55,489 nt of DNA from Actinomycetes bacterium (GTDB lineage Bacteria; Actinomycetota; Acidimicrobiia; Acidimicrobiales; Palsa-688). The notes under the pieces are model-generated. The model worked only from the letters and a program-made list of their open reading frames with translations, did no database searches and was not told where the DNA came from. The position numbers and the translations under genes are program-made. The stretch is from positions 58,710 to 114,198 of the forward strand of contig JAKCDU010000006.1 of NCBI GenBank assembly GCA_021838445.1, in the 5' to 3' direction. Shown here piece by piece: positions 1 to 55,489 of the stretch. Numbering within the stretch: position 1 is the first letter of the stretch; the number at the start of each line of letters is the position of its first letter.

Positions 1-2
1 GA

Positions 3-1565
3 TCAGCGGTCCGGCAGGAGCGAGTAGTCCGGGAAGTTGCCGTAGAGGCGCTCGTTGGAACCGTCGGGGCCGTGGGTGACGGCCTGGACGAGGAGGTCGC
101 CGCCCACGAAAGCCCCTTTCCAGGAGTGTCCGAGGCCCCCGAAGACCTCCTCGCGGTCACCGCGACTGCGGGGCTTGTTGATCCCGACCTTGAAGGACTG
201 GAGCTGCTCGGCGATGCGCTCCGCGAAGTCGAGGTCGTCGGTGGCGATCGACCCGACCAGCGAACCGTTACTGGCGTTCATGGCGGCCAGGAGCTCGGAC
301 TCGGTGTCGACTATGACCACCGAGTCGATGGGCCCGAACGGCTCGGCGTGGTGCAGCGACCAGTTGGCCGGGGGCTGCAGGATGCAGGCGGGGGCAACGT
401 AGGCCGATATGTCCTGACCGTCGAGGAACTCGCCGTCGGCCAGGCTCCCCCGGTACAGGGGGATGCCCCCGCCGCGTTGGGCCTGCTCGAACTGCTCCAC
501 CAGATCGGCTGCTTTGGTGGCGTGGATCACCGGACCGAAGTCCAGATTGGGCAGGGGATCGTCGGGAGCGGTAACGGCCAGGGGATGCCCGAAACGAACC
601 GATTTGATCACCGGCAGGTAGGTCTCGAGGAACGCCGGGAACAGACGACGCTGGACCACGTAACGGGGGTAGGCGGTGCAGCGCTGTTTGGCGTACTCGA
701 AGCCCTTGCGCAGATGCTGGGCCAACAGGTGCCACTGGCTGAAGTCCCAGATACCCCACGTGTTCAGCCCCTCCTGTTCGAGCATGTGGCGCCGGCCGGT
801 GTCGGCGAGCGACACCGCCGCCTTGCGCCCGTTGGCCCGCCCGCCGACGAAGGCCAGCGCGCCGAGCCCCTCGGATCGGACCAGTACCTCACCGAGGTGG
901 CCGCCGACACCCGACAGGAGAGTGACTGGCAGCCCGGCGCGCTTCATGAGCGCATGGGCCAGGGTCAACGTGTGGAACCCGCCCTGGCTGGGGGTCTTGG
1001 CCACCACGGCGTTCCCGGCCAGGAGCTGGACCAGCTCGGCGTGGACCTGAACGCTCATCGGGTAGTTCCAACTGGCGATGTTGGAAACCGGTCCCGGCAG
1101 CGGAAGCCTGGGGGAATCCGTGCCGACCGCCAGTTGGCGCTCGATCTCGCCCACATACCACCGGACCCCGTCCAAGCAGCGGTCCACGTCGGCACAGGCC
1201 AGCCTCCACGGCTTGCCTATCTCCCAGACCAGCAGCAGGGCCAGCAGGTCGCGGTGCTCGGTCATGGCATCTACCGCCGTGGTGACCCGGGCCCGGCGCT
1301 CCTCGAGGTCGACGCGGCACCAGTCTCGGTGTTCGGTGACGGCGTGGGCCACCGCCTGGTTGGCCTCGTCCAGATCCACCCGGGGGGGCCCCGGGATGGG
1401 GGTGCCGTCCACCGGGTTCACGTGGTCGCCGGGTATCCCCACCCGACGCCATTCCCCTCGCGTCAGGTTCCGCAAGCGGTCCGAATCGAAGGCCTCAGGC
1501 GCCACCGAAACGCAGCGGGCATAGGTCTCCCACCACGAGGTACCCGGCTTGAGGACAAGGCTCAC
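3..1565 (-). CDS. aldehyde dehydrogenase family protein
   Basis: NAD(P)-dependent oxidation of an aldehyde to its acid is the expected role. The protein (520 aa) shows the ALDH-fold signatures: the cofactor-binding stretch around NIASWNYPMS with the AKTPSQGG loop, the catalytic glutamate in LEQEGLN, and the nucleophilic cysteine in AKQRCTAYP. I start it at a GTG (1565) that has AGGAG six bases upstream; an open frame extends to 1736, but that extra N-terminus has no ALDH character. It is divergent from the enoyl-CoA hydratase at 1735. The substrate cannot be told from sequence; it is more divergent than the methylmalonate-semialdehyde dehydrogenase at 45725. The stop is only 3 bases from the window edge, so its downstream neighbour is unseen. 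Confidence 0.85.
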   Translation of the reverse strand: MSLVLKPGTSWWETYARCVSVAPEAFDSDRLRNLTRGEWRRVGIPGDHVNPVDGTPIPGPPRVDLDEANQAVAHAVTEHRDWCRVDLEERRARVTTAVDAMTEHRDLLALLLVWEIGKPWRLACADVDRCLDGVRWYVGEIERQLAVGTDSPRLPLPGPVSNIASWNYPMSVQVHAELVQLLAGNAVVAKTPSQGGFHTLTLAHALMKRAGLPVTLLSGVGGHLGEVLVRSEGLGALAFVGGRANGRKAAVSLADTGRRHMLEQEGLNTWGIWDFSQWHLLAQHLRKGFEYAKQRCTAYPRYVVQRRLFPAFLETYLPVIKSVRFGHPLAVTAPDDPLPNLDFGPVIHATKAADLVEQFEQAQRGGGIPLYRGSLADGEFLDGQDISAYVAPACILQPPANWSLHHAEPFGPIDSVVIVDTESELLAAMNASNGSLVGSIATDDLDFAERIAEQLQSFKVGINKPRSRGDREEVFGGLGHSWKGAFVGGDLLVQAVTHGPDGSNERLYGNFPDYSLLPDR

Positions 1566-1734
1566 GGAGGCTCCTAGCGCATCGCGCCCACCCCGGGCCG
1601 GGGCTGACGGTGCTCGGTAGAAAATAGTCGAGGAACCGTGCCGGGCGGTGAGGGGCGGCCCCGGGAAACCTTGGTCGACCTCGATATCACCGCGCGGTAA
1701 GGTGCCGTCCTTGCCATAGTCCGAGGGAGACGTC

Positions 1735-2661
1735 ATGAGCCAAGCGGCACCGGATTACCGGTTCATCACCTACGAATCGTTGGACGACGGGACGATCGTG
1801 CGCATCATGCTCAACCGTCCCAAGCAGCGCAACGCCCAGAGCCGAGGTCTGCTCGTCGAGCTCGGTGACGCTTTCGCCCGGGCCGAGGTCGACGACACGG
1901 TGCGGGTGGTGATACTCGGGGGGAACGGCTCCATGTTCTCCTCGGGCCATGACCTCGGCAGCTCCGACTCGCGCGAGGAGATGCTGCCCGGTCCCAACCA
2001 GCACGAGTCGTGGCGAACCAACGGCGGCGGACGGGAGGGCGCGGAGCGGATGATGCTGCAGGAATGGCACTACTTCTTCCAGAACACGCTGCGGTGGCGC
2101 AACCTGCGCAAGATAACCATCGCCGAGGTCCACGGACCGGTGTTCGCCGCCGGGTTGATGCTGGCCTGGGCCTGCGACCTGATCATTGCCGCCGAGGGAA
2201 CCACCTTTGCCGACGTGGTCGGTACCCGCCTCGGCATGTGCGGCCTCGAGTACTTCGCCCATCCCTGGGAGTTCGGGCCCCGCAGGGCCAAGGAACTCCT
2301 GCTCACCGGCGACTCCATCGACGTCGAGGAGGCCCACCGGCTGGGCATGGTCTCGAAGATCTTTCCTGCCGACCAACTCCCGGGTATGACCCTCGAGTTC
2401 GCCCGCCGAATAGCTCGCATCCCCACCATGGCCGCGTTGCTCATCAAGGAATCGGTCAACCAGAGCGTGGACAACATGGGCTTCTACACCGCGCTGAACG
2501 CCTGCTTCACTATCCACGAGCTGAACCACTCCCACTGGGCCTGGGTCCACGAGGACCGCTTTCCGGCGGCCACCCCGGCCGACGGCATCGACGACTGGCG
2601 TAACCCCCCGCCGGTCGTCCCGGCGGTGAAGGACCGCCCTCGCGCCGACAGCCCGACCTGA
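1735..2661 (+). CDS. enoyl-CoA hydratase/isomerase family protein
   Basis: Crotonase-fold protein of 308 aa, expected to act on an acyl-CoA thioester in beta-oxidation-like catabolism. The N-terminal RIMLNRPKQRNAQS motif, the oxyanion-hole segment SSGHDLG and the second oxyanion loop VHGPVFAAGLMLAWACD are clear. The two acid/base glutamates of classical hydratases are not obvious at their usual places (the region reads GTRLGMCGLEYF and HPWEFGPRRAKE), so the exact reaction (hydratase, isomerase or hydrolase) is open. The ATG has GAGGGAGACGTC just upstream. It probably forms an operon with the F420-type enzyme that begins 17 bases after its stop. Confidence 0.85.
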   Translation: MSQAAPDYRFITYESLDDGTIVRIMLNRPKQRNAQSRGLLVELGDAFARAEVDDTVRVVILGGNGSMFSSGHDLGSSDSREEMLPGPNQHESWRTNGGGREGAERMMLQEWHYFFQNTLRWRNLRKITIAEVHGPVFAAGLMLAWACDLIIAAEGTTFADVVGTRLGMCGLEYFAHPWEFGPRRAKELLLTGDSIDVEEAHRLGMVSKIFPADQLPGMTLEFARRIARIPTMAALLIKESVNQSVDNMGFYTALNACFTIHELNHSHWAWVHEDRFPAATPADGIDDWRNPPPVVPAVKDRPRADSPT

Positions 2662-2678
2662 GCGGCGCGGCAGACCAC

Positions 2679-3542
2679 ATGGAGTTCTACGTCTTTCTCC
2701 CACAGATGAGGATGACCCTCGACGCCATCGTCGAGCGCTCCCGGGCGGCCGAGACGGCCGGCTTCACCGGGATGACGGGGATGGACCATCTGGCCCCCCC
2801 GATGGCGTTCCAGTCGCCGATGTACGAGGCCATGGTCACTTCCACCTGGATCGCCGCTCGCACCGAGACGCTGAGGGTGGGATCGCTGGTGCTCTGTGAC
2901 TCCTTCCGCCATCCCGCCCTTCTGGCCCGGGAGGCGGTTTCCATCGACCATGCCTCGGGAGGTCGGTTCGATCTGGGCATCGGTTGGGGCTCGGTGCCCG
3001 ATGAGCTCGGGGTGTTCGGCGTCGGCAGCACCGAGCCCAGGGTCCGGGTGGGGCGCCTCAAGGAGACCCTCGAGATACTCGAGGCGCTGTGGTCGGGCGA
3101 GTCGTTCGACTACCAGGGCGAACATTTCAGCCTCCGTGGCGCCCAGCAGACCCCGACCCCGCTCGGGCGCATCCCCATCGTCATCGGCGGCGCCGGACCC
3201 AAGACCATGGAGCTGGTCGCCGCCCACGCCGATTGGTGGAACGTCCACGTCGGCATCCTGGACGAACTCGAGCGTATGCGGCCGCGGGCGGGAAAGGCTC
3301 GGCTGTCGCTTCAGACCTACGTGTCCTTCGTGGACTCCGAGGAGCGGCGGGCCGACATCGAGCAGACCACCCGGCGCCGCTTCGGGGACGGCCCGGTCAT
3401 CGGGTCGGCGGCCCAGCTCGTCGACCACTTCGGCGAGCTGTCCGAGCGTGGCGTGGAGAGGGTCTACGCCTGGTTCTGCGACTTCGCCGTACCGGAAACC
3501 CTCGCCGCGTTCGGCGAGGGCGTCATCGCCGCGCTGCGCTGA
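2679..3542 (+). CDS. LLM-class F420-dependent oxidoreductase
   Basis: Luciferase-like monooxygenase (LLM) fold, 287 aa, the usual length for F420-dependent members. Visible family signatures are MEFYVFLPQ at the N-terminal strand, the SIDHASGGRFDLGIGWGS segment and the cofactor-side GRIPIVIGGAGPKTMELVAAHADWW region. Such enzymes transfer hydride between F420 (or FMN) and alcohols, enones or imines; the substrate is not identifiable. It follows the hydratase gene by 17 bases, so the two are likely co-transcribed, and it is convergent with the TetR gene, with only four bases between the two stops. Confidence 0.85.
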   Translation: MEFYVFLPQMRMTLDAIVERSRAAETAGFTGMTGMDHLAPPMAFQSPMYEAMVTSTWIAARTETLRVGSLVLCDSFRHPALLAREAVSIDHASGGRFDLGIGWGSVPDELGVFGVGSTEPRVRVGRLKETLEILEALWSGESFDYQGEHFSLRGAQQTPTPLGRIPIVIGGAGPKTMELVAAHADWWNVHVGILDELERMRPRAGKARLSLQTYVSFVDSEERRADIEQTTRRRFGDGPVIGSAAQLVDHFGELSERGVERVYAWFCDFAVPETLAAFGEGVIAALR

Positions 3543-3546
3543 GCCA

Positions 3547-4230
3547 TCAGCGGGGAAAGGCCGCCGCACCGGCGCGCAGACAGAACGCCACCAGGTGGTC
3601 TACCTCCGCGGGAGTCGGCCCCGTGGCCGCCCACAGGTGCGCCGACACCTGCCCCAGCAGCGCGTGCGCCAGCAGGACGGCGTCGCAGGAGGGATCGTGG
3701 CCGCCCAGTTCGGTGAGGGGGCCCACCAGAAGCGCACCAATGGTCACCGCGGCCTCGTTGCGGTTGCCCCCCGAATGCTCACCTCCGTTCCACAGGACGG
3801 CCAGAGTGGTGGCGGCGATCTCGCCGTCGGCCTGCGAAAGGACTCCCTCCACCCACCGCCGGACCCGGCCCTCAGGTGTCAACTCCTTGGCCATCTGATG
3901 GGCGAGGTAACCGGCGAGGCGCTCGGTGCCGTCCTCGACGAGGGCCGCGACCAGCGCCGCCTTGGAGGGGAAATGGCGGTAGAACGCCTCGTTGGACAGG
4001 CCCGACGCGGCGACGATGTCAGCTACCCGCGGTCGGGTGGCCGTCCCATGGAGGCGGATCAAGTCGAGGGCGGCGTCGAGCAGGCGGCGCACCTCCGAGG
4101 TGTAGTCAGCACCGCGGCGGGCCAGGGTGCGACCGGCGATGCGCGCCGCCACGTCGCCCCCGGCCCGGTCGGCGTCACCGCCACTCCCCGGCCCCGCCGG
4201 ACCGTTCCGCAGAATTGCATTCTGAACCAT
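3547..4230 (-). CDS. TetR-family transcriptional regulator
   Basis: A 227-aa TetR repressor. The helix-turn-helix lies at about residues 65-105 (RVADIVAASGLSNEAFYRHF, then SKAALVAALVEDG); the C-terminal ligand domain is not assignable. It is divergent from the ACAD/kinase run starting at 4271. The intervening DNA carries two 13-bp palindromes (4211-4223 and 4232-4244), one on each side of this ATG, so autorepression plus repression of the ACAD operon is the simple reading. There is no clear ribosome-binding site, and a -10-like TAGAAT (4241-4236 on the minus strand) sits a few bases before the ATG, so the message may be leaderless. A shorter start inside the first 40 residues cannot be excluded, because that stretch is low-complexity. 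Confidence 0.88.
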   Translation of the reverse strand: MVQNAILRNGPAGPGSGGDADRAGGDVAARIAGRTLARRGADYTSEVRRLLDAALDLIRLHGTATRPRVADIVAASGLSNEAFYRHFPSKAALVAALVEDGTERLAGYLAHQMAKELTPEGRVRRWVEGVLSQADGEIAATTLAVLWNGGEHSGGNRNEAAVTIGALLVGPLTELGGHDPSCDAVLLAHALLGQVSAHLWAATGPTPAEVDHLVAFCLRAGAAAFPR

Positions 4231-4244
4231 GAGAATTCTATTCT
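4211..4244. promoter_or_regulatory. paired TetR-type operators
   Basis: Two near-identical palindromes of the form AGAAT-N3-ATTCT: AGAATTGCATTCT at 4211-4223 and AGAATTCTATTCT at 4232-4244. Their centres are exactly 21 bp apart, two helical turns, so two dimers could sit on one DNA face. They straddle the start codon of the TetR gene and overlap the promoter of the divergent ACAD operon. Binding by the adjacent TetR protein is inference; the palindromes and spacing are read directly. Confidence 0.75.
4215..4244 (+). promoter_or_regulatory. promoter of the ACAD/kinase operon
   Basis: A -35 element TTGCAT (4215-4220), an 18-bp spacer and a -10 element TATTCT (4239-4244) precede the ACAD start at 4271. 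The -35 lies inside the first TetR-type palindrome and the -10 inside the second, which would make occupancy strictly repressive. Confidence 0.6.
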
Positions 4245-4270
4245 GGCACCCGATCAGAGGGAGGGTGCAA

Positions 4271-5572
4271 ATGGCATGGGACTTCGAGACCGATCCCGAG
4301 TACCAGGAGAAGCTGGACTGGGTCGACCAGTTCGTCAGGAACGAGGTGGAGCCGCTCGACTACGCCTTCCCCCACCTGCAGTTCGTCCCTCTCGACGACG
4401 CCCGGCGCAAGATAGTCGATCCGCTCAAAGATGAGGTCCGACGCCAGGGTCTGTGGGCCACCCATCTCGGCCCCGAACTTGGCGGGCAGGGCTTCGGCCA
4501 GCTGAAGCTGGCCCTGCTCAACGAGATTCTGGGTCGCTCCCACTGGGCGCCCATCATCTTCGGCACCCAGGCCCCCGACACGGGCAACGCCGAGATCATC
4601 GCCCACTACGGAACCGACGAGCAGAAGTCCCGCTACCTGCAGCCCCTGCTCGACGGTGAGTGCTTCTCGTGCTACTCGATGACCGAGCCGCACGCCGGGG
4701 CCGACCCGACGCTGTTCAAGACCCAGGCCGTCAAGGACGGCGACGAGTGGGTGATCAACGGCTGGAAATACTTCTCCTCCAACGCCCGAACGGCGTCTTT
4801 TCTCATCGTGATGGCGGTGACCAACCCCGAGGTGAGCCCGTACAAAGGGATGTCCATGTTCCTCGTTCCTACAGACACTCCTGGTGTCAAGATCGAACGG
4901 AACGTAGGTCTGTGGGGTGAACCCATCAACGACGGCTTTCACGCCCTCATCCACTACGAAGAAGTTCGGGTGCCCGACACCGCGCTGCTCGGCGGGGAGG
5001 GTCAGGCGTTCGTGATAGCCCAGACTCGCCTCGGGGGAGGGCGGATACATCACGCCATGCGGACCATCGGTCTGGCCCAGAAGGCCATCGACATGATGTG
5101 CGAGCGGGCTCTCAGCCGCAACGTCTCGGGCGGCCTTCTCGCCGAGAAGCAGTTCGTGCAGGGCTACATCGCCGACTCCTACGCCCAGCTGAAGCAGTTC
5201 CGGCTGTTCGTGCTCTACGCCGCGTGGGAGATCGACAAGTACAACGACTACAAGCGGGTACGCAAGGACATCGCCACCGCCAAGGTAGTGATGCCCACCG
5301 TCCTCCACGACATCGCCTGGCGGGCCATGCAGATCCACGGGGCTCTGGGCACCACCAACGAGATGCCGTTCTTCGGGATGATCCACGGAGCAGGGGTCAT
5401 GGGCCTCGCCGACGGCCCCACCGAGGTGCACAAGGCGACCGTCGCCCGCCAGGTGCTGCGTGACTACCGGCCGACCGACGGCATGTGGCCGACGGAATGG
5501 ATCCCGGGCAAGATCGACGCCGCCCAGGCCAAGTTCGGCGAGCTGATGGAGCTCGAGGTGGGCAACCTGTGA
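4271..5572 (+). CDS. acyl-CoA dehydrogenase, ACAD10/11-like
   Basis: A 433-aa flavoprotein of the acyl-CoA dehydrogenase fold. The flavin/substrate segment YSMTEPHAGADPTLFKTQA, the strand DEWVINGWKYFSSNA and the C-terminal QIHGALGTTNEMPF are present, and the end LADGPTEVHKATVARQVL is the type seen in the dehydrogenase domain of ACAD10/ACAD11 and LvaC-like proteins. It is longer than ordinary ~380-aa ACADs. I chose the ATG at 4271 because AGGGAGG lies about 8 bases upstream; the frame is open back to 4229, across the operators. Its stop overlaps the GTG of the next gene, a kinase-fold protein, which supports joint action on 4-hydroxyacyl-CoA (inference). The gene is divergent from its probable TetR repressor. 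Confidence 0.88.
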   Translation: MAWDFETDPEYQEKLDWVDQFVRNEVEPLDYAFPHLQFVPLDDARRKIVDPLKDEVRRQGLWATHLGPELGGQGFGQLKLALLNEILGRSHWAPIIFGTQAPDTGNAEIIAHYGTDEQKSRYLQPLLDGECFSCYSMTEPHAGADPTLFKTQAVKDGDEWVINGWKYFSSNARTASFLIVMAVTNPEVSPYKGMSMFLVPTDTPGVKIERNVGLWGEPINDGFHALIHYEEVRVPDTALLGGEGQAFVIAQTRLGGGRIHHAMRTIGLAQKAIDMMCERALSRNVSGGLLAEKQFVQGYIADSYAQLKQFRLFVLYAAWEIDKYNDYKRVRKDIATAKVVMPTVLHDIAWRAMQIHGALGTTNEMPFFGMIHGAGVMGLADGPTEVHKATVARQVLRDYRPTDGMWPTEWIPGKIDAAQAKFGELMELEVGNL

Positions 5573-6591
5573 TCGACGTCGAGCGTCTGACGACCTGGAT
5601 GGACGACGTCGGGCTGCCCGGCGGAGGGGAGCCGGTACAGCACCGGTACCTCTCGGGTGGCTCGCAGAACGAGATCTACGAGATCAGACGCGGCGACCTT
5701 CACGCCGCCTTGCGGATCCCTCCGCCGTCGGCCCCTGAAAGCCGCGACGCCGGCATCCTACGGGAGTGGCGAATCATCGCCGCCCTCGAGGGCACCGACG
5801 TGCCCCACACCACCGCCATCGGGATGTGCGAGGACCAGTCGGTGCTCGGACGGTCGTTCTACCTGATGGGGTTCGTAGACGGCTGGTCGCCCATGGAGAC
5901 CGGTCGGCGGTGGCCCGAGCCGTTCCACACCGACCTGGAGGCCCGCCAGGGGCTGGCCTTCCAGCTCGTCGAAGGCATCGCCCTGCTCGGCAACGTCGAC
6001 TGGCAGGCGGCGGGACTGGCCGACCTCGGCCGCCCCGACGGGTTCCACGAGCGCCAGGTGGACCGCTGGACCGCTTTCCTGGAGCGCATCAAGGGTCGGG
6101 ACCTGCCCGGCTTCGCGGAGGCCGCGGCCTGGCTGCGCCGTAACCGCCCCATCGACTTCGTCCCGGGGCTCATGCACGGCGACTACCAGTTCGCCAACGT
6201 CATGTTCCGCCACGGGGCCCCGGCCCGGCTGGCCGCCATCATCGACTGGGAGATGGGCACCGTCGGCGATCCCAAGCTCGACCTCGGCTGGGTCGTCCAG
6301 TCCTGGCCCGACGACACCGACGACCCGTCCCTTACCGGACTCGGGTACGCCGACATGTACGCGATGCCCTCCAAGGACGCCATCGTGGGTCACTACGCCG
6401 AGGTGTCGGGCCGCCAGGTCGACGACCTCGACTACTACCTCGTCCTGGCCAAGTGGAAGCTCGGCGTGGTCCTCGAGCAGGGCTACCAGCGACGAGGCGA
6501 CGACGAGAAGCTCAATGCGTTCGGCCCGATCGTCCTCGACTTGATGAGAGGCGCCGCCGACCTGGCGGAATCCACCGACTACGGGCGCTGA
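5569..6591 (+). CDS. APH-fold phosphotransferase, candidate hydroxyacyl-CoA kinase
   Basis: A 340-aa aminoglycoside-phosphotransferase-fold protein. The catalytic loop HGDYQFAN (H203, D205, N210) and the metal-binding IIDWEMGTVGDPKLDLGW (D226) are intact, and GGSQNEIYEI near residue 30 is the ATP-side loop, so it should be an active kinase. Family knowledge: close relatives are LvaA of levulinate catabolism and the kinase domain of ACAD10/11, which phosphorylate the hydroxyl of 4-hydroxyacyl-CoA before a partner ACAD-fold enzyme removes phosphate. The GTG start overlaps the ACAD stop in a GTGA, indicating coupled translation. A role in drug resistance is unlikely in this setting. Confidence 0.82.
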   Translation: MIDVERLTTWMDDVGLPGGGEPVQHRYLSGGSQNEIYEIRRGDLHAALRIPPPSAPESRDAGILREWRIIAALEGTDVPHTTAIGMCEDQSVLGRSFYLMGFVDGWSPMETGRRWPEPFHTDLEARQGLAFQLVEGIALLGNVDWQAAGLADLGRPDGFHERQVDRWTAFLERIKGRDLPGFAEAAAWLRRNRPIDFVPGLMHGDYQFANVMFRHGAPARLAAIIDWEMGTVGDPKLDLGWVVQSWPDDTDDPSLTGLGYADMYAMPSKDAIVGHYAEVSGRQVDDLDYYLVLAKWKLGVVLEQGYQRRGDDEKLNAFGPIVLDLMRGAADLAESTDYGR

Positions 6592-6599
6592 GCGGGCCC

Positions 6600-7583
6600 G
6601 TGAAAGCAGCCGTCTGCCCCCGCTACGGCGGGCCCGAAGTGGTCGAGTTACAGGACCTGCCACCGCCCGACCCGGCTCGGGGACAGGTCCTGGTCCGCAT
6701 CGAGGCGGCCGCGGTCAACTTCCCCGATGTCTTGATCATCGCCGACCGCTACCAGGTGACGCTGCCCCCGCCTTTCATCCCGGGCAGCGAGTACGCCGGC
6801 GTGGTCACGCGGGTGGTCGACGACGACGGACCGTTCGAGGTCGGCCAGCGGGTCTTCGGCACGGCCATGTCCGGGGCCTTCGCCGAGCAGATCGCCGCGC
6901 CGGTCTCGTCGCTCAGCGCAGTGCCACCAGGGATTGGGCCGAGGCAGGCCGCCGCCTTCGGCGTGGCCCACCGCACCGCCTACCACGTGCTGCGGTCGGT
7001 TGCCGCCCTCGGCGCCGACGAGGACCTGGTGGTGCTGGGAGCCGGTGGCGGGGTCGGCCTGGCGGCGGTGGCCCTCGGACACCACATGGGGGCGCGGGTG
7101 ACCGCCGTCGCGTCGTCGGCGGAGAAGCTCGCGGCGGCCGCCGCCCAGGGTGCCCGGCATCTCATCGACCACCGCTGTGCCGACGTGCGCGCCACCCTCA
7201 AGGAGCTGCTCCCCGGGGGCGCCGACGTGGTGGTGGATCCGGTGGGGGGAGCCCTGTCCGAGCCGGCGCTGCGCTCGCTGCACTGGGGCGGGCGGTTCGT
7301 GACCGTCGGGTACGCCTCGGGCGAGATCCCCCGCATCCCGCTCAACCTGGTCCTGCTGAAGGGGGTGCACGTGCTGGGCTTCGAGTTCCGCGGCTTCGCG
7401 ACCCATTGCCCCGCCGAGGTGGACCGCAACGAGAGCGAGCTGATGGGCCTGTTGGCCGGCGGCCGGGTCGTGCCCCACATCGGGGCGACCTTCGCCTTGG
7501 AAGAGGCGGCGGCGGCCCTGCGCCACGTGGCCGAGGGCCGGGCCGTCGGCAAGGTCGTGCTCGACGTCGCGTCGAGCCAATAG
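6600..7583 (+). CDS. NADPH:quinone oxidoreductase-like MDR enzyme
   Basis: A 327-aa medium-chain reductase of the zinc-free quinone reductase/enoyl reductase group. The GroES-like N-terminal half contains FIPGSEYAGVV, and the nucleotide-binding half starts with LGAGGGVGLAAVALG; the structural and catalytic zinc ligands of alcohol dehydrogenases are absent. It likely reduces an enoyl or quinone substrate with NADPH. The GTG at 6600 lies eight bases after the kinase stop; upstream in-frame sequence lacks domain character. It belongs to the same operon as the ACAD and kinase genes, so reduction of an alpha,beta-unsaturated intermediate is plausible. Confidence 0.85.
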   Translation: MKAAVCPRYGGPEVVELQDLPPPDPARGQVLVRIEAAAVNFPDVLIIADRYQVTLPPPFIPGSEYAGVVTRVVDDDGPFEVGQRVFGTAMSGAFAEQIAAPVSSLSAVPPGIGPRQAAAFGVAHRTAYHVLRSVAALGADEDLVVLGAGGGVGLAAVALGHHMGARVTAVASSAEKLAAAAAQGARHLIDHRCADVRATLKELLPGGADVVVDPVGGALSEPALRSLHWGGRFVTVGYASGEIPRIPLNLVLLKGVHVLGFEFRGFATHCPAEVDRNESELMGLLAGGRVVPHIGATFALEEAAAALRHVAEGRAVGKVVLDVASSQ

Positions 7584-7627
7584 CTTTGACTCCGGTGCCG
7601 GGGTTCGGCGTCGGGGGAGGTGGCGGG

Positions 7628-10267
7628 ATGCGCAGGGCCCTGTCGGGGATATCGGTGGTCGAGCTCGGTGGCGGGATCGCCGCGTCCTACTGCGCCAAGC
7701 TGCTCGGCGACCTCGGTGCAGACGTGGTCAAGGTCGAGCCACCGGGCGGCGACGCCCTGCGGCGGACGGCGGCCGACCCGGGACGGTCCCGGTCGGGCCT
7801 GGTCGTGCACCTGAACACCAGCAAGCGCAGCGTCGAGCTTTCGAGCGATTCCCTGTCGGATCGCCGGGCCCTCGAAGAGATGGTCGCCGGTTGCGATCTG
7901 GTCATCGAGTCCCGCCCCGGAGCCACCCTCGCCGCCTGGGGCATCGACGCCGACCGCCTGGTCGGCCAGCATCCCGGGCCGTCGGTGGTCCACATCAGCG
8001 GCTTCGGCCGGACCGGCCCCTACCGCGACTACCTGTGGGACGACATCGTCGTCCAGGCGGCCAGCGCCGCGTTCTTGACCCAGGGGTCCGTCGGGCCGGT
8101 CCCTTTGAAGCTGCCCCGCCACGTCGCCCTCTACTTCGTGGGCCACATGGCCGCCCTGGCTGGCACCGCGGCGGTGATGGCCGTCGAAGCCGGCCAGCCG
8201 AGCTCGCTGATCGACTGCGCCGCGGTTGAGGTGCTGGCGTCCTTACCGTTCCGCCAGGCCTTCCTCCTCGGATACCAGTACCGAGGGCGGACCCCTCCCC
8301 CCGACGACGCGGCCGCTTCAACCCCGACGCTCATACCGACCGGGGTGTTCCCCTGCGCCGACGGTTACGTGGCCCTCATGTCCACCACCCAGCAGCTGCA
8401 GGAAATGCTTCAGGTCCTCGACGACCCCGACGCCAAAGAGGCCTTCGCCCGGCCCGACGCCTTCGAGCGGCCCGAGACCAAGGAGGTTCTCGACGTCGCC
8501 GTCTACAACTGGTTGCTGTCGCGCACCCGGGCCGAGGCCACCGCGCTGGCCCAGGCCGCGGGCTGGCCGCTCGCCGGGGTCTACGACGCGGGGGAGATCC
8601 TCGAAGCCGATCACCTCCACCAACGCAACTACTGGGTGCACAGCGACGACCCAGAGCTCGGTTCCGTGGACCTGCCCGGGCCGTGGTGCCGCTTGGCCGA
8701 GGGCGGCTGGGCCCTGCGCTCCACGGCACCGGCTCCGGGCCAGCACACCGCCGAGGTGCTAGCCGGTCTCGGACACGACGCCGCCCCCCGCCGCCGGCCC
8801 GCCGCCGGGGCGGGGAGCGCCGGGGCGGGGAGCCCTCGAGCGGGGAGCCCTCGAGCGGAGAGTGTCGGGGCGGCAACTGTCGAGGAGTTGACACCGGATG
8901 GTGGCCACGAGCGGATCGCTCCCGGCGGCCTTCCGGCGGTGGCCGCCAGCGCGGCGCGGCCCCCGCTGCACGGGGTGCGGGTGCTCGACCTGACGGTCGT
9001 ATGGGCGGGGCCCTACGCCACCATGCTGCTCGCCGATCTCGGCGCCGAGGTCATCCGGGTGGAGAACCCGTTCGTCCTGCCCCCCACCACCAAGGGCTAC
9101 CACCCCCGTCCGGTCCTCACCAACCCGGGAATGCTCGGCTCCCTCTACGGGCCAGCCCGGCCGGGGGCCCCGGACCGCCCCTGGAACCGCCACGCCATGA
9201 ACAACTCACTGGCCCGCAACAAGCTTTCGGTGACCATAGACAACCGCCGCCCCGAAGGGCTGGAGCTGGTCATGCGCCTGGCCGAGCGCAGCGACGTCCT
9301 GATGGACAATTTCAAGGCCAACGGGCTCGAGCGCATCGGCATCGACGTGAGCGAGCTGCAGAGGCGCAACCCCCGGCTGGTGATAGTGCGCCTCCCCCCG
9401 ACCGGGCTTACCGGGGACTGGGCCGCCTACACCGGCTTCGGCGCCCAGTTCGACGCTCTGAGCGGGCTGTCGGCGGTCTGCGGCCACCTCGGCTCGGATC
9501 CGACCACCACCCCGGCCACGACCTACATGGACGCCGCTTCGGGCCCGGCCGGTGCGATGGCCGTGCTGGCCGCCCTGCGCTACCGCCGGGCCACCGGAAG
9601 AGGCCAGTTCGTGGAGATCTCCCAGAGCGAGAACGTCATGAGCCACCTGGGCGAGATGTTCGTCGACCACCAGCTGGGCATCACCGCCGGGCGGCTCGGA
9701 AACCGCCACGAACGCCACGCCCCGCAGGGCCTGTACCCGTGTGCCGGCCCTGACCGCTGGGTGGCACTGACCGTGCCCGACGACGGGACCTGGCGCCGTC
9801 TGGCCGGCCTGCTCGACGAGGTCGAGGGGGCCGACGACCCCCGCTTCACCGACGACCCCCGCTTCACCGACGAGCCGTCGAGGCGACTCCACCACGACGA
9901 GCTCGACCGCATCATCTCGCGCTGGACCGCCCGGCGGGATCCCATCGAGGCCTTCCACGTCCTGCAGGCGGCGGGAGTACCCGCTGGCCCTCTCCTCGAC
10001 GACCCGACGCTGAGCAACGACCCGAACCTGGCCGAGCGGGGTTGGTTCCGCCCACTCGCGAGCGCGGATGTGGGCGAGCACCTCCACCCGGGCCCGGCCT
10101 TCACCGGCCTGCATCTGGCCTGGTGGCGAGGCTCTCCCACCCTCGGCGAGGACAACGAGTACGTCTACAAGGAGATCCTCGGTGTCAGCGACGCTGACTA
10201 CGCCCGCTATGCCAAAGAGCACATCCTGGCCACGGACTACCTCCAAGCCGACGGGACGCCGTTCTAG
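7628..10267 (+). CDS. tandem (two-domain) family III CoA-transferase
   Basis: An 879-aa protein with two complete CaiB/BaiF domains. Domain 1 (about residues 1-385) begins [35 protein letters not shown]-like sequence, and domain 2 (about 440-870) restarts at LHGVRVLDLTVVWAGPYATM. Between them is a low-complexity linker built of AGS/PRAGS repeats (about 391-434). At the position of the catalytic aspartate, domain 1 keeps Asp (SSLIDCAAVE) while domain 2 has Glu (GQFVEISQSE). Such enzymes move CoA between carboxylic acids through an aspartyl-CoA adduct; bacterial relatives are usually single-domain dimers, so the fusion fixes an unequal pair. GGGGGAGG lies upstream of the ATG. It is the fourth gene of the operon beginning at 4271. 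Confidence 0.88.
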   Translation: MRRALSGISVVELGGGIAASYCAKLLGDLGADVVKVEPPGGDALRRTAADPGRSRSGLVVHLNTSKRSVELSSDSLSDRRALEEMVAGCDLVIESRPGATLAAWGIDADRLVGQHPGPSVVHISGFGRTGPYRDYLWDDIVVQAASAAFLTQGSVGPVPLKLPRHVALYFVGHMAALAGTAAVMAVEAGQPSSLIDCAAVEVLASLPFRQAFLLGYQYRGRTPPPDDAAASTPTLIPTGVFPCADGYVALMSTTQQLQEMLQVLDDPDAKEAFARPDAFERPETKEVLDVAVYNWLLSRTRAEATALAQAAGWPLAGVYDAGEILEADHLHQRNYWVHSDDPELGSVDLPGPWCRLAEGGWALRSTAPAPGQHTAEVLAGLGHDAAPRRRPAAGAGSAGAGSPRAGSPRAESVGAATVEELTPDGGHERIAPGGLPAVAASAARPPLHGVRVLDLTVVWAGPYATMLLADLGAEVIRVENPFVLPPTTKGYHPRPVLTNPGMLGSLYGPARPGAPDRPWNRHAMNNSLARNKLSVTIDNRRPEGLELVMRLAERSDVLMDNFKANGLERIGIDVSELQRRNPRLVIVRLPPTGLTGDWAAYTGFGAQFDALSGLSAVCGHLGSDPTTTPATTYMDAASGPAGAMAVLAALRYRRATGRGQFVEISQSENVMSHLGEMFVDHQLGITAGRLGNRHERHAPQGLYPCAGPDRWVALTVPDDGTWRRLAGLLDEVEGADDPRFTDDPRFTDEPSRRLHHDELDRIISRWTARRDPIEAFHVLQAAGVPAGPLLDDPTLSNDPNLAERGWFRPLASADVGEHLHPGPAFTGLHLAWWRGSPTLGEDNEYVYKEILGVSDADYARYAKEHILATDYLQADGTPF
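9833..9873 (+). repeat. 18-bp in-frame tandem duplication
   Basis: The unit GACGACCCCCGCTTCACC occurs twice in perfect tandem (9833-9850, 9851-9868) and a third copy begins with GACGAG. It encodes DDPRFT twice in the second domain of the tandem CoA-transferase. It keeps the frame and looks like a recent replication-slippage event. Confidence 0.8.
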
Positions 10268-10317
10268 AGGGCCCGGGCGGGGATCCGCAGTTCCGCCGCG
10301 GCGATTCCTCGCTCCCC

Positions 10318-10323
10318 TATAGT
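10318..10323 (+). promoter_or_regulatory. -10 element, probable leaderless promoter
   Basis: TATAGT sits six bases before the ATG of the SDR gene at 10330, so transcription would begin at or next to the start codon. No ribosome-binding site is present. A matching -35 is not evident. Confidence 0.5.
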
Positions 10324-10329
10324 CCGAAG

Positions 10330-11076
10330 ATGCGAGCTGTGGTCGTAGGAGCATCCAGCGGGCTGGGCCGCTGTATTGGTATCGGTTTGGGTCGTCGGGG
10401 GGCCCGAGTGGCGCTGCTGGCCCGGAGACGGGACCGCCTCGAATCGGCCGCCGCCGAAGCCGGCGAGGGCGCGTTGGCCATCGCCTGCGACGTGACCGAC
10501 GAGCAGTCCTGCCGCCGAGCCGTCGCTGACGCCGTCGCGGGACTGGGCGGTATCGACGCTCTGGTCTATGCCACCGGTGTGGGCCCGCTGGCCCGCCTGG
10601 CCGACATCGATGCCGCTACCTGGCAGCAGACGTTCGCGACCAACGTCACCGGCGCCGCCATAGTCACCGGTGCGGCCCTCCCGCACCTGACGGAGTCCTC
10701 GGGGGCGGCGGTCTACCTGTCGTCCATCAGCGCCAGCCTCACTCCCCCCTGGCCCGGCCTCGGCGGCTACATAGTGAGCAAGGCGGCCCTCGAGAAGCTG
10801 GTCGAGGCGTGGCGGGTGGAGCACCCGGGGGTGGGCTTCACCCGCCTGTCGGTCGGCGACTGCGCAGGGGGTGAGGGCCACGGGGCCACCGAGTTCAGCG
10901 CCGGTTGGGACATGGAGGTGGCGAGCGAGGTGATGCCGATCTGGCTGGCACGCAACTACATCGCCGGCGCCCTACTCGACGTCGACGACCTGGTCGGTGC
11001 CGTCGACTTCGTGCTCCGCCTCGGCGCCGGCGCCAGCGTCCCGAGCATGGTGGTGACGCCGCGCCCGGTCCAGTAG
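10330..11076 (+). CDS. SDR-family oxidoreductase
   Basis: Classical short-chain dehydrogenase of 248 aa. The cofactor loop is GASSGLGRCIGIG near the N-terminus, followed by the basic LLARRRDRL that favours NADP(H). The active-site serine lies in YLSSISAS and the Tyr/Lys pair in GYIVSKAAL. It presumably oxidises a hydroxyacyl or alcohol intermediate made by the upstream CoA-transferase/ACAD genes. The ATG is preceded by a -10-like TATAGT and no ribosome-binding site, so it can be expressed separately from the operon that ends 62 bases upstream. It is convergent with the ABC transporter ATPase gene. Confidence 0.87.
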   Translation: MRAVVVGASSGLGRCIGIGLGRRGARVALLARRRDRLESAAAEAGEGALAIACDVTDEQSCRRAVADAVAGLGGIDALVYATGVGPLARLADIDAATWQQTFATNVTGAAIVTGAALPHLTESSGAAVYLSSISASLTPPWPGLGGYIVSKAALEKLVEAWRVEHPGVGFTRLSVGDCAGGEGHGATEFSAGWDMEVASEVMPIWLARNYIAGALLDVDDLVGAVDFVLRLGAGASVPSMVVTPRPVQ

Positions 11077-11083
11077 ACGGCGT

Positions 11084-12739
11084 TCAGGCGCCCGCCGTCA
11101 TGGCCTCGCCGAGGTAGAGACCGAGCACTTCGGACCCGGCCCTGGAGGCGGCCCCGTACCAGGCGACATTTCCCCGCTGCAGGATCAGGCAGTCGTCGGC
11201 GAAGGCCAGCGCCCGGTGCACGTACTGCTCGATCATGACGACCGACGCCCCCATCGACCGGGCCCGGTCGAGCCCCTCGAAGACCAGGTCGACCATCATG
11301 GGCGCCAGGCCGAGCGACATCTCGTCGGCCACGATCAACTTCGGGTTGGTCGCGAGGGCCCGGGCCAACGAGAGCATCTGCTGCTCACCGCCTGACAGTG
11401 AGCCGGCGAGCTGACGTCGCCGCGACGCCAGCACCGGGAATATCTCGAGCGCCGTGGCCAAGGCCTCCTTGCGGGGTCGCCGCCCGTCGACCGCCGCCGC
11501 GGCCATCTTCAGATTGTCCAGGACGCTGAGGCTGCGGAACACCCCCCGGCCTTCGGGTAGGTGGACGAGCCCGACCCGCCGGATGCGGTCCGCCGGCCAG
11601 GCGGCCATGTCCTGGCCCCCGAACATCACCCGGCCGCCATGGGGCCGGACCAGGCCGGACACGGCCCGCGCCAAGCTGCTCTTGCCCGCCCCGTTGGGTC
11701 CGACCACGGCCAGGACCCGACCGGGTGGCACCTCGAAGGACACCGCGCTCAGGGCGATGGCATCGCCGTAGCGGACCGACAGGTCCTCGACCCTCAGCGA
11801 CTCGCTGGCGATTCCCGCACCACCGGCGGCGTCGGCCGACGGTCGTGCGATCAGGGCGGCGTCCCTGATGTCGAGGTCGGGCTGGGAGCCGACCCCCTGG
11901 CCGGTCGGGCTGCTCCCGGCCTCGATCTCCTCGCCGAGGTAGGCGGCCCGCACCGCCGGGTTGGCCCGAACCTCGGCGGGGGTGCCACTGGCGATGAGCG
12001 CCCCGAAGTCCAACACGTTGATGTGGCTGCACAGGCGCATGACCATCTCCACGTCGTGTTCGACGAGGAGGATCGAGATGCCCCAATCCTCGGCGACTCG
12101 CGCCAGCGTCTGCTCGAACTGCTCCGACTCGGTGGAGTCCAGCCCCGATGACGGCTCGTCGAGGAGCAGCACCGACGGCGCCGATGCCAGCGCCCGCCCG
12201 AGCTCGACCAAGCGGGCCGATCCGAGGGGGAGCCCGAGGGCTGAGCGGTTGGCGATGGGGCCCATGCCGAGCACATCGATCAGGTCGTCCACCTTGGCCG
12301 TCTCCTCGGCCTGCGGCCGTTTGAGGCTGCCGAGGGTGAACAGGTCCGACCACACCCGGCGCCTGGCCGTACGCACCCGGTGGGCCAGGCTCAGGTGCTG
12401 GCGTACCGTCAGGCCGGGGAACAGCTCGGGGTGCTGGAAGGTTCGGGCCAGGCCCAGAGTCGCTCGCGCCTGCGGCCGGGCCGTCGTCACCTCCTGGCCG
12501 TGCATGAACACCTTGCCGGTGGTAGGAGTCAAAAGACCTGACAGCACGCCGAACAGGGTGCTCTTGCCCGCACCGTTGGGGCCGACCAGGCCGACTATGC
12601 GGCCGGGAGGGACGCTCAGATCGACGTCTCGGACGGCGACGAGACCACCGAAGCGGACCGTGACACCGCGGCACTCGAGGCGGTGCCCGGAGGTGGCCGA
12701 ACCCTGGGGAACGCCCGAGGGGGAGGTCACCGCGCTCAC
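11084..12739 (-). CDS. fused LivG-LivF-type ABC transporter ATPase
   Basis: A 551-aa protein with two ATP-binding cassettes of the branched-chain amino acid (HAAT) importer class joined in one chain. The N-terminal LivG-like cassette has Walker A GPNGAGKST (about 53-61) and Walker B VLLLDEPSSGLD; its signature motif is unusual, LPLGSARLVEL instead of LSxGQ. The C-terminal LivF-like cassette has GPNGAGKSS, a normal LSGGEQQ signature and LIVADEMSLGLAP. It would power import through the fused permease whose stop codon its GTG overlaps (GTGA). The solute could be a branched amino acid, amide or aromatic/acyl acid; neighbouring acyl-CoA genes favour an organic acid (inference). Confidence 0.88.
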   Translation of the reverse strand: MSAVTSPSGVPQGSATSGHRLECRGVTVRFGGLVAVRDVDLSVPPGRIVGLVGPNGAGKSTLFGVLSGLLTPTTGKVFMHGQEVTTARPQARATLGLARTFQHPELFPGLTVRQHLSLAHRVRTARRRVWSDLFTLGSLKRPQAEETAKVDDLIDVLGMGPIANRSALGLPLGSARLVELGRALASAPSVLLLDEPSSGLDSTESEQFEQTLARVAEDWGISILLVEHDVEMVMRLCSHINVLDFGALIASGTPAEVRANPAVRAAYLGEEIEAGSSPTGQGVGSQPDLDIRDAALIARPSADAAGGAGIASESLRVEDLSVRYGDAIALSAVSFEVPPGRVLAVVGPNGAGKSSLARAVSGLVRPHGGRVMFGGQDMAAWPADRIRRVGLVHLPEGRGVFRSLSVLDNLKMAAAAVDGRRPRKEALATALEIFPVLASRRRQLAGSLSGGEQQMLSLARALATNPKLIVADEMSLGLAPMMVDLVFEGLDRARSMGASVVMIEQYVHRALAFADDCLILQRGNVAWYGAASRAGSEVLGLYLGEAMTAGA

Positions 12740-14754
12740 TTGGCCGCCTCCGCCGGGATGGCGTTGCCGGCGGAGCCGACCATGACCGGCGGCGCCGGCC
12801 CGTCGGCCGCCGATCCGGGAGTAGCCACGCCCACGCTGGGGCCTCCGGCGATCAGACCGCGCAGCTGGCGACCCACCTGAACGACCACACCTTCTGGGTT
12901 GCGGGCCACGCCGATGGCACCGAGGCCGAACAGAATGGTCGGGACTTGACCCCACCGGGTCGGGACGTAGGTGCTGAACACGGCGTTCATGACGGTGAAC
13001 ATGATGCCGGCGACCGCAGCACCGGTGATGGTGCGCACACCCATCGTCACGACTATGGCCAGCCAGACCAGGCCCTCGTAGGTCGAGTACGACTGGGGCT
13101 GGGCCACGTTGGCGTACAGGGCCAGGAATCCCCCGCCGATGGCCGCCACGAACGCCGCCAGGCCGCCCACGATCACCTTCACCTGCAGCACGCTCAGACC
13201 GAGCGTGCGCGACGCGGCCTCGCTGTCGCGCACCGCCCGCAGGGCCATCCCGCTGGTGGAGCGGCGCAGGTTGACGGTGAGGGCGGCGATTATCACGAAT
13301 ACCGCGAGGGCGACATAGGCCAGCACCAGATCGCTCTGGGCGAACGACGGCCGGTACAGGGGCAGACCCAGCCCGCCCTGGGCGAAGCGGTTGCGGGTGA
13401 ACACCAACTGCTCGACGATGAGGCTGAAGGTGAAGGTGGTAAGAGCCACGTACAGGTCACCCAGTCGGATGGTGAGAACGCCGAGGACGGACCCGGCCAC
13501 CCCGGCGATGACCGCCCCCATCAGAATGGCCAGGAGGACGGGGACGTGCCAGTAGGTCACGAACTGGGCCCCGGCCATGGCGCCGGTGGCCGCGAACATG
13601 ATCTGTGACAGCCAGAGCATCCCGCCTTCACCGGTCACCACCGTGAAGGTCAAGAAGGTGATGGCGTAGCAAATACCCCATGCTCCCTGACCGAGCCAGT
13701 AGGAACCGAAGCCCTTGAGGATCAGCGGGAGCACCGCCACGATCACCAACGGCAGCGCGCTCACGGCGGCGCCCCGCTTGTTGACCTCGGTCATCTCGGC
13801 GCCGGCTTCGGCGGCGTCCTGGGTGGCCGGCCGGATGGCCTGGTCGAGCGGACCGGCGGCCCCGGCGCCCTCGTCGAGGGAGCCCGACCGGATCAGGTAG
13901 ACGATCAGGGCGACCAGGATGAAACCGAAGGGGATGCTCGGGATGATGGCCGCGGTCAGCGAACTGTTGGCCGGGAGGTACTTCTGGATCACGTCGGTCA
14001 CCACCCCCATGACCAGGGCGGCCCCGACTGCCATGGGCAGGGAGCGCAGACGGGCCACCACCACGGCGGCGAAGGCGGCCGCCATGAGGTTGCTCATCCC
14101 GACCATGTCCAAGCCCTGGCTGGGAGCCACCAGGATGCCGGCCAGGCCGGCCAGCGCCGTGGTGGTGGCCCAGACCCCGAGGGCCACCCGGTTGGGGTTG
14201 GTGCCCGACAGGGAGGCCATGGCCTCCGAGTCCACCAGGGCCCGCACCTCGAGGCCGACGTCGGTGAAGCGCAGGACGGCCGTCCCGACGACCACGATGA
14301 AGAGCAGGAACCCGTAGGTGATCACCTGGTCGGTGGTGACCGGGCTGCCGAGGAAGTGGTAGGGCTTGTCGGTCAGGGAGGCCAGCCCGGGGGCCGACGT
14401 GATCGACGCGGAGTTGGGGAAGATCACCCCGAGCACGGCGGGCAGGGCCACGTACAGGCCGATGGTGCACACCAGCTTCACCAGCGTGGACTTGCCTCTG
14501 ATGTAGCGGAAGAGGATCAGGTAGAGGAAGATGCCGAGAGCCGGCCCCACCACCAGGATCGAGACCAGGCCGGCGCTGTAGGTGGTCCACCCGTGCTGAG
14601 AGTTGAGCCAGTAGTAGATGCGAGCCACGAAATAGGCCATGGCCGCGAACGAGAAGTTGAGAACTCCGGCCGACACGAACGTGACCGTCAGGCTGGCCGA
14701 GGCAATAGCGTAGATAGCACCGAGAGCCAACCCGGCTATGACGTACTGGAGCAT
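12736..14754 (-). CDS. fused LivH-LivM-type ABC transporter permease
   Basis: A 672-aa inner-membrane protein in which both permease subunits of a HAAT-type importer are fused. The LivH half (about 1-295) begins MLQYVIAGLALGAIYAIASA, and a charged cytoplasmic linker (about 300-325) leads to the LivM half with the GxGG-type segment VTGEGGMLWLSQIMFAATGA and the late SxFxGxIG-like IGGGFLALY region. Many hydrophobic helices are visible in each half. The start at 14754 has GGAGG eight bases upstream; upstream frame is charged and non-conserved. Its promoter (14821-14848) contains one copy of the shared palindromic motif. The solute-binding partner is probably the lipoprotein at 19325. Confidence 0.87.
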   Translation of the reverse strand: MLQYVIAGLALGAIYAIASASLTVTFVSAGVLNFSFAAMAYFVARIYYWLNSQHGWTTYSAGLVSILVVGPALGIFLYLILFRYIRGKSTLVKLVCTIGLYVALPAVLGVIFPNSASITSAPGLASLTDKPYHFLGSPVTTDQVITYGFLLFIVVVGTAVLRFTDVGLEVRALVDSEAMASLSGTNPNRVALGVWATTTALAGLAGILVAPSQGLDMVGMSNLMAAAFAAVVVARLRSLPMAVGAALVMGVVTDVIQKYLPANSSLTAAIIPSIPFGFILVALIVYLIRSGSLDEGAGAAGPLDQAIRPATQDAAEAGAEMTEVNKRGAAVSALPLVIVAVLPLILKGFGSYWLGQGAWGICYAITFLTFTVVTGEGGMLWLSQIMFAATGAMAGAQFVTYWHVPVLLAILMGAVIAGVAGSVLGVLTIRLGDLYVALTTFTFSLIVEQLVFTRNRFAQGGLGLPLYRPSFAQSDLVLAYVALAVFVIIAALTVNLRRSTSGMALRAVRDSEAASRTLGLSVLQVKVIVGGLAAFVAAIGGGFLALYANVAQPQSYSTYEGLVWLAIVVTMGVRTITGAAVAGIMFTVMNAVFSTYVPTRWGQVPTILFGLGAIGVARNPEGVVVQVGRQLRGLIAGGPSVGVATPGSAADGPAPPVMVGSAGNAIPAEAAK

Positions 14755-14820
14755 CCTCTCACCCTCCGGACTGGTGCTGCTGTCAGCCGTCGGCTTGGCC
14801 GAGCGACCCCCCGTGACCAC

Positions 14821-14848
14821 AGGCTAGCAATTTCGACGCAGGCATCAA
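14821..14848 (-). promoter_or_regulatory. importer promoter with shared motif copy A
   Basis: On the minus strand: -35 TTGATG (14848-14843), a 16-bp spacer, -10 TAGCCT (14826-14821). The spacer is occupied by motif copy A, ATGCCTGCGTCGAAATTGC (14845-14827), whose right half CGTCGAAATT matches the copy at 33123. The left half is degenerate. Confidence 0.5.
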
Positions 14849-14903
14849 GACGCGCTGATATCAGGGAGTGCCATCTGCGTCGAGGCGGCGATCGTAGAGA
14901 CCT

Positions 14904-14932
14904 TTGACGATGACGTCGATGTTCAGTACCGT
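14904..14932 (+). promoter_or_regulatory. ACAD-pair promoter with shared motif copy B
   Basis: -35 TTGACG (14904-14909), 17-bp spacer, -10 TACCGT (14927-14932). The spacer contains GATGACGTCGATGTTCAG (14909-14926), whose reverse complement reads CTGAACATCGACGTCATC and matches the left half of the copy at 33123. A protein bound there would block the promoter. Confidence 0.6.
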
Positions 14933-14982
14933 CGCCGTTGCACCAGCCGGCCTGCCAGACCGGACTCGGGAAAGGGAGGCTC

Positions 14983-15048
14983 GTGGCCACAGCGCCTAGA
15001 TTGGAACCGGCCCACGGCCCGGGGGGGACGACATGCTCTTGGAACTGA
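14983..15048 (+). CDS. possible 21-aa leader peptide
   Basis: A GTG at 14983 preceded by a strong AAGGGAGG opens a 21-codon frame ending in TGA at 15048. It overlaps the first 16 bases of the ACAD gene at 15033 in another frame, an arrangement typical of translational coupling. The peptide (VATAPRLEP...) resembles nothing I know. It may be only a strong ribosome site lying in the leader. Confidence 0.3.
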   Translation: MATAPRLEPAHGPGGTTCSWN

Positions 15049-16166
15049 CACCGGATCAGGACTTCCTGCGCGAGACCACCTCGAAGTTCCTCGCCAGCCA
15101 GGTCCCGGTAGGGGAGATCCGCCGCCTCTGTGACGACCGGCTCGGCTACGACCCGGGCTACTGGAAGCGGGGCGCCGACCTGGGCTGGACCTCGCTGCTC
15201 GTGAGCGAGGAGCGAGGCGGCGGCTCGGTCAGCGGGCGGGGTCTGATCGACCTCACCCTCCTCGCCCACGAGTTCGGCGCTCACGCCGCGCCCGGCCCCC
15301 TCGCCCCGGCCAACGTGGTCGCCGGCGCTTTGGCCGAGTTCGGCACCCATCCCGACGTCCTGGCCGCCCTGCTCGACGGTTCGGCCGTGGCGGCGTGGTG
15401 CTGGGAGGAGCCGGGAGGGCTGATCGGGGGCCGGGAACTCGAGTTGGACATCACGGTGGAGCGCGGGGACCTCGTGTTGAACGGCCGGAAGAAACCCGTC
15501 GAGGCCGCCGCCGACGCCGACCACCTGCTCGTCACCGGGCGCAGCGGTGGGGGGCTCACGCAGGTCCTGGTCGCAACCGGAACCCCAGGGGTGACGGTGG
15601 AGCGGCTGCAGAGCGTCGACATGACCCGTCGCTATGCGGCGCTGCGCTTCGACGACGTGAGGCTGCCGGGCGAGTCAGTGGTGGGCGAGGTGGGCGGAGC
15701 CGGGCCGGCCGTGGAACGTCAGCTTCATCAGGCCCTGGTCATCCAACTCGCCGAGACCGTCGGCACCTTGGACCGAGCCTTCGCCATGACCCTCGAATGG
15801 GCCTTCGACCGGTACTCCTTCGGCCGGCCGCTCGCTTCCTACCAGGAGCTCAAACACCGCTTCGCGGACATGAAATCGTGGGTCGAAGGCGCCCACGCAA
15901 TCGCCGACGCGGCGGCCGACGCGGTCGACGAGGGCCGGCCCGAAGCCGCCGCCCTGGTGAGCGCGGCCAAGGCTTTCAGCGGGCGGTACGGCCTGGAGCT
16001 GATGCAGGACTGTGTACAGATGCACGGCGGCATCGGGGTCACCTTCGAGCACGACCTGCACCTGTTCATGCGCCGGGCCACGGCCAACGCCGCCATCTTC
16101 GGGACGGCGGCCGACCACCATCAACGCCTGGCCCGGATCACCATCGAGGAGGACTCCCGGTCATGA
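15033..16166 (+). CDS. acyl-CoA dehydrogenase, subunit 1 of a pair
   Basis: A 377-aa ACAD-fold protein: N-terminal helices from MLLELTPDQDFLRETTSKF, an eroded middle domain, and the C-terminal QMHGGIGVTFEHDLHLFMRR. The usual catalytic Glu-Gly-Thr segment near the C-terminus is replaced by NAAIFGTAADHH, as in the non-catalytic partner of heteromeric ACADs. It overlaps the next ACAD by ATGA. Established knowledge: actinobacterial steroid-type ACADs work as alpha2beta2 assemblies of two adjacent genes; assigning this pair to that group is inference. The promoter at 14904 carries the shared motif. Confidence 0.86.
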   Translation: MLLELTPDQDFLRETTSKFLASQVPVGEIRRLCDDRLGYDPGYWKRGADLGWTSLLVSEERGGGSVSGRGLIDLTLLAHEFGAHAAPGPLAPANVVAGALAEFGTHPDVLAALLDGSAVAAWCWEEPGGLIGGRELELDITVERGDLVLNGRKKPVEAAADADHLLVTGRSGGGLTQVLVATGTPGVTVERLQSVDMTRRYAALRFDDVRLPGESVVGEVGGAGPAVERQLHQALVIQLAETVGTLDRAFAMTLEWAFDRYSFGRPLASYQELKHRFADMKSWVEGAHAIADAAADAVDEGRPEAAALVSAAKAFSGRYGLELMQDCVQMHGGIGVTFEHDLHLFMRRATANAAIFGTAADHHQRLARITIEEDSRS

Positions 16167-17440
16167 CCGCAGACACCGCCGAGGACCTGGACCGCTTCCG
16201 CCAGCGGGCCGGCGCCTGGATCCGCTCCAACCTCCGACCACTCGATCACGCGGCGTTGGCCGCGGCCACCGCCGGTGAGCTGGACGAGGAGGAGGAGTTG
16301 GCCGCCATCCAGCACGAGCGCCAGCTGATGCGGATGATGTTCGACGCCGGCTTCGCGGGCATCACCATCTCCCCCGAGTACGGCGGCCAGGGCCTCACCC
16401 CGGCCCATCAGCAGGCCTTCAACGAGGAGCTGTCGGGTTTCGAGCACCCCTCCCGCCTGATGGTGCCGAACCTTTCGCCGTGCGCCGCGGTGCTACTCGA
16501 CTTCGGCACCGAGGAGCAGAAGAAGACCCACATCCCGGCCATCCTCAAAGGCGAGGAACTGTGGATGCAGTTGCTCTCCGAGCCGAGCGGCGGCTCGGAC
16601 GTGGCGGGGGCTCTGACCACAGCGGTGCGCGACGGTGACGAGTGGGTGCTCAACGGCTCGAAGATATGGACGACCGGCGCCTGGTGGTCGGATTGGGGCC
16701 TGTGCCTGGCCCGGACCAACTGGGACGTGCCCAAACACCGCGGCCTGACGGTGTTCATGCTGCCGCTGCACCGCGATGGCGTCGATGTGCACCGCATCGA
16801 GATGATCAACGGGTCCAAGGAGTTCTGCCAGGAGTTCCTGACCGACGTGCGCGTCCCCGACACCGACCGGATCGGCGAGGTGGACAAGGGCTGGACCGTC
16901 GGCACGCGGTGGATGTTCCACGAGCGGATGCTCTACAACTCCCCGCTCATAACGATGCCCGCCTTCGGCCGACCAGCGACCAGCTCGGTGTCGCCGGTCG
17001 AGGTGGCCCGCGACCGGGGCCGGCTCGATGACCCACTCGTGAGGGACCTCATCGGCGAGGCGGCCATGCTGGACCTGGTGGGCTCCCGGCTACAGCAGCG
17101 CATCGCCCAGGGAGTGCGAACCGGCCACCTGTCCGACCAGGGCGCAGCCATCGCCCGCCTGTTCGGCGGCGTGGCCGGGGCCCGGGCCCGGACCATCACC
17201 TTCCAGATCGCCGGCGAGGCGGGAGCCGCCTGGTCGCAGCACGACGGGGCGGCGGCCGGCCGCGGCACCGACTTCTTGATGCGCCAGGCCGGTTGCATCG
17301 GAGGGGGCACCACCGAGATGGCCCGCAACGTGGTCAGCGAACGCGTGCTCGGGATGCCGCGGGAGCGCTCGGTGGACCGCGACGTTCCCTTCCGTGAAGT
17401 GCCGCGGGGCCCTTCGTCTGACGCCCGGAGCCGCGCTTGA
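16163..17440 (+). CDS. acyl-CoA dehydrogenase, subunit 2 of a pair
   Basis: A 425-aa ACAD with well preserved flavin and substrate motifs: LLSEPSGGSDVAGALTTA, DEWVLNGSKIWTTGAWW and the C-terminal GGGTTEMARNVVSERVLGMPRE. The ATG overlaps the stop of the preceding ACAD gene (ATGA), so the two chains are probably made in equal amounts and form one enzyme that introduces a 2,3-double bond into an acyl-CoA. The start Met-Thr-Ala-Asp is fixed by the overlap; the longer open frame upstream is the shadow of the first subunit gene. The TetR gene that follows 50 bases later may be in the same transcript. Confidence 0.88.
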   Translation: MTADTAEDLDRFRQRAGAWIRSNLRPLDHAALAAATAGELDEEEELAAIQHERQLMRMMFDAGFAGITISPEYGGQGLTPAHQQAFNEELSGFEHPSRLMVPNLSPCAAVLLDFGTEEQKKTHIPAILKGEELWMQLLSEPSGGSDVAGALTTAVRDGDEWVLNGSKIWTTGAWWSDWGLCLARTNWDVPKHRGLTVFMLPLHRDGVDVHRIEMINGSKEFCQEFLTDVRVPDTDRIGEVDKGWTVGTRWMFHERMLYNSPLITMPAFGRPATSSVSPVEVARDRGRLDDPLVRDLIGEAAMLDLVGSRLQQRIAQGVRTGHLSDQGAAIARLFGGVAGARARTITFQIAGEAGAAWSQHDGAAAGRGTDFLMRQAGCIGGGTTEMARNVVSERVLGMPRERSVDRDVPFREVPRGPSSDARSRA

Positions 17441-17490
17441 CGGCCACACCGGCGCCGAGCGACGCCGGTCGCTGAAGCAGGGACGGGACC

Positions 17491-18198
17491 GTGACAGACT
17501 CTTGCGAAGTGGACGTCTCGATGACAGCAGATCTCACCAACGACAGGCCCGGCGGTCCACGGTCGCGTAAGGGGGCGGAGACCCGGGCCCGGCTGCTGGC
17601 CGCGGCCAAGGAGATATTCGAGGAGGCCGGGTTCCTCGATGCTCGCATCTCCGACATCGCCGAGAGGGCCGGCCTCTCCCACGGGTCCTTCTATCACTAC
17701 TTCGAGTCGAAGGAGGAGATATTCCGGGAGGTGGCCCAGGCGGTGGAGGAGCAGTTGAGCGCCCCGCTCGGCAGCGTCATCCTCGATCCCACCTCGGAGG
17801 CCACCCCCCAGGAGCGGATCCGGGCGGCCATCCGGCTGCACATGCAGAGCTACCGGGACCAGGCCCGCATCATGGGTGTCATCGAGCAGGTCTCCCGCTA
17901 CGACGCCGAGGTCCGACGGGCCCGACACCAGCGGCTGTCCCGTTACGCCCGGCAGGTCGAGGAGTCCATCCGGCGCATGCAGAGGCACGGGCTGGTGGAC
18001 CCCGACCTCGACCCGGTCGTCGCCCAGGCCGCTCTGGGCGCCATGACCAGCCGCTTCCCCGAGTCGTGGTTCGTGGAAGGCAACCTCGACTGCGACTTCG
18101 ATCAGGGGGTGGAACAGATGACCCGGGTCTTCATCAACGCCTTGGGCTTCCGTTCGCCCCCACCGGGCTCACCCCGCCGCCGGGGGGCGGGGACGTGA
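17491..18198 (+). CDS. TetR-family regulator, candidate regulator of the shared motif
   Basis: A 235-aa TetR protein with helix-turn-helix at about residues 50-75 (ISDIAERAGLSHGSFYHYF, then SKEEIFREVAQ). The GTG at 17491 has AGGGACGGG upstream; an ATG at 17521 is an alternative. Around the alternative start lies GAAGTGGACGTCTCGATGA, which loosely resembles the palindrome shared by the surrounding promoters. It follows the ACAD pair in the same direction and sits between the importer genes and the binding-protein gene, so it is the best local candidate to control the motif-bearing genes (inference). It is convergent with the thioesterase gene. Confidence 0.87.
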   Translation: MTDSCEVDVSMTADLTNDRPGGPRSRKGAETRARLLAAAKEIFEEAGFLDARISDIAERAGLSHGSFYHYFESKEEIFREVAQAVEEQLSAPLGSVILDPTSEATPQERIRAAIRLHMQSYRDQARIMGVIEQVSRYDAEVRRARHQRLSRYARQVEESIRRMQRHGLVDPDLDPVVAQAALGAMTSRFPESWFVEGNLDCDFDQGVEQMTRVFINALGFRSPPPGSPRRRGAGT

Positions 18199-18220
18199 TC
18201 CCGGCGCACTGGCGAAGCAG

Positions 18221-19042
18221 CTAGAGCACCCCTCGGGCATCACCGGGGCGGGAGCGGATCAGATTGTCCTGGGTGAAGGAGGCTACGAGCGTGCCGTCGA
18301 TGCGGTACACATCGGCCCGGCCGTAGGTGCGGCCCCGGCCGGCGTAAGGGCTGCGGTGGGCGAGGAACATCCACTCGCCGGCCGAGAACGGCTCGTGGAA
18401 GGTGATGGTGTGGCCCAGGACGGCGGTGCTGACCGTGTGGTGGGACTGGGCCTGGCCGACCCCCTTGTGCGGCCTCATGGCCGTGGCGATCAAGAAGCCG
18501 TCGGTGGCATAGCTGAGCAGGGCCTGACTGATCACCGGGTCGTCAGGAGCTCCATCGAATCTGGTCCACACGTCGAGCTCCGCGGGCCCCACTGCGTCGG
18601 GGTCGTTGATGTCCACCCCGCCGGCGATCTCGATCTGCCAGCCCGGGGGGCGCCTCCCACTCGGGGGGGTGAGCGCCGACGTCGCCGGCTCGCGGTAGGT
18701 GACGAAATCCGCTTCGTCGGCGCTCAGCAGGACCGTACCCCGGGTGAACAGGCGACCAGCCTGGCTGAACGAGACGGTGCAGCTTCCCACCGACCGGCCG
18801 GTGGCGATGGTGTCCACTTCGATGTCCACCGGCTCGGCCGTCGATCCGCTGCGGGCGAAGACGATGTGCAGTGTCTTGACCAGCTTTCCCGGCTGCGAGC
18901 GTGCGGCGGCCACGATGGCCTGCCCCATCAACTGGCCGCCGAAGACCACTCCGTGGGCAACCGGCACGTTCCCCGCCCGGTATCGACCCTCACCGGTCGG
19001 CTCGAGGTCCAGAGACGCCAGGATGTCGTCCAACTCGTTCAT
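18221..19042 (-). CDS. acyl-CoA thioesterase, TesB/type II family
   Basis: A 273-aa double hot-dog thioesterase that hydrolyses acyl-CoA to free acid and CoA. The first hot-dog carries HGVVFGGQLMGQAIVAA, and the second ends with the active-site strand LVASFTQDNLIR, including the expected glutamine. Length fits the family (about 270-290). I start at ATG 19042 (Met-Asn-Glu-Leu); the open frame runs back to 19291, but that part lies across promoter elements. In an acyl-CoA catabolic cluster it may release stalled intermediates and recycle CoA. Promoter 19132-19103 with motif copy C lies upstream. Confidence 0.88.
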   Translation of the reverse strand: MNELDDILASLDLEPTGEGRYRAGNVPVAHGVVFGGQLMGQAIVAAARSQPGKLVKTLHIVFARSGSTAEPVDIEVDTIATGRSVGSCTVSFSQAGRLFTRGTVLLSADEADFVTYREPATSALTPPSGRRPPGWQIEIAGGVDINDPDAVGPAELDVWTRFDGAPDDPVISQALLSYATDGFLIATAMRPHKGVGQAQSHHTVSTAVLGHTITFHEPFSAGEWMFLAHRSPYAGRGRTYGRADVYRIDGTLVASFTQDNLIRSRPGDARGVL

Positions 19043-19102
19043 CTGCCATGACCCCCGATCCCCGGCACCTCCAGAAGGTGGCTCCCGGCTCGACCTGACG
19101 TG

Positions 19103-19150
19103 ATGGTAGCCATCGGTTCGGACCGGCACCAACATCGATGTCGAAGTTGA
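19103..19150 (-). promoter_or_regulatory. thioesterase promoter with shared motif copy C
   Basis: Minus strand -35 TTGGTG (19132-19127), 18-bp spacer, -10 TACCAT (19108-19103). Motif copy C, AACATCGATGTCGAAGTTGA (19131-19150, plus-strand reading), abuts and slightly overlaps the -35 from upstream. Confidence 0.55.
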
Positions 19151-19243
19151 ACCACGCCCGGGAGGACGGGGCCGGGACCCCAACCGAAGGCATTCCGCTG
19201 GCGCACCGTTCCCCTCCGGCCTGAGCCGGGCGACTACCCTTGT

Positions 19244-19264
19244 GATTTCGACGTCGACTAACAT
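19244..19264 (+). promoter_or_regulatory. shared motif copy D upstream of binding protein
   Basis: GATTTCGACGTCGACTAAC (19244-19262) contains the perfect 10-bp palindrome TCGACGTCGA, and a -10-like TAACAT (19259-19264) overlaps its end. It is about 60 bases before the ATG of the substrate-binding lipoprotein. The reverse complement GTTAGTCGACGTCGAAATC aligns with copy F at 33123. A good -35 is not evident. Confidence 0.55.
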
Positions 19265-19324
19265 CTTGGTTCTAGACCAGCAGCCACACACCAGTCAGTT
19301 CGCTGGAGATCCCGGAGGGGGAAG

Positions 19325-20587
19325 ATGTTCCGCAAGAACACAGCGGTCGTAGGGATGGTCGCTCTCGGCGTACTGGCCGGCGCGTGCAGTTCCAGCTCCC
19401 ACAGCAGCGGCGGCGCCACCGCCACGACGACCGCCCCGGGCGGACCTTCGGGCACTTCGAGCGCCAGCCCGGGCGGCAAGACCATCACCGTCGGGATCCT
19501 GAGCGACCTGACGGGCCTGGCTTCGTCGGGCAACAAGACCACCCCGTTGGGGGTGCAAGCCGGCGCGGTGGTGGCGGCCAAGGACGGCTTCAAGTTCAAG
19601 TTCGTCGAGGGCGATTCGCAGACCTCCCCCGCAGCGGTGCTGGCCGCGGCCCAGAAGCTCGTGCAGCAGGACCACGTGGACGCGGTGGTGATGGTCTCGG
19701 CCGTCGGCTTCGGCGCCGCCGCCTACCTCAAGCAGCAGGGGATCCCCGTCGTCGGGGTGGCCGAGGACGGTAGCGAGTGGATCACCGACACCAACATGTT
19801 CTCGACCTATGGCTTCCTCGACCCGTCCAAGGCCTCGACCACCTTCGGTACCTTCATGAAGATGGAGGGGGGGACCAACCTCGGCTCCATCGGCTACAGC
19901 ATCTCCCCGTCGTCGGCGGATTCGGCCAAGGGCAACGCCGCGTCGGCCACCGCCGCCGGTCTCAGGGTCGGCTACCTGAACGCCAACTTCCCCTTCGGGA
20001 GCACCAACGTGGCGCCCGAAGCCATCGCCATGAAGAGCGCGGGGGTCGACACCTACTACGGGTCGGTCGACCCCAACACCAGCTTCGCCCTGATCCAGGC
20101 CCTCCGCCAGAACGGGGTCAACCTGAAGATCGCCCTGCTCCCCGACGGCTACGGTGGTGACCTCCAGCAGGCCGGCCCGGGCGCCATCCAGACCGGTCAG
20201 GGCGTGTACTTCTCGCTGTCGTTCGAGCCGGTGGAGATGAACACCACGGCCACCCAGCAGTTCCAAGCCGCCCTCGAGCAGGCGGGCGGCGGATCGGAGC
20301 CGACCTACGCCGAGTACGCCGGGTACACCTCCATGGCCCTTCTCGACCAGGCCCTCAAAGTGACCGGGTCGAGCCCCACCCACAGCGCGCTGATCGCCGC
20401 CCTCAACGGGGTGAAGAACTTCGATGCGTGGGGCCTGCTCGGCTCGCATCCCTTCGATCTGTCCAATCGGGCCGGCACCGCCACGGGGATCGACTCCTGC
20501 CTCTATGTGACCAAGCTCTCGGGTTCCAACTTCGAGACCGTACCCGGCGCCGACCCGGTCTGCGGAAGCCCGCTCCCCTCGGCCTGA
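19325..20587 (+). CDS. ABC transporter substrate-binding lipoprotein (HAAT type)
   Basis: A 420-aa extracellular solute-binding protein of the branched-chain amino acid/amide class. The N-terminus is a lipoprotein signal: MFRKN, a hydrophobic stretch, then LAGAC with lipidation at Cys21, and a Ser/Gly/Thr/Pro-rich tether (about 22-58). The mature domain starts TITVGILSDLTGLASSG, and VYFSLSFEPVEMN with YAEYAGYTSMALLDQAL near the end is typical of the Leu/Ile/Val-binding fold. The ribosome site GGAGGGGGAAG is strong. No permease is adjacent; the fused importer genes at 11084-14754 lack a binding protein and share the upstream motif, so they probably form one system. Confidence 0.88.
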   Translation: MFRKNTAVVGMVALGVLAGACSSSSHSSGGATATTTAPGGPSGTSSASPGGKTITVGILSDLTGLASSGNKTTPLGVQAGAVVAAKDGFKFKFVEGDSQTSPAAVLAAAQKLVQQDHVDAVVMVSAVGFGAAAYLKQQGIPVVGVAEDGSEWITDTNMFSTYGFLDPSKASTTFGTFMKMEGGTNLGSIGYSISPSSADSAKGNAASATAAGLRVGYLNANFPFGSTNVAPEAIAMKSAGVDTYYGSVDPNTSFALIQALRQNGVNLKIALLPDGYGGDLQQAGPGAIQTGQGVYFSLSFEPVEMNTTATQQFQAALEQAGGGSEPTYAEYAGYTSMALLDQALKVTGSSPTHSALIAALNGVKNFDAWGLLGSHPFDLSNRAGTATGIDSCLYVTKLSGSNFETVPGADPVCGSPLPSA

Positions 20588-20599
20588 GCCGCCCCTCCG

Positions 20600-20625
20600 G
20601 GGTCAAAGGCCAGGGTCAAAGGCCA
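20600..20625. repeat. 13-bp perfect tandem repeat
   Basis: GGGTCAAAGGCCA occurs twice in direct tandem (20600-20612, 20613-20625), covering the end of the minus-strand hydrolase gene and the short convergent gap. No function is evident. Confidence 0.75.
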
Positions 20626-21347
20626 GGGGCCCGCCGCTCGATGAATTCCGACACCGCCTGGGGGTAGGCCGTGCGGGAGGGACGGAACAGGTCGTGACCG
20701 GACCCTTGGATGGTGATCACCTCGACTCCCGGTAGGGTGGCGCGGTATCGGATAGCCCTCTCGTCGTCAATAATGGCATCACTACTGCCACGAGCTACCA
20801 ACGTGGGTTTGCCGAGGTCGGCCAGCTCGGCCCACATCTCCCGCCCCACCGAATCGGCCTGGATGCCCTCGAGCGCCACCTTGGTGATGGATTCCGGATA
20901 GGTCCGGCCTCGCCACGTCGTGGCCCACATCTGCTCCACGAGCTCGGGGGGTAGCCGTACCTCACCGGGCAGGTAGTCGCCGATGGAGATGGTCGCCACC
21001 TGATCGGGGCGGCCCAGCGCCAGGCCCAGTCCCGAGCTCGTGCCCCGCGAGAAGGTCATGAGATGGAACCGGTCGACGCCGGACTGGTCGAGGACCGCCT
21101 GCAGATCGCCGGCCTGGTCCATCGCCGAGTAGCCGGTCTCGGGGCTGTCGCTGCCCCCTCTCCCCCTAGGGTCGACGATGATGAGACGCCGATGGGCAAA
21201 CACGTCGAACATGGCGAGATAGTCCGTCGCCCGGTCCACCAGCCCAGGGACGAAGAGCACGGGCAGGCCCGCCGTGGCTTCAGGCGAGTGGTCCAGGTAG
21301 TGGATACGCACCCCGCCGCTGTCCGCGAAACCCTCGACGGCCGACAC
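20616..21347 (-). CDS. alpha/beta hydrolase
   Basis: A 243-aa alpha/beta-hydrolase fold enzyme. The oxyanion strand is VLFVPGLVDRATDY, the nucleophile elbow MTFSRGTSSG, and the late acid and histidine are in LVARGSSDAIIDDERAI and IQGSGHDLF. It likely hydrolyses an ester, lactone or C-C bond of an intermediate. I choose the GTG at 21347 (Val-Ser-Ala-Val-Glu-Gly): TAGAAT lies seven bases before it, which fits a leaderless message. An ATG at 21404 in the same frame is an alternative but overlaps the divergent CoA-transferase start. Confidence 0.82.
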   Translation of the reverse strand: MSAVEGFADSGGVRIHYLDHSPEATAGLPVLFVPGLVDRATDYLAMFDVFAHRRLIIVDPRGRGGSDSPETGYSAMDQAGDLQAVLDQSGVDRFHLMTFSRGTSSGLGLALGRPDQVATISIGDYLPGEVRLPPELVEQMWATTWRGRTYPESITKVALEGIQADSVGREMWAELADLGKPTLVARGSSDAIIDDERAIRYRATLPGVEVITIQGSGHDLFRPSRTAYPQAVSEFIERRAPGL

Positions 21348-21354
21348 CCCACCG

Positions 21355-21360
21355 ATTCTA
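21355..21360 (-). promoter_or_regulatory. -10 element, probable leaderless promoter
   Basis: TAGAAT on the minus strand, seven bases ahead of the GTG at 21347. It decides between two possible starts for the hydrolase. No clear -35. Confidence 0.45.
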
Positions 21361-21402
21361 GGGGAAGGTCGCCACGGCTCAGGGGGGTCGGTAACATGCC
21401 CC

Positions 21403-22752
21403 ATGAAGGAGGGGGGATGGTGTGAAACCGCACTCGTGGCCAGCGAGCAGGAACGACTGCCGGTGACGAACGGAGTCTCCGGCGACGACGGTCCCGGCGC
21501 CGAGCGGGCCGGCAGCGACGGCCCCGCCAACGACGGCCGCGGTGATGACACTCCGAGTCGGGAGGGTCGCGACGGTCCGCCGGCGGGGGGGCTCCCCGGC
21601 GTCGGGAGGGACGCGCTAGAAGGACTGCGCATCCTGGATCTCACCGGGGGGATAGCCGGACCGCTCGGGGTCCTGCAGCTGGCCGAGCACGGCGCCGACG
21701 TGATCAAGATCGAGCCGGTCGGGGGTCGGCCGGGTCGGACCGACCCGGCCTCGCGGGTCCACAACCGCAGCCGGCGGTCGGTCACCGTAGACCTCCACCA
21801 CCCTGAGGGCCGGGAGGCCTTCCTCCGCTTGGCCGAGACCGCCGACGTCCTTGTCGAGGCCTTCGCCCCGGCCACCGTGGCAGACCTAGGTATCGACTAC
21901 CGGTCGGTCGAGGGGCGCGCCCCCCGGCTGGTCTACTGCTCGGTGCCGGCCTGGCCTCGCGGCAGCCGGTTCGAGGACATCCCCGGTTACGAGGCCCTGG
22001 TCCAGGCCCGCACCGGCCAGCACTGGGAGAACACCAGCTTCCGCCCCGGCCCGGTGTTCCTCCACAGCCCGGTCGCCAGCATGGGGGCCATGTTCCTGGT
22101 GCCCATCGGGATAATGGCCGCCCTCTACGCCCGGCGGCGGACCGGCCGGGGCCAGCACCTGGAGGTCTCGCTCCTCCAGGGAATCATGTCGCTCACCACG
22201 CAGAACTGGAACTGGACCGATCGGGGCCAGTTCGGCTTGGTCAAGGCGCACCCGGCGGGTATCCACCAGATGTCGGTATTCGAATGCCGCGACGGCGAGT
22301 GGGTGCATGCGTCGACCCAGGCCGGTTTGACCCCGACGCGCTCCGAAGCGTCGATCCTCGGCATCGATGAGGTCCCCTTCGAGGCCCTGGTCGCCATGAC
22401 CCCAGCCGAGCGGGCCGGCTACGAGACCGCCAAGCGGGACGCCTACCGGGCCCTCGACAGGGACGAGGTCATCGAGACCCTCCACTCCCACGGTCTGGGA
22501 GCCGAGGCCATCGTCGCCCCCCACGAACGGTGGGGGCATCCGCAGTTGCTGGCCACCGGGTCGGTGGTCCGCGTCGAGGACCCCGACGTGGGGCCCACCA
22601 CGCAACTCGGCCCGACCATCTTCTTGGCAGCCACCCCGTCCCGGGTGAGAGGGCCGCAGCCGCGGGCCGGTGCCCATACCGACGAGGTACTCGCCGAGGT
22701 CGGCTACGACCGATCCGCTCTCGCCGATCTTCGCTCCAAGGGGGTGATCTGA
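21403..22752 (+). CDS. family III CoA-transferase (CaiB/BaiF), Glu variant
   Basis: CaiB/BaiF-type protein. Up to about residue 66 the sequence is a Gly/Asp/Pro-rich extension; the domain proper begins LEGLRILDLTGGIAGPLGVLQLAEHGADVIKIEP-like, so translation could start later, although no better start codon with a ribosome site is visible. The segment that normally carries the catalytic Asp reads RGQHLEVSLLQG, with Glu in its place. Its stop is immediately followed by the GTG of another CoA-transferase, which has Trp at that site, so the two may act as a heteromer. Substrate unknown. Confidence 0.85.
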   Translation: MKEGGWCETALVASEQERLPVTNGVSGDDGPGAERAGSDGPANDGRGDDTPSREGRDGPPAGGLPGVGRDALEGLRILDLTGGIAGPLGVLQLAEHGADVIKIEPVGGRPGRTDPASRVHNRSRRSVTVDLHHPEGREAFLRLAETADVLVEAFAPATVADLGIDYRSVEGRAPRLVYCSVPAWPRGSRFEDIPGYEALVQARTGQHWENTSFRPGPVFLHSPVASMGAMFLVPIGIMAALYARRRTGRGQHLEVSLLQGIMSLTTQNWNWTDRGQFGLVKAHPAGIHQMSVFECRDGEWVHASTQAGLTPTRSEASILGIDEVPFEALVAMTPAERAGYETAKRDAYRALDRDEVIETLHSHGLGAEAIVAPHERWGHPQLLATGSVVRVEDPDVGPTTQLGPTIFLAATPSRVRGPQPRAGAHTDEVLAEVGYDRSALADLRSKGVI

Positions 22753-23967
22753 GTGCCGGGACCGCTCGAGGGGCTCCGGGTCATCGACTTCGGGCAGTTC
22801 CTGGCCGGTCCCTTCGGGCCGATGTTGCTCGGCGACCTCGGGGCCGACGTGATCAAGGTGGAGCCGACGCGCGGTGACGGTATGCGAGCCAGTGTCGTCG
22901 GCTCCTTCATGGGCTGCCAGCGAGGGAAGAGGGACATCGCCATCGACCTGAAGCAGCCCGACGGCCTGCGTATCGCCCTCGATCTGGTGGCTGGCGCCGA
23001 CATGGTCCACCACAACATGACCCTCGGTACCGCCGACCGCTTGGGGATCGGCTACGAGCAGTGCCGGGCTGTGCGGCCCGACATCTTGTACTGCAACACG
23101 TTCATGTACGGAGCGGCAGGTCCGCTGGCCCACATGGGCGGCCTCGATCCTCTCGGGCAGGCCGCATCGGGCATCGAATGGGAGCAGGGTCCCGTCGCCG
23201 CCGGCAACCCGCCCATGTGGCACCGCTACGGCCATGGCGATGTGGCGGCGGCCATGCCCTCGGTGACGGCTCTCCTCATAGCGCTCCACCACCGGGAGCA
23301 GACCGGGGAGGGGCAGTTCATGTGGACCTCCATCTTCCACGGTTCGATGCTCTACACCGCCGACTCGTGGCTCGACCCGGATGGCCGGCCTTCCCCCCGC
23401 CCCACCCTCGATCGGGAGCAGTTGGGCCTCGGTGCCCTCTACCGCCTCTACGAGACCCAGGACGGGTGGCTGCAGCTGGCCGCGGTGGAGGAGGAGCACT
23501 GGTCAGCGCTGTGCCGGGCCATCGAGGCCGACCACCTGCTCGACGACGACCGCTTCACCACACCCGCTGGACGCCGCACCCATCGAGACGACCTGACGGC
23601 TCTACTGGCAGCCCGCTTCATGGACGACCTCGCCGTCAACTGGAGACGCAGCCTGCGGCGCGCCGGCGTACCGGTGGAGATATCGGCTGACACCTGGGAC
23701 GGCGAGACCATCCTCTTCGACGAGGACCTGGTGCGCCTGGGCCTGGTCGCCGAGTACCACCACCCTCTCCTCGGACGGGTCCGTCAGTTCGGCAACCTGA
23801 TCTCCTTCAGCGACACACCGGGCCGTCAGGAGCGGGCGGCCCCGTTGCTCGGCCAGCACACCCGGGAGATACTGTCCGAGCTCGGCTACGAGGAGCCGGC
23901 GGTCTCGGACCTGGCCGCCCGAGGTATCGTCTCCTGGCCCGCCGACGACTACCCCTTCCCGGTCTGA
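22753..23967 (+). CDS. family III CoA-transferase paralogue, catalytic Asp replaced
   Basis: A 404-aa CaiB/BaiF-fold protein that starts (GTG) directly after the stop of the preceding CoA-transferase. The N-terminal [20 protein letters not shown] and [16 protein letters not shown] are standard. At the catalytic position, where the family has Gly-Gln-x-Val-Asp-x-Ser, this chain reads [13 protein letters not shown]: Trp instead of Asp. By family logic it should not form the aspartyl-CoA intermediate on its own; it may be a structural or substrate-binding partner, or catalyse racemase/isomerase-like chemistry. The last 19 bases overlap the convergent dehydrogenase gene. Confidence 0.85.
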
Positions 23968-24899
23968 CCGGTCCTGGCCGGCGGGGACCAAAAGGACGGG
24001 GAGGGAGGCCACTCCAGCCCTGACAGCGAAGCCAGGGCGTACACGAGAGCCTGGGTGCCGTCCCGGCCCCGCCGCTGGGCCTGCAACGCGACGTAGAGCT
24101 GGTTGGCCAGAGCCAGTCCCGGCAGGGCCAGGCGGGCCCGGCGGGCCTCTTCGAGGGCGATGCCCATATCTTTCACCAGATGGTCGACCGCGAACCCGGG
24201 TGTGAAGTCTCCGGCGACCACCCGTGGGGCCAGGTTGGACAGCGTCCAGCTCCCTGCCGCTCCGCTCGTGACCGAAGCCAGGACCGCGGTCACGTCCAAG
24301 CCGACCCGGTAGGCATAGAGGAGGGCTTCGGACATGGCCACCATGGTGCCGGCCACGAGGATCTGGTTGACCATCTTGGCGTGCTGGCCGGCGCCCGGAC
24401 CGCCCTGCCAGACGATGGTCTGGCCCATGGCCTCGAACAGTTCGTGCTGGGCGTCGAAGACCTCCCGGGGGCCGCCGACCATGATCGACAAGGTGGCGTT
24501 TCGGGCCCCTGTGTCACCTCCCGAGACCGGCGCGTCGAGCGCCTGCACCCCGTGCGCGGCGGCGCGCTCGGCGATCTCGACGGCGAGGGACGGCTCGCTC
24601 GTGGTCATGTCCACGAGCACGGCCCCCGGGCGCGCCCCGGCGAGAAGCCCGTCGTCGCCGAGGACCACCTGGCGTACGTCCTCGGGGTAACCGACCATGG
24701 AGAAGACCACCTCGCTGGCCTCGGCCACCTGAGCGGGCGACTCCACCCAGCGCGCCCCCGCCGCGATGAGCGCCTCGGCCCGCCGGTGAGACCGGTTGTA
24801 CACGGTGACGGGGTGACCGCGGGCGAGGAGGTGACCGCACATGGACGAGCCCATGACGCCGGTTCCGATCCATCCGATGGGGGTCGATTCGGGTTCCAC
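23949..24899 (-). CDS. 3-hydroxyisobutyrate dehydrogenase-like oxidoreductase
   Basis: A 316-aa beta-hydroxyacid dehydrogenase. The Rossmann loop is [22 protein letters not shown] at the N-terminus; the substrate loop [24 protein letters not shown] and the catalytic lysine segment [16 protein letters not shown] are intact. It should oxidise a 3-hydroxy acid, or reduce a semialdehyde, with NAD(P). The GTG at 24899 is chosen because the fold begins seven residues later; GAAGG and a -10-like TAAGAA lie just upstream. A GTG ten codons further upstream is possible. The 3' end overlaps the convergent CoA-transferase by 19 bases. The C-terminal 20 residues are Pro/Ser-rich. Confidence 0.85.
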
Positions 24900-24969
24900 G
24901 ACCTTCGTTCTTAGCCGATCGGTGACCACCGCCGGCCCCGAGCGCGACCCCACCGTCTGTCGCAGCCGG

Positions 24970-26196
24970 TCAGGTGACCGCCCCGTCGATCTTGAGCTGG
25001 ATGATCTGCTCATCGTCGAGACCCAGCTGGCGCAGGAGCTCGTCAGTCTGCTCGGCGAACTGCGGGCCGCGGGCGAGAACGGGGGGCTTCTCGTCGAACT
25101 GCACCGGGTTGGCCACGAGGTGGCGCTCGACGCCGTCGGCGTCAATCACCGGGAGCACGCAGCCGTTGGCCAGAACCTGGGGATCCTTGACTATCTCCGA
25201 CGGGCTCTGGACCGCCGACCACTGCCCTTCGAGGGTCTGCAACTTCTCCATCCAGTAGCTGAAGGGCTCAGCCGCGATGGCCTCGGCCACGAAGCGGCCG
25301 GCCTCAGCCGCATTGGCGATGAGCTTCTGGGCGGTGTCGAAGCGCTCGTCGTCGATCAGGTGGTCCAATCCGAGATGCCGGCAGGTGTCGGCGAAGTAAC
25401 GACCCGGTTGGAGCATCATCAGGGTGATCCAGCGGTCGTCGGAGGTGCGGAAGTTACCCACGATCGGATTGAACGCGTTACCGAGCGGCGCGCTGAGGGG
25501 CGGCTGGCCCTGCTCGACGCCGGTCAGGAGGCTGTTGCTGAGTGACAGGCCCATGGCCCAGGCACCGACGCTCATGAGCGAGACATCGACCACCGACGGC
25601 TCCCCGGTGCGCTCCCGCCCGAACAGCGCGGCGGCGATACCCCCGGCGATGGTCATGCCGCCCATGGAGTCCCCGTAGGCGCCGGCCGGCGGGCCGATCA
25701 CCTTGGGGCTGTCGGGGGGTGTCACCCCCCAGGCGCTGCCCATCCGGCACCAGAAGGTGGAGCCGTCGTAGCCGCCCTTCTCGGCGTCGGGTCCCTGCTG
25801 GCCGTGGGCGCTGCCGCGCACGTAGATGATCTGGGGGTTGACCGCCCGGATGTCGTCCACCTCTATGCCGAGCTTGCGCCGGGCCGCAGGGAGGAAGTTG
25901 GTGAGGAACACGTCGGCGTCCTGGCACAGGTCGAGCAGCACCTGGCGGCCGCCGGGCTTGTCGAGAGCCAGGCCGATGCTCTTCTTACCCCGGTTGGGGT
26001 GCTCCATGATGGGGTGGAAGCGGCCCTCGGCCACTCCGCCCAGCCCGGCGCCGAAGCCCCGCTGGGCGTCGCCCATCTCGGCGTGCTCGACCTTGATGAC
26101 CTCGGCTCCCCAGTCGGCCAGGACCGCGCCGGCCGACGGGGTGAAGGTGAACTGGGCGACCTCGACCACCTTGACGCCGGTCATCGGTTGGTGCAC
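24970..26196 (-). CDS. family III CoA-transferase, canonical
   Basis: A 408-aa CaiB/BaiF enzyme with the catalytic aspartate in place ([13 protein letters not shown]), unlike the pair at 21403-23967. N-terminal [19 protein letters not shown] and [14 protein letters not shown] are typical. GAGAGGA lies seven bases before the GTG at 26196; an ATG four codons later is an alternative. It probably loads CoA onto a carboxylic acid from a donor such as succinyl-CoA; substrate unknown. It lies downstream of the P450 gene on the same strand with a 35-base gap, suggesting the P450 product is a carboxylate to be activated (inference). Confidence 0.87.
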
Positions 26197-26231
26197 TTGG
26201 GTGTCCTCTCTACTACGACGATGCGGATGGG

Positions 26232-27440
26232 TCAGTCTGTCAGGACGGGTAGCCGCTCCCAGCCGCGCACCGTGGAGGTGTGAGCCTGCACGGCATGGTC
26301 CCAGTCGACCTGCCAGCGGGGGAAGCGCTTCAGCACCTCTTCCAGGGCGATCCGGCCCTCGAGGCGGGCCAGGTGGCTGCCCAGGCAGAAGTGGATGCCG
26401 TAACCGAAGGTCAGGTGGTGGCTGATGCGGCGCCTGGGGTCGAAGCGGTCGGGCTCCTCGAAGTACCGCTCGTCGCGGTTGGCCGAGGCGTTGAGCAGGA
26501 GCATGACCGATCCCTCGGGCACCGTCTGGCCGTGGTACTCGACATCGTGGGTCACGTAGCGGGCCTGCACCGGCGAGGGAGCCTCGTAGCGCAGCAGCTC
26601 CTCGATGGCGTTGGGTACGAGCGACGGTTCGGCCACCAGCAGGTCGCGCTGGTCGGGGTTCTCGGCCAGCACCTTGCCGGTCCAGCCTATGAGGCGGGTG
26701 GTGGTCTCGTTGCCGGCGCCGGCCAGAAGCCCTATGTAGTTGAGCAGCTCCTCGCGGGTCAGCTTGCGGATCGTGCCGGTGACATCTTCGAACTCGGCGT
26801 TCAACAGATCGGTCATCAAATCGTCGGAGGGATGCTCGGCCCTCCAGTCGACGTAATCGGCGAACTGCTCCATCGAAGCGGAGAGGGTGTTACGACCATC
26901 CTCGGCGAGGTCGGGCATAACCCCCTCCTCGAGGCGGAGGCCCTCGTCGAGCCGGTCGCGGATCAGCTCCTGGTCCTCCTCGGGTATGCCGAGCAGCATG
27001 CCGATGGTCCGCATCGGCATCTGGGCCCCGAGATCACCGATGAAGTCGAAGCCGCCGCTGCCCACCAGCGGGTCGAGGGAGCGGGCGCAGAAGTCCCGTA
27101 CCTGGGGCTCGATCTCGGTCATCCGTCGGGGGGTGAACACCCGCGACAGGAGGGCGCGGTGATGGTCGTGGGCCGGGGGGTCCTCGAAGAGGATGCTCCC
27201 GGGCGGCATCTGGATGTTCTGCTTGATCATCTCCAGGACCGAGCCCTTGCCCGAGATGAAGGTCTTCCAGTCGACCAGCGCCTTCTCGACGTCCTCGAAG
27301 CGCGACAAGGCGTAAAAGTCGTAGCGCTCGTTGTAATAGAGCGGGGCCTCGTCACGCAGACGTTTCCAGATGGGATAGGGGTCGTCGTCGATGGCGTGGT
27401 CGTAGGGGTCGTAGTAGGCGTGGCCCGTGGTGTCGCTCAA
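26232..27440 (-). CDS. cytochrome P450
   Basis: A 402-aa soluble bacterial P450. The I-helix oxygen-activation motif AGAGNETTTR, the K-helix EELLRYEAP (ExxR) and the heme-binding loop FGYGIHFCLGSHLA with the axial cysteine are all present; length is typical. The start is a TTG at 27440 with GGGGAGGG about five bases upstream (Ser-Asp-Thr-Thr-Gly follows); the frame is open to 27971, but that part antisenses the cupin gene. It would hydroxylate a hydrophobic substrate, taking electrons from a ferredoxin/reductase not present in the window. Divergent from the cupin gene; motif copy E lies between them. Confidence 0.92.
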   Translation of the reverse strand: MSDTTGHAYYDPYDHAIDDDPYPIWKRLRDEAPLYYNERYDFYALSRFEDVEKALVDWKTFISGKGSVLEMIKQNIQMPPGSILFEDPPAHDHHRALLSRVFTPRRMTEIEPQVRDFCARSLDPLVGSGGFDFIGDLGAQMPMRTIGMLLGIPEEDQELIRDRLDEGLRLEEGVMPDLAEDGRNTLSASMEQFADYVDWRAEHPSDDLMTDLLNAEFEDVTGTIRKLTREELLNYIGLLAGAGNETTTRLIGWTGKVLAENPDQRDLLVAEPSLVPNAIEELLRYEAPSPVQARYVTHDVEYHGQTVPEGSVMLLLNASANRDERYFEEPDRFDPRRRISHHLTFGYGIHFCLGSHLARLEGRIALEEVLKRFPRWQVDWDHAVQAHTSTVRGWERLPVLTD

Positions 27441-27464
27441 TTCACCCTCCCCGGTGGTCGCCCG

Positions 27465-27495
27465 ATGGTGGCATTTTCCGACGTCGAAGTCAACC
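27465..27495 (-). promoter_or_regulatory. P450 promoter overlapping shared motif copy E
   Basis: Minus strand -35 TTGACT (27493-27488), 17-bp spacer, weak -10 CACCAT (27470-27465). Motif copy E occupies 27475-27495; its reverse complement GGTTGACTTCGACGTCGGAAA contains ACTTCGACGTCGG. It therefore covers the -35 and most of the spacer. Confidence 0.5.
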
Positions 27496-27497
27496 TG

Positions 27498-27527
27498 TTG
27501 GCCGGGGCCGGTAGGACCGCATACCAT
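27498..27527 (+). promoter_or_regulatory. cupin promoter beside shared motif copy E
   Basis: -35 TTGGCC (27498-27503), 18-bp spacer, -10 TACCAT (27522-27527). Motif copy E ends three bases before the -35, the same geometry as copy C at the thioesterase promoter (TTGGTG, 18 bp, TACCAT). Confidence 0.5.
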
Positions 27528-27578
27528 CGAGCGGGCAGGCGGGTGACCGCCTGCGGCGAACCAGAGGGGAGTGCCGGC

Positions 27579-28085
27579 ATGAACCAGCGCAAGGGCATCA
27601 CGCTGTTCCGGGCGGCCGACGCCCCCAATCTGGAGGAGACCGACATGATGTCGGTACCGGAGTTCCCCCCGGGCTTCGTCCATCCCGACCGTGAAGGCGG
27701 CGAAGGCTTGTCCGCCGGGGCCACGGTGAAGGTCCTCTACCGCCAGAGCGGGGAGGAGGGGGGCTTCAGCCTGGTGTACGCCTGGTTCAAGCCGCACTTC
27801 CCGCTGCCCCGCCACAGCCACAGCGCCGATTGCCTCTACTACGTGATCGCCGGCAGTGCCGTCATGGGCAACCAGACCCTCGGGGCCGGCGACGGCTTCT
27901 TCGTGCCGGACGGCGCACCGTACCAATACAGCGCCGGTCCCGAGGGGGTGGAGGTGCTCGAGTTCCGCCATGCCCGTTCGTTCGACATGCAGGTCACCGA
28001 GACCACCGAGCGCTACGCCCGCCTCTACGAGGTCGCCGCCCAGTTCGCCCCGCAGTGGGCGACCATGGCCGCTCCCGCCCGCTGA
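27579..28085 (+). CDS. cupin-domain protein
   Basis: A small (168-aa) single-cupin protein. Cupin motif 1 is recognisable in FPLPRHSHSADCLYYVIAGS, with two histidines of the HxH type; motif 2 (LGAGDGFFVPDGAPYQY) has Tyr where the third histidine ligand is usual, so metal binding may be altered. AGAGGGGAG precedes the ATG. Function unknown; cupins of this size are often oxygenases, isomerases or binding proteins for small acids. It is divergent from the P450 and 76 bases ahead of a hydrolase gene on the same strand, and shares the motif-bearing control region with the P450. Confidence 0.8.
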   Translation: MNQRKGITLFRAADAPNLEETDMMSVPEFPPGFVHPDREGGEGLSAGATVKVLYRQSGEEGGFSLVYAWFKPHFPLPRHSHSADCLYYVIAGSAVMGNQTLGAGDGFFVPDGAPYQYSAGPEGVEVLEFRHARSFDMQVTETTERYARLYEVAAQFAPQWATMAAPAR

Positions 28086-28161
28086 GGATGCGGCTGGCGC
28101 CGGCGCCCCAGGCCGGGCGCCTGGCCGGGCCGCCGAGCGACCCCGGGGGAGGTGACCCCCG

Positions 28162-29916
28162 ATGCTCGAATCAGTCGATCTGAGGTCCGTCGCCTTCGGC
28201 GACCGGGGCTACGAATGGGTGACGGGCACCGCCTGTTTCGCCGCCGATCCCGAGCATCGGGCCAACCTGGCCGTCGTCGATCTGGCCCTCGCCCCCCGCG
28301 GCGGCGACGGCCTGGTCCGCTACGAGGCCGACGTGCGCATCCTGCGGCCCTCCGAGGGCGGCGCCAACGGGCGGCTGCTCGTGGTCGTGCCCAACCGGGG
28401 GATGCTGGGCGGTGTCCCGTTCAGCTCGGACGCCCCGCTGCAGTTCGACCCGGCCGGGGTTCCCGATCCGGGCGACGGCTTCCTCCTCGAGTCGGGCTGG
28501 ACCGTCGCGTGGTGCGGGTGGCAGTGGGACGTGGTGCGGGGGCCGGGAGGGCTCGGCCTCGACGCCCCGGTTGCGGCCACCGGACCGGGACGCATGCGGG
28601 TCGAGTTCCGCCCCGACGCGCCGCTCGACAGCCACCGGCTGTCGGATTCGTCGCCACTGTTCCGCTTCTGGGACTACCCGGCCGCCGAGGGGGACCAGGC
28701 CGACGCCCAGCTTTCGGTGCGCACCACGCCGATGGGAGCGGGCCGGGTCCTCGAGCGGGAATCCTGGCACTTCGGCGGCTCCGACACGGTCCACCTGGAG
28801 GGGGGGTTCCAGCCGTTCCACTGGTACGAACTGGTCTACAACTGCGCCTTCGCCCCCGTGGTCGGTGCCGGGCTCATGGCCGTCCGGGACTTCGCGGCCT
28901 GGCTCGGACGGGACCACGACCGCACCTTCGCCTACGGCGTTTCACAGTCAGGACGCTTCTTGCGGCAGTTCCTCCACGACGGCATGAACGCCGACGAGAC
29001 TGGAGGAGGCGTCTTCGACGGGGTGCTGGCGCACATCGCCAGCGCCCGTCGGGGCGAGTTCAACCAGCGTTTCGGTCAGCCCTCGCTCACCCATCCCCTC
29101 TCACCCGCCTACGGACCTCCCTACGACGCGGCCGGTCTGCTCGCCCCGAGCCGGCGGGACGGGGTCGCGCCCAAGCTCTTGTGCACCAACAGTTCCTGGG
29201 AGTACTGGCGCGGTGACGGCGCGCTGCTGCACCAGGACCCCGTTACCGGGGAGGACCTGGCCGAGGACCCCGACTGCCGTTGCTACCTGCTGGCCGGAAC
29301 CGACCACTTCGGGGCGGTCCCCATGAAGGAGCTGCTCCCGGTGGCCAACCCGGTCCACGGCCTCGACCCCGGACCGCTGCTGCGGGCCCTGTTCATGCGC
29401 CTCGTCGACTGGGTGTGCCACGGCGTCGAACCCCCAGCTTCGGCGGTGCCCCGGCTCGCCGACGCGACGGCGGTGGCGCGCCAGCAGGTGCTCAGCGCCT
29501 TCCACGACGCCGTGCTGCCCGACCCCGAGCACCTTCCCTGGACCCCCGCCCTGGACCCCGAGAGCACGACGTGGCCCCTCGAGTGGGGACCCCCGACCGT
29601 CGCCCTGGTCTCGGCCGTGGACGAGGGCGGAAACGAGCGGGCCGGCATACGCCTCCCGGCGGTGGCCCGTCCGGTGCAGGCCTTCACCGGCTGGAACCCC
29701 AGGCGCCCGGTCGAGTCGCTGCCGTCGGTGCTCTACGAGTTCGTCGGCAGCCGGCTGCCTCTCCAGGACGGCCGGCCCCTCCCCGACCGGGCCGTCTACA
29801 GGCACCAGGTATCGAGCTGGGCGGCTCACCTGGTCGCCCAGGGTTATCTGCTCGAACGCGACGCCGAGCGGGTCACCGCCGAAGCCCTCGGCATCTACGA
29901 CGGCGGTACGGGGTAG
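28162..29916 (+). CDS. large alpha/beta hydrolase domain protein
   Basis: A 584-aa member of the Abhydrolase_10 type (large alpha/beta-hydrolase-domain proteins common in actinobacteria). The nucleophile elbow reads YGVSQSGRFLRQFLHDGMN, with Ser in the middle, and a late histidine in LLAGTDHFGA could complete the triad. No signal peptide is visible, so it is likely cytoplasmic. The start has GGGGGAGG seven to eight bases upstream. The substrate is unknown; its position after the P450/cupin region suggests an ester or lactone made by oxidation. It is convergent with the MFS transporter gene. Confidence 0.82.
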   Translation: MLESVDLRSVAFGDRGYEWVTGTACFAADPEHRANLAVVDLALAPRGGDGLVRYEADVRILRPSEGGANGRLLVVVPNRGMLGGVPFSSDAPLQFDPAGVPDPGDGFLLESGWTVAWCGWQWDVVRGPGGLGLDAPVAATGPGRMRVEFRPDAPLDSHRLSDSSPLFRFWDYPAAEGDQADAQLSVRTTPMGAGRVLERESWHFGGSDTVHLEGGFQPFHWYELVYNCAFAPVVGAGLMAVRDFAAWLGRDHDRTFAYGVSQSGRFLRQFLHDGMNADETGGGVFDGVLAHIASARRGEFNQRFGQPSLTHPLSPAYGPPYDAAGLLAPSRRDGVAPKLLCTNSSWEYWRGDGALLHQDPVTGEDLAEDPDCRCYLLAGTDHFGAVPMKELLPVANPVHGLDPGPLLRALFMRLVDWVCHGVEPPASAVPRLADATAVARQQVLSAFHDAVLPDPEHLPWTPALDPESTTWPLEWGPPTVALVSAVDEGGNERAGIRLPAVARPVQAFTGWNPRRPVESLPSVLYEFVGSRLPLQDGRPLPDRAVYRHQVSSWAAHLVAQGYLLERDAERVTAEALGIYDGGTG

Positions 29917-29950
29917 CGCCGAGGCCGGCGGGGCCCCGGCCCCGGGCTTC

Positions 29951-31750
29951 TCAGTTGCGCGACTGGTCCTCGGTCACCCGGACGGGCAGCAGGGACTCGA
30001 AGCTGAGCAGGACCTCCTCGCCGGCCGGCTCGACGCAGGACCGGACGGCCGGCCCCACCACCTTCTTGCCTCGCATCCACGAGGCGGCGGCGGCGGCCAC
30101 GCACGCCGCCGCGGCGAAGTAGAAGGCCTCGTGGAGTCCGGTCTGGAACGAGCCGCTGATCAGCTGGGGGAAGAAGCGGCGGCCGGTCACGAAAGTGGCC
30201 TGGGCCGGGGGGATCTGGCCAAGCGTGGCGCCGAGCAAATGTTTCATGGGGTTGTAGCCGAGGAAAGCGGCGAAGAGGCTGGCTACCGGGGGCAGGTGGG
30301 AGACCTGGGTGGCGGTGGCGGCCGGCACGCCGTGGGCGATCAGCCCGTGGAAGAGCCGGCCCGGAAGCGACGATGACAGCCCGGCGATGATCAAGCTGAA
30401 GAAGACCCCGATGGAAAGGACCTGGGCCGAGTTCTGGAACGTCGTGGCCATCCCTGCCCCGGCGCCGCGCCGGTCGGGAGGCAGGCTGTTCATGATGCCG
30501 GCCCGGTTGGGCGCGGCGAAGATGCCCATGGCCAGGCCCATGACCAGCAGGACCAGGGCGAACCACGGGTAGGAGAAGTCCACCGGGAGCAGGGTGAGCA
30601 GCACGAAGCACACCCCGGTGCCGGCCATGCCGGCGGTGGCGAACGGGCGGGCCCCGAAGCGGTCGGAAAGCACTCCGGACAACGGGGCGGCGACGAGCAT
30701 CCCGGCGGTGAGGGGAAGCATGTAGATTCCCGCCCACAGCGGTGTCCGGGTGAAGTCGTAGCCGTGGAGGGGCAGCCAGACGCCCTGCAGCCACAATATG
30801 AGCAGGAACATCAGCCCGCCCCGCCCGAGCGAGCCGAGGAACCCGGCGAAGTTGCCGGCGCTGAAGGCCCTGGTGCGGAACAGCTCGAGCTGGAACATCG
30901 GGTGGGCGACCCGGGTCTCGATGAAGCCGAACAGCCCGAGCAGGGCCACCCCGCCGATCAGCGCGCTCAGCACCCGGGGATTGGTCCAGCCCATCACGTG
31001 GTGCCCGTAGGGCATGATCCCGTAGGTGATGCCGGCGAGGACGGCGACGAGGCCCACCGCGAAAGTGGCGTTACCCCACCAGTCGATGGGGGCCGGGCGG
31101 CGGGCGCCCTGATCGCGCAGCTTGACGTAGGCCCAGACCGTTCCGAACAGCCCGAACGGCACCGACACCAGGAACACCAGGTGCCATTCGATGGGGGCCA
31201 GCACTCCGCCCAGGACCAGCCCGATGAACGAGCCGACGACCACTGAGATGGCGTTCATACCGATGGCCATGCCCCGCTCGTTCTCCGGGAAGGCATCGGT
31301 GAGGATGGCGCTGGAGTTGGCCATGAGGCACGCCGCGCCGACACCCTGGCCGACGCGCATGGCGATCAGGTAGAGGGCCGCCCCCGGTCCGCTCCACCAG
31401 GTGATGGACAGGAGGATGGAGAACACGGTGAACACCGCGAACCCGAGGTTGTAGAGCCGCACCCGGCCGTAGATGTCACCGATCCGTCCCAGCGTGACGA
31501 CCAGCACGGCGGTCACCACCATGAACCCCATGAGCATCCACAGCAGATAGCCGCTGCTCGACGGAAGGAGGGGGTTGAGGTGGATGCCGTCGAAGATGTT
31601 GGGCAGGGCGATGAGGGTGATGGAGGAGTTGATGGAGGCCATCACCATGCCGAGGGTGGTGTTGGACAGCGCGATCCACTTGTAGCGGTCGGCCACCGGC
31701 GGGTCGGGATGGGCGGGACAGGAGTCGACAGTTCTGGAGGGCATCATCAC
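29951..31750 (-). CDS. MFS transporter, DHA2-like 14-TM efflux family
   Basis: A 599-aa integral membrane protein with about 14 hydrophobic helices. Motif A is [19 protein letters not shown], and the motif C-like segment after [19 protein letters not shown] supports a proton-driven drug:H+ antiporter of the DHA2 group. The first codons are GTG-ATG-ATG (31750, 31747, 31744), and which is used is unclear. It is larger than most DHA2 proteins because of a long loop before the last helix and a C-terminal tail. Expression is probably induced: a strong promoter overlaps a perfect 18-bp operator at 31771-31788. The regulator is not adjacent. Confidence 0.87.
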
Positions 31751-31770
31751 CGTGGGGAGCTAGTCCTAAC

Positions 31771-31788
31771 CTTTACGTGTACGTAAAG
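31771..31788. promoter_or_regulatory. perfect 8-2-8 palindromic operator
   Basis: CTTTACGT-GT-ACGTAAAG is a perfect inverted repeat with a 2-bp centre, overlapping the end of the -10 and the likely transcription start of the MFS gene. It differs from both other palindromes in the window, so a different, probably TetR-class, regulator is implied. Confidence 0.75.
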
Positions 31789-31814
31789 TATAGAACGTCC
31801 CCACCGGTGATCAA
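31787..31814 (-). promoter_or_regulatory. promoter of MFS transporter gene
   Basis: Minus strand -35 TTGATC (31814-31809), 16-bp spacer, -10 TATACT (31792-31787). The -10 runs into the 18-bp operator. The leader is about 30 bases. Confidence 0.65.
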
Positions 31815-31847
31815 CCGGGCCGCCCGGGTGACCGGCCCCACGGTGGG

Positions 31848-33050
31848 TCAGGCGGCCACCGGCACCTTCATGACCTCGGCCAGGTTCCCGCCCATCACCT
31901 TGGCCACCGCTTCGCCGGGCAGGCCGGCGAGCTCATCGACGTAGGAGAGGGGATCGGACATGCCCTCGGCGTGGGGGTAGTCGGAGCCGAACACCACCCG
32001 GTCCACGCCCACCAGGTCGATGAGACCGCGGGGGTCCTCCTCGTGGAAGGGGTGGATCCAGATGTTGCGGTGGAACACCGTCAGGGGATCCTCGGCGTAG
32101 AGCCTCGGGCTCTTGGCGTAGGAGTGACCGAGGGCCTCGACGAGAGGTCGGACCCACCCCGAGCCGTTCTCCACGGGCAGGATGCGCAGCTGCGGGAACC
32201 GGGACAGCAGGCCGTGGCCGATCAGCGAGGCCACCGTGTCGAAGATGCCCCGGCTCTGGGTGTGCTGGATGTCGAGGAAGGCCGACGGGTTGGCGAAGGG
32301 CAGGTGCTCCCCGTCGGGTCGGCCCTCCCACATGTTGTAGTAGCGGGTCAGACCGTCGTCGGAGGAGTGCAGCCCGACGACGACGTCGGCCTCGACGACC
32401 TTCTCCCAGAAGGGGTCGAACTCGGGCAGCGCGAAGGACCGGAAGCCCTCGTAGCCGGGGACCGGAGCCGGACGGATGAGGATGACCTTGGCCCCCCGCT
32501 CGACCACCCACTCGAGCTCCCGGATGGCCTCGGCGACGATGGGCAGGGTGATCACCGGGGTCGGGAAGATCCGCCCGGCGAAGTCGAAGGTCCACTGCTC
32601 GTGCATCCACTGGTTGAAGGCGTGGACGGCGGCGTGGGTCGCCCTGGGATCCATGCGCAAACGGTCCTCGAGCAGACTGGCGAGGGTCGGCCACATGAGC
32701 GCCCGGTCGATGCCCAGTTCGTCCATCAGAGCCAGGCGGGGCTCCGGGGCGAAGAACGCCTCGGGCGAGCGCAGCGGCTCGCCCATCAGCTCCCGGGTGG
32801 ACTTCCCCTCCGGGTTGCCGTTCCTGAAGTACTCCTCCCACGCTCCGGGGCGGGCCACCACGCTGAAAGTGGGGTTGGGGATGTACTCCGAGATGACGCC
32901 CCGCACGGCGATCTTGTCCCGGCCGTTGACCTGCACGTACCTGATCAGACCGTCGTAGGCCTTGGGCAGGTACCTGGTGAAGGCGTCGGTGGTCTCGTAC
33001 ATGTGGTTGTCCGCGTCGAAGACTTGGACATCCACCTTGGTGTGGGTCAC
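31848..33050 (-). CDS. amidohydrolase, ACMSD-like (amidohydrolase_2)
   Basis: A 400-aa TIM-barrel metal enzyme of the amidohydrolase_2 group. The N-terminal metal strand reads VFDADNHMYE, a mid-sequence histidine lies in VVVGLHSSDDG, a later one in NIWIHPFHEEDP, and the conserved aspartate in VVFGSDYPHAEG. These proteins hydrolyse or decarboxylate ring-derived acids; many in actinobacterial catabolic clusters have no assigned substrate. The GTG start at 33050 has GGAGGTTGA upstream. It follows an F420-type gene on the same strand, but a separate promoter with motif copy F lies between, so it can be switched independently. Confidence 0.85.
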   Translation of the reverse strand: MTHTKVDVQVFDADNHMYETTDAFTRYLPKAYDGLIRYVQVNGRDKIAVRGVISEYIPNPTFSVVARPGAWEEYFRNGNPEGKSTRELMGEPLRSPEAFFAPEPRLALMDELGIDRALMWPTLASLLEDRLRMDPRATHAAVHAFNQWMHEQWTFDFAGRIFPTPVITLPIVAEAIRELEWVVERGAKVILIRPAPVPGYEGFRSFALPEFDPFWEKVVEADVVVGLHSSDDGLTRYYNMWEGRPDGEHLPFANPSAFLDIQHTQSRGIFDTVASLIGHGLLSRFPQLRILPVENGSGWVRPLVEALGHSYAKSPRLYAEDPLTVFHRNIWIHPFHEEDPRGLIDLVGVDRVVFGSDYPHAEGMSDPLSYVDELAGLPGEAVAKVMGGNLAEVMKVPVAA

Positions 33051-33106
33051 GGTTCAACCTCCGGTGGGCCCGGCCGAACTGGCCGAAGGGCCCTGATGAC
33101 CACGCC

Positions 33107-33142
33107 ATCGTACCCCTATTTCAACATCGACGTCGAAATTCA
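33107..33142 (-). promoter_or_regulatory. amidohydrolase promoter with shared motif copy F
   Basis: Motif copy F, AACATCGACGTCGAAATTCA (33123-33142), is the best-preserved instance. It overlaps the stop codon of the F420-type gene and covers the expected -35 position for the minus-strand -10 TACGAT (33112-33107). The downstream gene is the amidohydrolase at 33050. Confidence 0.55.
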
Positions 33143-34123
33143 GCTAGGCCGTCCCAAGGCCGGGAGGACCTCGTGCTCGAACAGCTTCAGCGACTCCCAC
33201 GCCCGCGCCGGGGGGATGCCCCCGACCATGGGCTGCAGAAGGGCGAAGGCCATGTTCCCCGCCGCCCTCAGTTCCTCCACCTGCTGCGCGGGCGTCACCA
33301 CCCGGTACTGGCCGCCGACGCGTATCGCCTCGGGGGTGGTCCGCCGGTAGGGCCCCCGCTCCCCCGCCGCTTCGAGCCACTCCGCGTAGGCGTTGCTCTC
33401 GTGGAGGAAGTACGGCATCAACTCGTCCCAGGCCGAGTCGACGTCGCTCGCCAGGTAGGTGACACCGGCGCCCATGTCCATGAACTCGCCCGGGTCCTGC
33501 TTGCCCAAAGCCGTCATCTCCTGGCGGTAGGCCGGCCACAACTCGCCCGACACCGGCAGGAACCCGTCCCCGATGCGGGCCGCTCTCCGGGCCGCCGACG
33601 CTGATGATCCACCCAGGACCAGCGGGGGACCGCCGGGGCGGTGGGGCCGGGGAGTCACCCGCACCGCCCGACCGCGAAAGACGAACTCTTCACCGGTCCA
33701 GGCCTTCCTCAGGGTCTCGACCGTCTCGGTCAGCCGCTCGGCGCGCTCGGCGAGGTCCACCCCGAACATCTCGAATTCCCCGGCCACATAACCGGCGCCC
33801 AGGATCACATCGACGCGACCGGCCGACAGGGCGTCGAGCACGGCCAGGTCCTCGGCCAGACGGATGGGGTCGTACAGAGGCGCCAGCAGGGCGGCGATCA
33901 CCACCCGGATGCGCCGGGTGCGCCCGGCGATGGCGGCGGCCAGTACCACCGGCGACGGCAGGTACCCGTCGTCGGAGCGGTGGTGCTCGGAGATGGACAC
34001 GGTGAGCCCACCTAGATCGTCAGCCCACCCCGCCATGTCGAGGGCGGCAGCAAATCGCTCGGTGCTGGACGTTCCAGCGAAGCTGGGGTTCCTCAGGTCG
34101 TAGCGGAGCCCGAACATGACCAT
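33140..34123 (-). CDS. LLM-class F420-dependent oxidoreductase
   Basis: A 327-aa luciferase-like enzyme. Signatures include MFGLRYDLRNP at strand 1, the ISEHHRSDDGYLPSPVVLAAAIAG segment typical of the bacterial-luciferase branch, and LSAGRVDVILGAGYVAGEFEMFG. The ATG at 34123 has GGGAGGG about eight bases upstream. It may be a true flavin monooxygenase rather than an F420 enzyme, since SEHH-type motifs occur in both. It is preceded on the same strand by the molybdenum hydroxylase gene with 112 bases between them; a -10-like TACCAT (34158-34153, minus) suggests its own promoter. Confidence 0.85.
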   Translation of the reverse strand: MVMFGLRYDLRNPSFAGTSSTERFAAALDMAGWADDLGGLTVSISEHHRSDDGYLPSPVVLAAAIAGRTRRIRVVIAALLAPLYDPIRLAEDLAVLDALSAGRVDVILGAGYVAGEFEMFGVDLAERAERLTETVETLRKAWTGEEFVFRGRAVRVTPRPHRPGGPPLVLGGSSASAARRAARIGDGFLPVSGELWPAYRQEMTALGKQDPGEFMDMGAGVTYLASDVDSAWDELMPYFLHESNAYAEWLEAAGERGPYRRTTPEAIRVGGQYRVVTPAQQVEELRAAGNMAFALLQPMVGGIPPARAWESLKLFEHEVLPALGRPS

Positions 34124-34186
34124 CTGCGCTGCCCTCCCAACTCGATGGGCTCGATGGTAGCGATCACCCACCCGGCGCGCTCTGCC

Positions 34187-34224
34187 GACCACGGCGCGCC
34201 GGTCCCTGACCACGACGCGCCGGC
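34187..34224. repeat. imperfect 17-bp direct repeat
   Basis: CGACCACGGCGCGCCGG (34187-34203) and TGACCACGACGCGCCGG (34208-34224) repeat with a 21-bp period in the gap between the molybdenum hydroxylase and the LLM gene. The period of two helical turns is compatible with a binding site, but the high GC content makes chance similarity possible. Confidence 0.45.
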
Positions 34225-34235
34225 AGATGGAGCGC

Positions 34236-36638
34236 TCAGGCGCTCGGAACCGACCCCACCAGCTCGAGGATGCGCGACGGCGGTATGTGCTGCTCGGTGA
34301 TGCGCACACCGAAGGGGGCCAGAGCATCCTCTATGGCGTTGGTGATGGCGGCCGGGGCCACGATCATGCCTCCCTCCCCCACCCCCCGGAAATTGACATC
34401 CGGATCGACGGGGATGGACACCACATGGTGGATCTCCATGGGGGGCACCGACGTGGCGTCGGGCAGCAGGTAGTCGATGAACGTGGACGCCAGGTACTGC
34501 CCGTCTTCGTCATAGGCGGCCCGCTCGAGCAGCACCGCGCCCACGGCCTGGGCCACCCCGCCCCTGATCTGCCCCTCGACGATGGCCGGGTTGACCGCCA
34601 CCCCGCAGTCCTCGACCACCACATAGCGGTCGAAGGCGACCTTGCCCGTGTCGACGTCCACCTCCACGATGCAGCAGTGGGTTCCCCCCGACCACCCCTG
34701 GCGACCACCGTCGTAGGTGAGCTCCAGGGCCAGACCGGACCCGTCGTCCTGGCCGGATCGCTCCGGGTCGTCGACGATCCTGCGGGCCAGGTCCGAGAGG
34801 GCCATAGCTATCGAGGGCGTGCCCTTGACGCTGATCACCCCGTCGCGCAGCTCCAGGTCGGCGGGATTGGCCTCGAGCAGGTCGGCCGCCGCTGACAGGA
34901 CGCGGTCGCGCAGCTGACGCGAGGCGTGCAGTACCGCCCCGTTGGCCATGGTGGCGGCCCGGCTGCCACCAGTGCCTACGAGCATCTCGGGGGTGAGATC
35001 GGTGTCACCGAATATGACAGTGACGTCTTCGAACCGCACGCCGAACTCGTCTGACGCGACCTGGGCGAGAGTGGTCTCGTGGCCCTGCCCGTGGGGCTGC
35101 TGACGGGTGATGACCACCAATCGGCCGTCGGTCTCGACCCGGACCCGCACGCTCTCGAAGCCCATGATGTCAGGGCCGGTGTCACCGGGTCGGCGGGGGC
35201 CGGGCGCCCCTTCCAGGTAGGACGCGATACCGATGCCCAGATACCGGCCCTCAGCGCGCGCAGCTTCCTGGCTCGCCCTGAAGCCCGACCAGTCGACGAT
35301 CTCGGCGGCCTGCTCGACCGACTCCTGGGTGGTCACGCCCACGAAGGGCAGACCGGTGAGCATGGCCAGCGGCGGCTCGTCGCGGACCACGTAGTTGCGC
35401 TTTCGGATCTCCAGGGTGTCGATCCCCATCTCCCGCGCCACCAGGTCGAGCAGCCGCTCCCTCAGGAAGTCGCCGGTGGCCCAGGGACCCCGGTAGGCGA
35501 CATAGGTCGCCTTGTTGGAGAACACCGCCGTGGACGTGGCGGCCAGCGCCTCGAGGCGCAACGGGCCCTGGAAGAAGGCCGGGATGCTGAAGACCTGCAT
35601 CGAACCGGGGAAGGGGTCGCACGGGTAGGCCCCGATGTTGACCTTGACGTCCATACGCACACCCACGATCACCCCCTCGGCGGTGACCGCCGCTTCGAGA
35701 TGGGCCGTCTCCTCCCGGGCCTGACCGGCCGTGGCCAGGTGCTCCATGCGGTCCTCGGTCCACTTCACCGGCCGACCCAGATCGATGGCTGCGGCGACCA
35801 CCGCCACGTCCTCCCGGCTTATGCCGTTCTTCAGCCCGAAGCCCCCGCCCACGTCACCGGCCAGGACCCTTATGTGGTCGGCCGGTACGTCGACGTAGCC
35901 CGGTAGCACCAACCGGTACATGTGGGGGGACTGCGTCGAAGCGTGGATGGTGAGACCGGCCCGCTCGGGGTCCCAGATGGCGACCAGCCCGCGGCATTCC
36001 ATGGGGACCGGTTGGTGGCGGTGGACCTGCACCTCTGCGGTGACCACCCGGTCGGCCTTGGCGAAGGCCGCGTCGATGTCACCGAGGGGCAGCTCGGCCC
36101 GGATGTTCACATTGTCCCCGACGTCGGCGAACAGCGCCGGTTTGGTGGGGTCCAGAGCGTCGGAGTAGGACACGATGGCCTCCAGGGGCTCGATGTCCTC
36201 GATGACCAGCTCGGCGGCATCCTCGGCGACGTAGCGGGATTCGGCCACCACCAAGGCGATGGGATCCCCGACGTGGCGGACCCGGTCGGTGGCCAGCGGG
36301 AAGAACGAGGGGAGCTTCATCCCGGGCATGAGGTTCATCCCGCTGGCCACCGCGACCGACGCCGCTTTGGTGAGGCGCTGCATGTCCTCGCCGGTGTAGA
36401 CGGCGACGACGCCGGGCAGCCGCCGGGCCTCGCTGACATCGACGGAGCGCAGCTCCCCGTGGGGGATCTGGCTGCGCACGAACACGGCGTGGAGCATGCC
36501 CGGTAGGACCACGTCGTCCACGTAGCGTCCCCGCCCGACCAGTATGCGCCGGTCCTCCACCCGTGTGACCCGCGCTCCCACACTGCGCGCACCCAGACCT
36601 GTGCTCACGTCGACCTCCATCGGTTGCACCCCGGACAC
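34236..36638 (-). CDS. xanthine dehydrogenase-family molybdopterin-binding subunit
   Basis: An 800-aa large subunit of the molybdenum hydroxylase family (xanthine dehydrogenase, CO dehydrogenase CoxL, aromatic hydroxylases). Cofactor-binding segments GDVGGGFGLKNG, TRQQPHGQGHETTLAQ and GTGGSRAATMANG are present, and the catalytic glutamate is in RGVGEGGMIVAP. The active-site arginine loop reads VAYRGPWATGDF rather than the usual AYRGAGRPE, and the AYxCSFR motif of form I CO dehydrogenase is absent. No FAD or 2Fe-2S subunit gene is adjacent, which is unusual. I prefer the GTG at 36638 because GGGAGG is seven bases upstream; ATGs at 36644 and 36620 are alternatives. Divergent from an amidohydrolase. 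Confidence 0.85.
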   Translation of the reverse strand: MSGVQPMEVDVSTGLGARSVGARVTRVEDRRILVGRGRYVDDVVLPGMLHAVFVRSQIPHGELRSVDVSEARRLPGVVAVYTGEDMQRLTKAASVAVASGMNLMPGMKLPSFFPLATDRVRHVGDPIALVVAESRYVAEDAAELVIEDIEPLEAIVSYSDALDPTKPALFADVGDNVNIRAELPLGDIDAAFAKADRVVTAEVQVHRHQPVPMECRGLVAIWDPERAGLTIHASTQSPHMYRLVLPGYVDVPADHIRVLAGDVGGGFGLKNGISREDVAVVAAAIDLGRPVKWTEDRMEHLATAGQAREETAHLEAAVTAEGVIVGVRMDVKVNIGAYPCDPFPGSMQVFSIPAFFQGPLRLEALAATSTAVFSNKATYVAYRGPWATGDFLRERLLDLVAREMGIDTLEIRKRNYVVRDEPPLAMLTGLPFVGVTTQESVEQAAEIVDWSGFRASQEAARAEGRYLGIGIASYLEGAPGPRRPGDTGPDIMGFESVRVRVETDGRLVVITRQQPHGQGHETTLAQVASDEFGVRFEDVTVIFGDTDLTPEMLVGTGGSRAATMANGAVLHASRQLRDRVLSAAADLLEANPADLELRDGVISVKGTPSIAMALSDLARRIVDDPERSGQDDGSGLALELTYDGGRQGWSGGTHCCIVEVDVDTGKVAFDRYVVVEDCGVAVNPAIVEGQIRGGVAQAVGAVLLERAAYDEDGQYLASTFIDYLLPDATSVPPMEIHHVVSIPVDPDVNFRGVGEGGMIVAPAAITNAIEDALAPFGVRITEQHIPPSRILELVGSVPSA

Positions 36639-36718
36639 GACCATACCTCCCGACCGCCACCCCGCCCCCGCCGACCCGGCGGTGGGGCAGACTGGCCGGA
36701 GACAGAGGGAGGGAATCC

Positions 36719-38365
36719 ATGAACGAGCTGGTGATCAGGGGCGGGACGCTGGTCGACGGAACCGGTGGGGCGCCCCGGCGGGCCGACGTGGCGGTGAGCG
36801 GGGGGCGCATCACCGAGATCGGTGACCGCCTCGACGGCGACTCGGTACTCGACGCCGGGGACCACGTGGTGGCCCCCGGCTTCATCGACATCCACACCCA
36901 TTACGACGCCCAGGTCTTCTGGGACCCGCAGCTCACCCCGTCGTGCTTCCACGGGGTCACCACGGTGGTGGCCGGCAACTGCGGGTTCACCCTGGCCCCG
37001 GTCCGTCCGGAGCACCGGGACCTGATCGCCCGGACCCTCCAGAAGGTGGAGGACATGGACGTCGACGCCCTGCGCGCCGGTGTCCCCTGGGACTTCGAGA
37101 CCTTCCCCGAGTACCTCGATTCGGTGGGCCGGCGCGGTCTGGGCCTCAACTTCATGGCCTACATCGGCCACACCGCGCTGCGCATCTACGTGATGGGGGA
37201 GGATGCCTCGGACCGGGCGGCCACCGACGAGGAGCTGCAGACCATGAAGCACATCGTGGCCGAGGCCCTCGACGCCGGGGCGGCCGGCTTCGCCACCAGC
37301 TTCGCCGGCACCCACCGGGGTGCCGACGGACGCCCCATCCCCAGCCGGGTGGCCAGCCGGGACGAGGTCGTGGCCCTGCTCGAGGTGCTGCGCGACGCCG
37401 GTCGGGGGGTGGCCGAGTTCACCGGTGGCGACCTGATACCGATGGGCGAGCTGTACGACCTCCAGCCGGCCATCGGCCGGCCTTTCACCGTCGCCGCGTT
37501 GCTCAGCTCGCCGACCGGGCGGCACATGCAGATGCTCGCCGACAATTCGGCCGGCTGGGCGCGCGGTGCGCAGGTCTGGCCGCAGGTCTCCCCCCGACCG
37601 CTCAAGTTCTCCATTTCCATGGTGGAACCATTCACCCTCAACGTCATCCCGTCCTTCGCCGCCCTCATGAAGGAGGATCTCGGGACCCGGCTGGCGGCCT
37701 ACGCCGACGCCGCCTTCCGGGACCGGTGCCGGACCGAGTGGGCCACCGAGAGGACCCTGGTACCGCGGTGGGACACCTACGTCCTCTCCGAGTGCGCCTC
37801 CCGCCCCGAACTGGTGGGCCGCCGCCTCTCCGACATCGCCGAGCGCGACGGCACCACCCCATTCGACGCGCTGCTCGACCTGGCCGCCCGGGAGCCGGAG
37901 ATCCGGGTGGACTGCATCCTCGCCAACGACGACCCCGACGCGGTGGCCCACATCCTCACCCAGGAGCACTGCACCCTGGGCCTATCCGACGCCGGAGCCC
38001 ACGTGGGTCAGCTCTGCGACGCGCCCCAAGCCACCGACTACCTGGCCCACTGGATACGGGAGAGGGGCATCCTGCCCCTGGAGGAGGGGATCCGCCGGCT
38101 GACCTCGCAGCAGGCCGACATCTTCGGACTGGCCGACCGGGGCCGCCTCCAGCCGGGCGCCTGGGCCGACGTGGTGGTGTTCGACCCCGAGACGGTCTCC
38201 CCCGGACCCCTGCGACGGGTGCGGGACTTCCCCTGCGACTCCGAACGGCTCACCGCCGACCAGCCGACCGGTATACGCCACGTGCTGGTCAACGGCCGAC
38301 CTCTCCAGACCGCCGGCGTGTTCGATCCTGCAGCACGCCACGGTCAGCTGGTCCGCCCCGCCTGA
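36719..38365 (+). CDS. amidohydrolase, N-acyl-D-amino-acid deacylase-like
   Basis: A 548-aa metal-dependent amidohydrolase with the beta-sandwich start LVIRGGTLVDGTGG, the metal strand GFIDIHTHYDAQ, the D-aminoacylase-type cysteine in VVAGNCGFTLAP and the catalytic aspartate in GLSDAGAHVGQ; it ends with the GRLQPGAWADVVVFDPETV sandwich return. The SHLR- and SHHK-like histidine strands of true D-aminoacylases are not evident (the region reads FAGTHRGADGR and GVAEFTGGD), so the substrate is probably different. AGGGAGG precedes the ATG. Divergent from the molybdenum hydroxylase gene, with which it may share a pathway. Confidence 0.85.
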   Translation: MNELVIRGGTLVDGTGGAPRRADVAVSGGRITEIGDRLDGDSVLDAGDHVVAPGFIDIHTHYDAQVFWDPQLTPSCFHGVTTVVAGNCGFTLAPVRPEHRDLIARTLQKVEDMDVDALRAGVPWDFETFPEYLDSVGRRGLGLNFMAYIGHTALRIYVMGEDASDRAATDEELQTMKHIVAEALDAGAAGFATSFAGTHRGADGRPIPSRVASRDEVVALLEVLRDAGRGVAEFTGGDLIPMGELYDLQPAIGRPFTVAALLSSPTGRHMQMLADNSAGWARGAQVWPQVSPRPLKFSISMVEPFTLNVIPSFAALMKEDLGTRLAAYADAAFRDRCRTEWATERTLVPRWDTYVLSECASRPELVGRRLSDIAERDGTTPFDALLDLAAREPEIRVDCILANDDPDAVAHILTQEHCTLGLSDAGAHVGQLCDAPQATDYLAHWIRERGILPLEEGIRRLTSQQADIFGLADRGRLQPGAWADVVVFDPETVSPGPLRRVRDFPCDSERLTADQPTGIRHVLVNGRPLQTAGVFDPAARHGQLVRPA

Positions 38366-38391
38366 CCGGTCAGCTGGTCCGCCCGGCCTGG
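38341..38391. repeat. 26-bp imperfect tandem duplication over a stop codon
   Basis: CGGTCAGCTGGTCCGCC begins at 38341 and again at 38367, with similar following sequence (period 26). The first copy contains the last codons and stop of the amidohydrolase gene; the second lies just after it. Confidence 0.7.
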
Positions 38392-38444
38392 CCGCCCTGG
38401 AGGGCCACGGCCGCCCCCGCATCTCGCTCCCCCGCCCCGGTCGG

Positions 38445-38486
38445 GTCGGCTCCTGGCGTTGGCCTGTCGGCTCCTGGCGTCGGCCC
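38445..38486. repeat. 21-bp tandem repeat
   Basis: GTCGGCTCCTGGCGT followed by a TGGCCT/CGGCCC variant occurs at 38445-38465 and 38466-38486. It lies in the 336-base stretch without protein genes between the amidohydrolase and selA, which otherwise holds the hairpin, the tRNA-Sec gene and the selA promoter. Confidence 0.7.
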
Positions 38487-38498
38487 AGGAGTGGGGCC

Positions 38499-38519
38499 TC
38501 CTCCGCCCGGGGCGGAGGA
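38499..38519 (-). terminator. hairpin downstream of tRNA-Sec
   Basis: TCCTCCGCC (38499-38507), three-base loop, GGCGGAGGA (38511-38519): a perfect 9-bp stem about 10 bases past the tRNA 3' end. There is no T tract on either side, so it would be a U-less terminator or 3'-processing barrier; GC background lowers certainty. Confidence 0.45.
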
Positions 38520-38528
38520 CAGGCCCGG

Positions 38529-38621
38529 CGGAGGTGGACGGGAATCGAACCCGCCGCTGTGGGATCGCCACAGCCAACCGCTTTGAAGGCGGCGGAGCCC
38601 ACCAGGTACTCGGACACCTCC
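38529..38621 (-). tRNA. selC: tRNA-Sec (anticodon TCA)
   Basis: A 93-nt selenocysteine tRNA. Reading the minus strand: acceptor GGAGGTGT against CCACCTCC (seven pairs plus a T/C mismatch at the eighth position), a long D arm GAGTAC/GGGCTC with one mismatch, anticodon arm GCCGC-CTTCAAA-GCGGT giving anticodon TCA for UGA, a very long variable arm GCTGTGG-CGATC-CCACAGC, T arm GCGGG-TTCGATT-CCCGT and discriminator G. The following three bases are CCG, so CCA is not encoded. The long variable arm, UCA anticodon and neighbouring selA-selB-selD make the identity secure. It is divergent from selA. Confidence 0.95.
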
Positions 38622-38689
38622 GCCGCGGAGCGTAGCCCGCCCCGGCCGGCGGCGCTCACCCCACCCCGGGGAGATAGCGGGTGGCGCGG

Positions 38690-38695
38690 TAGCTT
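38690..38695 (+). promoter_or_regulatory. -10 element of selA-selB-selD
   Basis: TAGCTT lies six bases before the selA ATG, and no ribosome-binding site is present, suggesting a leaderless operon message. No convincing -35. Confidence 0.4.
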
Positions 38696-38701
38696 GACGA
38701 C

Positions 38702-39976
38702 ATGGCCGGAGAAATGCCGCCGCCCCGACAACGGCCACCATCCATCGACCGTCTGGCCCGCCAGATGGCCGCCACCGGACTGCCCCACCCCGTCCTGGTG
38801 GACGTGGCCCGCCGGGCCGTCGAGTCCGCCGACCCCGAGCAGGTGGAAGCCTCCGCCGCCGAGTCCGCCGATCGGCTGGCCCGGTCCCTGCTCCAGCCGG
38901 TGATCAACGCCACCGGGGTGCTCCTCCACACCAATCTGGGCCGGGCCCCCCTCAGCGTGGGAATCGACGCCGGCTATGCCAACCTCGAGCTGGACCTGAC
39001 CAGCGGGCGCCGCGGGGACCGGTCCTCGCACGCCGCTTCGCTCCTGGCTCTGGCCTCAGGGGCGGAGGCCGCCCTCGTCGTCAACAACGGGGCGGCGGCG
39101 GTGCTCCTGGTCCTGGCCGCCCTGGCCGCCGGACGCGACGTGCTGGTCAGCCGGGGCGAGGCCGTCGAGATCGGTGGGGGCTTCCGTATCCCGGAGGTGA
39201 TGGCCCAGTCGGGGGCCCGCCTGGTCGACGTGGGCACGACCAACCGGACCCGCGCCGGCGACTACCGGGCCGCGGTCAGCGCCGACACCGCTCTCTTGTT
39301 GAAAGTCCACCGGTCCAACTTCACCGTCAACGGCTTCACCGAGAGCGCCGACCCCGCGGAGCTGGTCGGGCTGGGGCCGCCCGTGGTCGTCGACCTGGGC
39401 TCCGGCCTGCTCGACCGGCGCACCCCGTGGCTGGCCGGTGGGCCCCCGGCGTGGCTGCGAGACGAGCCCGCCGTACGCCAGACCCTGGAGGCGGGGGCGG
39501 CCGTCGTGACCTTCAGCGGCGACAAGCTGCTCGGCGGCCCCCAGGCCGGCATCATCGCCGGGCGGGCTGACCTGGTCGAACGCTGCCGGCGCCACCCCCT
39601 GGCCCGGGCCCTGCGCCCGGGATCACTGGTGCTCCACGCCCTGCAGCAGGTGGCGCTCGCCTACCTCGACCGCCACGCCGGAGAGCAGCTACCGCTGTGG
39701 CGGATGGCCACCACCGACGTCGAGGAGCTGCGCCGGCGGGCCCGGGGCCTGGACGCCGGGCGGCTCATCGACTGTCAGTCGGTGGTCGGCGGCGGGGCCC
39801 TCCCCGGGATCACCATCGCCTCGGCTGGGGTGGAGCTCGACGGGGACCGTAGCCCCGCCCTCCGGGCCGGTCGGCCGCCGGTGATCGCCACGGTGCGCGA
39901 CGGACGCACCATCTGCGACCTGCGGACGGTGCTGCCCGAGCAGGACCACCTGCTGGCCGACGCCCTGAAGCGATGA
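38702..39976 (+). CDS. selA: L-seryl-tRNA(Sec) selenium transferase
   Basis: SelA converts Ser-tRNA(Sec) to Sec-tRNA(Sec) using selenophosphate and pyridoxal phosphate. The 424-aa protein has the family's N-terminal tRNA-binding region (RQMAATGLPHPVLVDVARRAV), the VINATGVLLHTNLGRAPLS segment, and the PLP lysine in FSGDKLLGGPQAG (Lys275). Length is slightly below the 463 aa of the E. coli enzyme. It is the first gene of selA-selB-selD; its stop overlaps the selB start (ATGA). The tRNA gene is 80 bases away on the opposite strand. Confidence 0.95.
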   Translation: MAGEMPPPRQRPPSIDRLARQMAATGLPHPVLVDVARRAVESADPEQVEASAAESADRLARSLLQPVINATGVLLHTNLGRAPLSVGIDAGYANLELDLTSGRRGDRSSHAASLLALASGAEAALVVNNGAAAVLLVLAALAAGRDVLVSRGEAVEIGGGFRIPEVMAQSGARLVDVGTTNRTRAGDYRAAVSADTALLLKVHRSNFTVNGFTESADPAELVGLGPPVVVDLGSGLLDRRTPWLAGGPPAWLRDEPAVRQTLEAGAAVVTFSGDKLLGGPQAGIIAGRADLVERCRRHPLARALRPGSLVLHALQQVALAYLDRHAGEQLPLWRMATTDVEELRRRARGLDAGRLIDCQSVVGGGALPGITIASAGVELDGDRSPALRAGRPPVIATVRDGRTICDLRTVLPEQDHLLADALKR

Positions 39977-41709
39977 GGGTCGTCGCCACCGCCGGCCACG
40001 TCGACCACGGCAAATCCACCCTGGTCCGCGCCCTCACCGGGACCGACCCCGACCGGCTCCCCGAGGAGAAGGCCCGGGGTCTCACCATCGACCTCGGGTT
40101 CGCGTCGGCCACGTTGCCGTCGGGCGAGGAGATCGGCTTCGTGGATGTACCCGGCCATGCCCGCTTCGTGGCCAACATGCTGGCCGGGGTCGGGTCGGTC
40201 GACGCCTGCCTGTTCGTGGTGGCGGCCACCGAGGGCTGGAAAGAGCAGTCGGAGGAGCACCTGCGCATACTCGAGCTGCTGGGCCTGACCCGCGGCCTGG
40301 TGGCGCTCACCAAGGTGGCCCTCACCGAGGACGGCTGGGCCGAGCTGATGGCCCTCGAGATACGCGAGCACCTGGTCGGCAGCTTCCTGGCCGACGCCGA
40401 GATGGTCGAGGTCGACACCCACGCCGGAGTCGGTCTCGACGCCCTCGTGGCGGCCATGGACCGGCTGGTGGCGGAGACCCCCGCGGCCGCCGATGCCGAC
40501 CGGCCCCGCCTCTGGGTGGACCGCAGCTTCGCCGTCCAGGGATCGGGAACCGTGGTCACAGGAACCCTGCGCGGCGGGTCCATCGCGGTGGGCAGCGAGC
40601 TGCGGGTGACCCCGGGGGAGCGCCCGGTGCGGGTGCGGGCGCTCCAGAGCCACCACCGCAAGCTCGACCGGGCCGAGCCGGGGCGGCGTCTGGCCGTCAA
40701 CCTGACCGGGGCCTCCCGCCAGGAGGTCGCCCGGGGCCAGGCGCTGGTGAGGCCGGGCCAGTGGCATGCCACCACCTGCTTCGACGCCCGCCTGGCGGTG
40801 CTGGCCTCGCTCGATCACCCCGTCGAGCGGCGCGGCGCCTATGCCGTCTACACCGGCAGCGGAGAGTACCCGGTGCGGATGCGGGTCCTGGGGTCGAGCC
40901 CGGTCGAACCGGGCCAGGAGGCCGACGTCCGGTTCTGGCTGCGGGTCCCCGGCGGCCTGCCCCTGCTTCCCGGCGACCGTTACGTGCTGCGCGAGGCCGG
41001 CCGCTTCGAGACCGTCGGCGGGGGCGAGGTCCTCGATGTGGAGCCGGTGCTGCCGGCCAAACGGGCCCGCCCCGACCGCCGCGTCGAGAGGGTCGTCGCC
41101 GAGCGGGGCTGGGTCGAGGGTGATCACCTGGCCCGCATCACCGGGCAGCGCATGGAGGCCACGGTGGGTCGCTGGGTCGTCGATCCGGCGGTGCTGGCCG
41201 CCGACGCCGCCGAACTCGCGGCCCGGGTCAGGGACGCCGGTGTGACCGGCCTCGACCTGGCCACCCTCGACGAGCGCCGGCGAGCCCTGCTCGAACGGAT
41301 CGACAGTGTCGGCTACCGCGACGGCCGGGCCGTGGACCGCAGCCTCGGCGGGCCGGCGGTGAGCGAAGCCGCGTCCCGGGTGCTGGCGGCGCTGGAGGAG
41401 GCCGGCTGGTCCCCTCCGACGCTGCCGCTGTCGGACCGGGGTGCGCTGCGTGAACTGCAGCGGGCCTCACTGGCCGTGGAGGCCGGCGATGCATGGTTCG
41501 CGGCCAGCGCCATCGACGCCGCGGTGGAGCGCCTGAAACCCTTGATGGCCGCCCATCCGGAGGGCTTCACGGTGGCCGACGCCCGCGACGCGCTGGGCAG
41601 CAGCCGCCGTTTCGTCGTCCCCCTCCTGGCCCATCTCGACGCCGCGGGGATCACCCGCCGTTGCGGCGACCTGCGCCGCGCCGGGGCCCGCCTGGTCAAG
41701 CCGTCCTGA
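39973..41709 (+). CDS. selB: selenocysteine-specific elongation factor SelB
   Basis: SelB delivers Sec-tRNA(Sec) to the ribosome at UGA codons marked by a SECIS hairpin. This 578-aa protein has the P-loop GHVDHGKST (8-16), switch residues KARGLTIDLGFA, DVPGHARF (G3), beta-barrel domains 2 and 3, and C-terminal winged helices ending in FVVPLLAHLDAAGITRR, which would bind the SECIS. The G4 guanine-recognition motif is unusual: where relatives have T/N-K-x-D, it reads LTKVALTED, with Ala at the Asp position. The ATG overlaps the selA stop; selD begins 24 bases downstream. Confidence 0.94.
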   Translation: MRVVATAGHVDHGKSTLVRALTGTDPDRLPEEKARGLTIDLGFASATLPSGEEIGFVDVPGHARFVANMLAGVGSVDACLFVVAATEGWKEQSEEHLRILELLGLTRGLVALTKVALTEDGWAELMALEIREHLVGSFLADAEMVEVDTHAGVGLDALVAAMDRLVAETPAAADADRPRLWVDRSFAVQGSGTVVTGTLRGGSIAVGSELRVTPGERPVRVRALQSHHRKLDRAEPGRRLAVNLTGASRQEVARGQALVRPGQWHATTCFDARLAVLASLDHPVERRGAYAVYTGSGEYPVRMRVLGSSPVEPGQEADVRFWLRVPGGLPLLPGDRYVLREAGRFETVGGGEVLDVEPVLPAKRARPDRRVERVVAERGWVEGDHLARITGQRMEATVGRWVVDPAVLAADAAELAARVRDAGVTGLDLATLDERRRALLERIDSVGYRDGRAVDRSLGGPAVSEAASRVLAALEEAGWSPPTLPLSDRGALRELQRASLAVEAGDAWFAASAIDAAVERLKPLMAAHPEGFTVADARDALGSSRRFVVPLLAHLDAAGITRRCGDLRRAGARLVKPS

Positions 41710-41733
41710 GGACCCACCGGTACGCTCGGGGAG

Positions 41734-42750
41734 ATGCCCGGCTCCCCCTCACCGACCAAGCTCACCGAATGGACCTCCTGTGGCGGGTGCGCCGCCAAGT
41801 GGGGGGGAGGTCCCCTCCGTGGTCTCATCTCGGAGCTGGCGGCCACGACCGACGCCTCGCTTCTCGTCGGCCTCGGGCTGTTCGACGACGCCGCGGTCTA
41901 CCAGCTGACCGACGATCTGGCGCTGGTGTCCACCACCGACTTCTTCCCGCCCCTCGTCGACGACCCCGCCGACTTCGGCGCCATCGCCGCGGCCAACGCC
42001 TGCAGCGACGTGTTCGCCATGGGCGGGCGGGTGGTGCTGGCCCTCAACATCGCCGCCTTCCCTGAGGAGCTACCGCTGGAGGTGGCCGAGACCATCCTGC
42101 AGGCCGCGGCCGAGATGGTGTCCCTTGCCGGCGGCTCGGTGGCCGGCGGTCACACCATCCGCTCCCCGGAGCCCATCTTCGGGCTGGCCGTGCAGGGGAC
42201 CGTCGACCCCCGGCGGGTGTGGAGCAAGGGCGGCAGCCGAGCCGGGGATCATCTCGTGCTGTCCAAGCCGCTCGGCACCGGCATCGTCCTGGCCGGCGGC
42301 GACGAGCAGGACAAAGCGGCGGCCGTGACCGGAATGCGCACCCTCAACCGCGAGGCGGCCTCCGACCTGGCCGGGTCGTGGGAGACCGGAGGCGTGCACG
42401 CCGTAACCGATGTCACCGGTTTCGGGCTGGCCGGCCACAGCTGGGAGATGGCCGAGCGATCCCGCGTCGAGATGGTCATCGACACTGAGTCGCTACCCCT
42501 CTACGGCGCGACGCGGGCCCTGGCCGAGGCCGGGGTCAAGACCGGCGGGGAGGCCCGCAACCGCGGCTACCTCGGGGAGCACCTGACCGTGGACGGCGAC
42601 GGGTGGGCCGAATCGGTGGCCCTCGACCCCCAGACCTCCGGGGGCCTCCTGGCCGCCGTCGACGGCGCCACAGCAGGCCGCCTGCGCGACCTCGGCTGGT
42701 GGGAGGTGGGGTCCGTGGCGGCGGGGCCGGCCCGGGTCCGGCTGGTCTAG
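41734..42750 (+). CDS. selD: selenide, water dikinase (selenophosphate synthetase)
   Basis: SelD makes selenophosphate from selenide and ATP, the selenium donor for SelA. The 338-aa protein begins with the catalytic region TSCGGCAAKWGG; aligned through Lys22, Cys19 is the catalytic residue (Cys, not Sec). ATP-binding aspartates lie in FDDAAVYQLTDDLALVSTTDFFP, and ANACSDVFAMGG and GGHTIRSPEP are conserved. CTCGGGGAG directly precedes the ATG. Third gene of the sel operon. It could also feed 2-selenouridine synthesis, but no such gene is present here. Confidence 0.94.
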   Translation: MPGSPSPTKLTEWTSCGGCAAKWGGGPLRGLISELAATTDASLLVGLGLFDDAAVYQLTDDLALVSTTDFFPPLVDDPADFGAIAAANACSDVFAMGGRVVLALNIAAFPEELPLEVAETILQAAAEMVSLAGGSVAGGHTIRSPEPIFGLAVQGTVDPRRVWSKGGSRAGDHLVLSKPLGTGIVLAGGDEQDKAAAVTGMRTLNREAASDLAGSWETGGVHAVTDVTGFGLAGHSWEMAERSRVEMVIDTESLPLYGATRALAEAGVKTGGEARNRGYLGEHLTVDGDGWAESVALDPQTSGGLLAAVDGATAGRLRDLGWWEVGSVAAGPARVRLV

Positions 42751-42848
42751 ATCCGCGGCCGCGCCGGGGGTGACGGACCGGCCCTCGTGCGCCGCCGGTT
42801 CGGAGATGGAATCATGCAAACCGATCTGGAAGCGGGGAGGCACCAACG

Positions 42849-43715
42849 ATGGAGCGCTTGAAGGGACGTACGGCCGTCGTGACCGGGGCCAGCCGGGGTA
42901 TCGGTGCGGCCGTGGCTGAGCGCCTGGCCGCCGAGGGGGCGGCGGTGCTGGTCGTGGCCCGCACCGTGGACCGCCACGCCCACCTCGAAGGGAGCCTCAA
43001 CCTGACCGTCGAGAAGTGCCGCTCCTACGGATCCGACGTGTTCGCCCTGGCCGCCGACCTGAGCGACGAGACGAGCCGGGCCACGATCGTGCCCGCCGCC
43101 CTCGAACGCTTCGACGGCCACCTCGACATCCTGGTCAACAACGCCGCAGCGGCGGTCTACCAGCCCCTCATGAGCTATCCCCTCAAGCGGCGCCGGATCA
43201 CCTTCGAGGTCAACGTGCACGCCCCCGCCGACCTGATCCAAGCCGCCGCCCCGGCGATGATCGACCGGGGCGAGGGCTGGATCGTCAACCTGTCGAGCGC
43301 TACCGCCCGCTACGGCGAGGGGGTGGCCATCTCCGACCAGCCGCTGCGCGAGGGCATGCCCGGACCGTCGGACATGGGCGTGTACGGGGCCTCCAAGGCG
43401 GCGCTCAACCGCCTCACCGTGGCCTTCGCCCAGAGCCTGGCCGGTACCGGGGTCAGGGTCAACACCGTCGCCCCCCGCAGCGGCGTGGCCACCGAAGGGA
43501 CCCTGGCATTGATCGGCGACAGCCTCGGACCGGACCGCACCGAGTCGATGGAGGCGATGGTGGAGGGCACCCTGGCGCTGTGCGACTGCGGTCCCGAGCG
43601 CAGCGGGGGAATCCACTACAGCCTGGACCTGCTGGAGGAGCTCGGCGCGACGGTCATGACCCTGGACGGGTCGCGGCCCTACCCCGGTGGCTTTCGCGTC
43701 AGTAGCTCTGACTGA
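42849..43715 (+). CDS. SDR-family oxidoreductase
   Basis: A 288-aa short-chain dehydrogenase: VVTGASRGIGAAVAERLAAEG cofactor loop, ILVNNAAAAV, active serine in IVNLSSATARYG and Tyr/Lys in MGVYGASKAALNRL. After the Ser there is a longer loop (EGVAISDQPLREGMPGPSD) than in most SDRs, likely part of the substrate pocket. CGGGGAGG is about 8 bases upstream of the ATG. It follows selD by 98 bases but has no visible role in selenium metabolism. Its last 17 bases overlap the convergent F420-type gene. Confidence 0.87.
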   Translation: MERLKGRTAVVTGASRGIGAAVAERLAAEGAAVLVVARTVDRHAHLEGSLNLTVEKCRSYGSDVFALAADLSDETSRATIVPAALERFDGHLDILVNNAAAAVYQPLMSYPLKRRRITFEVNVHAPADLIQAAAPAMIDRGEGWIVNLSSATARYGEGVAISDQPLREGMPGPSDMGVYGASKAALNRLTVAFAQSLAGTGVRVNTVAPRSGVATEGTLALIGDSLGPDRTESMEAMVEGTLALCDCGPERSGGIHYSLDLLEELGATVMTLDGSRPYPGGFRVSSSD

Positions 43716-44796
43716 TCTCAGCGAAGCGCCGGTTGACGTCGGCCCAGCGCTCCACCGAGGCCGGGTCGTCCCGCCACTGCTCGGCCACCGAGTAGCAGGT
43801 GATGTCCGCGGCCAGGCCACCGAAGCGTTCGAGCAGTCGGCCCGGCAGCTCGTCCCAGGTGCCGATCAGGGCGAACGCGTCGACCATCTCGTCGGTGATG
43901 AGAGCGGCCATTTCGGCCAGCCGGCCTTCCCTCTGCAGGGCCGCGAGCCGCTCTCCTACGCCGGGCCAGCCCGACGCGTCGAAGACGACCCCGTAGCCGG
44001 GCGTCGACCCGTAGAAGGCCAGCCGGGCGCGGATCTGCTCCCGCTGGCGGTCACGATCGGCCTCGTCGTCGGAGACCGCGGTCATCACCGGGCACACCAA
44101 CTTCACCCGCCCCGGGTCGCGCCCGGCGCGCGTCTCGCCCTCGCGCACCTCCGCCAGGACCACCTGGCGCAGGTAGGCGTCGGTGCTGAGCGGGTGGACC
44201 AGCATCCCGTCGGCCACCTCACCGATCATCCGGCACATCCACGGCCTCACCCCGGCCACGTAGATCGGGGGGTCGTCGAGGTCCATGGGGCCGGGGGACC
44301 ACATCTGCGGCAGCAGGGAGAACGAGTAGTGGTCGCCCTGGAAGCTCAACCGCTCGTCGCCCCGGAAGGCGGCGAAGATGGCCCTCAGGCTGGCCACGTA
44401 CTCGCGCATGCGGGGCCCGGGGTGGGCGAAAGGGGCGGAGTAGCGGCGTTCGACGTGGGCCCGGACCTGGGTCCCGAGGCCCAGCACGAAGCGCCCGCCG
44501 GTCGCCTGGGCCAACATCCAGGCGGCCTGGGCGGCGATCATGGGGCTGCGGGCGAAGGCCACCGCCACCCCGGTACCGAGACGCAGGTGGGGTGTCGCCA
44601 GGGCCGCCGCCGAGCAGATGGAGAAGACCGGCTGCGAGCCCTCGGGTACCCACAGAGCGCTGAAGCCGGCGGCGACGGCCTGGCGGCTCAGCTCCTGGGC
44701 GCCGGCCAGGGAGGGGGCCGACCCGAAGGCCGACAGGGTGGGGGTGGCGGCCGGCGGCTCCCCTGCGGGCGAGCCGCCGGTTTGCGGGACGGGCAC
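43699..44796 (-). CDS. LLM-class F420-dependent oxidoreductase
   Basis: A 365-aa luciferase-fold enzyme with LGTGVAVAFARSPMIAAQAAW, the VLGLGTQVRAHVERRYS segment and YVAGVRPWMCRMIGEVADG; this pattern fits an actinobacterial F420-type subfamily (TIGR03617-like). The N-terminal 20 residues are Pro/Gly-rich. The GTG at 44796 has no ribosome site but has TACAGT seven bases before it, so it is probably a leaderless gene; a later start near residue 20 is possible. Substrate unknown. It is convergent with the SDR at 42849 and downstream of the SDR at 44854 on the same strand. Confidence 0.84.
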   Translation of the reverse strand: MPVPQTGGSPAGEPPAATPTLSAFGSAPSLAGAQELSRQAVAAGFSALWVPEGSQPVFSICSAAALATPHLRLGTGVAVAFARSPMIAAQAAWMLAQATGGRFVLGLGTQVRAHVERRYSAPFAHPGPRMREYVASLRAIFAAFRGDERLSFQGDHYSFSLLPQMWSPGPMDLDDPPIYVAGVRPWMCRMIGEVADGMLVHPLSTDAYLRQVVLAEVREGETRAGRDPGRVKLVCPVMTAVSDDEADRDRQREQIRARLAFYGSTPGYGVVFDASGWPGVGERLAALQREGRLAEMAALITDEMVDAFALIGTWDELPGRLLERFGGLAADITCYSVAEQWRDDPASVERWADVNRRFAEISQSY

Positions 44797-44803
44797 CGCG
44801 GCA

Positions 44804-44809
44804 ACTGTA
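44804..44809 (-). promoter_or_regulatory. -10 element, probable leaderless promoter
   Basis: TACAGT on the minus strand ends seven bases before the GTG at 44796, without a ribosome site in between. No clear -35. Confidence 0.45.
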
Positions 44810-44853
44810 CCGGTGGCACGGCTCCCCCGTCGGAGGCGGGGCGCGGCAGCTTC

Positions 44854-45654
44854 TCAGGCCCGCTTCGGGCCGGTGAAGACGGTGCCCGCGGTCTGCCCGC
44901 CGTCGACCACGATCTCGCTGCCGGTTATGTAGGACGAGCGGGCGCCGACGAGGAACAGCACCGCCTCGGCGACCTCCTCGGGCTCGCCGACGCGAGCCAG
45001 CGGGACCCGCGACAGCCGTTCGAGCACGTTCGGGTCGTCGTCGCGAAAGTTCATCGGGGTGTTGATGGGGCCCGGTACCACCGCGTTGACCCGGATGCCG
45101 TCACCGGCCAGCTCCACGGCGGCCGCCTTGGTGAGCCCCCTGACCGCGAACTTCGACGACACGTAGGCGCTGTGCTGGCTCCAGGCGGTGAACGCCGCCG
45201 TGGAAGCGGTGTTGACCACCGCCGCGGCGTCGGAGCGGCGCAGGTGGGCGAGGCAGGACTTGATGCCGAGGAACGGCCCCAGGCAGTTGATCCGCCAGAT
45301 GAGGGTGAAACCCTCCTCGGACTCCTCGTCGAGGGGGAGCCTCCGCAGCACGCCGGCATTGTTGACCAGGATGTCGAGGCGGCCGAAGCGACCCACGCCC
45401 CCTTCGAGCAGTGACACCCACGACGCCGCGTCGGTGACGTCGTGGCGACCCACGACACCCCGGTCACCGAGCTCGGCGGCGAGCTCGTCAAGGTGCTCGT
45501 CGCTGACGTCGCCGGCGATGACCGACGCCCCCGCGGCGAGGAGGCGGCGGGCTATGGACCGGCCCTGGCCCCGCCCCGCACCGGTGACCAACGCGACCCG
45601 CCCGGCGAGCTCGGCGTCGGGCGGGGGAAGCTGGCGGAACGAGTAGCTCGACAC
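44854..45654 (-). CDS. SDR-family oxidoreductase, glucose/carveol dehydrogenase-like
   Basis: A 266-aa classical SDR with all key motifs: ALVTGAGRGQGRSIARRL (the GRGQGR variant common in mycofactocin- or NAD-linked actinobacterial alcohol dehydrogenases), ILVNNAGV, active Ser in NTASTAAF, Tyr/Lys in HSAYVSSKFAVRGL, and the C-terminal YITGSEIVVDGG. The GRGQGR loop is noted because such SDRs can hold NAD tightly and use mycofactocin; no mycofactocin gene is in the window, so this is only a possibility. Start GTG at 45654; divergent from the MmsA-type dehydrogenase. Confidence 0.87.
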   Translation of the reverse strand: MSSYSFRQLPPPDAELAGRVALVTGAGRGQGRSIARRLLAAGASVIAGDVSDEHLDELAAELGDRGVVGRHDVTDAASWVSLLEGGVGRFGRLDILVNNAGVLRRLPLDEESEEGFTLIWRINCLGPFLGIKSCLAHLRRSDAAAVVNTASTAAFTAWSQHSAYVSSKFAVRGLTKAAAVELAGDGIRVNAVVPGPINTPMNFRDDDPNVLERLSRVPLARVGEPEEVAEAVLFLVGARSSYITGSEIVVDGGQTAGTVFTGPKRA

Positions 45655-45687
45655 GCGTGGAAGCTATCCGACCGCGGCGCCCGTTGC

Positions 45688-45717
45688 TTGGTACGGGGCG
45701 AGGGGAGCAGTTACGTT
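45688..45717 (+). promoter_or_regulatory. promoter of MmsA-type gene, leaderless
   Basis: -35 TTGGTA (45688-45693), 18-bp spacer, -10 TACGTT (45712-45717), seven bases before the ATG at 45725. This supports that ATG over the TTG three codons upstream. Confidence 0.55.
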
Positions 45718-45724
45718 GGCGCCC

Positions 45725-47206
45725 ATGGAGACCATCGGGCACTGGGTGCGGGGCAGGTCCGTCGAAGGCCGGTCGGGACGTACCGGCGCGGTGTTCGACC
45801 CGGCGGCGGGGCGCCAGATCGCCACGGTGGACCTGGCGTCGGCGGCGGAGGTCGACGACGTGGTCGAAGTCGCGACCGACGCGGCGGCGGGATGGGCCGA
45901 AGCTTCTCTGACGACCCGGGCCAACGTGATGTTCAAGTTCCGCGAGCTGATCGACGGCCACCGCGAGCAGCTCGCTGCGGCGGTCACCCGCCAGCACGGC
46001 AAGGTCCGCTCCGACGCCCTCGGGGAGGTGGCCCGCGGCCTGGAGTGCGTCGAGTTCGCGTGCGGGCTGCCCAACCTGCTGAAGGGTTCGTTCAGCCCTC
46101 AGGTCTCGGGCGGCGTGGACGTGCACACCATGCTCGAGCCGGTGGGAACGGTGGCCGGCATCACCCCGTTCAACTTCCCTGTCATGGTCCCCCTCTGGAT
46201 GCTGTCCAACGCCCTCGCCTGCGGCAACGCCTTCGTCCTCAAACCGTCGGAGAAGGACCCGGCCCCGGCCCTGCTGCTCGCCCGGCTGGCCCAGCAGGCG
46301 GGCCTGCCCGACGGGGTGTTCAACGTGGTCCAGGGGGACTCCGAGGCGGTCAACGCGCTCCTGTCCCATCCCGGGGTCGACGCCGTCTCCTTCGTCGGCA
46401 GCACCCCGGTGGCCCGGCACGTGTTCGAGACCGGCACCCGCCACGGCAAGCGGGTCCAGGCCCTGGGCGGAGCCAAGAACCACATGGTCGTCCTCCCCGA
46501 CGCCGACGTCGACGTCGCCGCCGACGCCGCGGTGTCGGCCGGTTACGGCTCGGCCGGTGAGCGGTGCATGGCCATCTCGGTGGTGGTCGCCGTCGGCGAC
46601 GTGGCCGACCGCCTGGTCGACGCCATCGGGGCCCGCATCCCCGAGGTGGTCGTCGGCCCCGGCGACGACCCGGCTTCGATGATGGGACCGCTCATCACCC
46701 GGGAGCACCGCGAGCGGGTCCGCTCCTACGTGCAGGGCGCGGCCGGCGAAGGAGCCCGCGTGGTCGTCGACGGCAGCGACGTGGACCTCGGCGAGGGCTT
46801 CTACCTGGGCTGCTCGCTGCTCGACGGGGTGCGACCGGGGATGCGGGTCTACGACGACGAGATATTCGGGCCGGTGCTGGGGGTGGTGAGGGTCGGCTCG
46901 GTCGACGAGGCCGTCGCTTTGATCAACGCCAACCCCTACGGGAACGGGGTGGCCATCTTCACCCGTGACGGGGGGGCGGCCCGCCGTTTCCAGCGGGCGG
47001 TGAAGGTCGGGATGGTCGGTGTCAACGTGCCCATCCCCGTGCCGGTCGCCTCCCACTCGTTCGGGGGCTGGAAGGATTCCATATTCGGCGACAGCCCGAT
47101 ATACGGACCCGAGGGCATCCGCTTCTACACCCGGCCCAAGGTGGTGACGACCCGCTGGCCCGAGACGGCCGGTCGCCTCGACCTGGGCTTCCCCACCGGG
47201 AACTGA
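45725..47206 (+). CDS. mmsA: methylmalonate-semialdehyde dehydrogenase (CoA-acylating)
   Basis: A 493-aa ALDH of the MmsA type, which oxidises (methyl)malonate semialdehyde to propionyl-CoA or acetyl-CoA with NAD and CoA and loses CO2. Typical segments are VGTVAGITPFNFPVMVPLWM, FVLKPSEKDPAPALL, FVGSTPVARHVFETG, the catalytic cysteine in GERCMAISV (Cys281) and MVGVNVPIPVPVASHSFGGWK. The usual ALDH general-base Glu is absent (QALGGAKNHMVV), as expected for MmsA. It would collect the end product of valine, inositol or branched-acyl catabolism, linking with the 3-hydroxyisobutyrate dehydrogenase-like enzyme at 23949. Confidence 0.92.
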   Translation: METIGHWVRGRSVEGRSGRTGAVFDPAAGRQIATVDLASAAEVDDVVEVATDAAAGWAEASLTTRANVMFKFRELIDGHREQLAAAVTRQHGKVRSDALGEVARGLECVEFACGLPNLLKGSFSPQVSGGVDVHTMLEPVGTVAGITPFNFPVMVPLWMLSNALACGNAFVLKPSEKDPAPALLLARLAQQAGLPDGVFNVVQGDSEAVNALLSHPGVDAVSFVGSTPVARHVFETGTRHGKRVQALGGAKNHMVVLPDADVDVAADAAVSAGYGSAGERCMAISVVVAVGDVADRLVDAIGARIPEVVVGPGDDPASMMGPLITREHRERVRSYVQGAAGEGARVVVDGSDVDLGEGFYLGCSLLDGVRPGMRVYDDEIFGPVLGVVRVGSVDEAVALINANPYGNGVAIFTRDGGAARRFQRAVKVGMVGVNVPIPVPVASHSFGGWKDSIFGDSPIYGPEGIRFYTRPKVVTTRWPETAGRLDLGFPTGN

Positions 47207-47242
47207 GCCTTTCGTCGTCCCCCCCGACACCGAGGTCGGAGC

Positions 47243-48187
47243 TCAGGGAGATGCCGGCGGGGAGTACAGGCCGGTGAGTCCCCGCCCCCCGATCCGGGCG
47301 GTCAGCTCGCTACGGGTGGCCGAAGCGCCCAGAGGCAACCGCCGGATGGGGACGCTGTAGCGCGACAGCCACGACAGTGGGGTCTCGTCGCAGAAGCCGA
47401 TGGCGCCGTGCAGCTGGTGGGCCACCCGGAACACCGTCTCGGCCGCTTCGATCGCCGCCAGTCGAAGGGCCAGGGCGTCGTCGACGGCCTCGGGGCGGCC
47501 CGTCTGCAGCGACCACAGGGCGTACTTGGCCAGCTCCTCGACGCCGAGGCGCTCGACCTCGGCTTCGGTGAGCTGGAACTGGACTCCCTGGAAGGAGGCC
47601 AGCGGCTGGTCGAACTGGCGGCGGCCGAGCACGTGTTGGCCGGCCAGGGCCACCGCCCGGTCGAGCATCCCGAGCAGCGTCCAGCAGGGCAGAACGAGGG
47701 CCAGGGCCACCTCGAGCGGTTGGGCGGTCCCCACCGCCTCCAACGCGAGGGGGCAGACGAACGCCGATCGTCGGGGTTGGTCCCCGCCCGCCCGCGGGGT
47801 CGCCGAGTACAGCACGCCGTCGAGCCCGGCGGCCGCCCAGCGCAGCCGCAGGCCCGCCCCCGCGGCGGCCGGGGCTGCTTCGGCGACGACCACCAGAGCG
47901 TCGAAGCGGCCGCCGCGGGGCCGACCCAGCCGGGCCTCGACCGGGTAGGGGACACCCCAGTACCCGACGCTCCGGCACAGCGCAGCGGCCGCCTCGAGCT
48001 CCTCGGGGCTCCCCCAGGGGTCGATGTCGAAGGCACCGAGCGGGCCCAGCACCGACTCGCCCAGCTGCGACCGCCGAGAGGGATCGGACTCAACGGCGCG
48101 CACCAGCTCGTCGCCGCCGGCGGCTTGGATGGCACGCCACGACGAGCGGCCGAACTCGAGAGCCTCGGCGCCGAGCTCGAGGATCAT
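47243..48187 (-). CDS. acyl-CoA dehydrogenase, short subunit of a pair
   Basis: A 314-aa ACAD-fold chain, shorter than usual because the N-terminal helical domain is reduced. LEVALALVLPCWTLLGMLDRAVALAGQHVLGRRQFDQPLASFQGVQ matches ACAD C-terminal helices, followed by HQLHGAIGFCDETPLSWLSR. No catalytic Glu-Gly-Thr motif is seen at the end. Its ATG overlaps the stop of the larger ACAD (ATGA), so the two should form a heteromer similar to the 15033/16163 pair. The extra open frame up to 48556 is out of phase with the upstream gene and not coding. Confidence 0.84.
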   Translation of the reverse strand: MILELGAEALEFGRSSWRAIQAAGGDELVRAVESDPSRRSQLGESVLGPLGAFDIDPWGSPEELEAAAALCRSVGYWGVPYPVEARLGRPRGGRFDALVVVAEAAPAAAGAGLRLRWAAAGLDGVLYSATPRAGGDQPRRSAFVCPLALEAVGTAQPLEVALALVLPCWTLLGMLDRAVALAGQHVLGRRQFDQPLASFQGVQFQLTEAEVERLGVEELAKYALWSLQTGRPEAVDDALALRLAAIEAAETVFRVAHQLHGAIGFCDETPLSWLSRYSVPIRRLPLGASATRSELTARIGGRGLTGLYSPPASP

Positions 48188-49332
48188 CGGGGGGCCAGCA
48201 GGGACCGGGACATGAGGATGCGCTGCATCTCGACGCTGCCCGAAGCCACGGTCGCCGCCGCCGAGTACCGGCAGTGATCCTCCACCGCCCGACAGAAGCG
48301 GCGGGCTTCGGGGGTGTCGGGCGCGACGCTCCCGGCGATCTCCACGAGGACCTCGGCGCTCTCCTGGTCGAGGCGGGTCACGGCGATGCGGTAGGCGGCC
48401 GCGTCGGCGGGTCGCACCTGGCCGCGGCTTTGGGTGTCCACGACGCGATAGGCGAGCAACCGGGCCCGCCGGGCGTGGACCAGCATCCGGGCCCAGCGGC
48501 CCCGCAGGTCCTCGCCCAGCCCGGCCCACCGCTCGGCCAGGACGACGGGGGCCCACTGCAGCAGCCTCTCGCAGCGGGCGTAGCGGGCGATACCGACCCG
48601 CTCGAAGGACAGGACCTCCTGCACGACGTTCCAGCCGTCGCCCACCCCACCGAGCACGTCGGCGTCGGGGACGGCCACATCATCGAAGAACACCTCGTTC
48701 AGATGGTGGGGGCCGAGCATGGTCTGTATCGGTCGGACCACGATGCCCGGCGCCGACATGGGGACCAGGAAGATGGTCAGGCCCCGCTGTTTCTTCTCCT
48801 CCGACGAGGTGCGGGCCAGCAGAAAGCACCACTGGGCCACCGTGGCGTAGGAGGTCCATATCTTCTGCCCCGACACCCGCCAGACCTCGCCGTCGCGGCG
48901 CGCCGCGGTCCGCAGCGACGCCAGGTCCGAGCCGGCGTCGGGCTCGCTGAAACCCTGGCACCAGATGACCTCGCCGCGGGCGATGCCGGGGAGGTGCCGG
49001 CTCTGCTGCTCGGCGGTGCCGTGCCTCATGATGGTGGGCCCGACCCAGTTGACCCCCATGTACTGCGCCCCGCGCGGCTCGTGGTGAGCCCACATCTCCT
49101 CGCGCACGGCGGTCTGCTCCCAAGGGGAGGCCCCGCGTCCTCCCCACTCCGGCGGCCAGGCCACACACAGCAGCTGCTCGTCGGCGAGGGTCCGACAGAA
49201 CCGCTGGGCCACCTCGAGATCGGCGGGGTCGTCGCTGAACGCCCCGAGGTAGCCCTCGGGCACCTCGCTGCGCACCAGTTCCCTCAGCCTGGCTCGCAGA
49301 TCGGCCACCTGGGCGCCCATGTCGTAGTCCAT
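48184..49332 (-). CDS. acyl-CoA dehydrogenase, large subunit of a pair
   Basis: A 382-aa ACAD with the full set of flavin motifs: CVAWPPEWGGRGASPWEQ, CQGFSEPDAGSDLASLRTA, VWRVSGQKIWTSYATVAQWC and the C-terminal ASGSVEMQRILMSRSLLAPR. It is the catalytic-type partner of the short ACAD downstream, overlapped by four bases. ATG at 49332 preferred; a GTG one codon upstream is possible. An SDR gene lies 55 bases upstream on the same strand and may be part of the same operon, giving alpha,beta-dehydrogenation and hydroxyl oxidation together. Confidence 0.87.
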   Translation of the reverse strand: MDYDMGAQVADLRARLRELVRSEVPEGYLGAFSDDPADLEVAQRFCRTLADEQLLCVAWPPEWGGRGASPWEQTAVREEMWAHHEPRGAQYMGVNWVGPTIMRHGTAEQQSRHLPGIARGEVIWCQGFSEPDAGSDLASLRTAARRDGEVWRVSGQKIWTSYATVAQWCFLLARTSSEEKKQRGLTIFLVPMSAPGIVVRPIQTMLGPHHLNEVFFDDVAVPDADVLGGVGDGWNVVQEVLSFERVGIARYARCERLLQWAPVVLAERWAGLGEDLRGRWARMLVHARRARLLAYRVVDTQSRGQVRPADAAAYRIAVTRLDQESAEVLVEIAGSVAPDTPEARRFCRAVEDHCRYSAAATVASGSVEMQRILMSRSLLAPR

Positions 49333-49387
49333 CACCGGGCCGCCCCTGGCCCCGCCGGGACCGGCCGCCGGGTCGCCACCCCGGCGT

Positions 49388-50164
49388 TCATCGGGCTGTC
49401 CAGCCCCCGTCGATCACGACGGTCTGGCCGGTGACGTAGCGCCCGGCGTCGCTCACCAGCCACAGCACGGCTCCGGCCAGATCCCCGGCGTCGGCGCTCA
49501 TGGGCAGCGGCGTGTTGCGGCGGAGCCATTCCGCGCTGCGGGGTTGGTCGTAGAGCGAGGCGGTGATCTCGCTGCGGAAGAAACCCGGGGCGATGGTGTT
49601 CACCCGGATCGAGTAGCGGGCCCACTGCACCGCCAACTCGGCGGTGAGCCCGCTGAGCCCGTGCTTGCTGGCCGCGTACGACGCCTGCGGTATGCCGGGG
49701 ATGCCGACGTGGCCGCTGATCGACGACACGTTCACGATGGCGCCACGACCGGCGGCGCGCATGTGGGGGAAGACCTGCTGGGCCAGGCGGAACGGGGCGA
49801 CCAGGTTCAGCCGCAGCGTGGCCTCGATGTCGTCGACGGCTTCCTCCTCGGCCGGAGCCCGGGAGAAGATGCTCCCGGCGGCGTTGACCAGCACCTCGGG
49901 GGGCCCGAGGTGCTGGCAGACCCGCGCCACCACTTCGGCCGGCCCGTCCCAGTCGCTCAGGTCGGCGACGACCGCCAGGCCGTCGATCTGGCCGGCCAGG
50001 GCCTCGAGACGGTCGCGCCGGCGGGCCACCACGGCCACGCGCGCCCCGGCCCCGGCCAGGGCCCGCGCCGCTGCCTCGCCCAGCCCCGACGATCCCCCGG
50101 TGACCACCGCCACGCGCCCGGACAGATCGAAACCGCTGGGGGCGGCGAGCCCGCTGTCGGCCAC
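49388..50164 (-). CDS. SDR-family oxidoreductase
   Basis: A 258-aa classical SDR: VAVVTGGSSGLGEAAARALAGAG, VLVNAAGSIFS, active Ser in VNVSSISGH, Tyr/Lys in ASYAASKHGLSGL, and YVTGQTVVIDGG at the end. The GTG at 50164 (Val-Ala-Asp-Ser) is preferred because the conserved fold starts about 15 residues later; the frame is open to 50254 with non-conserved Arg-rich sequence. A -10-like GATCAT sits six bases ahead, hinting at a leaderless start. It is divergent from the hydrolase at 50364 and upstream of the ACAD pair. Confidence 0.86.
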   Translation of the reverse strand: MADSGLAAPSGFDLSGRVAVVTGGSSGLGEAAARALAGAGARVAVVARRRDRLEALAGQIDGLAVVADLSDWDGPAEVVARVCQHLGPPEVLVNAAGSIFSRAPAEEEAVDDIEATLRLNLVAPFRLAQQVFPHMRAAGRGAIVNVSSISGHVGIPGIPQASYAASKHGLSGLTAELAVQWARYSIRVNTIAPGFFRSEITASLYDQPRSAEWLRRNTPLPMSADAGDLAGAVLWLVSDAGRYVTGQTVVIDGGWTAR

Positions 50165-50363
50165 GTCGTCATGATCGCACCGCAGCCGCCGAGCGGGCAA
50201 AGCCCCGCCCCGGCCGGCCCGGCACCCCACGCGCTGTGCCGACGGGCCCGGCACCCGGCGCGCTGGGACGGCCGGTGCCGTAGAGTCCCCGCCCAGCAGA
50301 TGTCTCCATGTGATGACGGTGGCTGCGCCCGGTGGCCACCCCGAGCCGGAAGGGGGGCTGGCC

Positions 50364-51233
50364 GTGCCAGTAGCTCAGGTCGACGGATTGGATATCGCCT
50401 ACGAGGTGATCGGGACGGGAGGCCGACCCTGGGTGATCACCCCCGGCGGCCGCTTCAGCAAGGACACCGCCGGGGTGCGCGAGCTGGCCACGGCCATCGC
50501 CGAGGCCGGCAACCAGGTGCTCATATGGGACCGGCCCAACTGCGGGGCCTCGAGCGTGTGCTTCACCGGGTCATCGGAGTCGGCCATGCAGGCCGACGTG
50601 CTCGCCGGCCTGCTGAGGCAGCTCGAGATGGCCCCGGCCGTCATCATCGGTGGCTCGGGGGGCGCCCGGGTATCGCTTCTCACCGCGGCGCGCCACCGCG
50701 ACGTGGCCCGCGGGCTGGCCATGTGGTGGATCAGCGGGGGTGTCTACGGTTTGCTGGTGCTCGGCCACCACTACTGCAGTGAATCCATTCGAGCGGCCTT
50801 CTTCGACGGGATGGAGGGAGTGGCCGCCCTCCCCGAATGGGAGGAGGTGTTGGCCCGTAACCCGGACAACCACCGACGGTTCCTGGCCGAGGACCCCCGA
50901 CGCTTCATAGAGACCATGGAGCGCTGGATGGTCACCTACTGCCCCTGCGGCGACGAGGTGGTGCCGGGACTGGCCAGCGAGGACGTGGCCGGCTTCGACG
51001 TCCCGACTCTGGTGTTTCGCAGCGGCACCACCGACTTGAACCACACCCGGCGTACCTCGGAGGAGCTGGCCGAGGCTCTGCCCAACGCCCGCCTGGTCGA
51101 ACCCCCGTGGGGGGACAACGAGTGGAACGAGCGGTCCGCGGCCCGGCCCGGCGCGAGAGGCGAGGGCCTGTTCGTCGGCTGGCCCAACCTGGCCCCTCTC
51201 CTGCTCGACTGGGCCGCCGACACCGTCGGTTAG
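50364..51233 (+). CDS. alpha/beta hydrolase
   Basis: A 289-aa alpha/beta-hydrolase protein: HGxP-like strand PWVITPGGRFSKD, ILIWDRPNCGASS-type strand, nucleophile elbow IIGGSGGARVSLL and acid-strand VPTLVFRSGTTD. A late catalytic histidine is not obvious. I choose the GTG at 50364 because GGAAGGGGGG lies six to eight bases upstream and the domain begins directly after it; the frame is open to 50310. Substrate unknown. Its stop overlaps that of the convergent GGDEF-EAL gene by four bases. Confidence 0.82.
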   Translation: MPVAQVDGLDIAYEVIGTGGRPWVITPGGRFSKDTAGVRELATAIAEAGNQVLIWDRPNCGASSVCFTGSSESAMQADVLAGLLRQLEMAPAVIIGGSGGARVSLLTAARHRDVARGLAMWWISGGVYGLLVLGHHYCSESIRAAFFDGMEGVAALPEWEEVLARNPDNHRRFLAEDPRRFIETMERWMVTYCPCGDEVVPGLASEDVAGFDVPTLVFRSGTTDLNHTRRTSEELAEALPNARLVEPPWGDNEWNERSAARPGARGEGLFVGWPNLAPLLLDWAADTVG

Positions 51234-53395
51234 CCCCGCAGCGCAGCGACCGGTCGAGGCGGCCCGAGGAGGTCGTACAGCTGGTCGACGCTGCCCGGGC
51301 GGGCCAGCTGGAAGCCCTGACCGACATGGCATCCGTGCCGCTTCAGTATCTCCAACTGTTCGGTGTTCTCGACCCCCTCGGCGACAGTGAGCAGCGACAG
51401 TGCCCGTCCCAGGTGCAGCACCGACTGGAGCAGGGCGTCAGCCTCCTGGGAGTGGCCGAGCTGGGCCACGAAGGAGCGGTCCACTTTGAGCGAGTCGACA
51501 GGGAAGCGGGCCAGGTAGGCCAGCGACGAGTACCCCGTACCGAAGTCGTCGATGGCCACGCTGATGCCCAGGCGCTTCAGGCGCAGCAGGTGATCGACGG
51601 TGGCTTCGGCGTCGCGCATCAGTATGGACTCGGTGATCTCCAGCACCAGGTTCTCCGGGGCCAGGTCGGCGGCTGACAGCGCGTCGACGACGTCCCGGTA
51701 GAAGTCTTCGGGGTGGTCCAACTGGCGAGCCGAGACGTTGACCGCCATCGACACCCGGTGACCCCGGCGGCTGAGCCCAGCCGCCACCTGGCACGCCTCG
51801 TGGAGCACCCAGCGTCCCACCGGGCCGATCAATCCCGACTCCTCCAGGGAAGGGATGAAGTCGACGGGAGGGATCCGGCCCCGCTCGGGATGGTTCCACC
51901 GCAGCAGCGCCTCGACCGACACGAGCGCCCCGTCGGAGAGGGAAAAGGCCGGTTGATACTCGAGGAAGTACTCCCGGCGCTGCAGCGCGCCGCGCAGCTC
52001 GGTGTTGAGCCAGCCTCTGCGCTCCACCGCCGCCTTCATGCCCTCGCTGTAGATCGAGTAGCCGTTGCGCCCCGCGCCTTTGACCTCGTACAGGGCGATG
52101 TCGGCGTCTCGGAACAGCTCGTCGGGGCCGTTGCGGTGGCCGGTCGCGATGCCGATAGATGCACTGACCGCCAGTCGGAGGCCGTCGACGTCGAATGGGG
52201 TGTCGAAGGCCTCGAGCAGGCGCTGGGCGACCACCTCCGGACCGGCGTCGAGGGCGTCACCCTCGATCAGCGCCACGAACTCGTCGCCGCCGAGCCGGCC
52301 GATGGACTCGGAACGGCGCAACACCAGCTCGAGGCGCCGGGCCACCGCGACCAGGAGCCGGTCGCCGACCCCGTGGCCGTGCAGGTCGTTCACGTCCTTG
52401 AACCGGTCCAGATCGATGAGCAGGGCCGCACAGGCCCGCTCCGACCGGTCGTTGCGGGCCAGCATCTGCTGCGCCCGGTCGGTGATGAGCGACCGGTTGG
52501 GCAGTCCGGTGAGGCTGTCGTGGAAGGCTTGGTGGCGCAGCTTCTCCTCCAGATCGTGGCGTTCGGTCACGTCCCGGTAGTTGACGACGATGCCGCCCAC
52601 GGCCTCGTCGTCGAGCAGGTTGCGGGCGGTGCCGTCCATCCAGCGCACCTGCCCATCGGCGCGGACCATACGGAACGTCAGCCTCGCCGCGGCGCCAGGG
52701 CGGCTGCGCACCGCGCCCATCAGCTCGCGGCAGGCGGCCCGGTCGTCGGGGTGGACCAGATCGAACGCCGAGCGGCCCAGGCGGTCGCCGGCCGGGTAGC
52801 CGATCACCTGCTCGGCGGCTTCACTGACATACAGCAGACGACCGTCGGACCCGACGATGGTGAACACGTCGGCGCTGCCCTGCACGAGGGCCCGGAAGCG
52901 GCGCTCGGCTACCCGTATCTCTTCGACCTGAGCGGCGCACGAACGGGCGACGGCGGCCATGATGTCGGCCACGGCCAGGGACCGGGCGTCTCCGGTCCGG
53001 TCCACGACGAGCACATCGTCGGCCGACCCTACCCGGGCCTCGTCGGTGAGGATGATCCCCGCCTCGGCCACCGGCGTCGCCGCGCCCAGAACACGTTGGT
53101 CGTCCAGATCGCTCAGGATGGCCGAGATGGGCTTGTGGCTGAACAGGGCCCAGCCGAACCCCTTGGGACCGGTCATCACCTGGTAGAAGCGGGCCCGGTT
53201 GACCAGCACGACCGGCCCGTCGGGCGGATCCACGAGGACCGAACGCAGTTCCAGATGGTCGCGAAACAGCCTCTCCACCTCCCGGCAGACGGTGCCGGGA
53301 GCGACCTTGACGCTGGCGCGGGCGCGTTCGGACAGCTGTCCCAAGTTCACGCCGCGTGTGTCGACCCGACCACCCGTAGCATTTAGGGCTGTCAC
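51230..53395 (-). CDS. GGDEF-EAL cyclic-di-GMP signalling protein with PAS domain
   Basis: A 721-aa cytoplasmic signalling protein. Order: N-terminal region of about 155 residues resembling a CBS-pair/regulatory domain (VLVDPPDGPVVLVNRARFYQVM), a PAS domain (about 170-285, FTIVGSDGRLLYVSEAAEQVIGY ... MDGTARNLLDDE), GGDEF (about 300-460, RLGGDEFVALIEG intact) and EAL (about 475-715, VSVEALLRWNH, IDDFGTGYSSL, both consensus). Both synthase and phosphodiesterase residues look functional. The start is uncertain: the GTG at 53395 sits right against AGGAGG, while an internal GTG at 53350 is overlapped by the TGA of an 11-codon ATG frame (53382-53347). Confidence 0.88.
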   Translation of the reverse strand: MTALNATGGRVDTRGVNLGQLSERARASVKVAPGTVCREVERLFRDHLELRSVLVDPPDGPVVLVNRARFYQVMTGPKGFGWALFSHKPISAILSDLDDQRVLGAATPVAEAGIILTDEARVGSADDVLVVDRTGDARSLAVADIMAAVARSCAAQVEEIRVAERRFRALVQGSADVFTIVGSDGRLLYVSEAAEQVIGYPAGDRLGRSAFDLVHPDDRAACRELMGAVRSRPGAAARLTFRMVRADGQVRWMDGTARNLLDDEAVGGIVVNYRDVTERHDLEEKLRHQAFHDSLTGLPNRSLITDRAQQMLARNDRSERACAALLIDLDRFKDVNDLHGHGVGDRLLVAVARRLELVLRRSESIGRLGGDEFVALIEGDALDAGPEVVAQRLLEAFDTPFDVDGLRLAVSASIGIATGHRNGPDELFRDADIALYEVKGAGRNGYSIYSEGMKAAVERRGWLNTELRGALQRREYFLEYQPAFSLSDGALVSVEALLRWNHPERGRIPPVDFIPSLEESGLIGPVGRWVLHEACQVAAGLSRRGHRVSMAVNVSARQLDHPEDFYRDVVDALSAADLAPENLVLEITESILMRDAEATVDHLLRLKRLGISVAIDDFGTGYSSLAYLARFPVDSLKVDRSFVAQLGHSQEADALLQSVLHLGRALSLLTVAEGVENTEQLEILKRHGCHVGQGFQLARPGSVDQLYDLLGPPRPVAALRG

Positions 53396-53506
53396 CTCCT
53401 GTTCAGCTGGAGTTCACCCGAGACCCGAATTCCGAGCAGGTCCCCGCAACGACGGCCCCGGCGGACCCCACCGCCGTCTCCGAGCTCCATGGACCATCAT
53501 GGTGGC

Positions 53507-54268
53507 GTGACCGATCCCACCCCCTCCGAAGTGCTCGTCGACGTCAGCGCCCCTGTCGCCACCTTGACCATGTCGCGCCCGGAGGCCATGAACGCCATCA
53601 CCCCGACGATGCTCGCTCAGCTGCGGGCCGCGCTCGAAGACGTCGGCGCCCGACCCGACGTCCGGGTGATCGTCCTGACCGGCCAGGGGCGGGCCTTCAG
53701 CGCCGGGGTCGACCTCAAGGCCATAGGGGGCGCCCGCCTCGAGGGCGGCGCCGTCGGAGACCTCCTCGACGGGCCGGCGCGCGACCTGATCGAGGCCATC
53801 CGGTCCGTGCCCAAGGTCGTCATCGCCAAGGTCAACGGCTACTGCTTCACCGGCGCCCTGGAACTGGCCCTGGCCTGTGACATCGTCGTGGCCGCCGAGG
53901 AGGCCACCTTCGGCGACACCCACGCCAAGTGGGGGCTGCGCCCGACGTGGGGGATGAGCCAACGCCTCCCGGCAGCAGTGGGAGGGGCCCGGGCCCGCAT
54001 GCTCTCCTACCGGGCGGCGTCCTTCTCCGGTCGCCAGGCCGAGGAGTGGGGCCTCGCCGCAGCGGCCTGCCCGCGCGCCGAGCTCGACGAGCTGATCGAC
54101 ACCATGGCCCGCGACATCTCCGCCAACAGCGCCGACTCCGTCGCCGCCTACAAGGACCTCTACCGCTTCGCCGCCGACCAGGCGTCCGCCGCCGGCGTGG
54201 CCTACGAGGCAGCCGCCACATTCGCCATCGCCGACACCGAGGAGCGCATCGCCGGCTTCCGCAAGTGA
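53507..54268 (+). CDS. enoyl-CoA hydratase/isomerase family protein
   Basis: A 253-aa crotonase-fold protein. LTMSRPEAMNAITPTM, the oxyanion segment FSAGVDLKAIGG and VNGYCFTGALELALACD are clear. Both acid/base Glu positions are replaced (FGDTHAKWGLRPTWGMSQRLP), which is seen in a subgroup of actinobacterial crotonases whose reaction is uncertain. GTG at 53507 (Val-Thr-Asp-Pro) is preferred; the ATG six codons upstream at 53489 is the alternative, and neither has a ribosome site. It is convergent with the ACAD at 54313. Confidence 0.84.
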   Translation: MTDPTPSEVLVDVSAPVATLTMSRPEAMNAITPTMLAQLRAALEDVGARPDVRVIVLTGQGRAFSAGVDLKAIGGARLEGGAVGDLLDGPARDLIEAIRSVPKVVIAKVNGYCFTGALELALACDIVVAAEEATFGDTHAKWGLRPTWGMSQRLPAAVGGARARMLSYRAASFSGRQAEEWGLAAAACPRAELDELIDTMARDISANSADSVAAYKDLYRFAADQASAAGVAYEAAATFAIADTEERIAGFRK

Positions 54269-54312
54269 CCGGTGGCCCGGCTCAGGGGCGGTACGGGGCA
54301 GGGCGGTGCGGC

Positions 54313-55479
54313 TCAGTAGGAGCGGGGCAGTCCGAGCACGTGCTCGGCGACGTAGTTCATCACCATCTCCTGGGAGATGGGGGCGATGCGCATGATCCGC
54401 ACCTCTCGCCAGTAGCGCTCCACGTCGTACTCCGAGGCGTAGCCGAACCCGCCGTGGGTCTGCACGGCCTGGTCGGCGGCCTGCCATCCGGCGTCGGCGG
54501 CGAGCCATTTGGCCAGGTTGGCCTGCTCCCCGCAGGGGAGACCGGCGTCGTGGCGCCACGCTGCCTCCCGGATGGCCAGCTCGGCGGCGTGCAGGCGGGC
54601 GTGGGCCTCGGCGAGAGGGAAGGCGATCCCCTGGTTCTGGCCGATCGGGCGTCCGAAGACGACCCGGGACTTGGCGTAGTCCACGGCCTTGCGGAGCGCC
54701 GCCTTGCCCACCCCGAGGGCTTCGGCGGCGATCAGGATACGCTCGGCGTTGAGGCCGTCGAGGAGGTACTGGAAGCCTCGACCCTCGTCGCCCACCCGGT
54801 CGGCGACGTCCACCGGTAGGTCGTCGTAGCGGACCTCGCACGAAGCCACGGCGTTGCGGCCCGCCTTGGGGATGGGGCGGATGTCCACCTCGGGACGCTG
54901 CAGATCGGCGAGCAGGAGCGTCATACCGTCGGTCCGCCGCTCGCACTGTTCGAGGGGCGTGGTCCGCACGAGGAGGAGAACCTTCTCCGATTCCAGGGCC
55001 TTGGAGGTCCAGACCTTCTGCCCCCTCACCACGTAGCGGTCACCGTCGGGCACGGCGCGGGTGACGATCGAGGTGGTGTCGGTGCCGGCGTCGGGCTCGG
55101 TGACACCGAAAGCCACGTGCAGGTCGCCGGTGGCGACCCGGGGCAGGTACCTGGCCTTGAGCTCCTCCGATCCGTGCTTGACGACCGGGTTCATCCCGAA
55201 GATCGACAGGTGTATGGCGGTGGCGCCGTTCATGGCGGCGCCCGAGGCGGCGACCTCCTCGAGCACGATCGAGGCCTCGGTGATACCCCGACCCCCGCCG
55301 CCGTACTGCTCCGGGATGGCGATTCCTATCCACCCGTTGCTGGCCATGGCCTCGTAGAACTCGTAGGGGAAGCGGTGACCCTCGTCGCACGATCGCCAGT
55401 AGGCATCGCCGAAGTCGGCGCAGAGTCGCCGAATGGCCAGTCGGATCGCTTCGGAGTCCTCGACGGGGTTGAAGTCCAC
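54313..55479 (-). CDS. acyl-CoA dehydrogenase
   Basis: A 388-aa ACAD of standard length: IAIPEQYGGGGRGITEA, FGVTEPDAGTDTTSIVTRA, YVVRGQKVWTSKALESEK, and C-terminal QTHGGFGYASEYDVERYWREVR ending EHVLGLPRSY. At the usual C-terminal catalytic site it has IAPISQEMV, lacking Glu-Gly-Thr; in this subgroup the base may come from a middle helix as in isovaleryl-CoA dehydrogenase (inference). GTG start at 55479, complete, 10 bases from the window end. Substrate unknown; the convergent crotonase may take its product. Confidence 0.88.
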   Translation of the reverse strand: MDFNPVEDSEAIRLAIRRLCADFGDAYWRSCDEGHRFPYEFYEAMASNGWIGIAIPEQYGGGGRGITEASIVLEEVAASGAAMNGATAIHLSIFGMNPVVKHGSEELKARYLPRVATGDLHVAFGVTEPDAGTDTTSIVTRAVPDGDRYVVRGQKVWTSKALESEKVLLLVRTTPLEQCERRTDGMTLLLADLQRPEVDIRPIPKAGRNAVASCEVRYDDLPVDVADRVGDEGRGFQYLLDGLNAERILIAAEALGVGKAALRKAVDYAKSRVVFGRPIGQNQGIAFPLAEAHARLHAAELAIREAAWRHDAGLPCGEQANLAKWLAADAGWQAADQAVQTHGGFGYASEYDVERYWREVRIMRIAPISQEMVMNYVAEHVLGLPRSY

Positions 55480-55489
55480 GGGCCCCTTT

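Follow-up and report, generated by a model that had tools for sequence, protein, structure and literature searches.

Whether an ACAD-fold enzyme and an APH-fold kinase encoded by overlapping genes act together on one substrate is the question raised by a locus in a 55,489-nucleotide stretch of DNA from an Actinomycetes bacterium of the Acidimicrobiia, which we call the window. Kinase-driven dehydration of 4-hydroxyacyl-CoAs has been assigned to genes only lately, for the Pseudomonas putida lva operon in 2017 (as cited in PMC6692424) and for mammalian ACAD10 and ACAD11 in 2024-2025. An earlier note, made from the letters of the window alone, had read the pair as a module for phosphorylation of a 4-hydroxyacyl-CoA followed by elimination of phosphate, and the active-site residues of both proteins, together with the tree position of the ACAD, support this reading at the level of sequence. 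We consider it likely that the two genes form a unit that dehydrates 4-hydroxyacyl-CoAs in two steps and so feeds them into beta-oxidation.

Gene organization of the locus

The features of the locus are collected in Table 1. The bases GTGA at 5569-5572 are common to the stop of the ACAD gene and the start of the kinase gene, and the four-base overlap described earlier was confirmed from the open reading frames and their translations. The kinase motifs HGDYQFAN and DWE and the ACAD sequence LADGPTEVHKATVARQVL are likewise all present as first quoted. Pfam placed the N, middle and C domains of acyl-CoA dehydrogenases on the first protein and an APH domain on the second, and every NCBIfam model scored below its cut-off for both. 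The gaps further along the run are 8 bases between the kinase and the MDR reductase (QOR), 44 between the reductase and the CoA-transferase and 62 between the CoA-transferase and the SDR, sizes that depend on the start codons that we chose for the reductase and the CoA-transferase. What had been called an enoyl-reductase-like gene does encode a reductase, its type being MDR/quinone oxidoreductase; the supposed tandem CoA-transferase does have two CoA_transf_3 stretches, but they belong to a single polypeptide. No AMP-binding ligase was present among the genes of positions 1-11076, and no sigma-70-type promoter or terminator was found in 4100-4300. The surroundings in the window include genes of LIV-type transporters.

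Table 1. Features of the locus, with positions in the window
Feature	Position	Strand	Evidence
ACAD-fold enzyme, predicted 4-phosphoacyl-CoA phosphate-lyase (HAMR branch, ACAD10/11 type), 433 aa	4271..5572	+	homology, active-site residues, tree
APH-fold kinase, predicted 4-hydroxyacyl-CoA kinase, 340 aa, GTG start	5569..6591	+	homology, residues, model, fold match
TetR-family regulator, divergent	3547..4230	-	ORF, Pfam
Putative operator 1, perfect palindrome AGAATTGCATTCT	4211..4223	.	palindrome scan, conservation
Putative operator 2, perfect palindrome AGAATTCTATTCT	4232..4244	.	palindrome scan, conservation; 21 bp from operator 1
MDR-family NADPH:quinone oxidoreductase-like reductase (QOR)	6600..7583	+	Pfam; best NCBIfam is PIG3 family, below cut-off
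Fused class III CoA-transferase, two CoA_transf_3 stretches	7628..10267	+	Pfam, structure-database matches, Asp column
SDR oxidoreductase, last gene of the co-directional run	10330..11076	+	Pfam
Enoyl-CoA hydratase, NF006140/PRK08290 subfamily, separate upstream unit	1735..2661	+	380.7 bits against a cut-off of 280
Luciferase-like oxidoreductase	2679..3542	+	nearest NCBIfam models F420-dependent, below cut-off

The ACAD-fold enzyme

Among solved structures, the best relatives of the window ACAD were human ACAD11 (2WBI, E value 2.9e-74), 4HR3 (8e-74) and mouse ACAD11 (8V3U, 2.6e-72), and the next-best ACAD match stood at 1.1e-43. Residues were compared in an alignment of 153 rows, three of them PDB segments, using the mouse ACAD11 numbering of PMC12440821. 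The window ACAD carries R626, R631, H634, R637 and D753, the last of these being an Asp where a Glu normally serves as the catalytic residue. This full set of five residues was present in 122 of the 153 rows versus none of the 28 ordinary ACADs, and the remaining three rows are ACAD10/11-type sequences, one truncated and two with changes; R631 alone is common among ordinary ACADs. According to PMC12440821, mouse ACAD11 is impaired by substitutions at R626, H634, R637 and the catalytic Asp, with Lys at 637 impairing it only partly, and the HCMR motif is termed essential. Position 635 of the window ACAD is Ala, giving HAMR versus HCMR with the His and Arg kept, and position 756 is Thr, as it mostly is across the HAMR branch in place of Asp756. 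Since 4HR3 too reads HAMR, though it lies inside the sub-branch of ACAD11, the motif is no exclusive marker of the window's branch. Altogether, 24 alignment columns, including C635A and D756T, separate the 109 HAMR rows from the 13 HCMR rows, 4HR3 being counted among the latter by tree position. Pro463 of human ACAD11 is said to widen the pocket (PMC11342911); its equivalent is found in the window ACAD and in 101 of the 109 HAMR rows, and is no clean marker because just 6 of the 13 HCMR rows have it as aligned. A structure model of the ACAD was of middling confidence (pLDDT 74.3).

A tree of 102 rows was produced by a quick search, with SH-aLRT support only, a midpoint root and LvaC left out. 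The window ACAD fell inside a clade of 78 ACAD10/11-type rows (SH-aLRT 98) that contains none of the tree's 24 ordinary ACADs; it did not group with ordinary desaturating ACADs, the outcome that the earlier note had named as counting against its own reading. Within that clade it lies in a HAMR sub-branch of 64 rows (support 97), at whose base an HCMR row and an HCMN row are more loosely attached (support 82 and 80). A separate sub-branch of 11 rows (support 100) holds mouse and human ACAD11, 4HR3, two ACADs of the window's own genome and plasmid copies from Cupriavidus, Sphingobium, Methylobacterium, Deinococcus, Bosea and Variovorax. Judged by its sequence, the window ACAD is of the ACAD10/11 type, in a sub-branch neighbouring ACAD11's own and not with the desaturating ACADs.

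An ordinary desaturating acyl-CoA dehydrogenase lying beside an unrelated APH-family gene would also give the domain results, since Pfam assigns nothing more specific than acyl-CoA dehydrogenase and APH and all NCBIfam matches stay below cut-off. This reading is contradicted by the tree position, by the loss of the usual catalytic Glu and the gain of a phosphate-binding triad, and by the gene overlap and co-conservation given below; it is extremely improbable, and we rejected it on the active-site residues and the tree.

The kinase

By E value, the window kinase is closer to 9O56 (1.2e-42) and 3DXP (2.1e-39) than to the kinase of mouse ACAD11 (3.3e-22). Its catalytic Asp, the Asn that comes next and Arg176, which contacts CoA, are all conserved, and in the kinase alignment D220 and N225 occur in 99 of 99 aligned rows and R176 in 96 of 99. 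An invariant Arg-Glu pair (R65 and E66) lies in the region of the published 'R86', a residue that itself is not placeable by numbering. The AlphaFold2 model (pLDDT 92.8) has the APH fold, and a fold search with it returned 3DXP as the best match (TMq 0.81), followed by the structures 9FT5 and 9FSG of a 25-hydroxy steroid kinase (25-HSK).

These next-best folds raise the alternative that the kinase acts on a free alcohol, like the 25-HSK of Sterolibacterium, with the ACAD acting on something unrelated, and PMC8449060 mentions similar putative phosphotransferases in Actinobacteria along with a phosphate lyase that it leaves unidentified. The 25-HSK is likewise an APH-fold enzyme that prepares an alcohol for phosphate elimination, but it acts on a steroid and is only distantly similar, the match of 9FSG to the window kinase (E value 6.6e-9) falling far behind those of 3DXP and ACAD11. 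Moreover, no lyase candidate near the 25-HSK gene is reported in the available part of PMC8449060, whereas here the kinase gene overlaps an ACAD gene in most same-strand loci (see below). We regard a free-alcohol kinase as very unlikely.

The kinase tree comprised 62 rows, with LvaA left out and an outgroup of just four rows, each on a very long branch. The window kinase was placed in a branch of 42 rows (support 94), 28 of which read HGDYQFAN, and the kinases of ACAD11, 3DXP and 9O56 formed a distinct branch of 13 rows (support 93) apart from it. Most kinases that adjoin HAMR ACADs group with the window kinase. At five family loci with a HAMR ACAD (L077, L078, L079, L081 and L084, the ACAD of L084 being without H634), the nearby kinase lies outside the 42-row branch, and in Cupriavidus pBB1 the ACAD is in ACAD11's sub-branch and the kinase on the window's side. 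The ACAD and kinase trees mirror each other in part only.

Conservation of the gene pair and its neighbors

A kinase was found no more than 4 kb from the ACAD in 64 of the best 80 loci of a scan of named genomes (a set that favours close relatives), 14 of 20 family loci, 8 of 9 HAMR plasmid loci and 7 of 8 HCMR-type plasmid loci, versus 1 of 20 ordinary-ACAD controls hand-picked from 30 control loci of the same family; since the loci are interrelated and some stretches in every set break off at a contig end, these co-occurrence counts and those that follow are not independent. The corresponding counts for the QOR were 48 of 80, 5 of 20, 4 of 9 and 3 of 8, versus 1 of 20 controls. With the limit set at 1.5 kb, the kinase was present in 64/80 of the best named loci, 14/24 family loci, 10/29 phylum loci and 0/30 controls, and the QOR in 33/80, 5/24, 2/29 and 0/30. 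With the window added to the best 80 named loci, 58 loci have the kinase after the ACAD and on its strand; in 50 of them, the window among these, start and stop overlap in frame by 4 bp. Because the overlap is kept so widely and the kinase is enriched relative to the controls, neither the overlap nor the adjacency of the two genes is due to chance. Sixteen of the best 80 named loci were without a kinase within 4 kb, and some such ACADs therefore use a distant kinase or act otherwise.

The pair is kept in Nocardia, Rhodococcus, Mycobacterium and relatives within the Acidimicrobiia, often with the MDR reductase, and two congeners (L070 and L071) have the same gene order, one of them cut by a contig end. 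In a sample of the phylum, matches at E <= 1e-90 turned up in 38 of 296 genomes when no more than five candidates were scored for each. The window's own genome has four further ACAD10/11-type ACADs, comprising a HAMR copy with an adjoining kinase (C30), one HCMR copy in each of C117 and C80, and an HCMN copy (C117), and the organism thus has several candidates for such a lyase. Neighbors other than the ACAD, kinase and QOR differ among genera, and P450 families lie near part of the best 80 named loci.

These surroundings bear on a narrower form of our preferred explanation, not exclusive with it, in which the same kinase-elimination chemistry serves a special substrate, for example an acyl-CoA whose branched, cyclic or terpenoid side chain bears the gamma-hydroxyl, and the HAMR enzymes are a substrate-shifted offshoot. 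The 24 columns that set HAMR apart from HCMR rows would be in keeping with such a shift, as would the P450 families and a company unlike that of the levulinate operon (the fused CoA-transferase, the MDR reductase and the LIV-type transporter genes), and plain 4-hydroxy acids could fall to the four other ACAD10/11-type ACADs of the genome. However, neither the phosphate-binding nor the catalytic residues have changed, and the outer neighborhood varies among genera, so that no single special substrate is indicated; we think a special substrate possible, but on balance somewhat unlikely.

Proposed pathway

For a unit that dehydrates 4-hydroxyacyl-CoAs, we infer the following reaction and order of outer steps. 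The kinase would phosphorylate the gamma-hydroxyl of a 4-hydroxyacyl-CoA with ATP. In the FAD-containing ACAD-fold enzyme, the Asp equivalent to mouse D753 would remove the alpha-proton, the Arg/His/Arg equivalents of R626/H634/R637 would hold the phosphate, and a hydride would be passed to FAD and back as phosphate is expelled, yielding a 2-enoyl-CoA with zero net redox change. This mechanism is taken from the work on ACAD10/11 and lva, as given in PMC12440821, PMC11342911 and PMC6692424, and the residues tested there are present in the window proteins. Judging from its position, the fused CoA-transferase may load the substrate of the pair and so supply the acyl-CoA, which the SDR, a possible 4-oxoacyl-CoA reductase, might prepare by converting 4-oxo to 4-hydroxy and the MDR reductase by removing an alpha,beta double bond. 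An enoyl-CoA hydratase would take the product onward. A 2-enoyl-CoA product fits because a hydratase family (its Pfam identity taken from one member) occurs in 14 of the best 80 named loci, at a median position just past the kinase, and because the hydratase encoded upstream in the window could use it as substrate. The substrate class would be gamma-hydroxy acids or lactones.

A wider proposal, which we offer as doubtful speculation, is that the HAMR/QFAN pair represents a second, anciently separated lineage of 4-hydroxyacyl-CoA dehydration with its own substrate range and an MDR partner, together making up a TetR-switched route that clears 4-oxo/4-hydroxy-2-enoic acids (products of lipid peroxidation or terpenoid breakdown) in Actinobacteria. 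In such a route the reductase would saturate the double bond, and the kinase and lyase would take off the hydroxyl.

Comparison with known systems

Mammalian ACAD10 and ACAD11 have the same ACAD-domain residues (R626, R631, H634, R637 and D753) and the same kinase Asp, Asn and Arg176, with both domains side by side. There the domains are fused, whereas here they are encoded by two separate overlapping genes with the ACAD first, and the window proteins belong to neighbouring sub-branches, marked by HAMR and GPTEVH in the ACAD and by HGDYQFAN in the kinase. ACAD10 also has a HAD domain, which the window pair does not.

The Pseudomonas lva operon (LvaA and LvaC, with LvaB, LvaD and LvaE) has the same kinase and ACAD-type pair, an SDR in the run and the same predicted chemistry, and LvaC has been published as sharing the ACAD10/11 active-site residues (PMC12440821). 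The window SDR could match LvaD in role. In contrast, LvaR is described as sigma-54-dependent (PMC6692424), whereas the window has a TetR with palindromes; no LvaE-like ligase was found among the nine scanned window genes, and gaps of at most 62 bases leave no room for an LvaB-like gene inside the run, which instead has the fused CoA-transferase and the MDR reductase. The pair in the window thus lacks the LvaR, LvaB and LvaE that would mark an lva operon beside it, of which LvaB is a weak sign of membership, since the P. citronellolis cluster lacks it too, as far as the available part of PMC6692424 describes it. For the MDR reductase, no counterpart is named in the available parts of PMC12440821, PMC11342911 and PMC6692424. 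Among the titles listed from an open-licence library, none concerned such an actinobacterial cassette, which is weak evidence of absence.

The additions made here are the separate lineage, the frequent MDR partner, the make-up of the fused CoA-transferase and the palindromes. The locus appears to be a separately encoded version of the ACAD10/11 chemistry, from a different branch and with its own predicted switch, and is useful for asking which residues set the substrate range, whether Cys635 has a role and what job the MDR reductase does.

The fused CoA-transferase

The N-terminal half of the fused CoA-transferase best matched chain A of benzylsuccinate CoA-transferase (9FN0, 9.7e-28), and the whole protein best matched chain B (8.9e-38), with the main stretch on the C-terminal half. 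At the Asp column derived from the reference formyl-CoA transferase 10UH, which marks the catalytic residue of class III CoA-transferases, Leu stands in the N-half and Asp in the C-half, where it is residue 635 if the protein is read from 7628. A congener shows this Leu/Asp split as well, as does a second fused copy that lies upstream in the window genome; in another fused copy of that congener the two residues are Glu and Asp. The benzylsuccinate-type family is defined by a pair of CoA_transf_3 halves of which one carries the catalytic Asp. The window protein resembles this family, with the catalytic Asp in the second half only, and differs from benzylsuccinate CoA-transferase itself, despite the same chain A and chain B matches, in being one fused polypeptide.

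The TetR regulator and the paired palindromes

The dedicated TetR switch proposed in the earlier note gained strength from a conserved double palindrome. Two perfect AGAATNNNATTCT palindromes, AGAATTGCATTCT and AGAATTCTATTCT, lie upstream of the ACAD with their starts 21 bp apart. A scan of the window allowing up to two mismatches gave 2 palindrome matches against 2.0 expected, a count that alone is not significant; their weight comes from both being exact, from the spacing, from their being the only exact AGAATNNNATTCT copies in the 3,986,990 bases of the genome, and from their conservation. In Nocardia, Rhodococcus zopfii, Williamsia and an Actinomadura, as well as in the two congeners and two Acidimicrobiia loci, the ACAD is preceded by like pairs that keep the spacing and have no more than two mismatches in either site. 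Operator 1 falls inside the 5' end of the longest TetR open reading frame, and the true start of TetR is therefore probably further in.

For the 93 loci whose ACAD was at least 60% identical and whose upstream sequence was long enough, we then searched the 150 bp before the ACAD and counted sites that had no more than one mismatch. A site was present in 14 of the 20 loci with a TetR relative versus 7 of the 73 without (Fisher p 1.8e-7, relatedness being ignored), and in 24 of 6300 random 150-bp windows from the same loci. Where the TetR was at least 49% identical, 14 of 16 loci (the window included) had a site, and the other two have two-mismatch sites. The TetR would bind the two putative operators and repress both the operon and itself. 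The palindromes offer a direct handle on the pathway, in that a molecule that releases TetR should be the pathway substrate or a close intermediate. In the stretches examined, Mycobacterium and Mycolicibacterium loci had no such TetR and no site within 150 bp, and two of these loci carry a one-mismatch site near -280.

Additional ACADs and kinase genes

In the ACAD tree, the ACAD10/11-type clade has as its closest outgroup an ordinary-type ACAD from the window's own genome (locus L035), joined by one other row. Residue alignment indicated that this protein keeps the ordinary Glu and is without the phosphate-binding triad, and an APH-family gene adjoins it on the same contig; the two may represent a different kind of kinase/ACAD pair. 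Another ACAD of this genome, at locus L032, is of the ACAD10/11 type and in the alignment has HCMN in place of HCMR, that is, Asn for Arg637 (mouse ACAD11 numbering), and no relative of the window kinase was found in the 18-kb stretch around it.

In the archaeon Haloferax mediterranei, genes for a HAD-family hydrolase, an ACAD10/11-type ACAD and a kinase are adjacent on a plasmid; their products correspond to the three domain kinds combined in ACAD10. A kinase gene on a Deinococcus radiodurans plasmid overlaps a histidine phosphatase family gene; in P. citronellolis such a phosphatase gene lies next to the lvaA homologue (PMC6692424).

Other genes

A second fused CoA-transferase, encoded upstream of the window in its own genome, is 49% identical to that of the window over the match, and both have Leu in one half and Asp in the other at the catalytic-Asp column. 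The window also carries tRNA-Sec, SelA, SelB and an AIR-synthase-family gene, which we read as SelD-like, clustered at a single site.

Table. Locations of the genes
Feature	Location	Strand	Source
ACAD, ordinary type	L035:7801-9090 = C53:46875-48086	-	Own genome
APH-family match beside L035 ACAD	C53:48249-48956		Own genome
ACAD10/11-type ACAD	L032:8137-9543	-	Own genome, C117
HAD-family hydrolase, ACAD10/11-type ACAD, kinase	L179:2834-5993		Haloferax mediterranei plasmid
Kinase, histidine phosphatase family gene	L172:7256-9044		Deinococcus radiodurans plasmid
Second fused CoA-transferase	L038:3120-5687	-	Own genome, C10, upstream of window
Selenocysteine set	38527-38621; 38702-42750	-; +	Window
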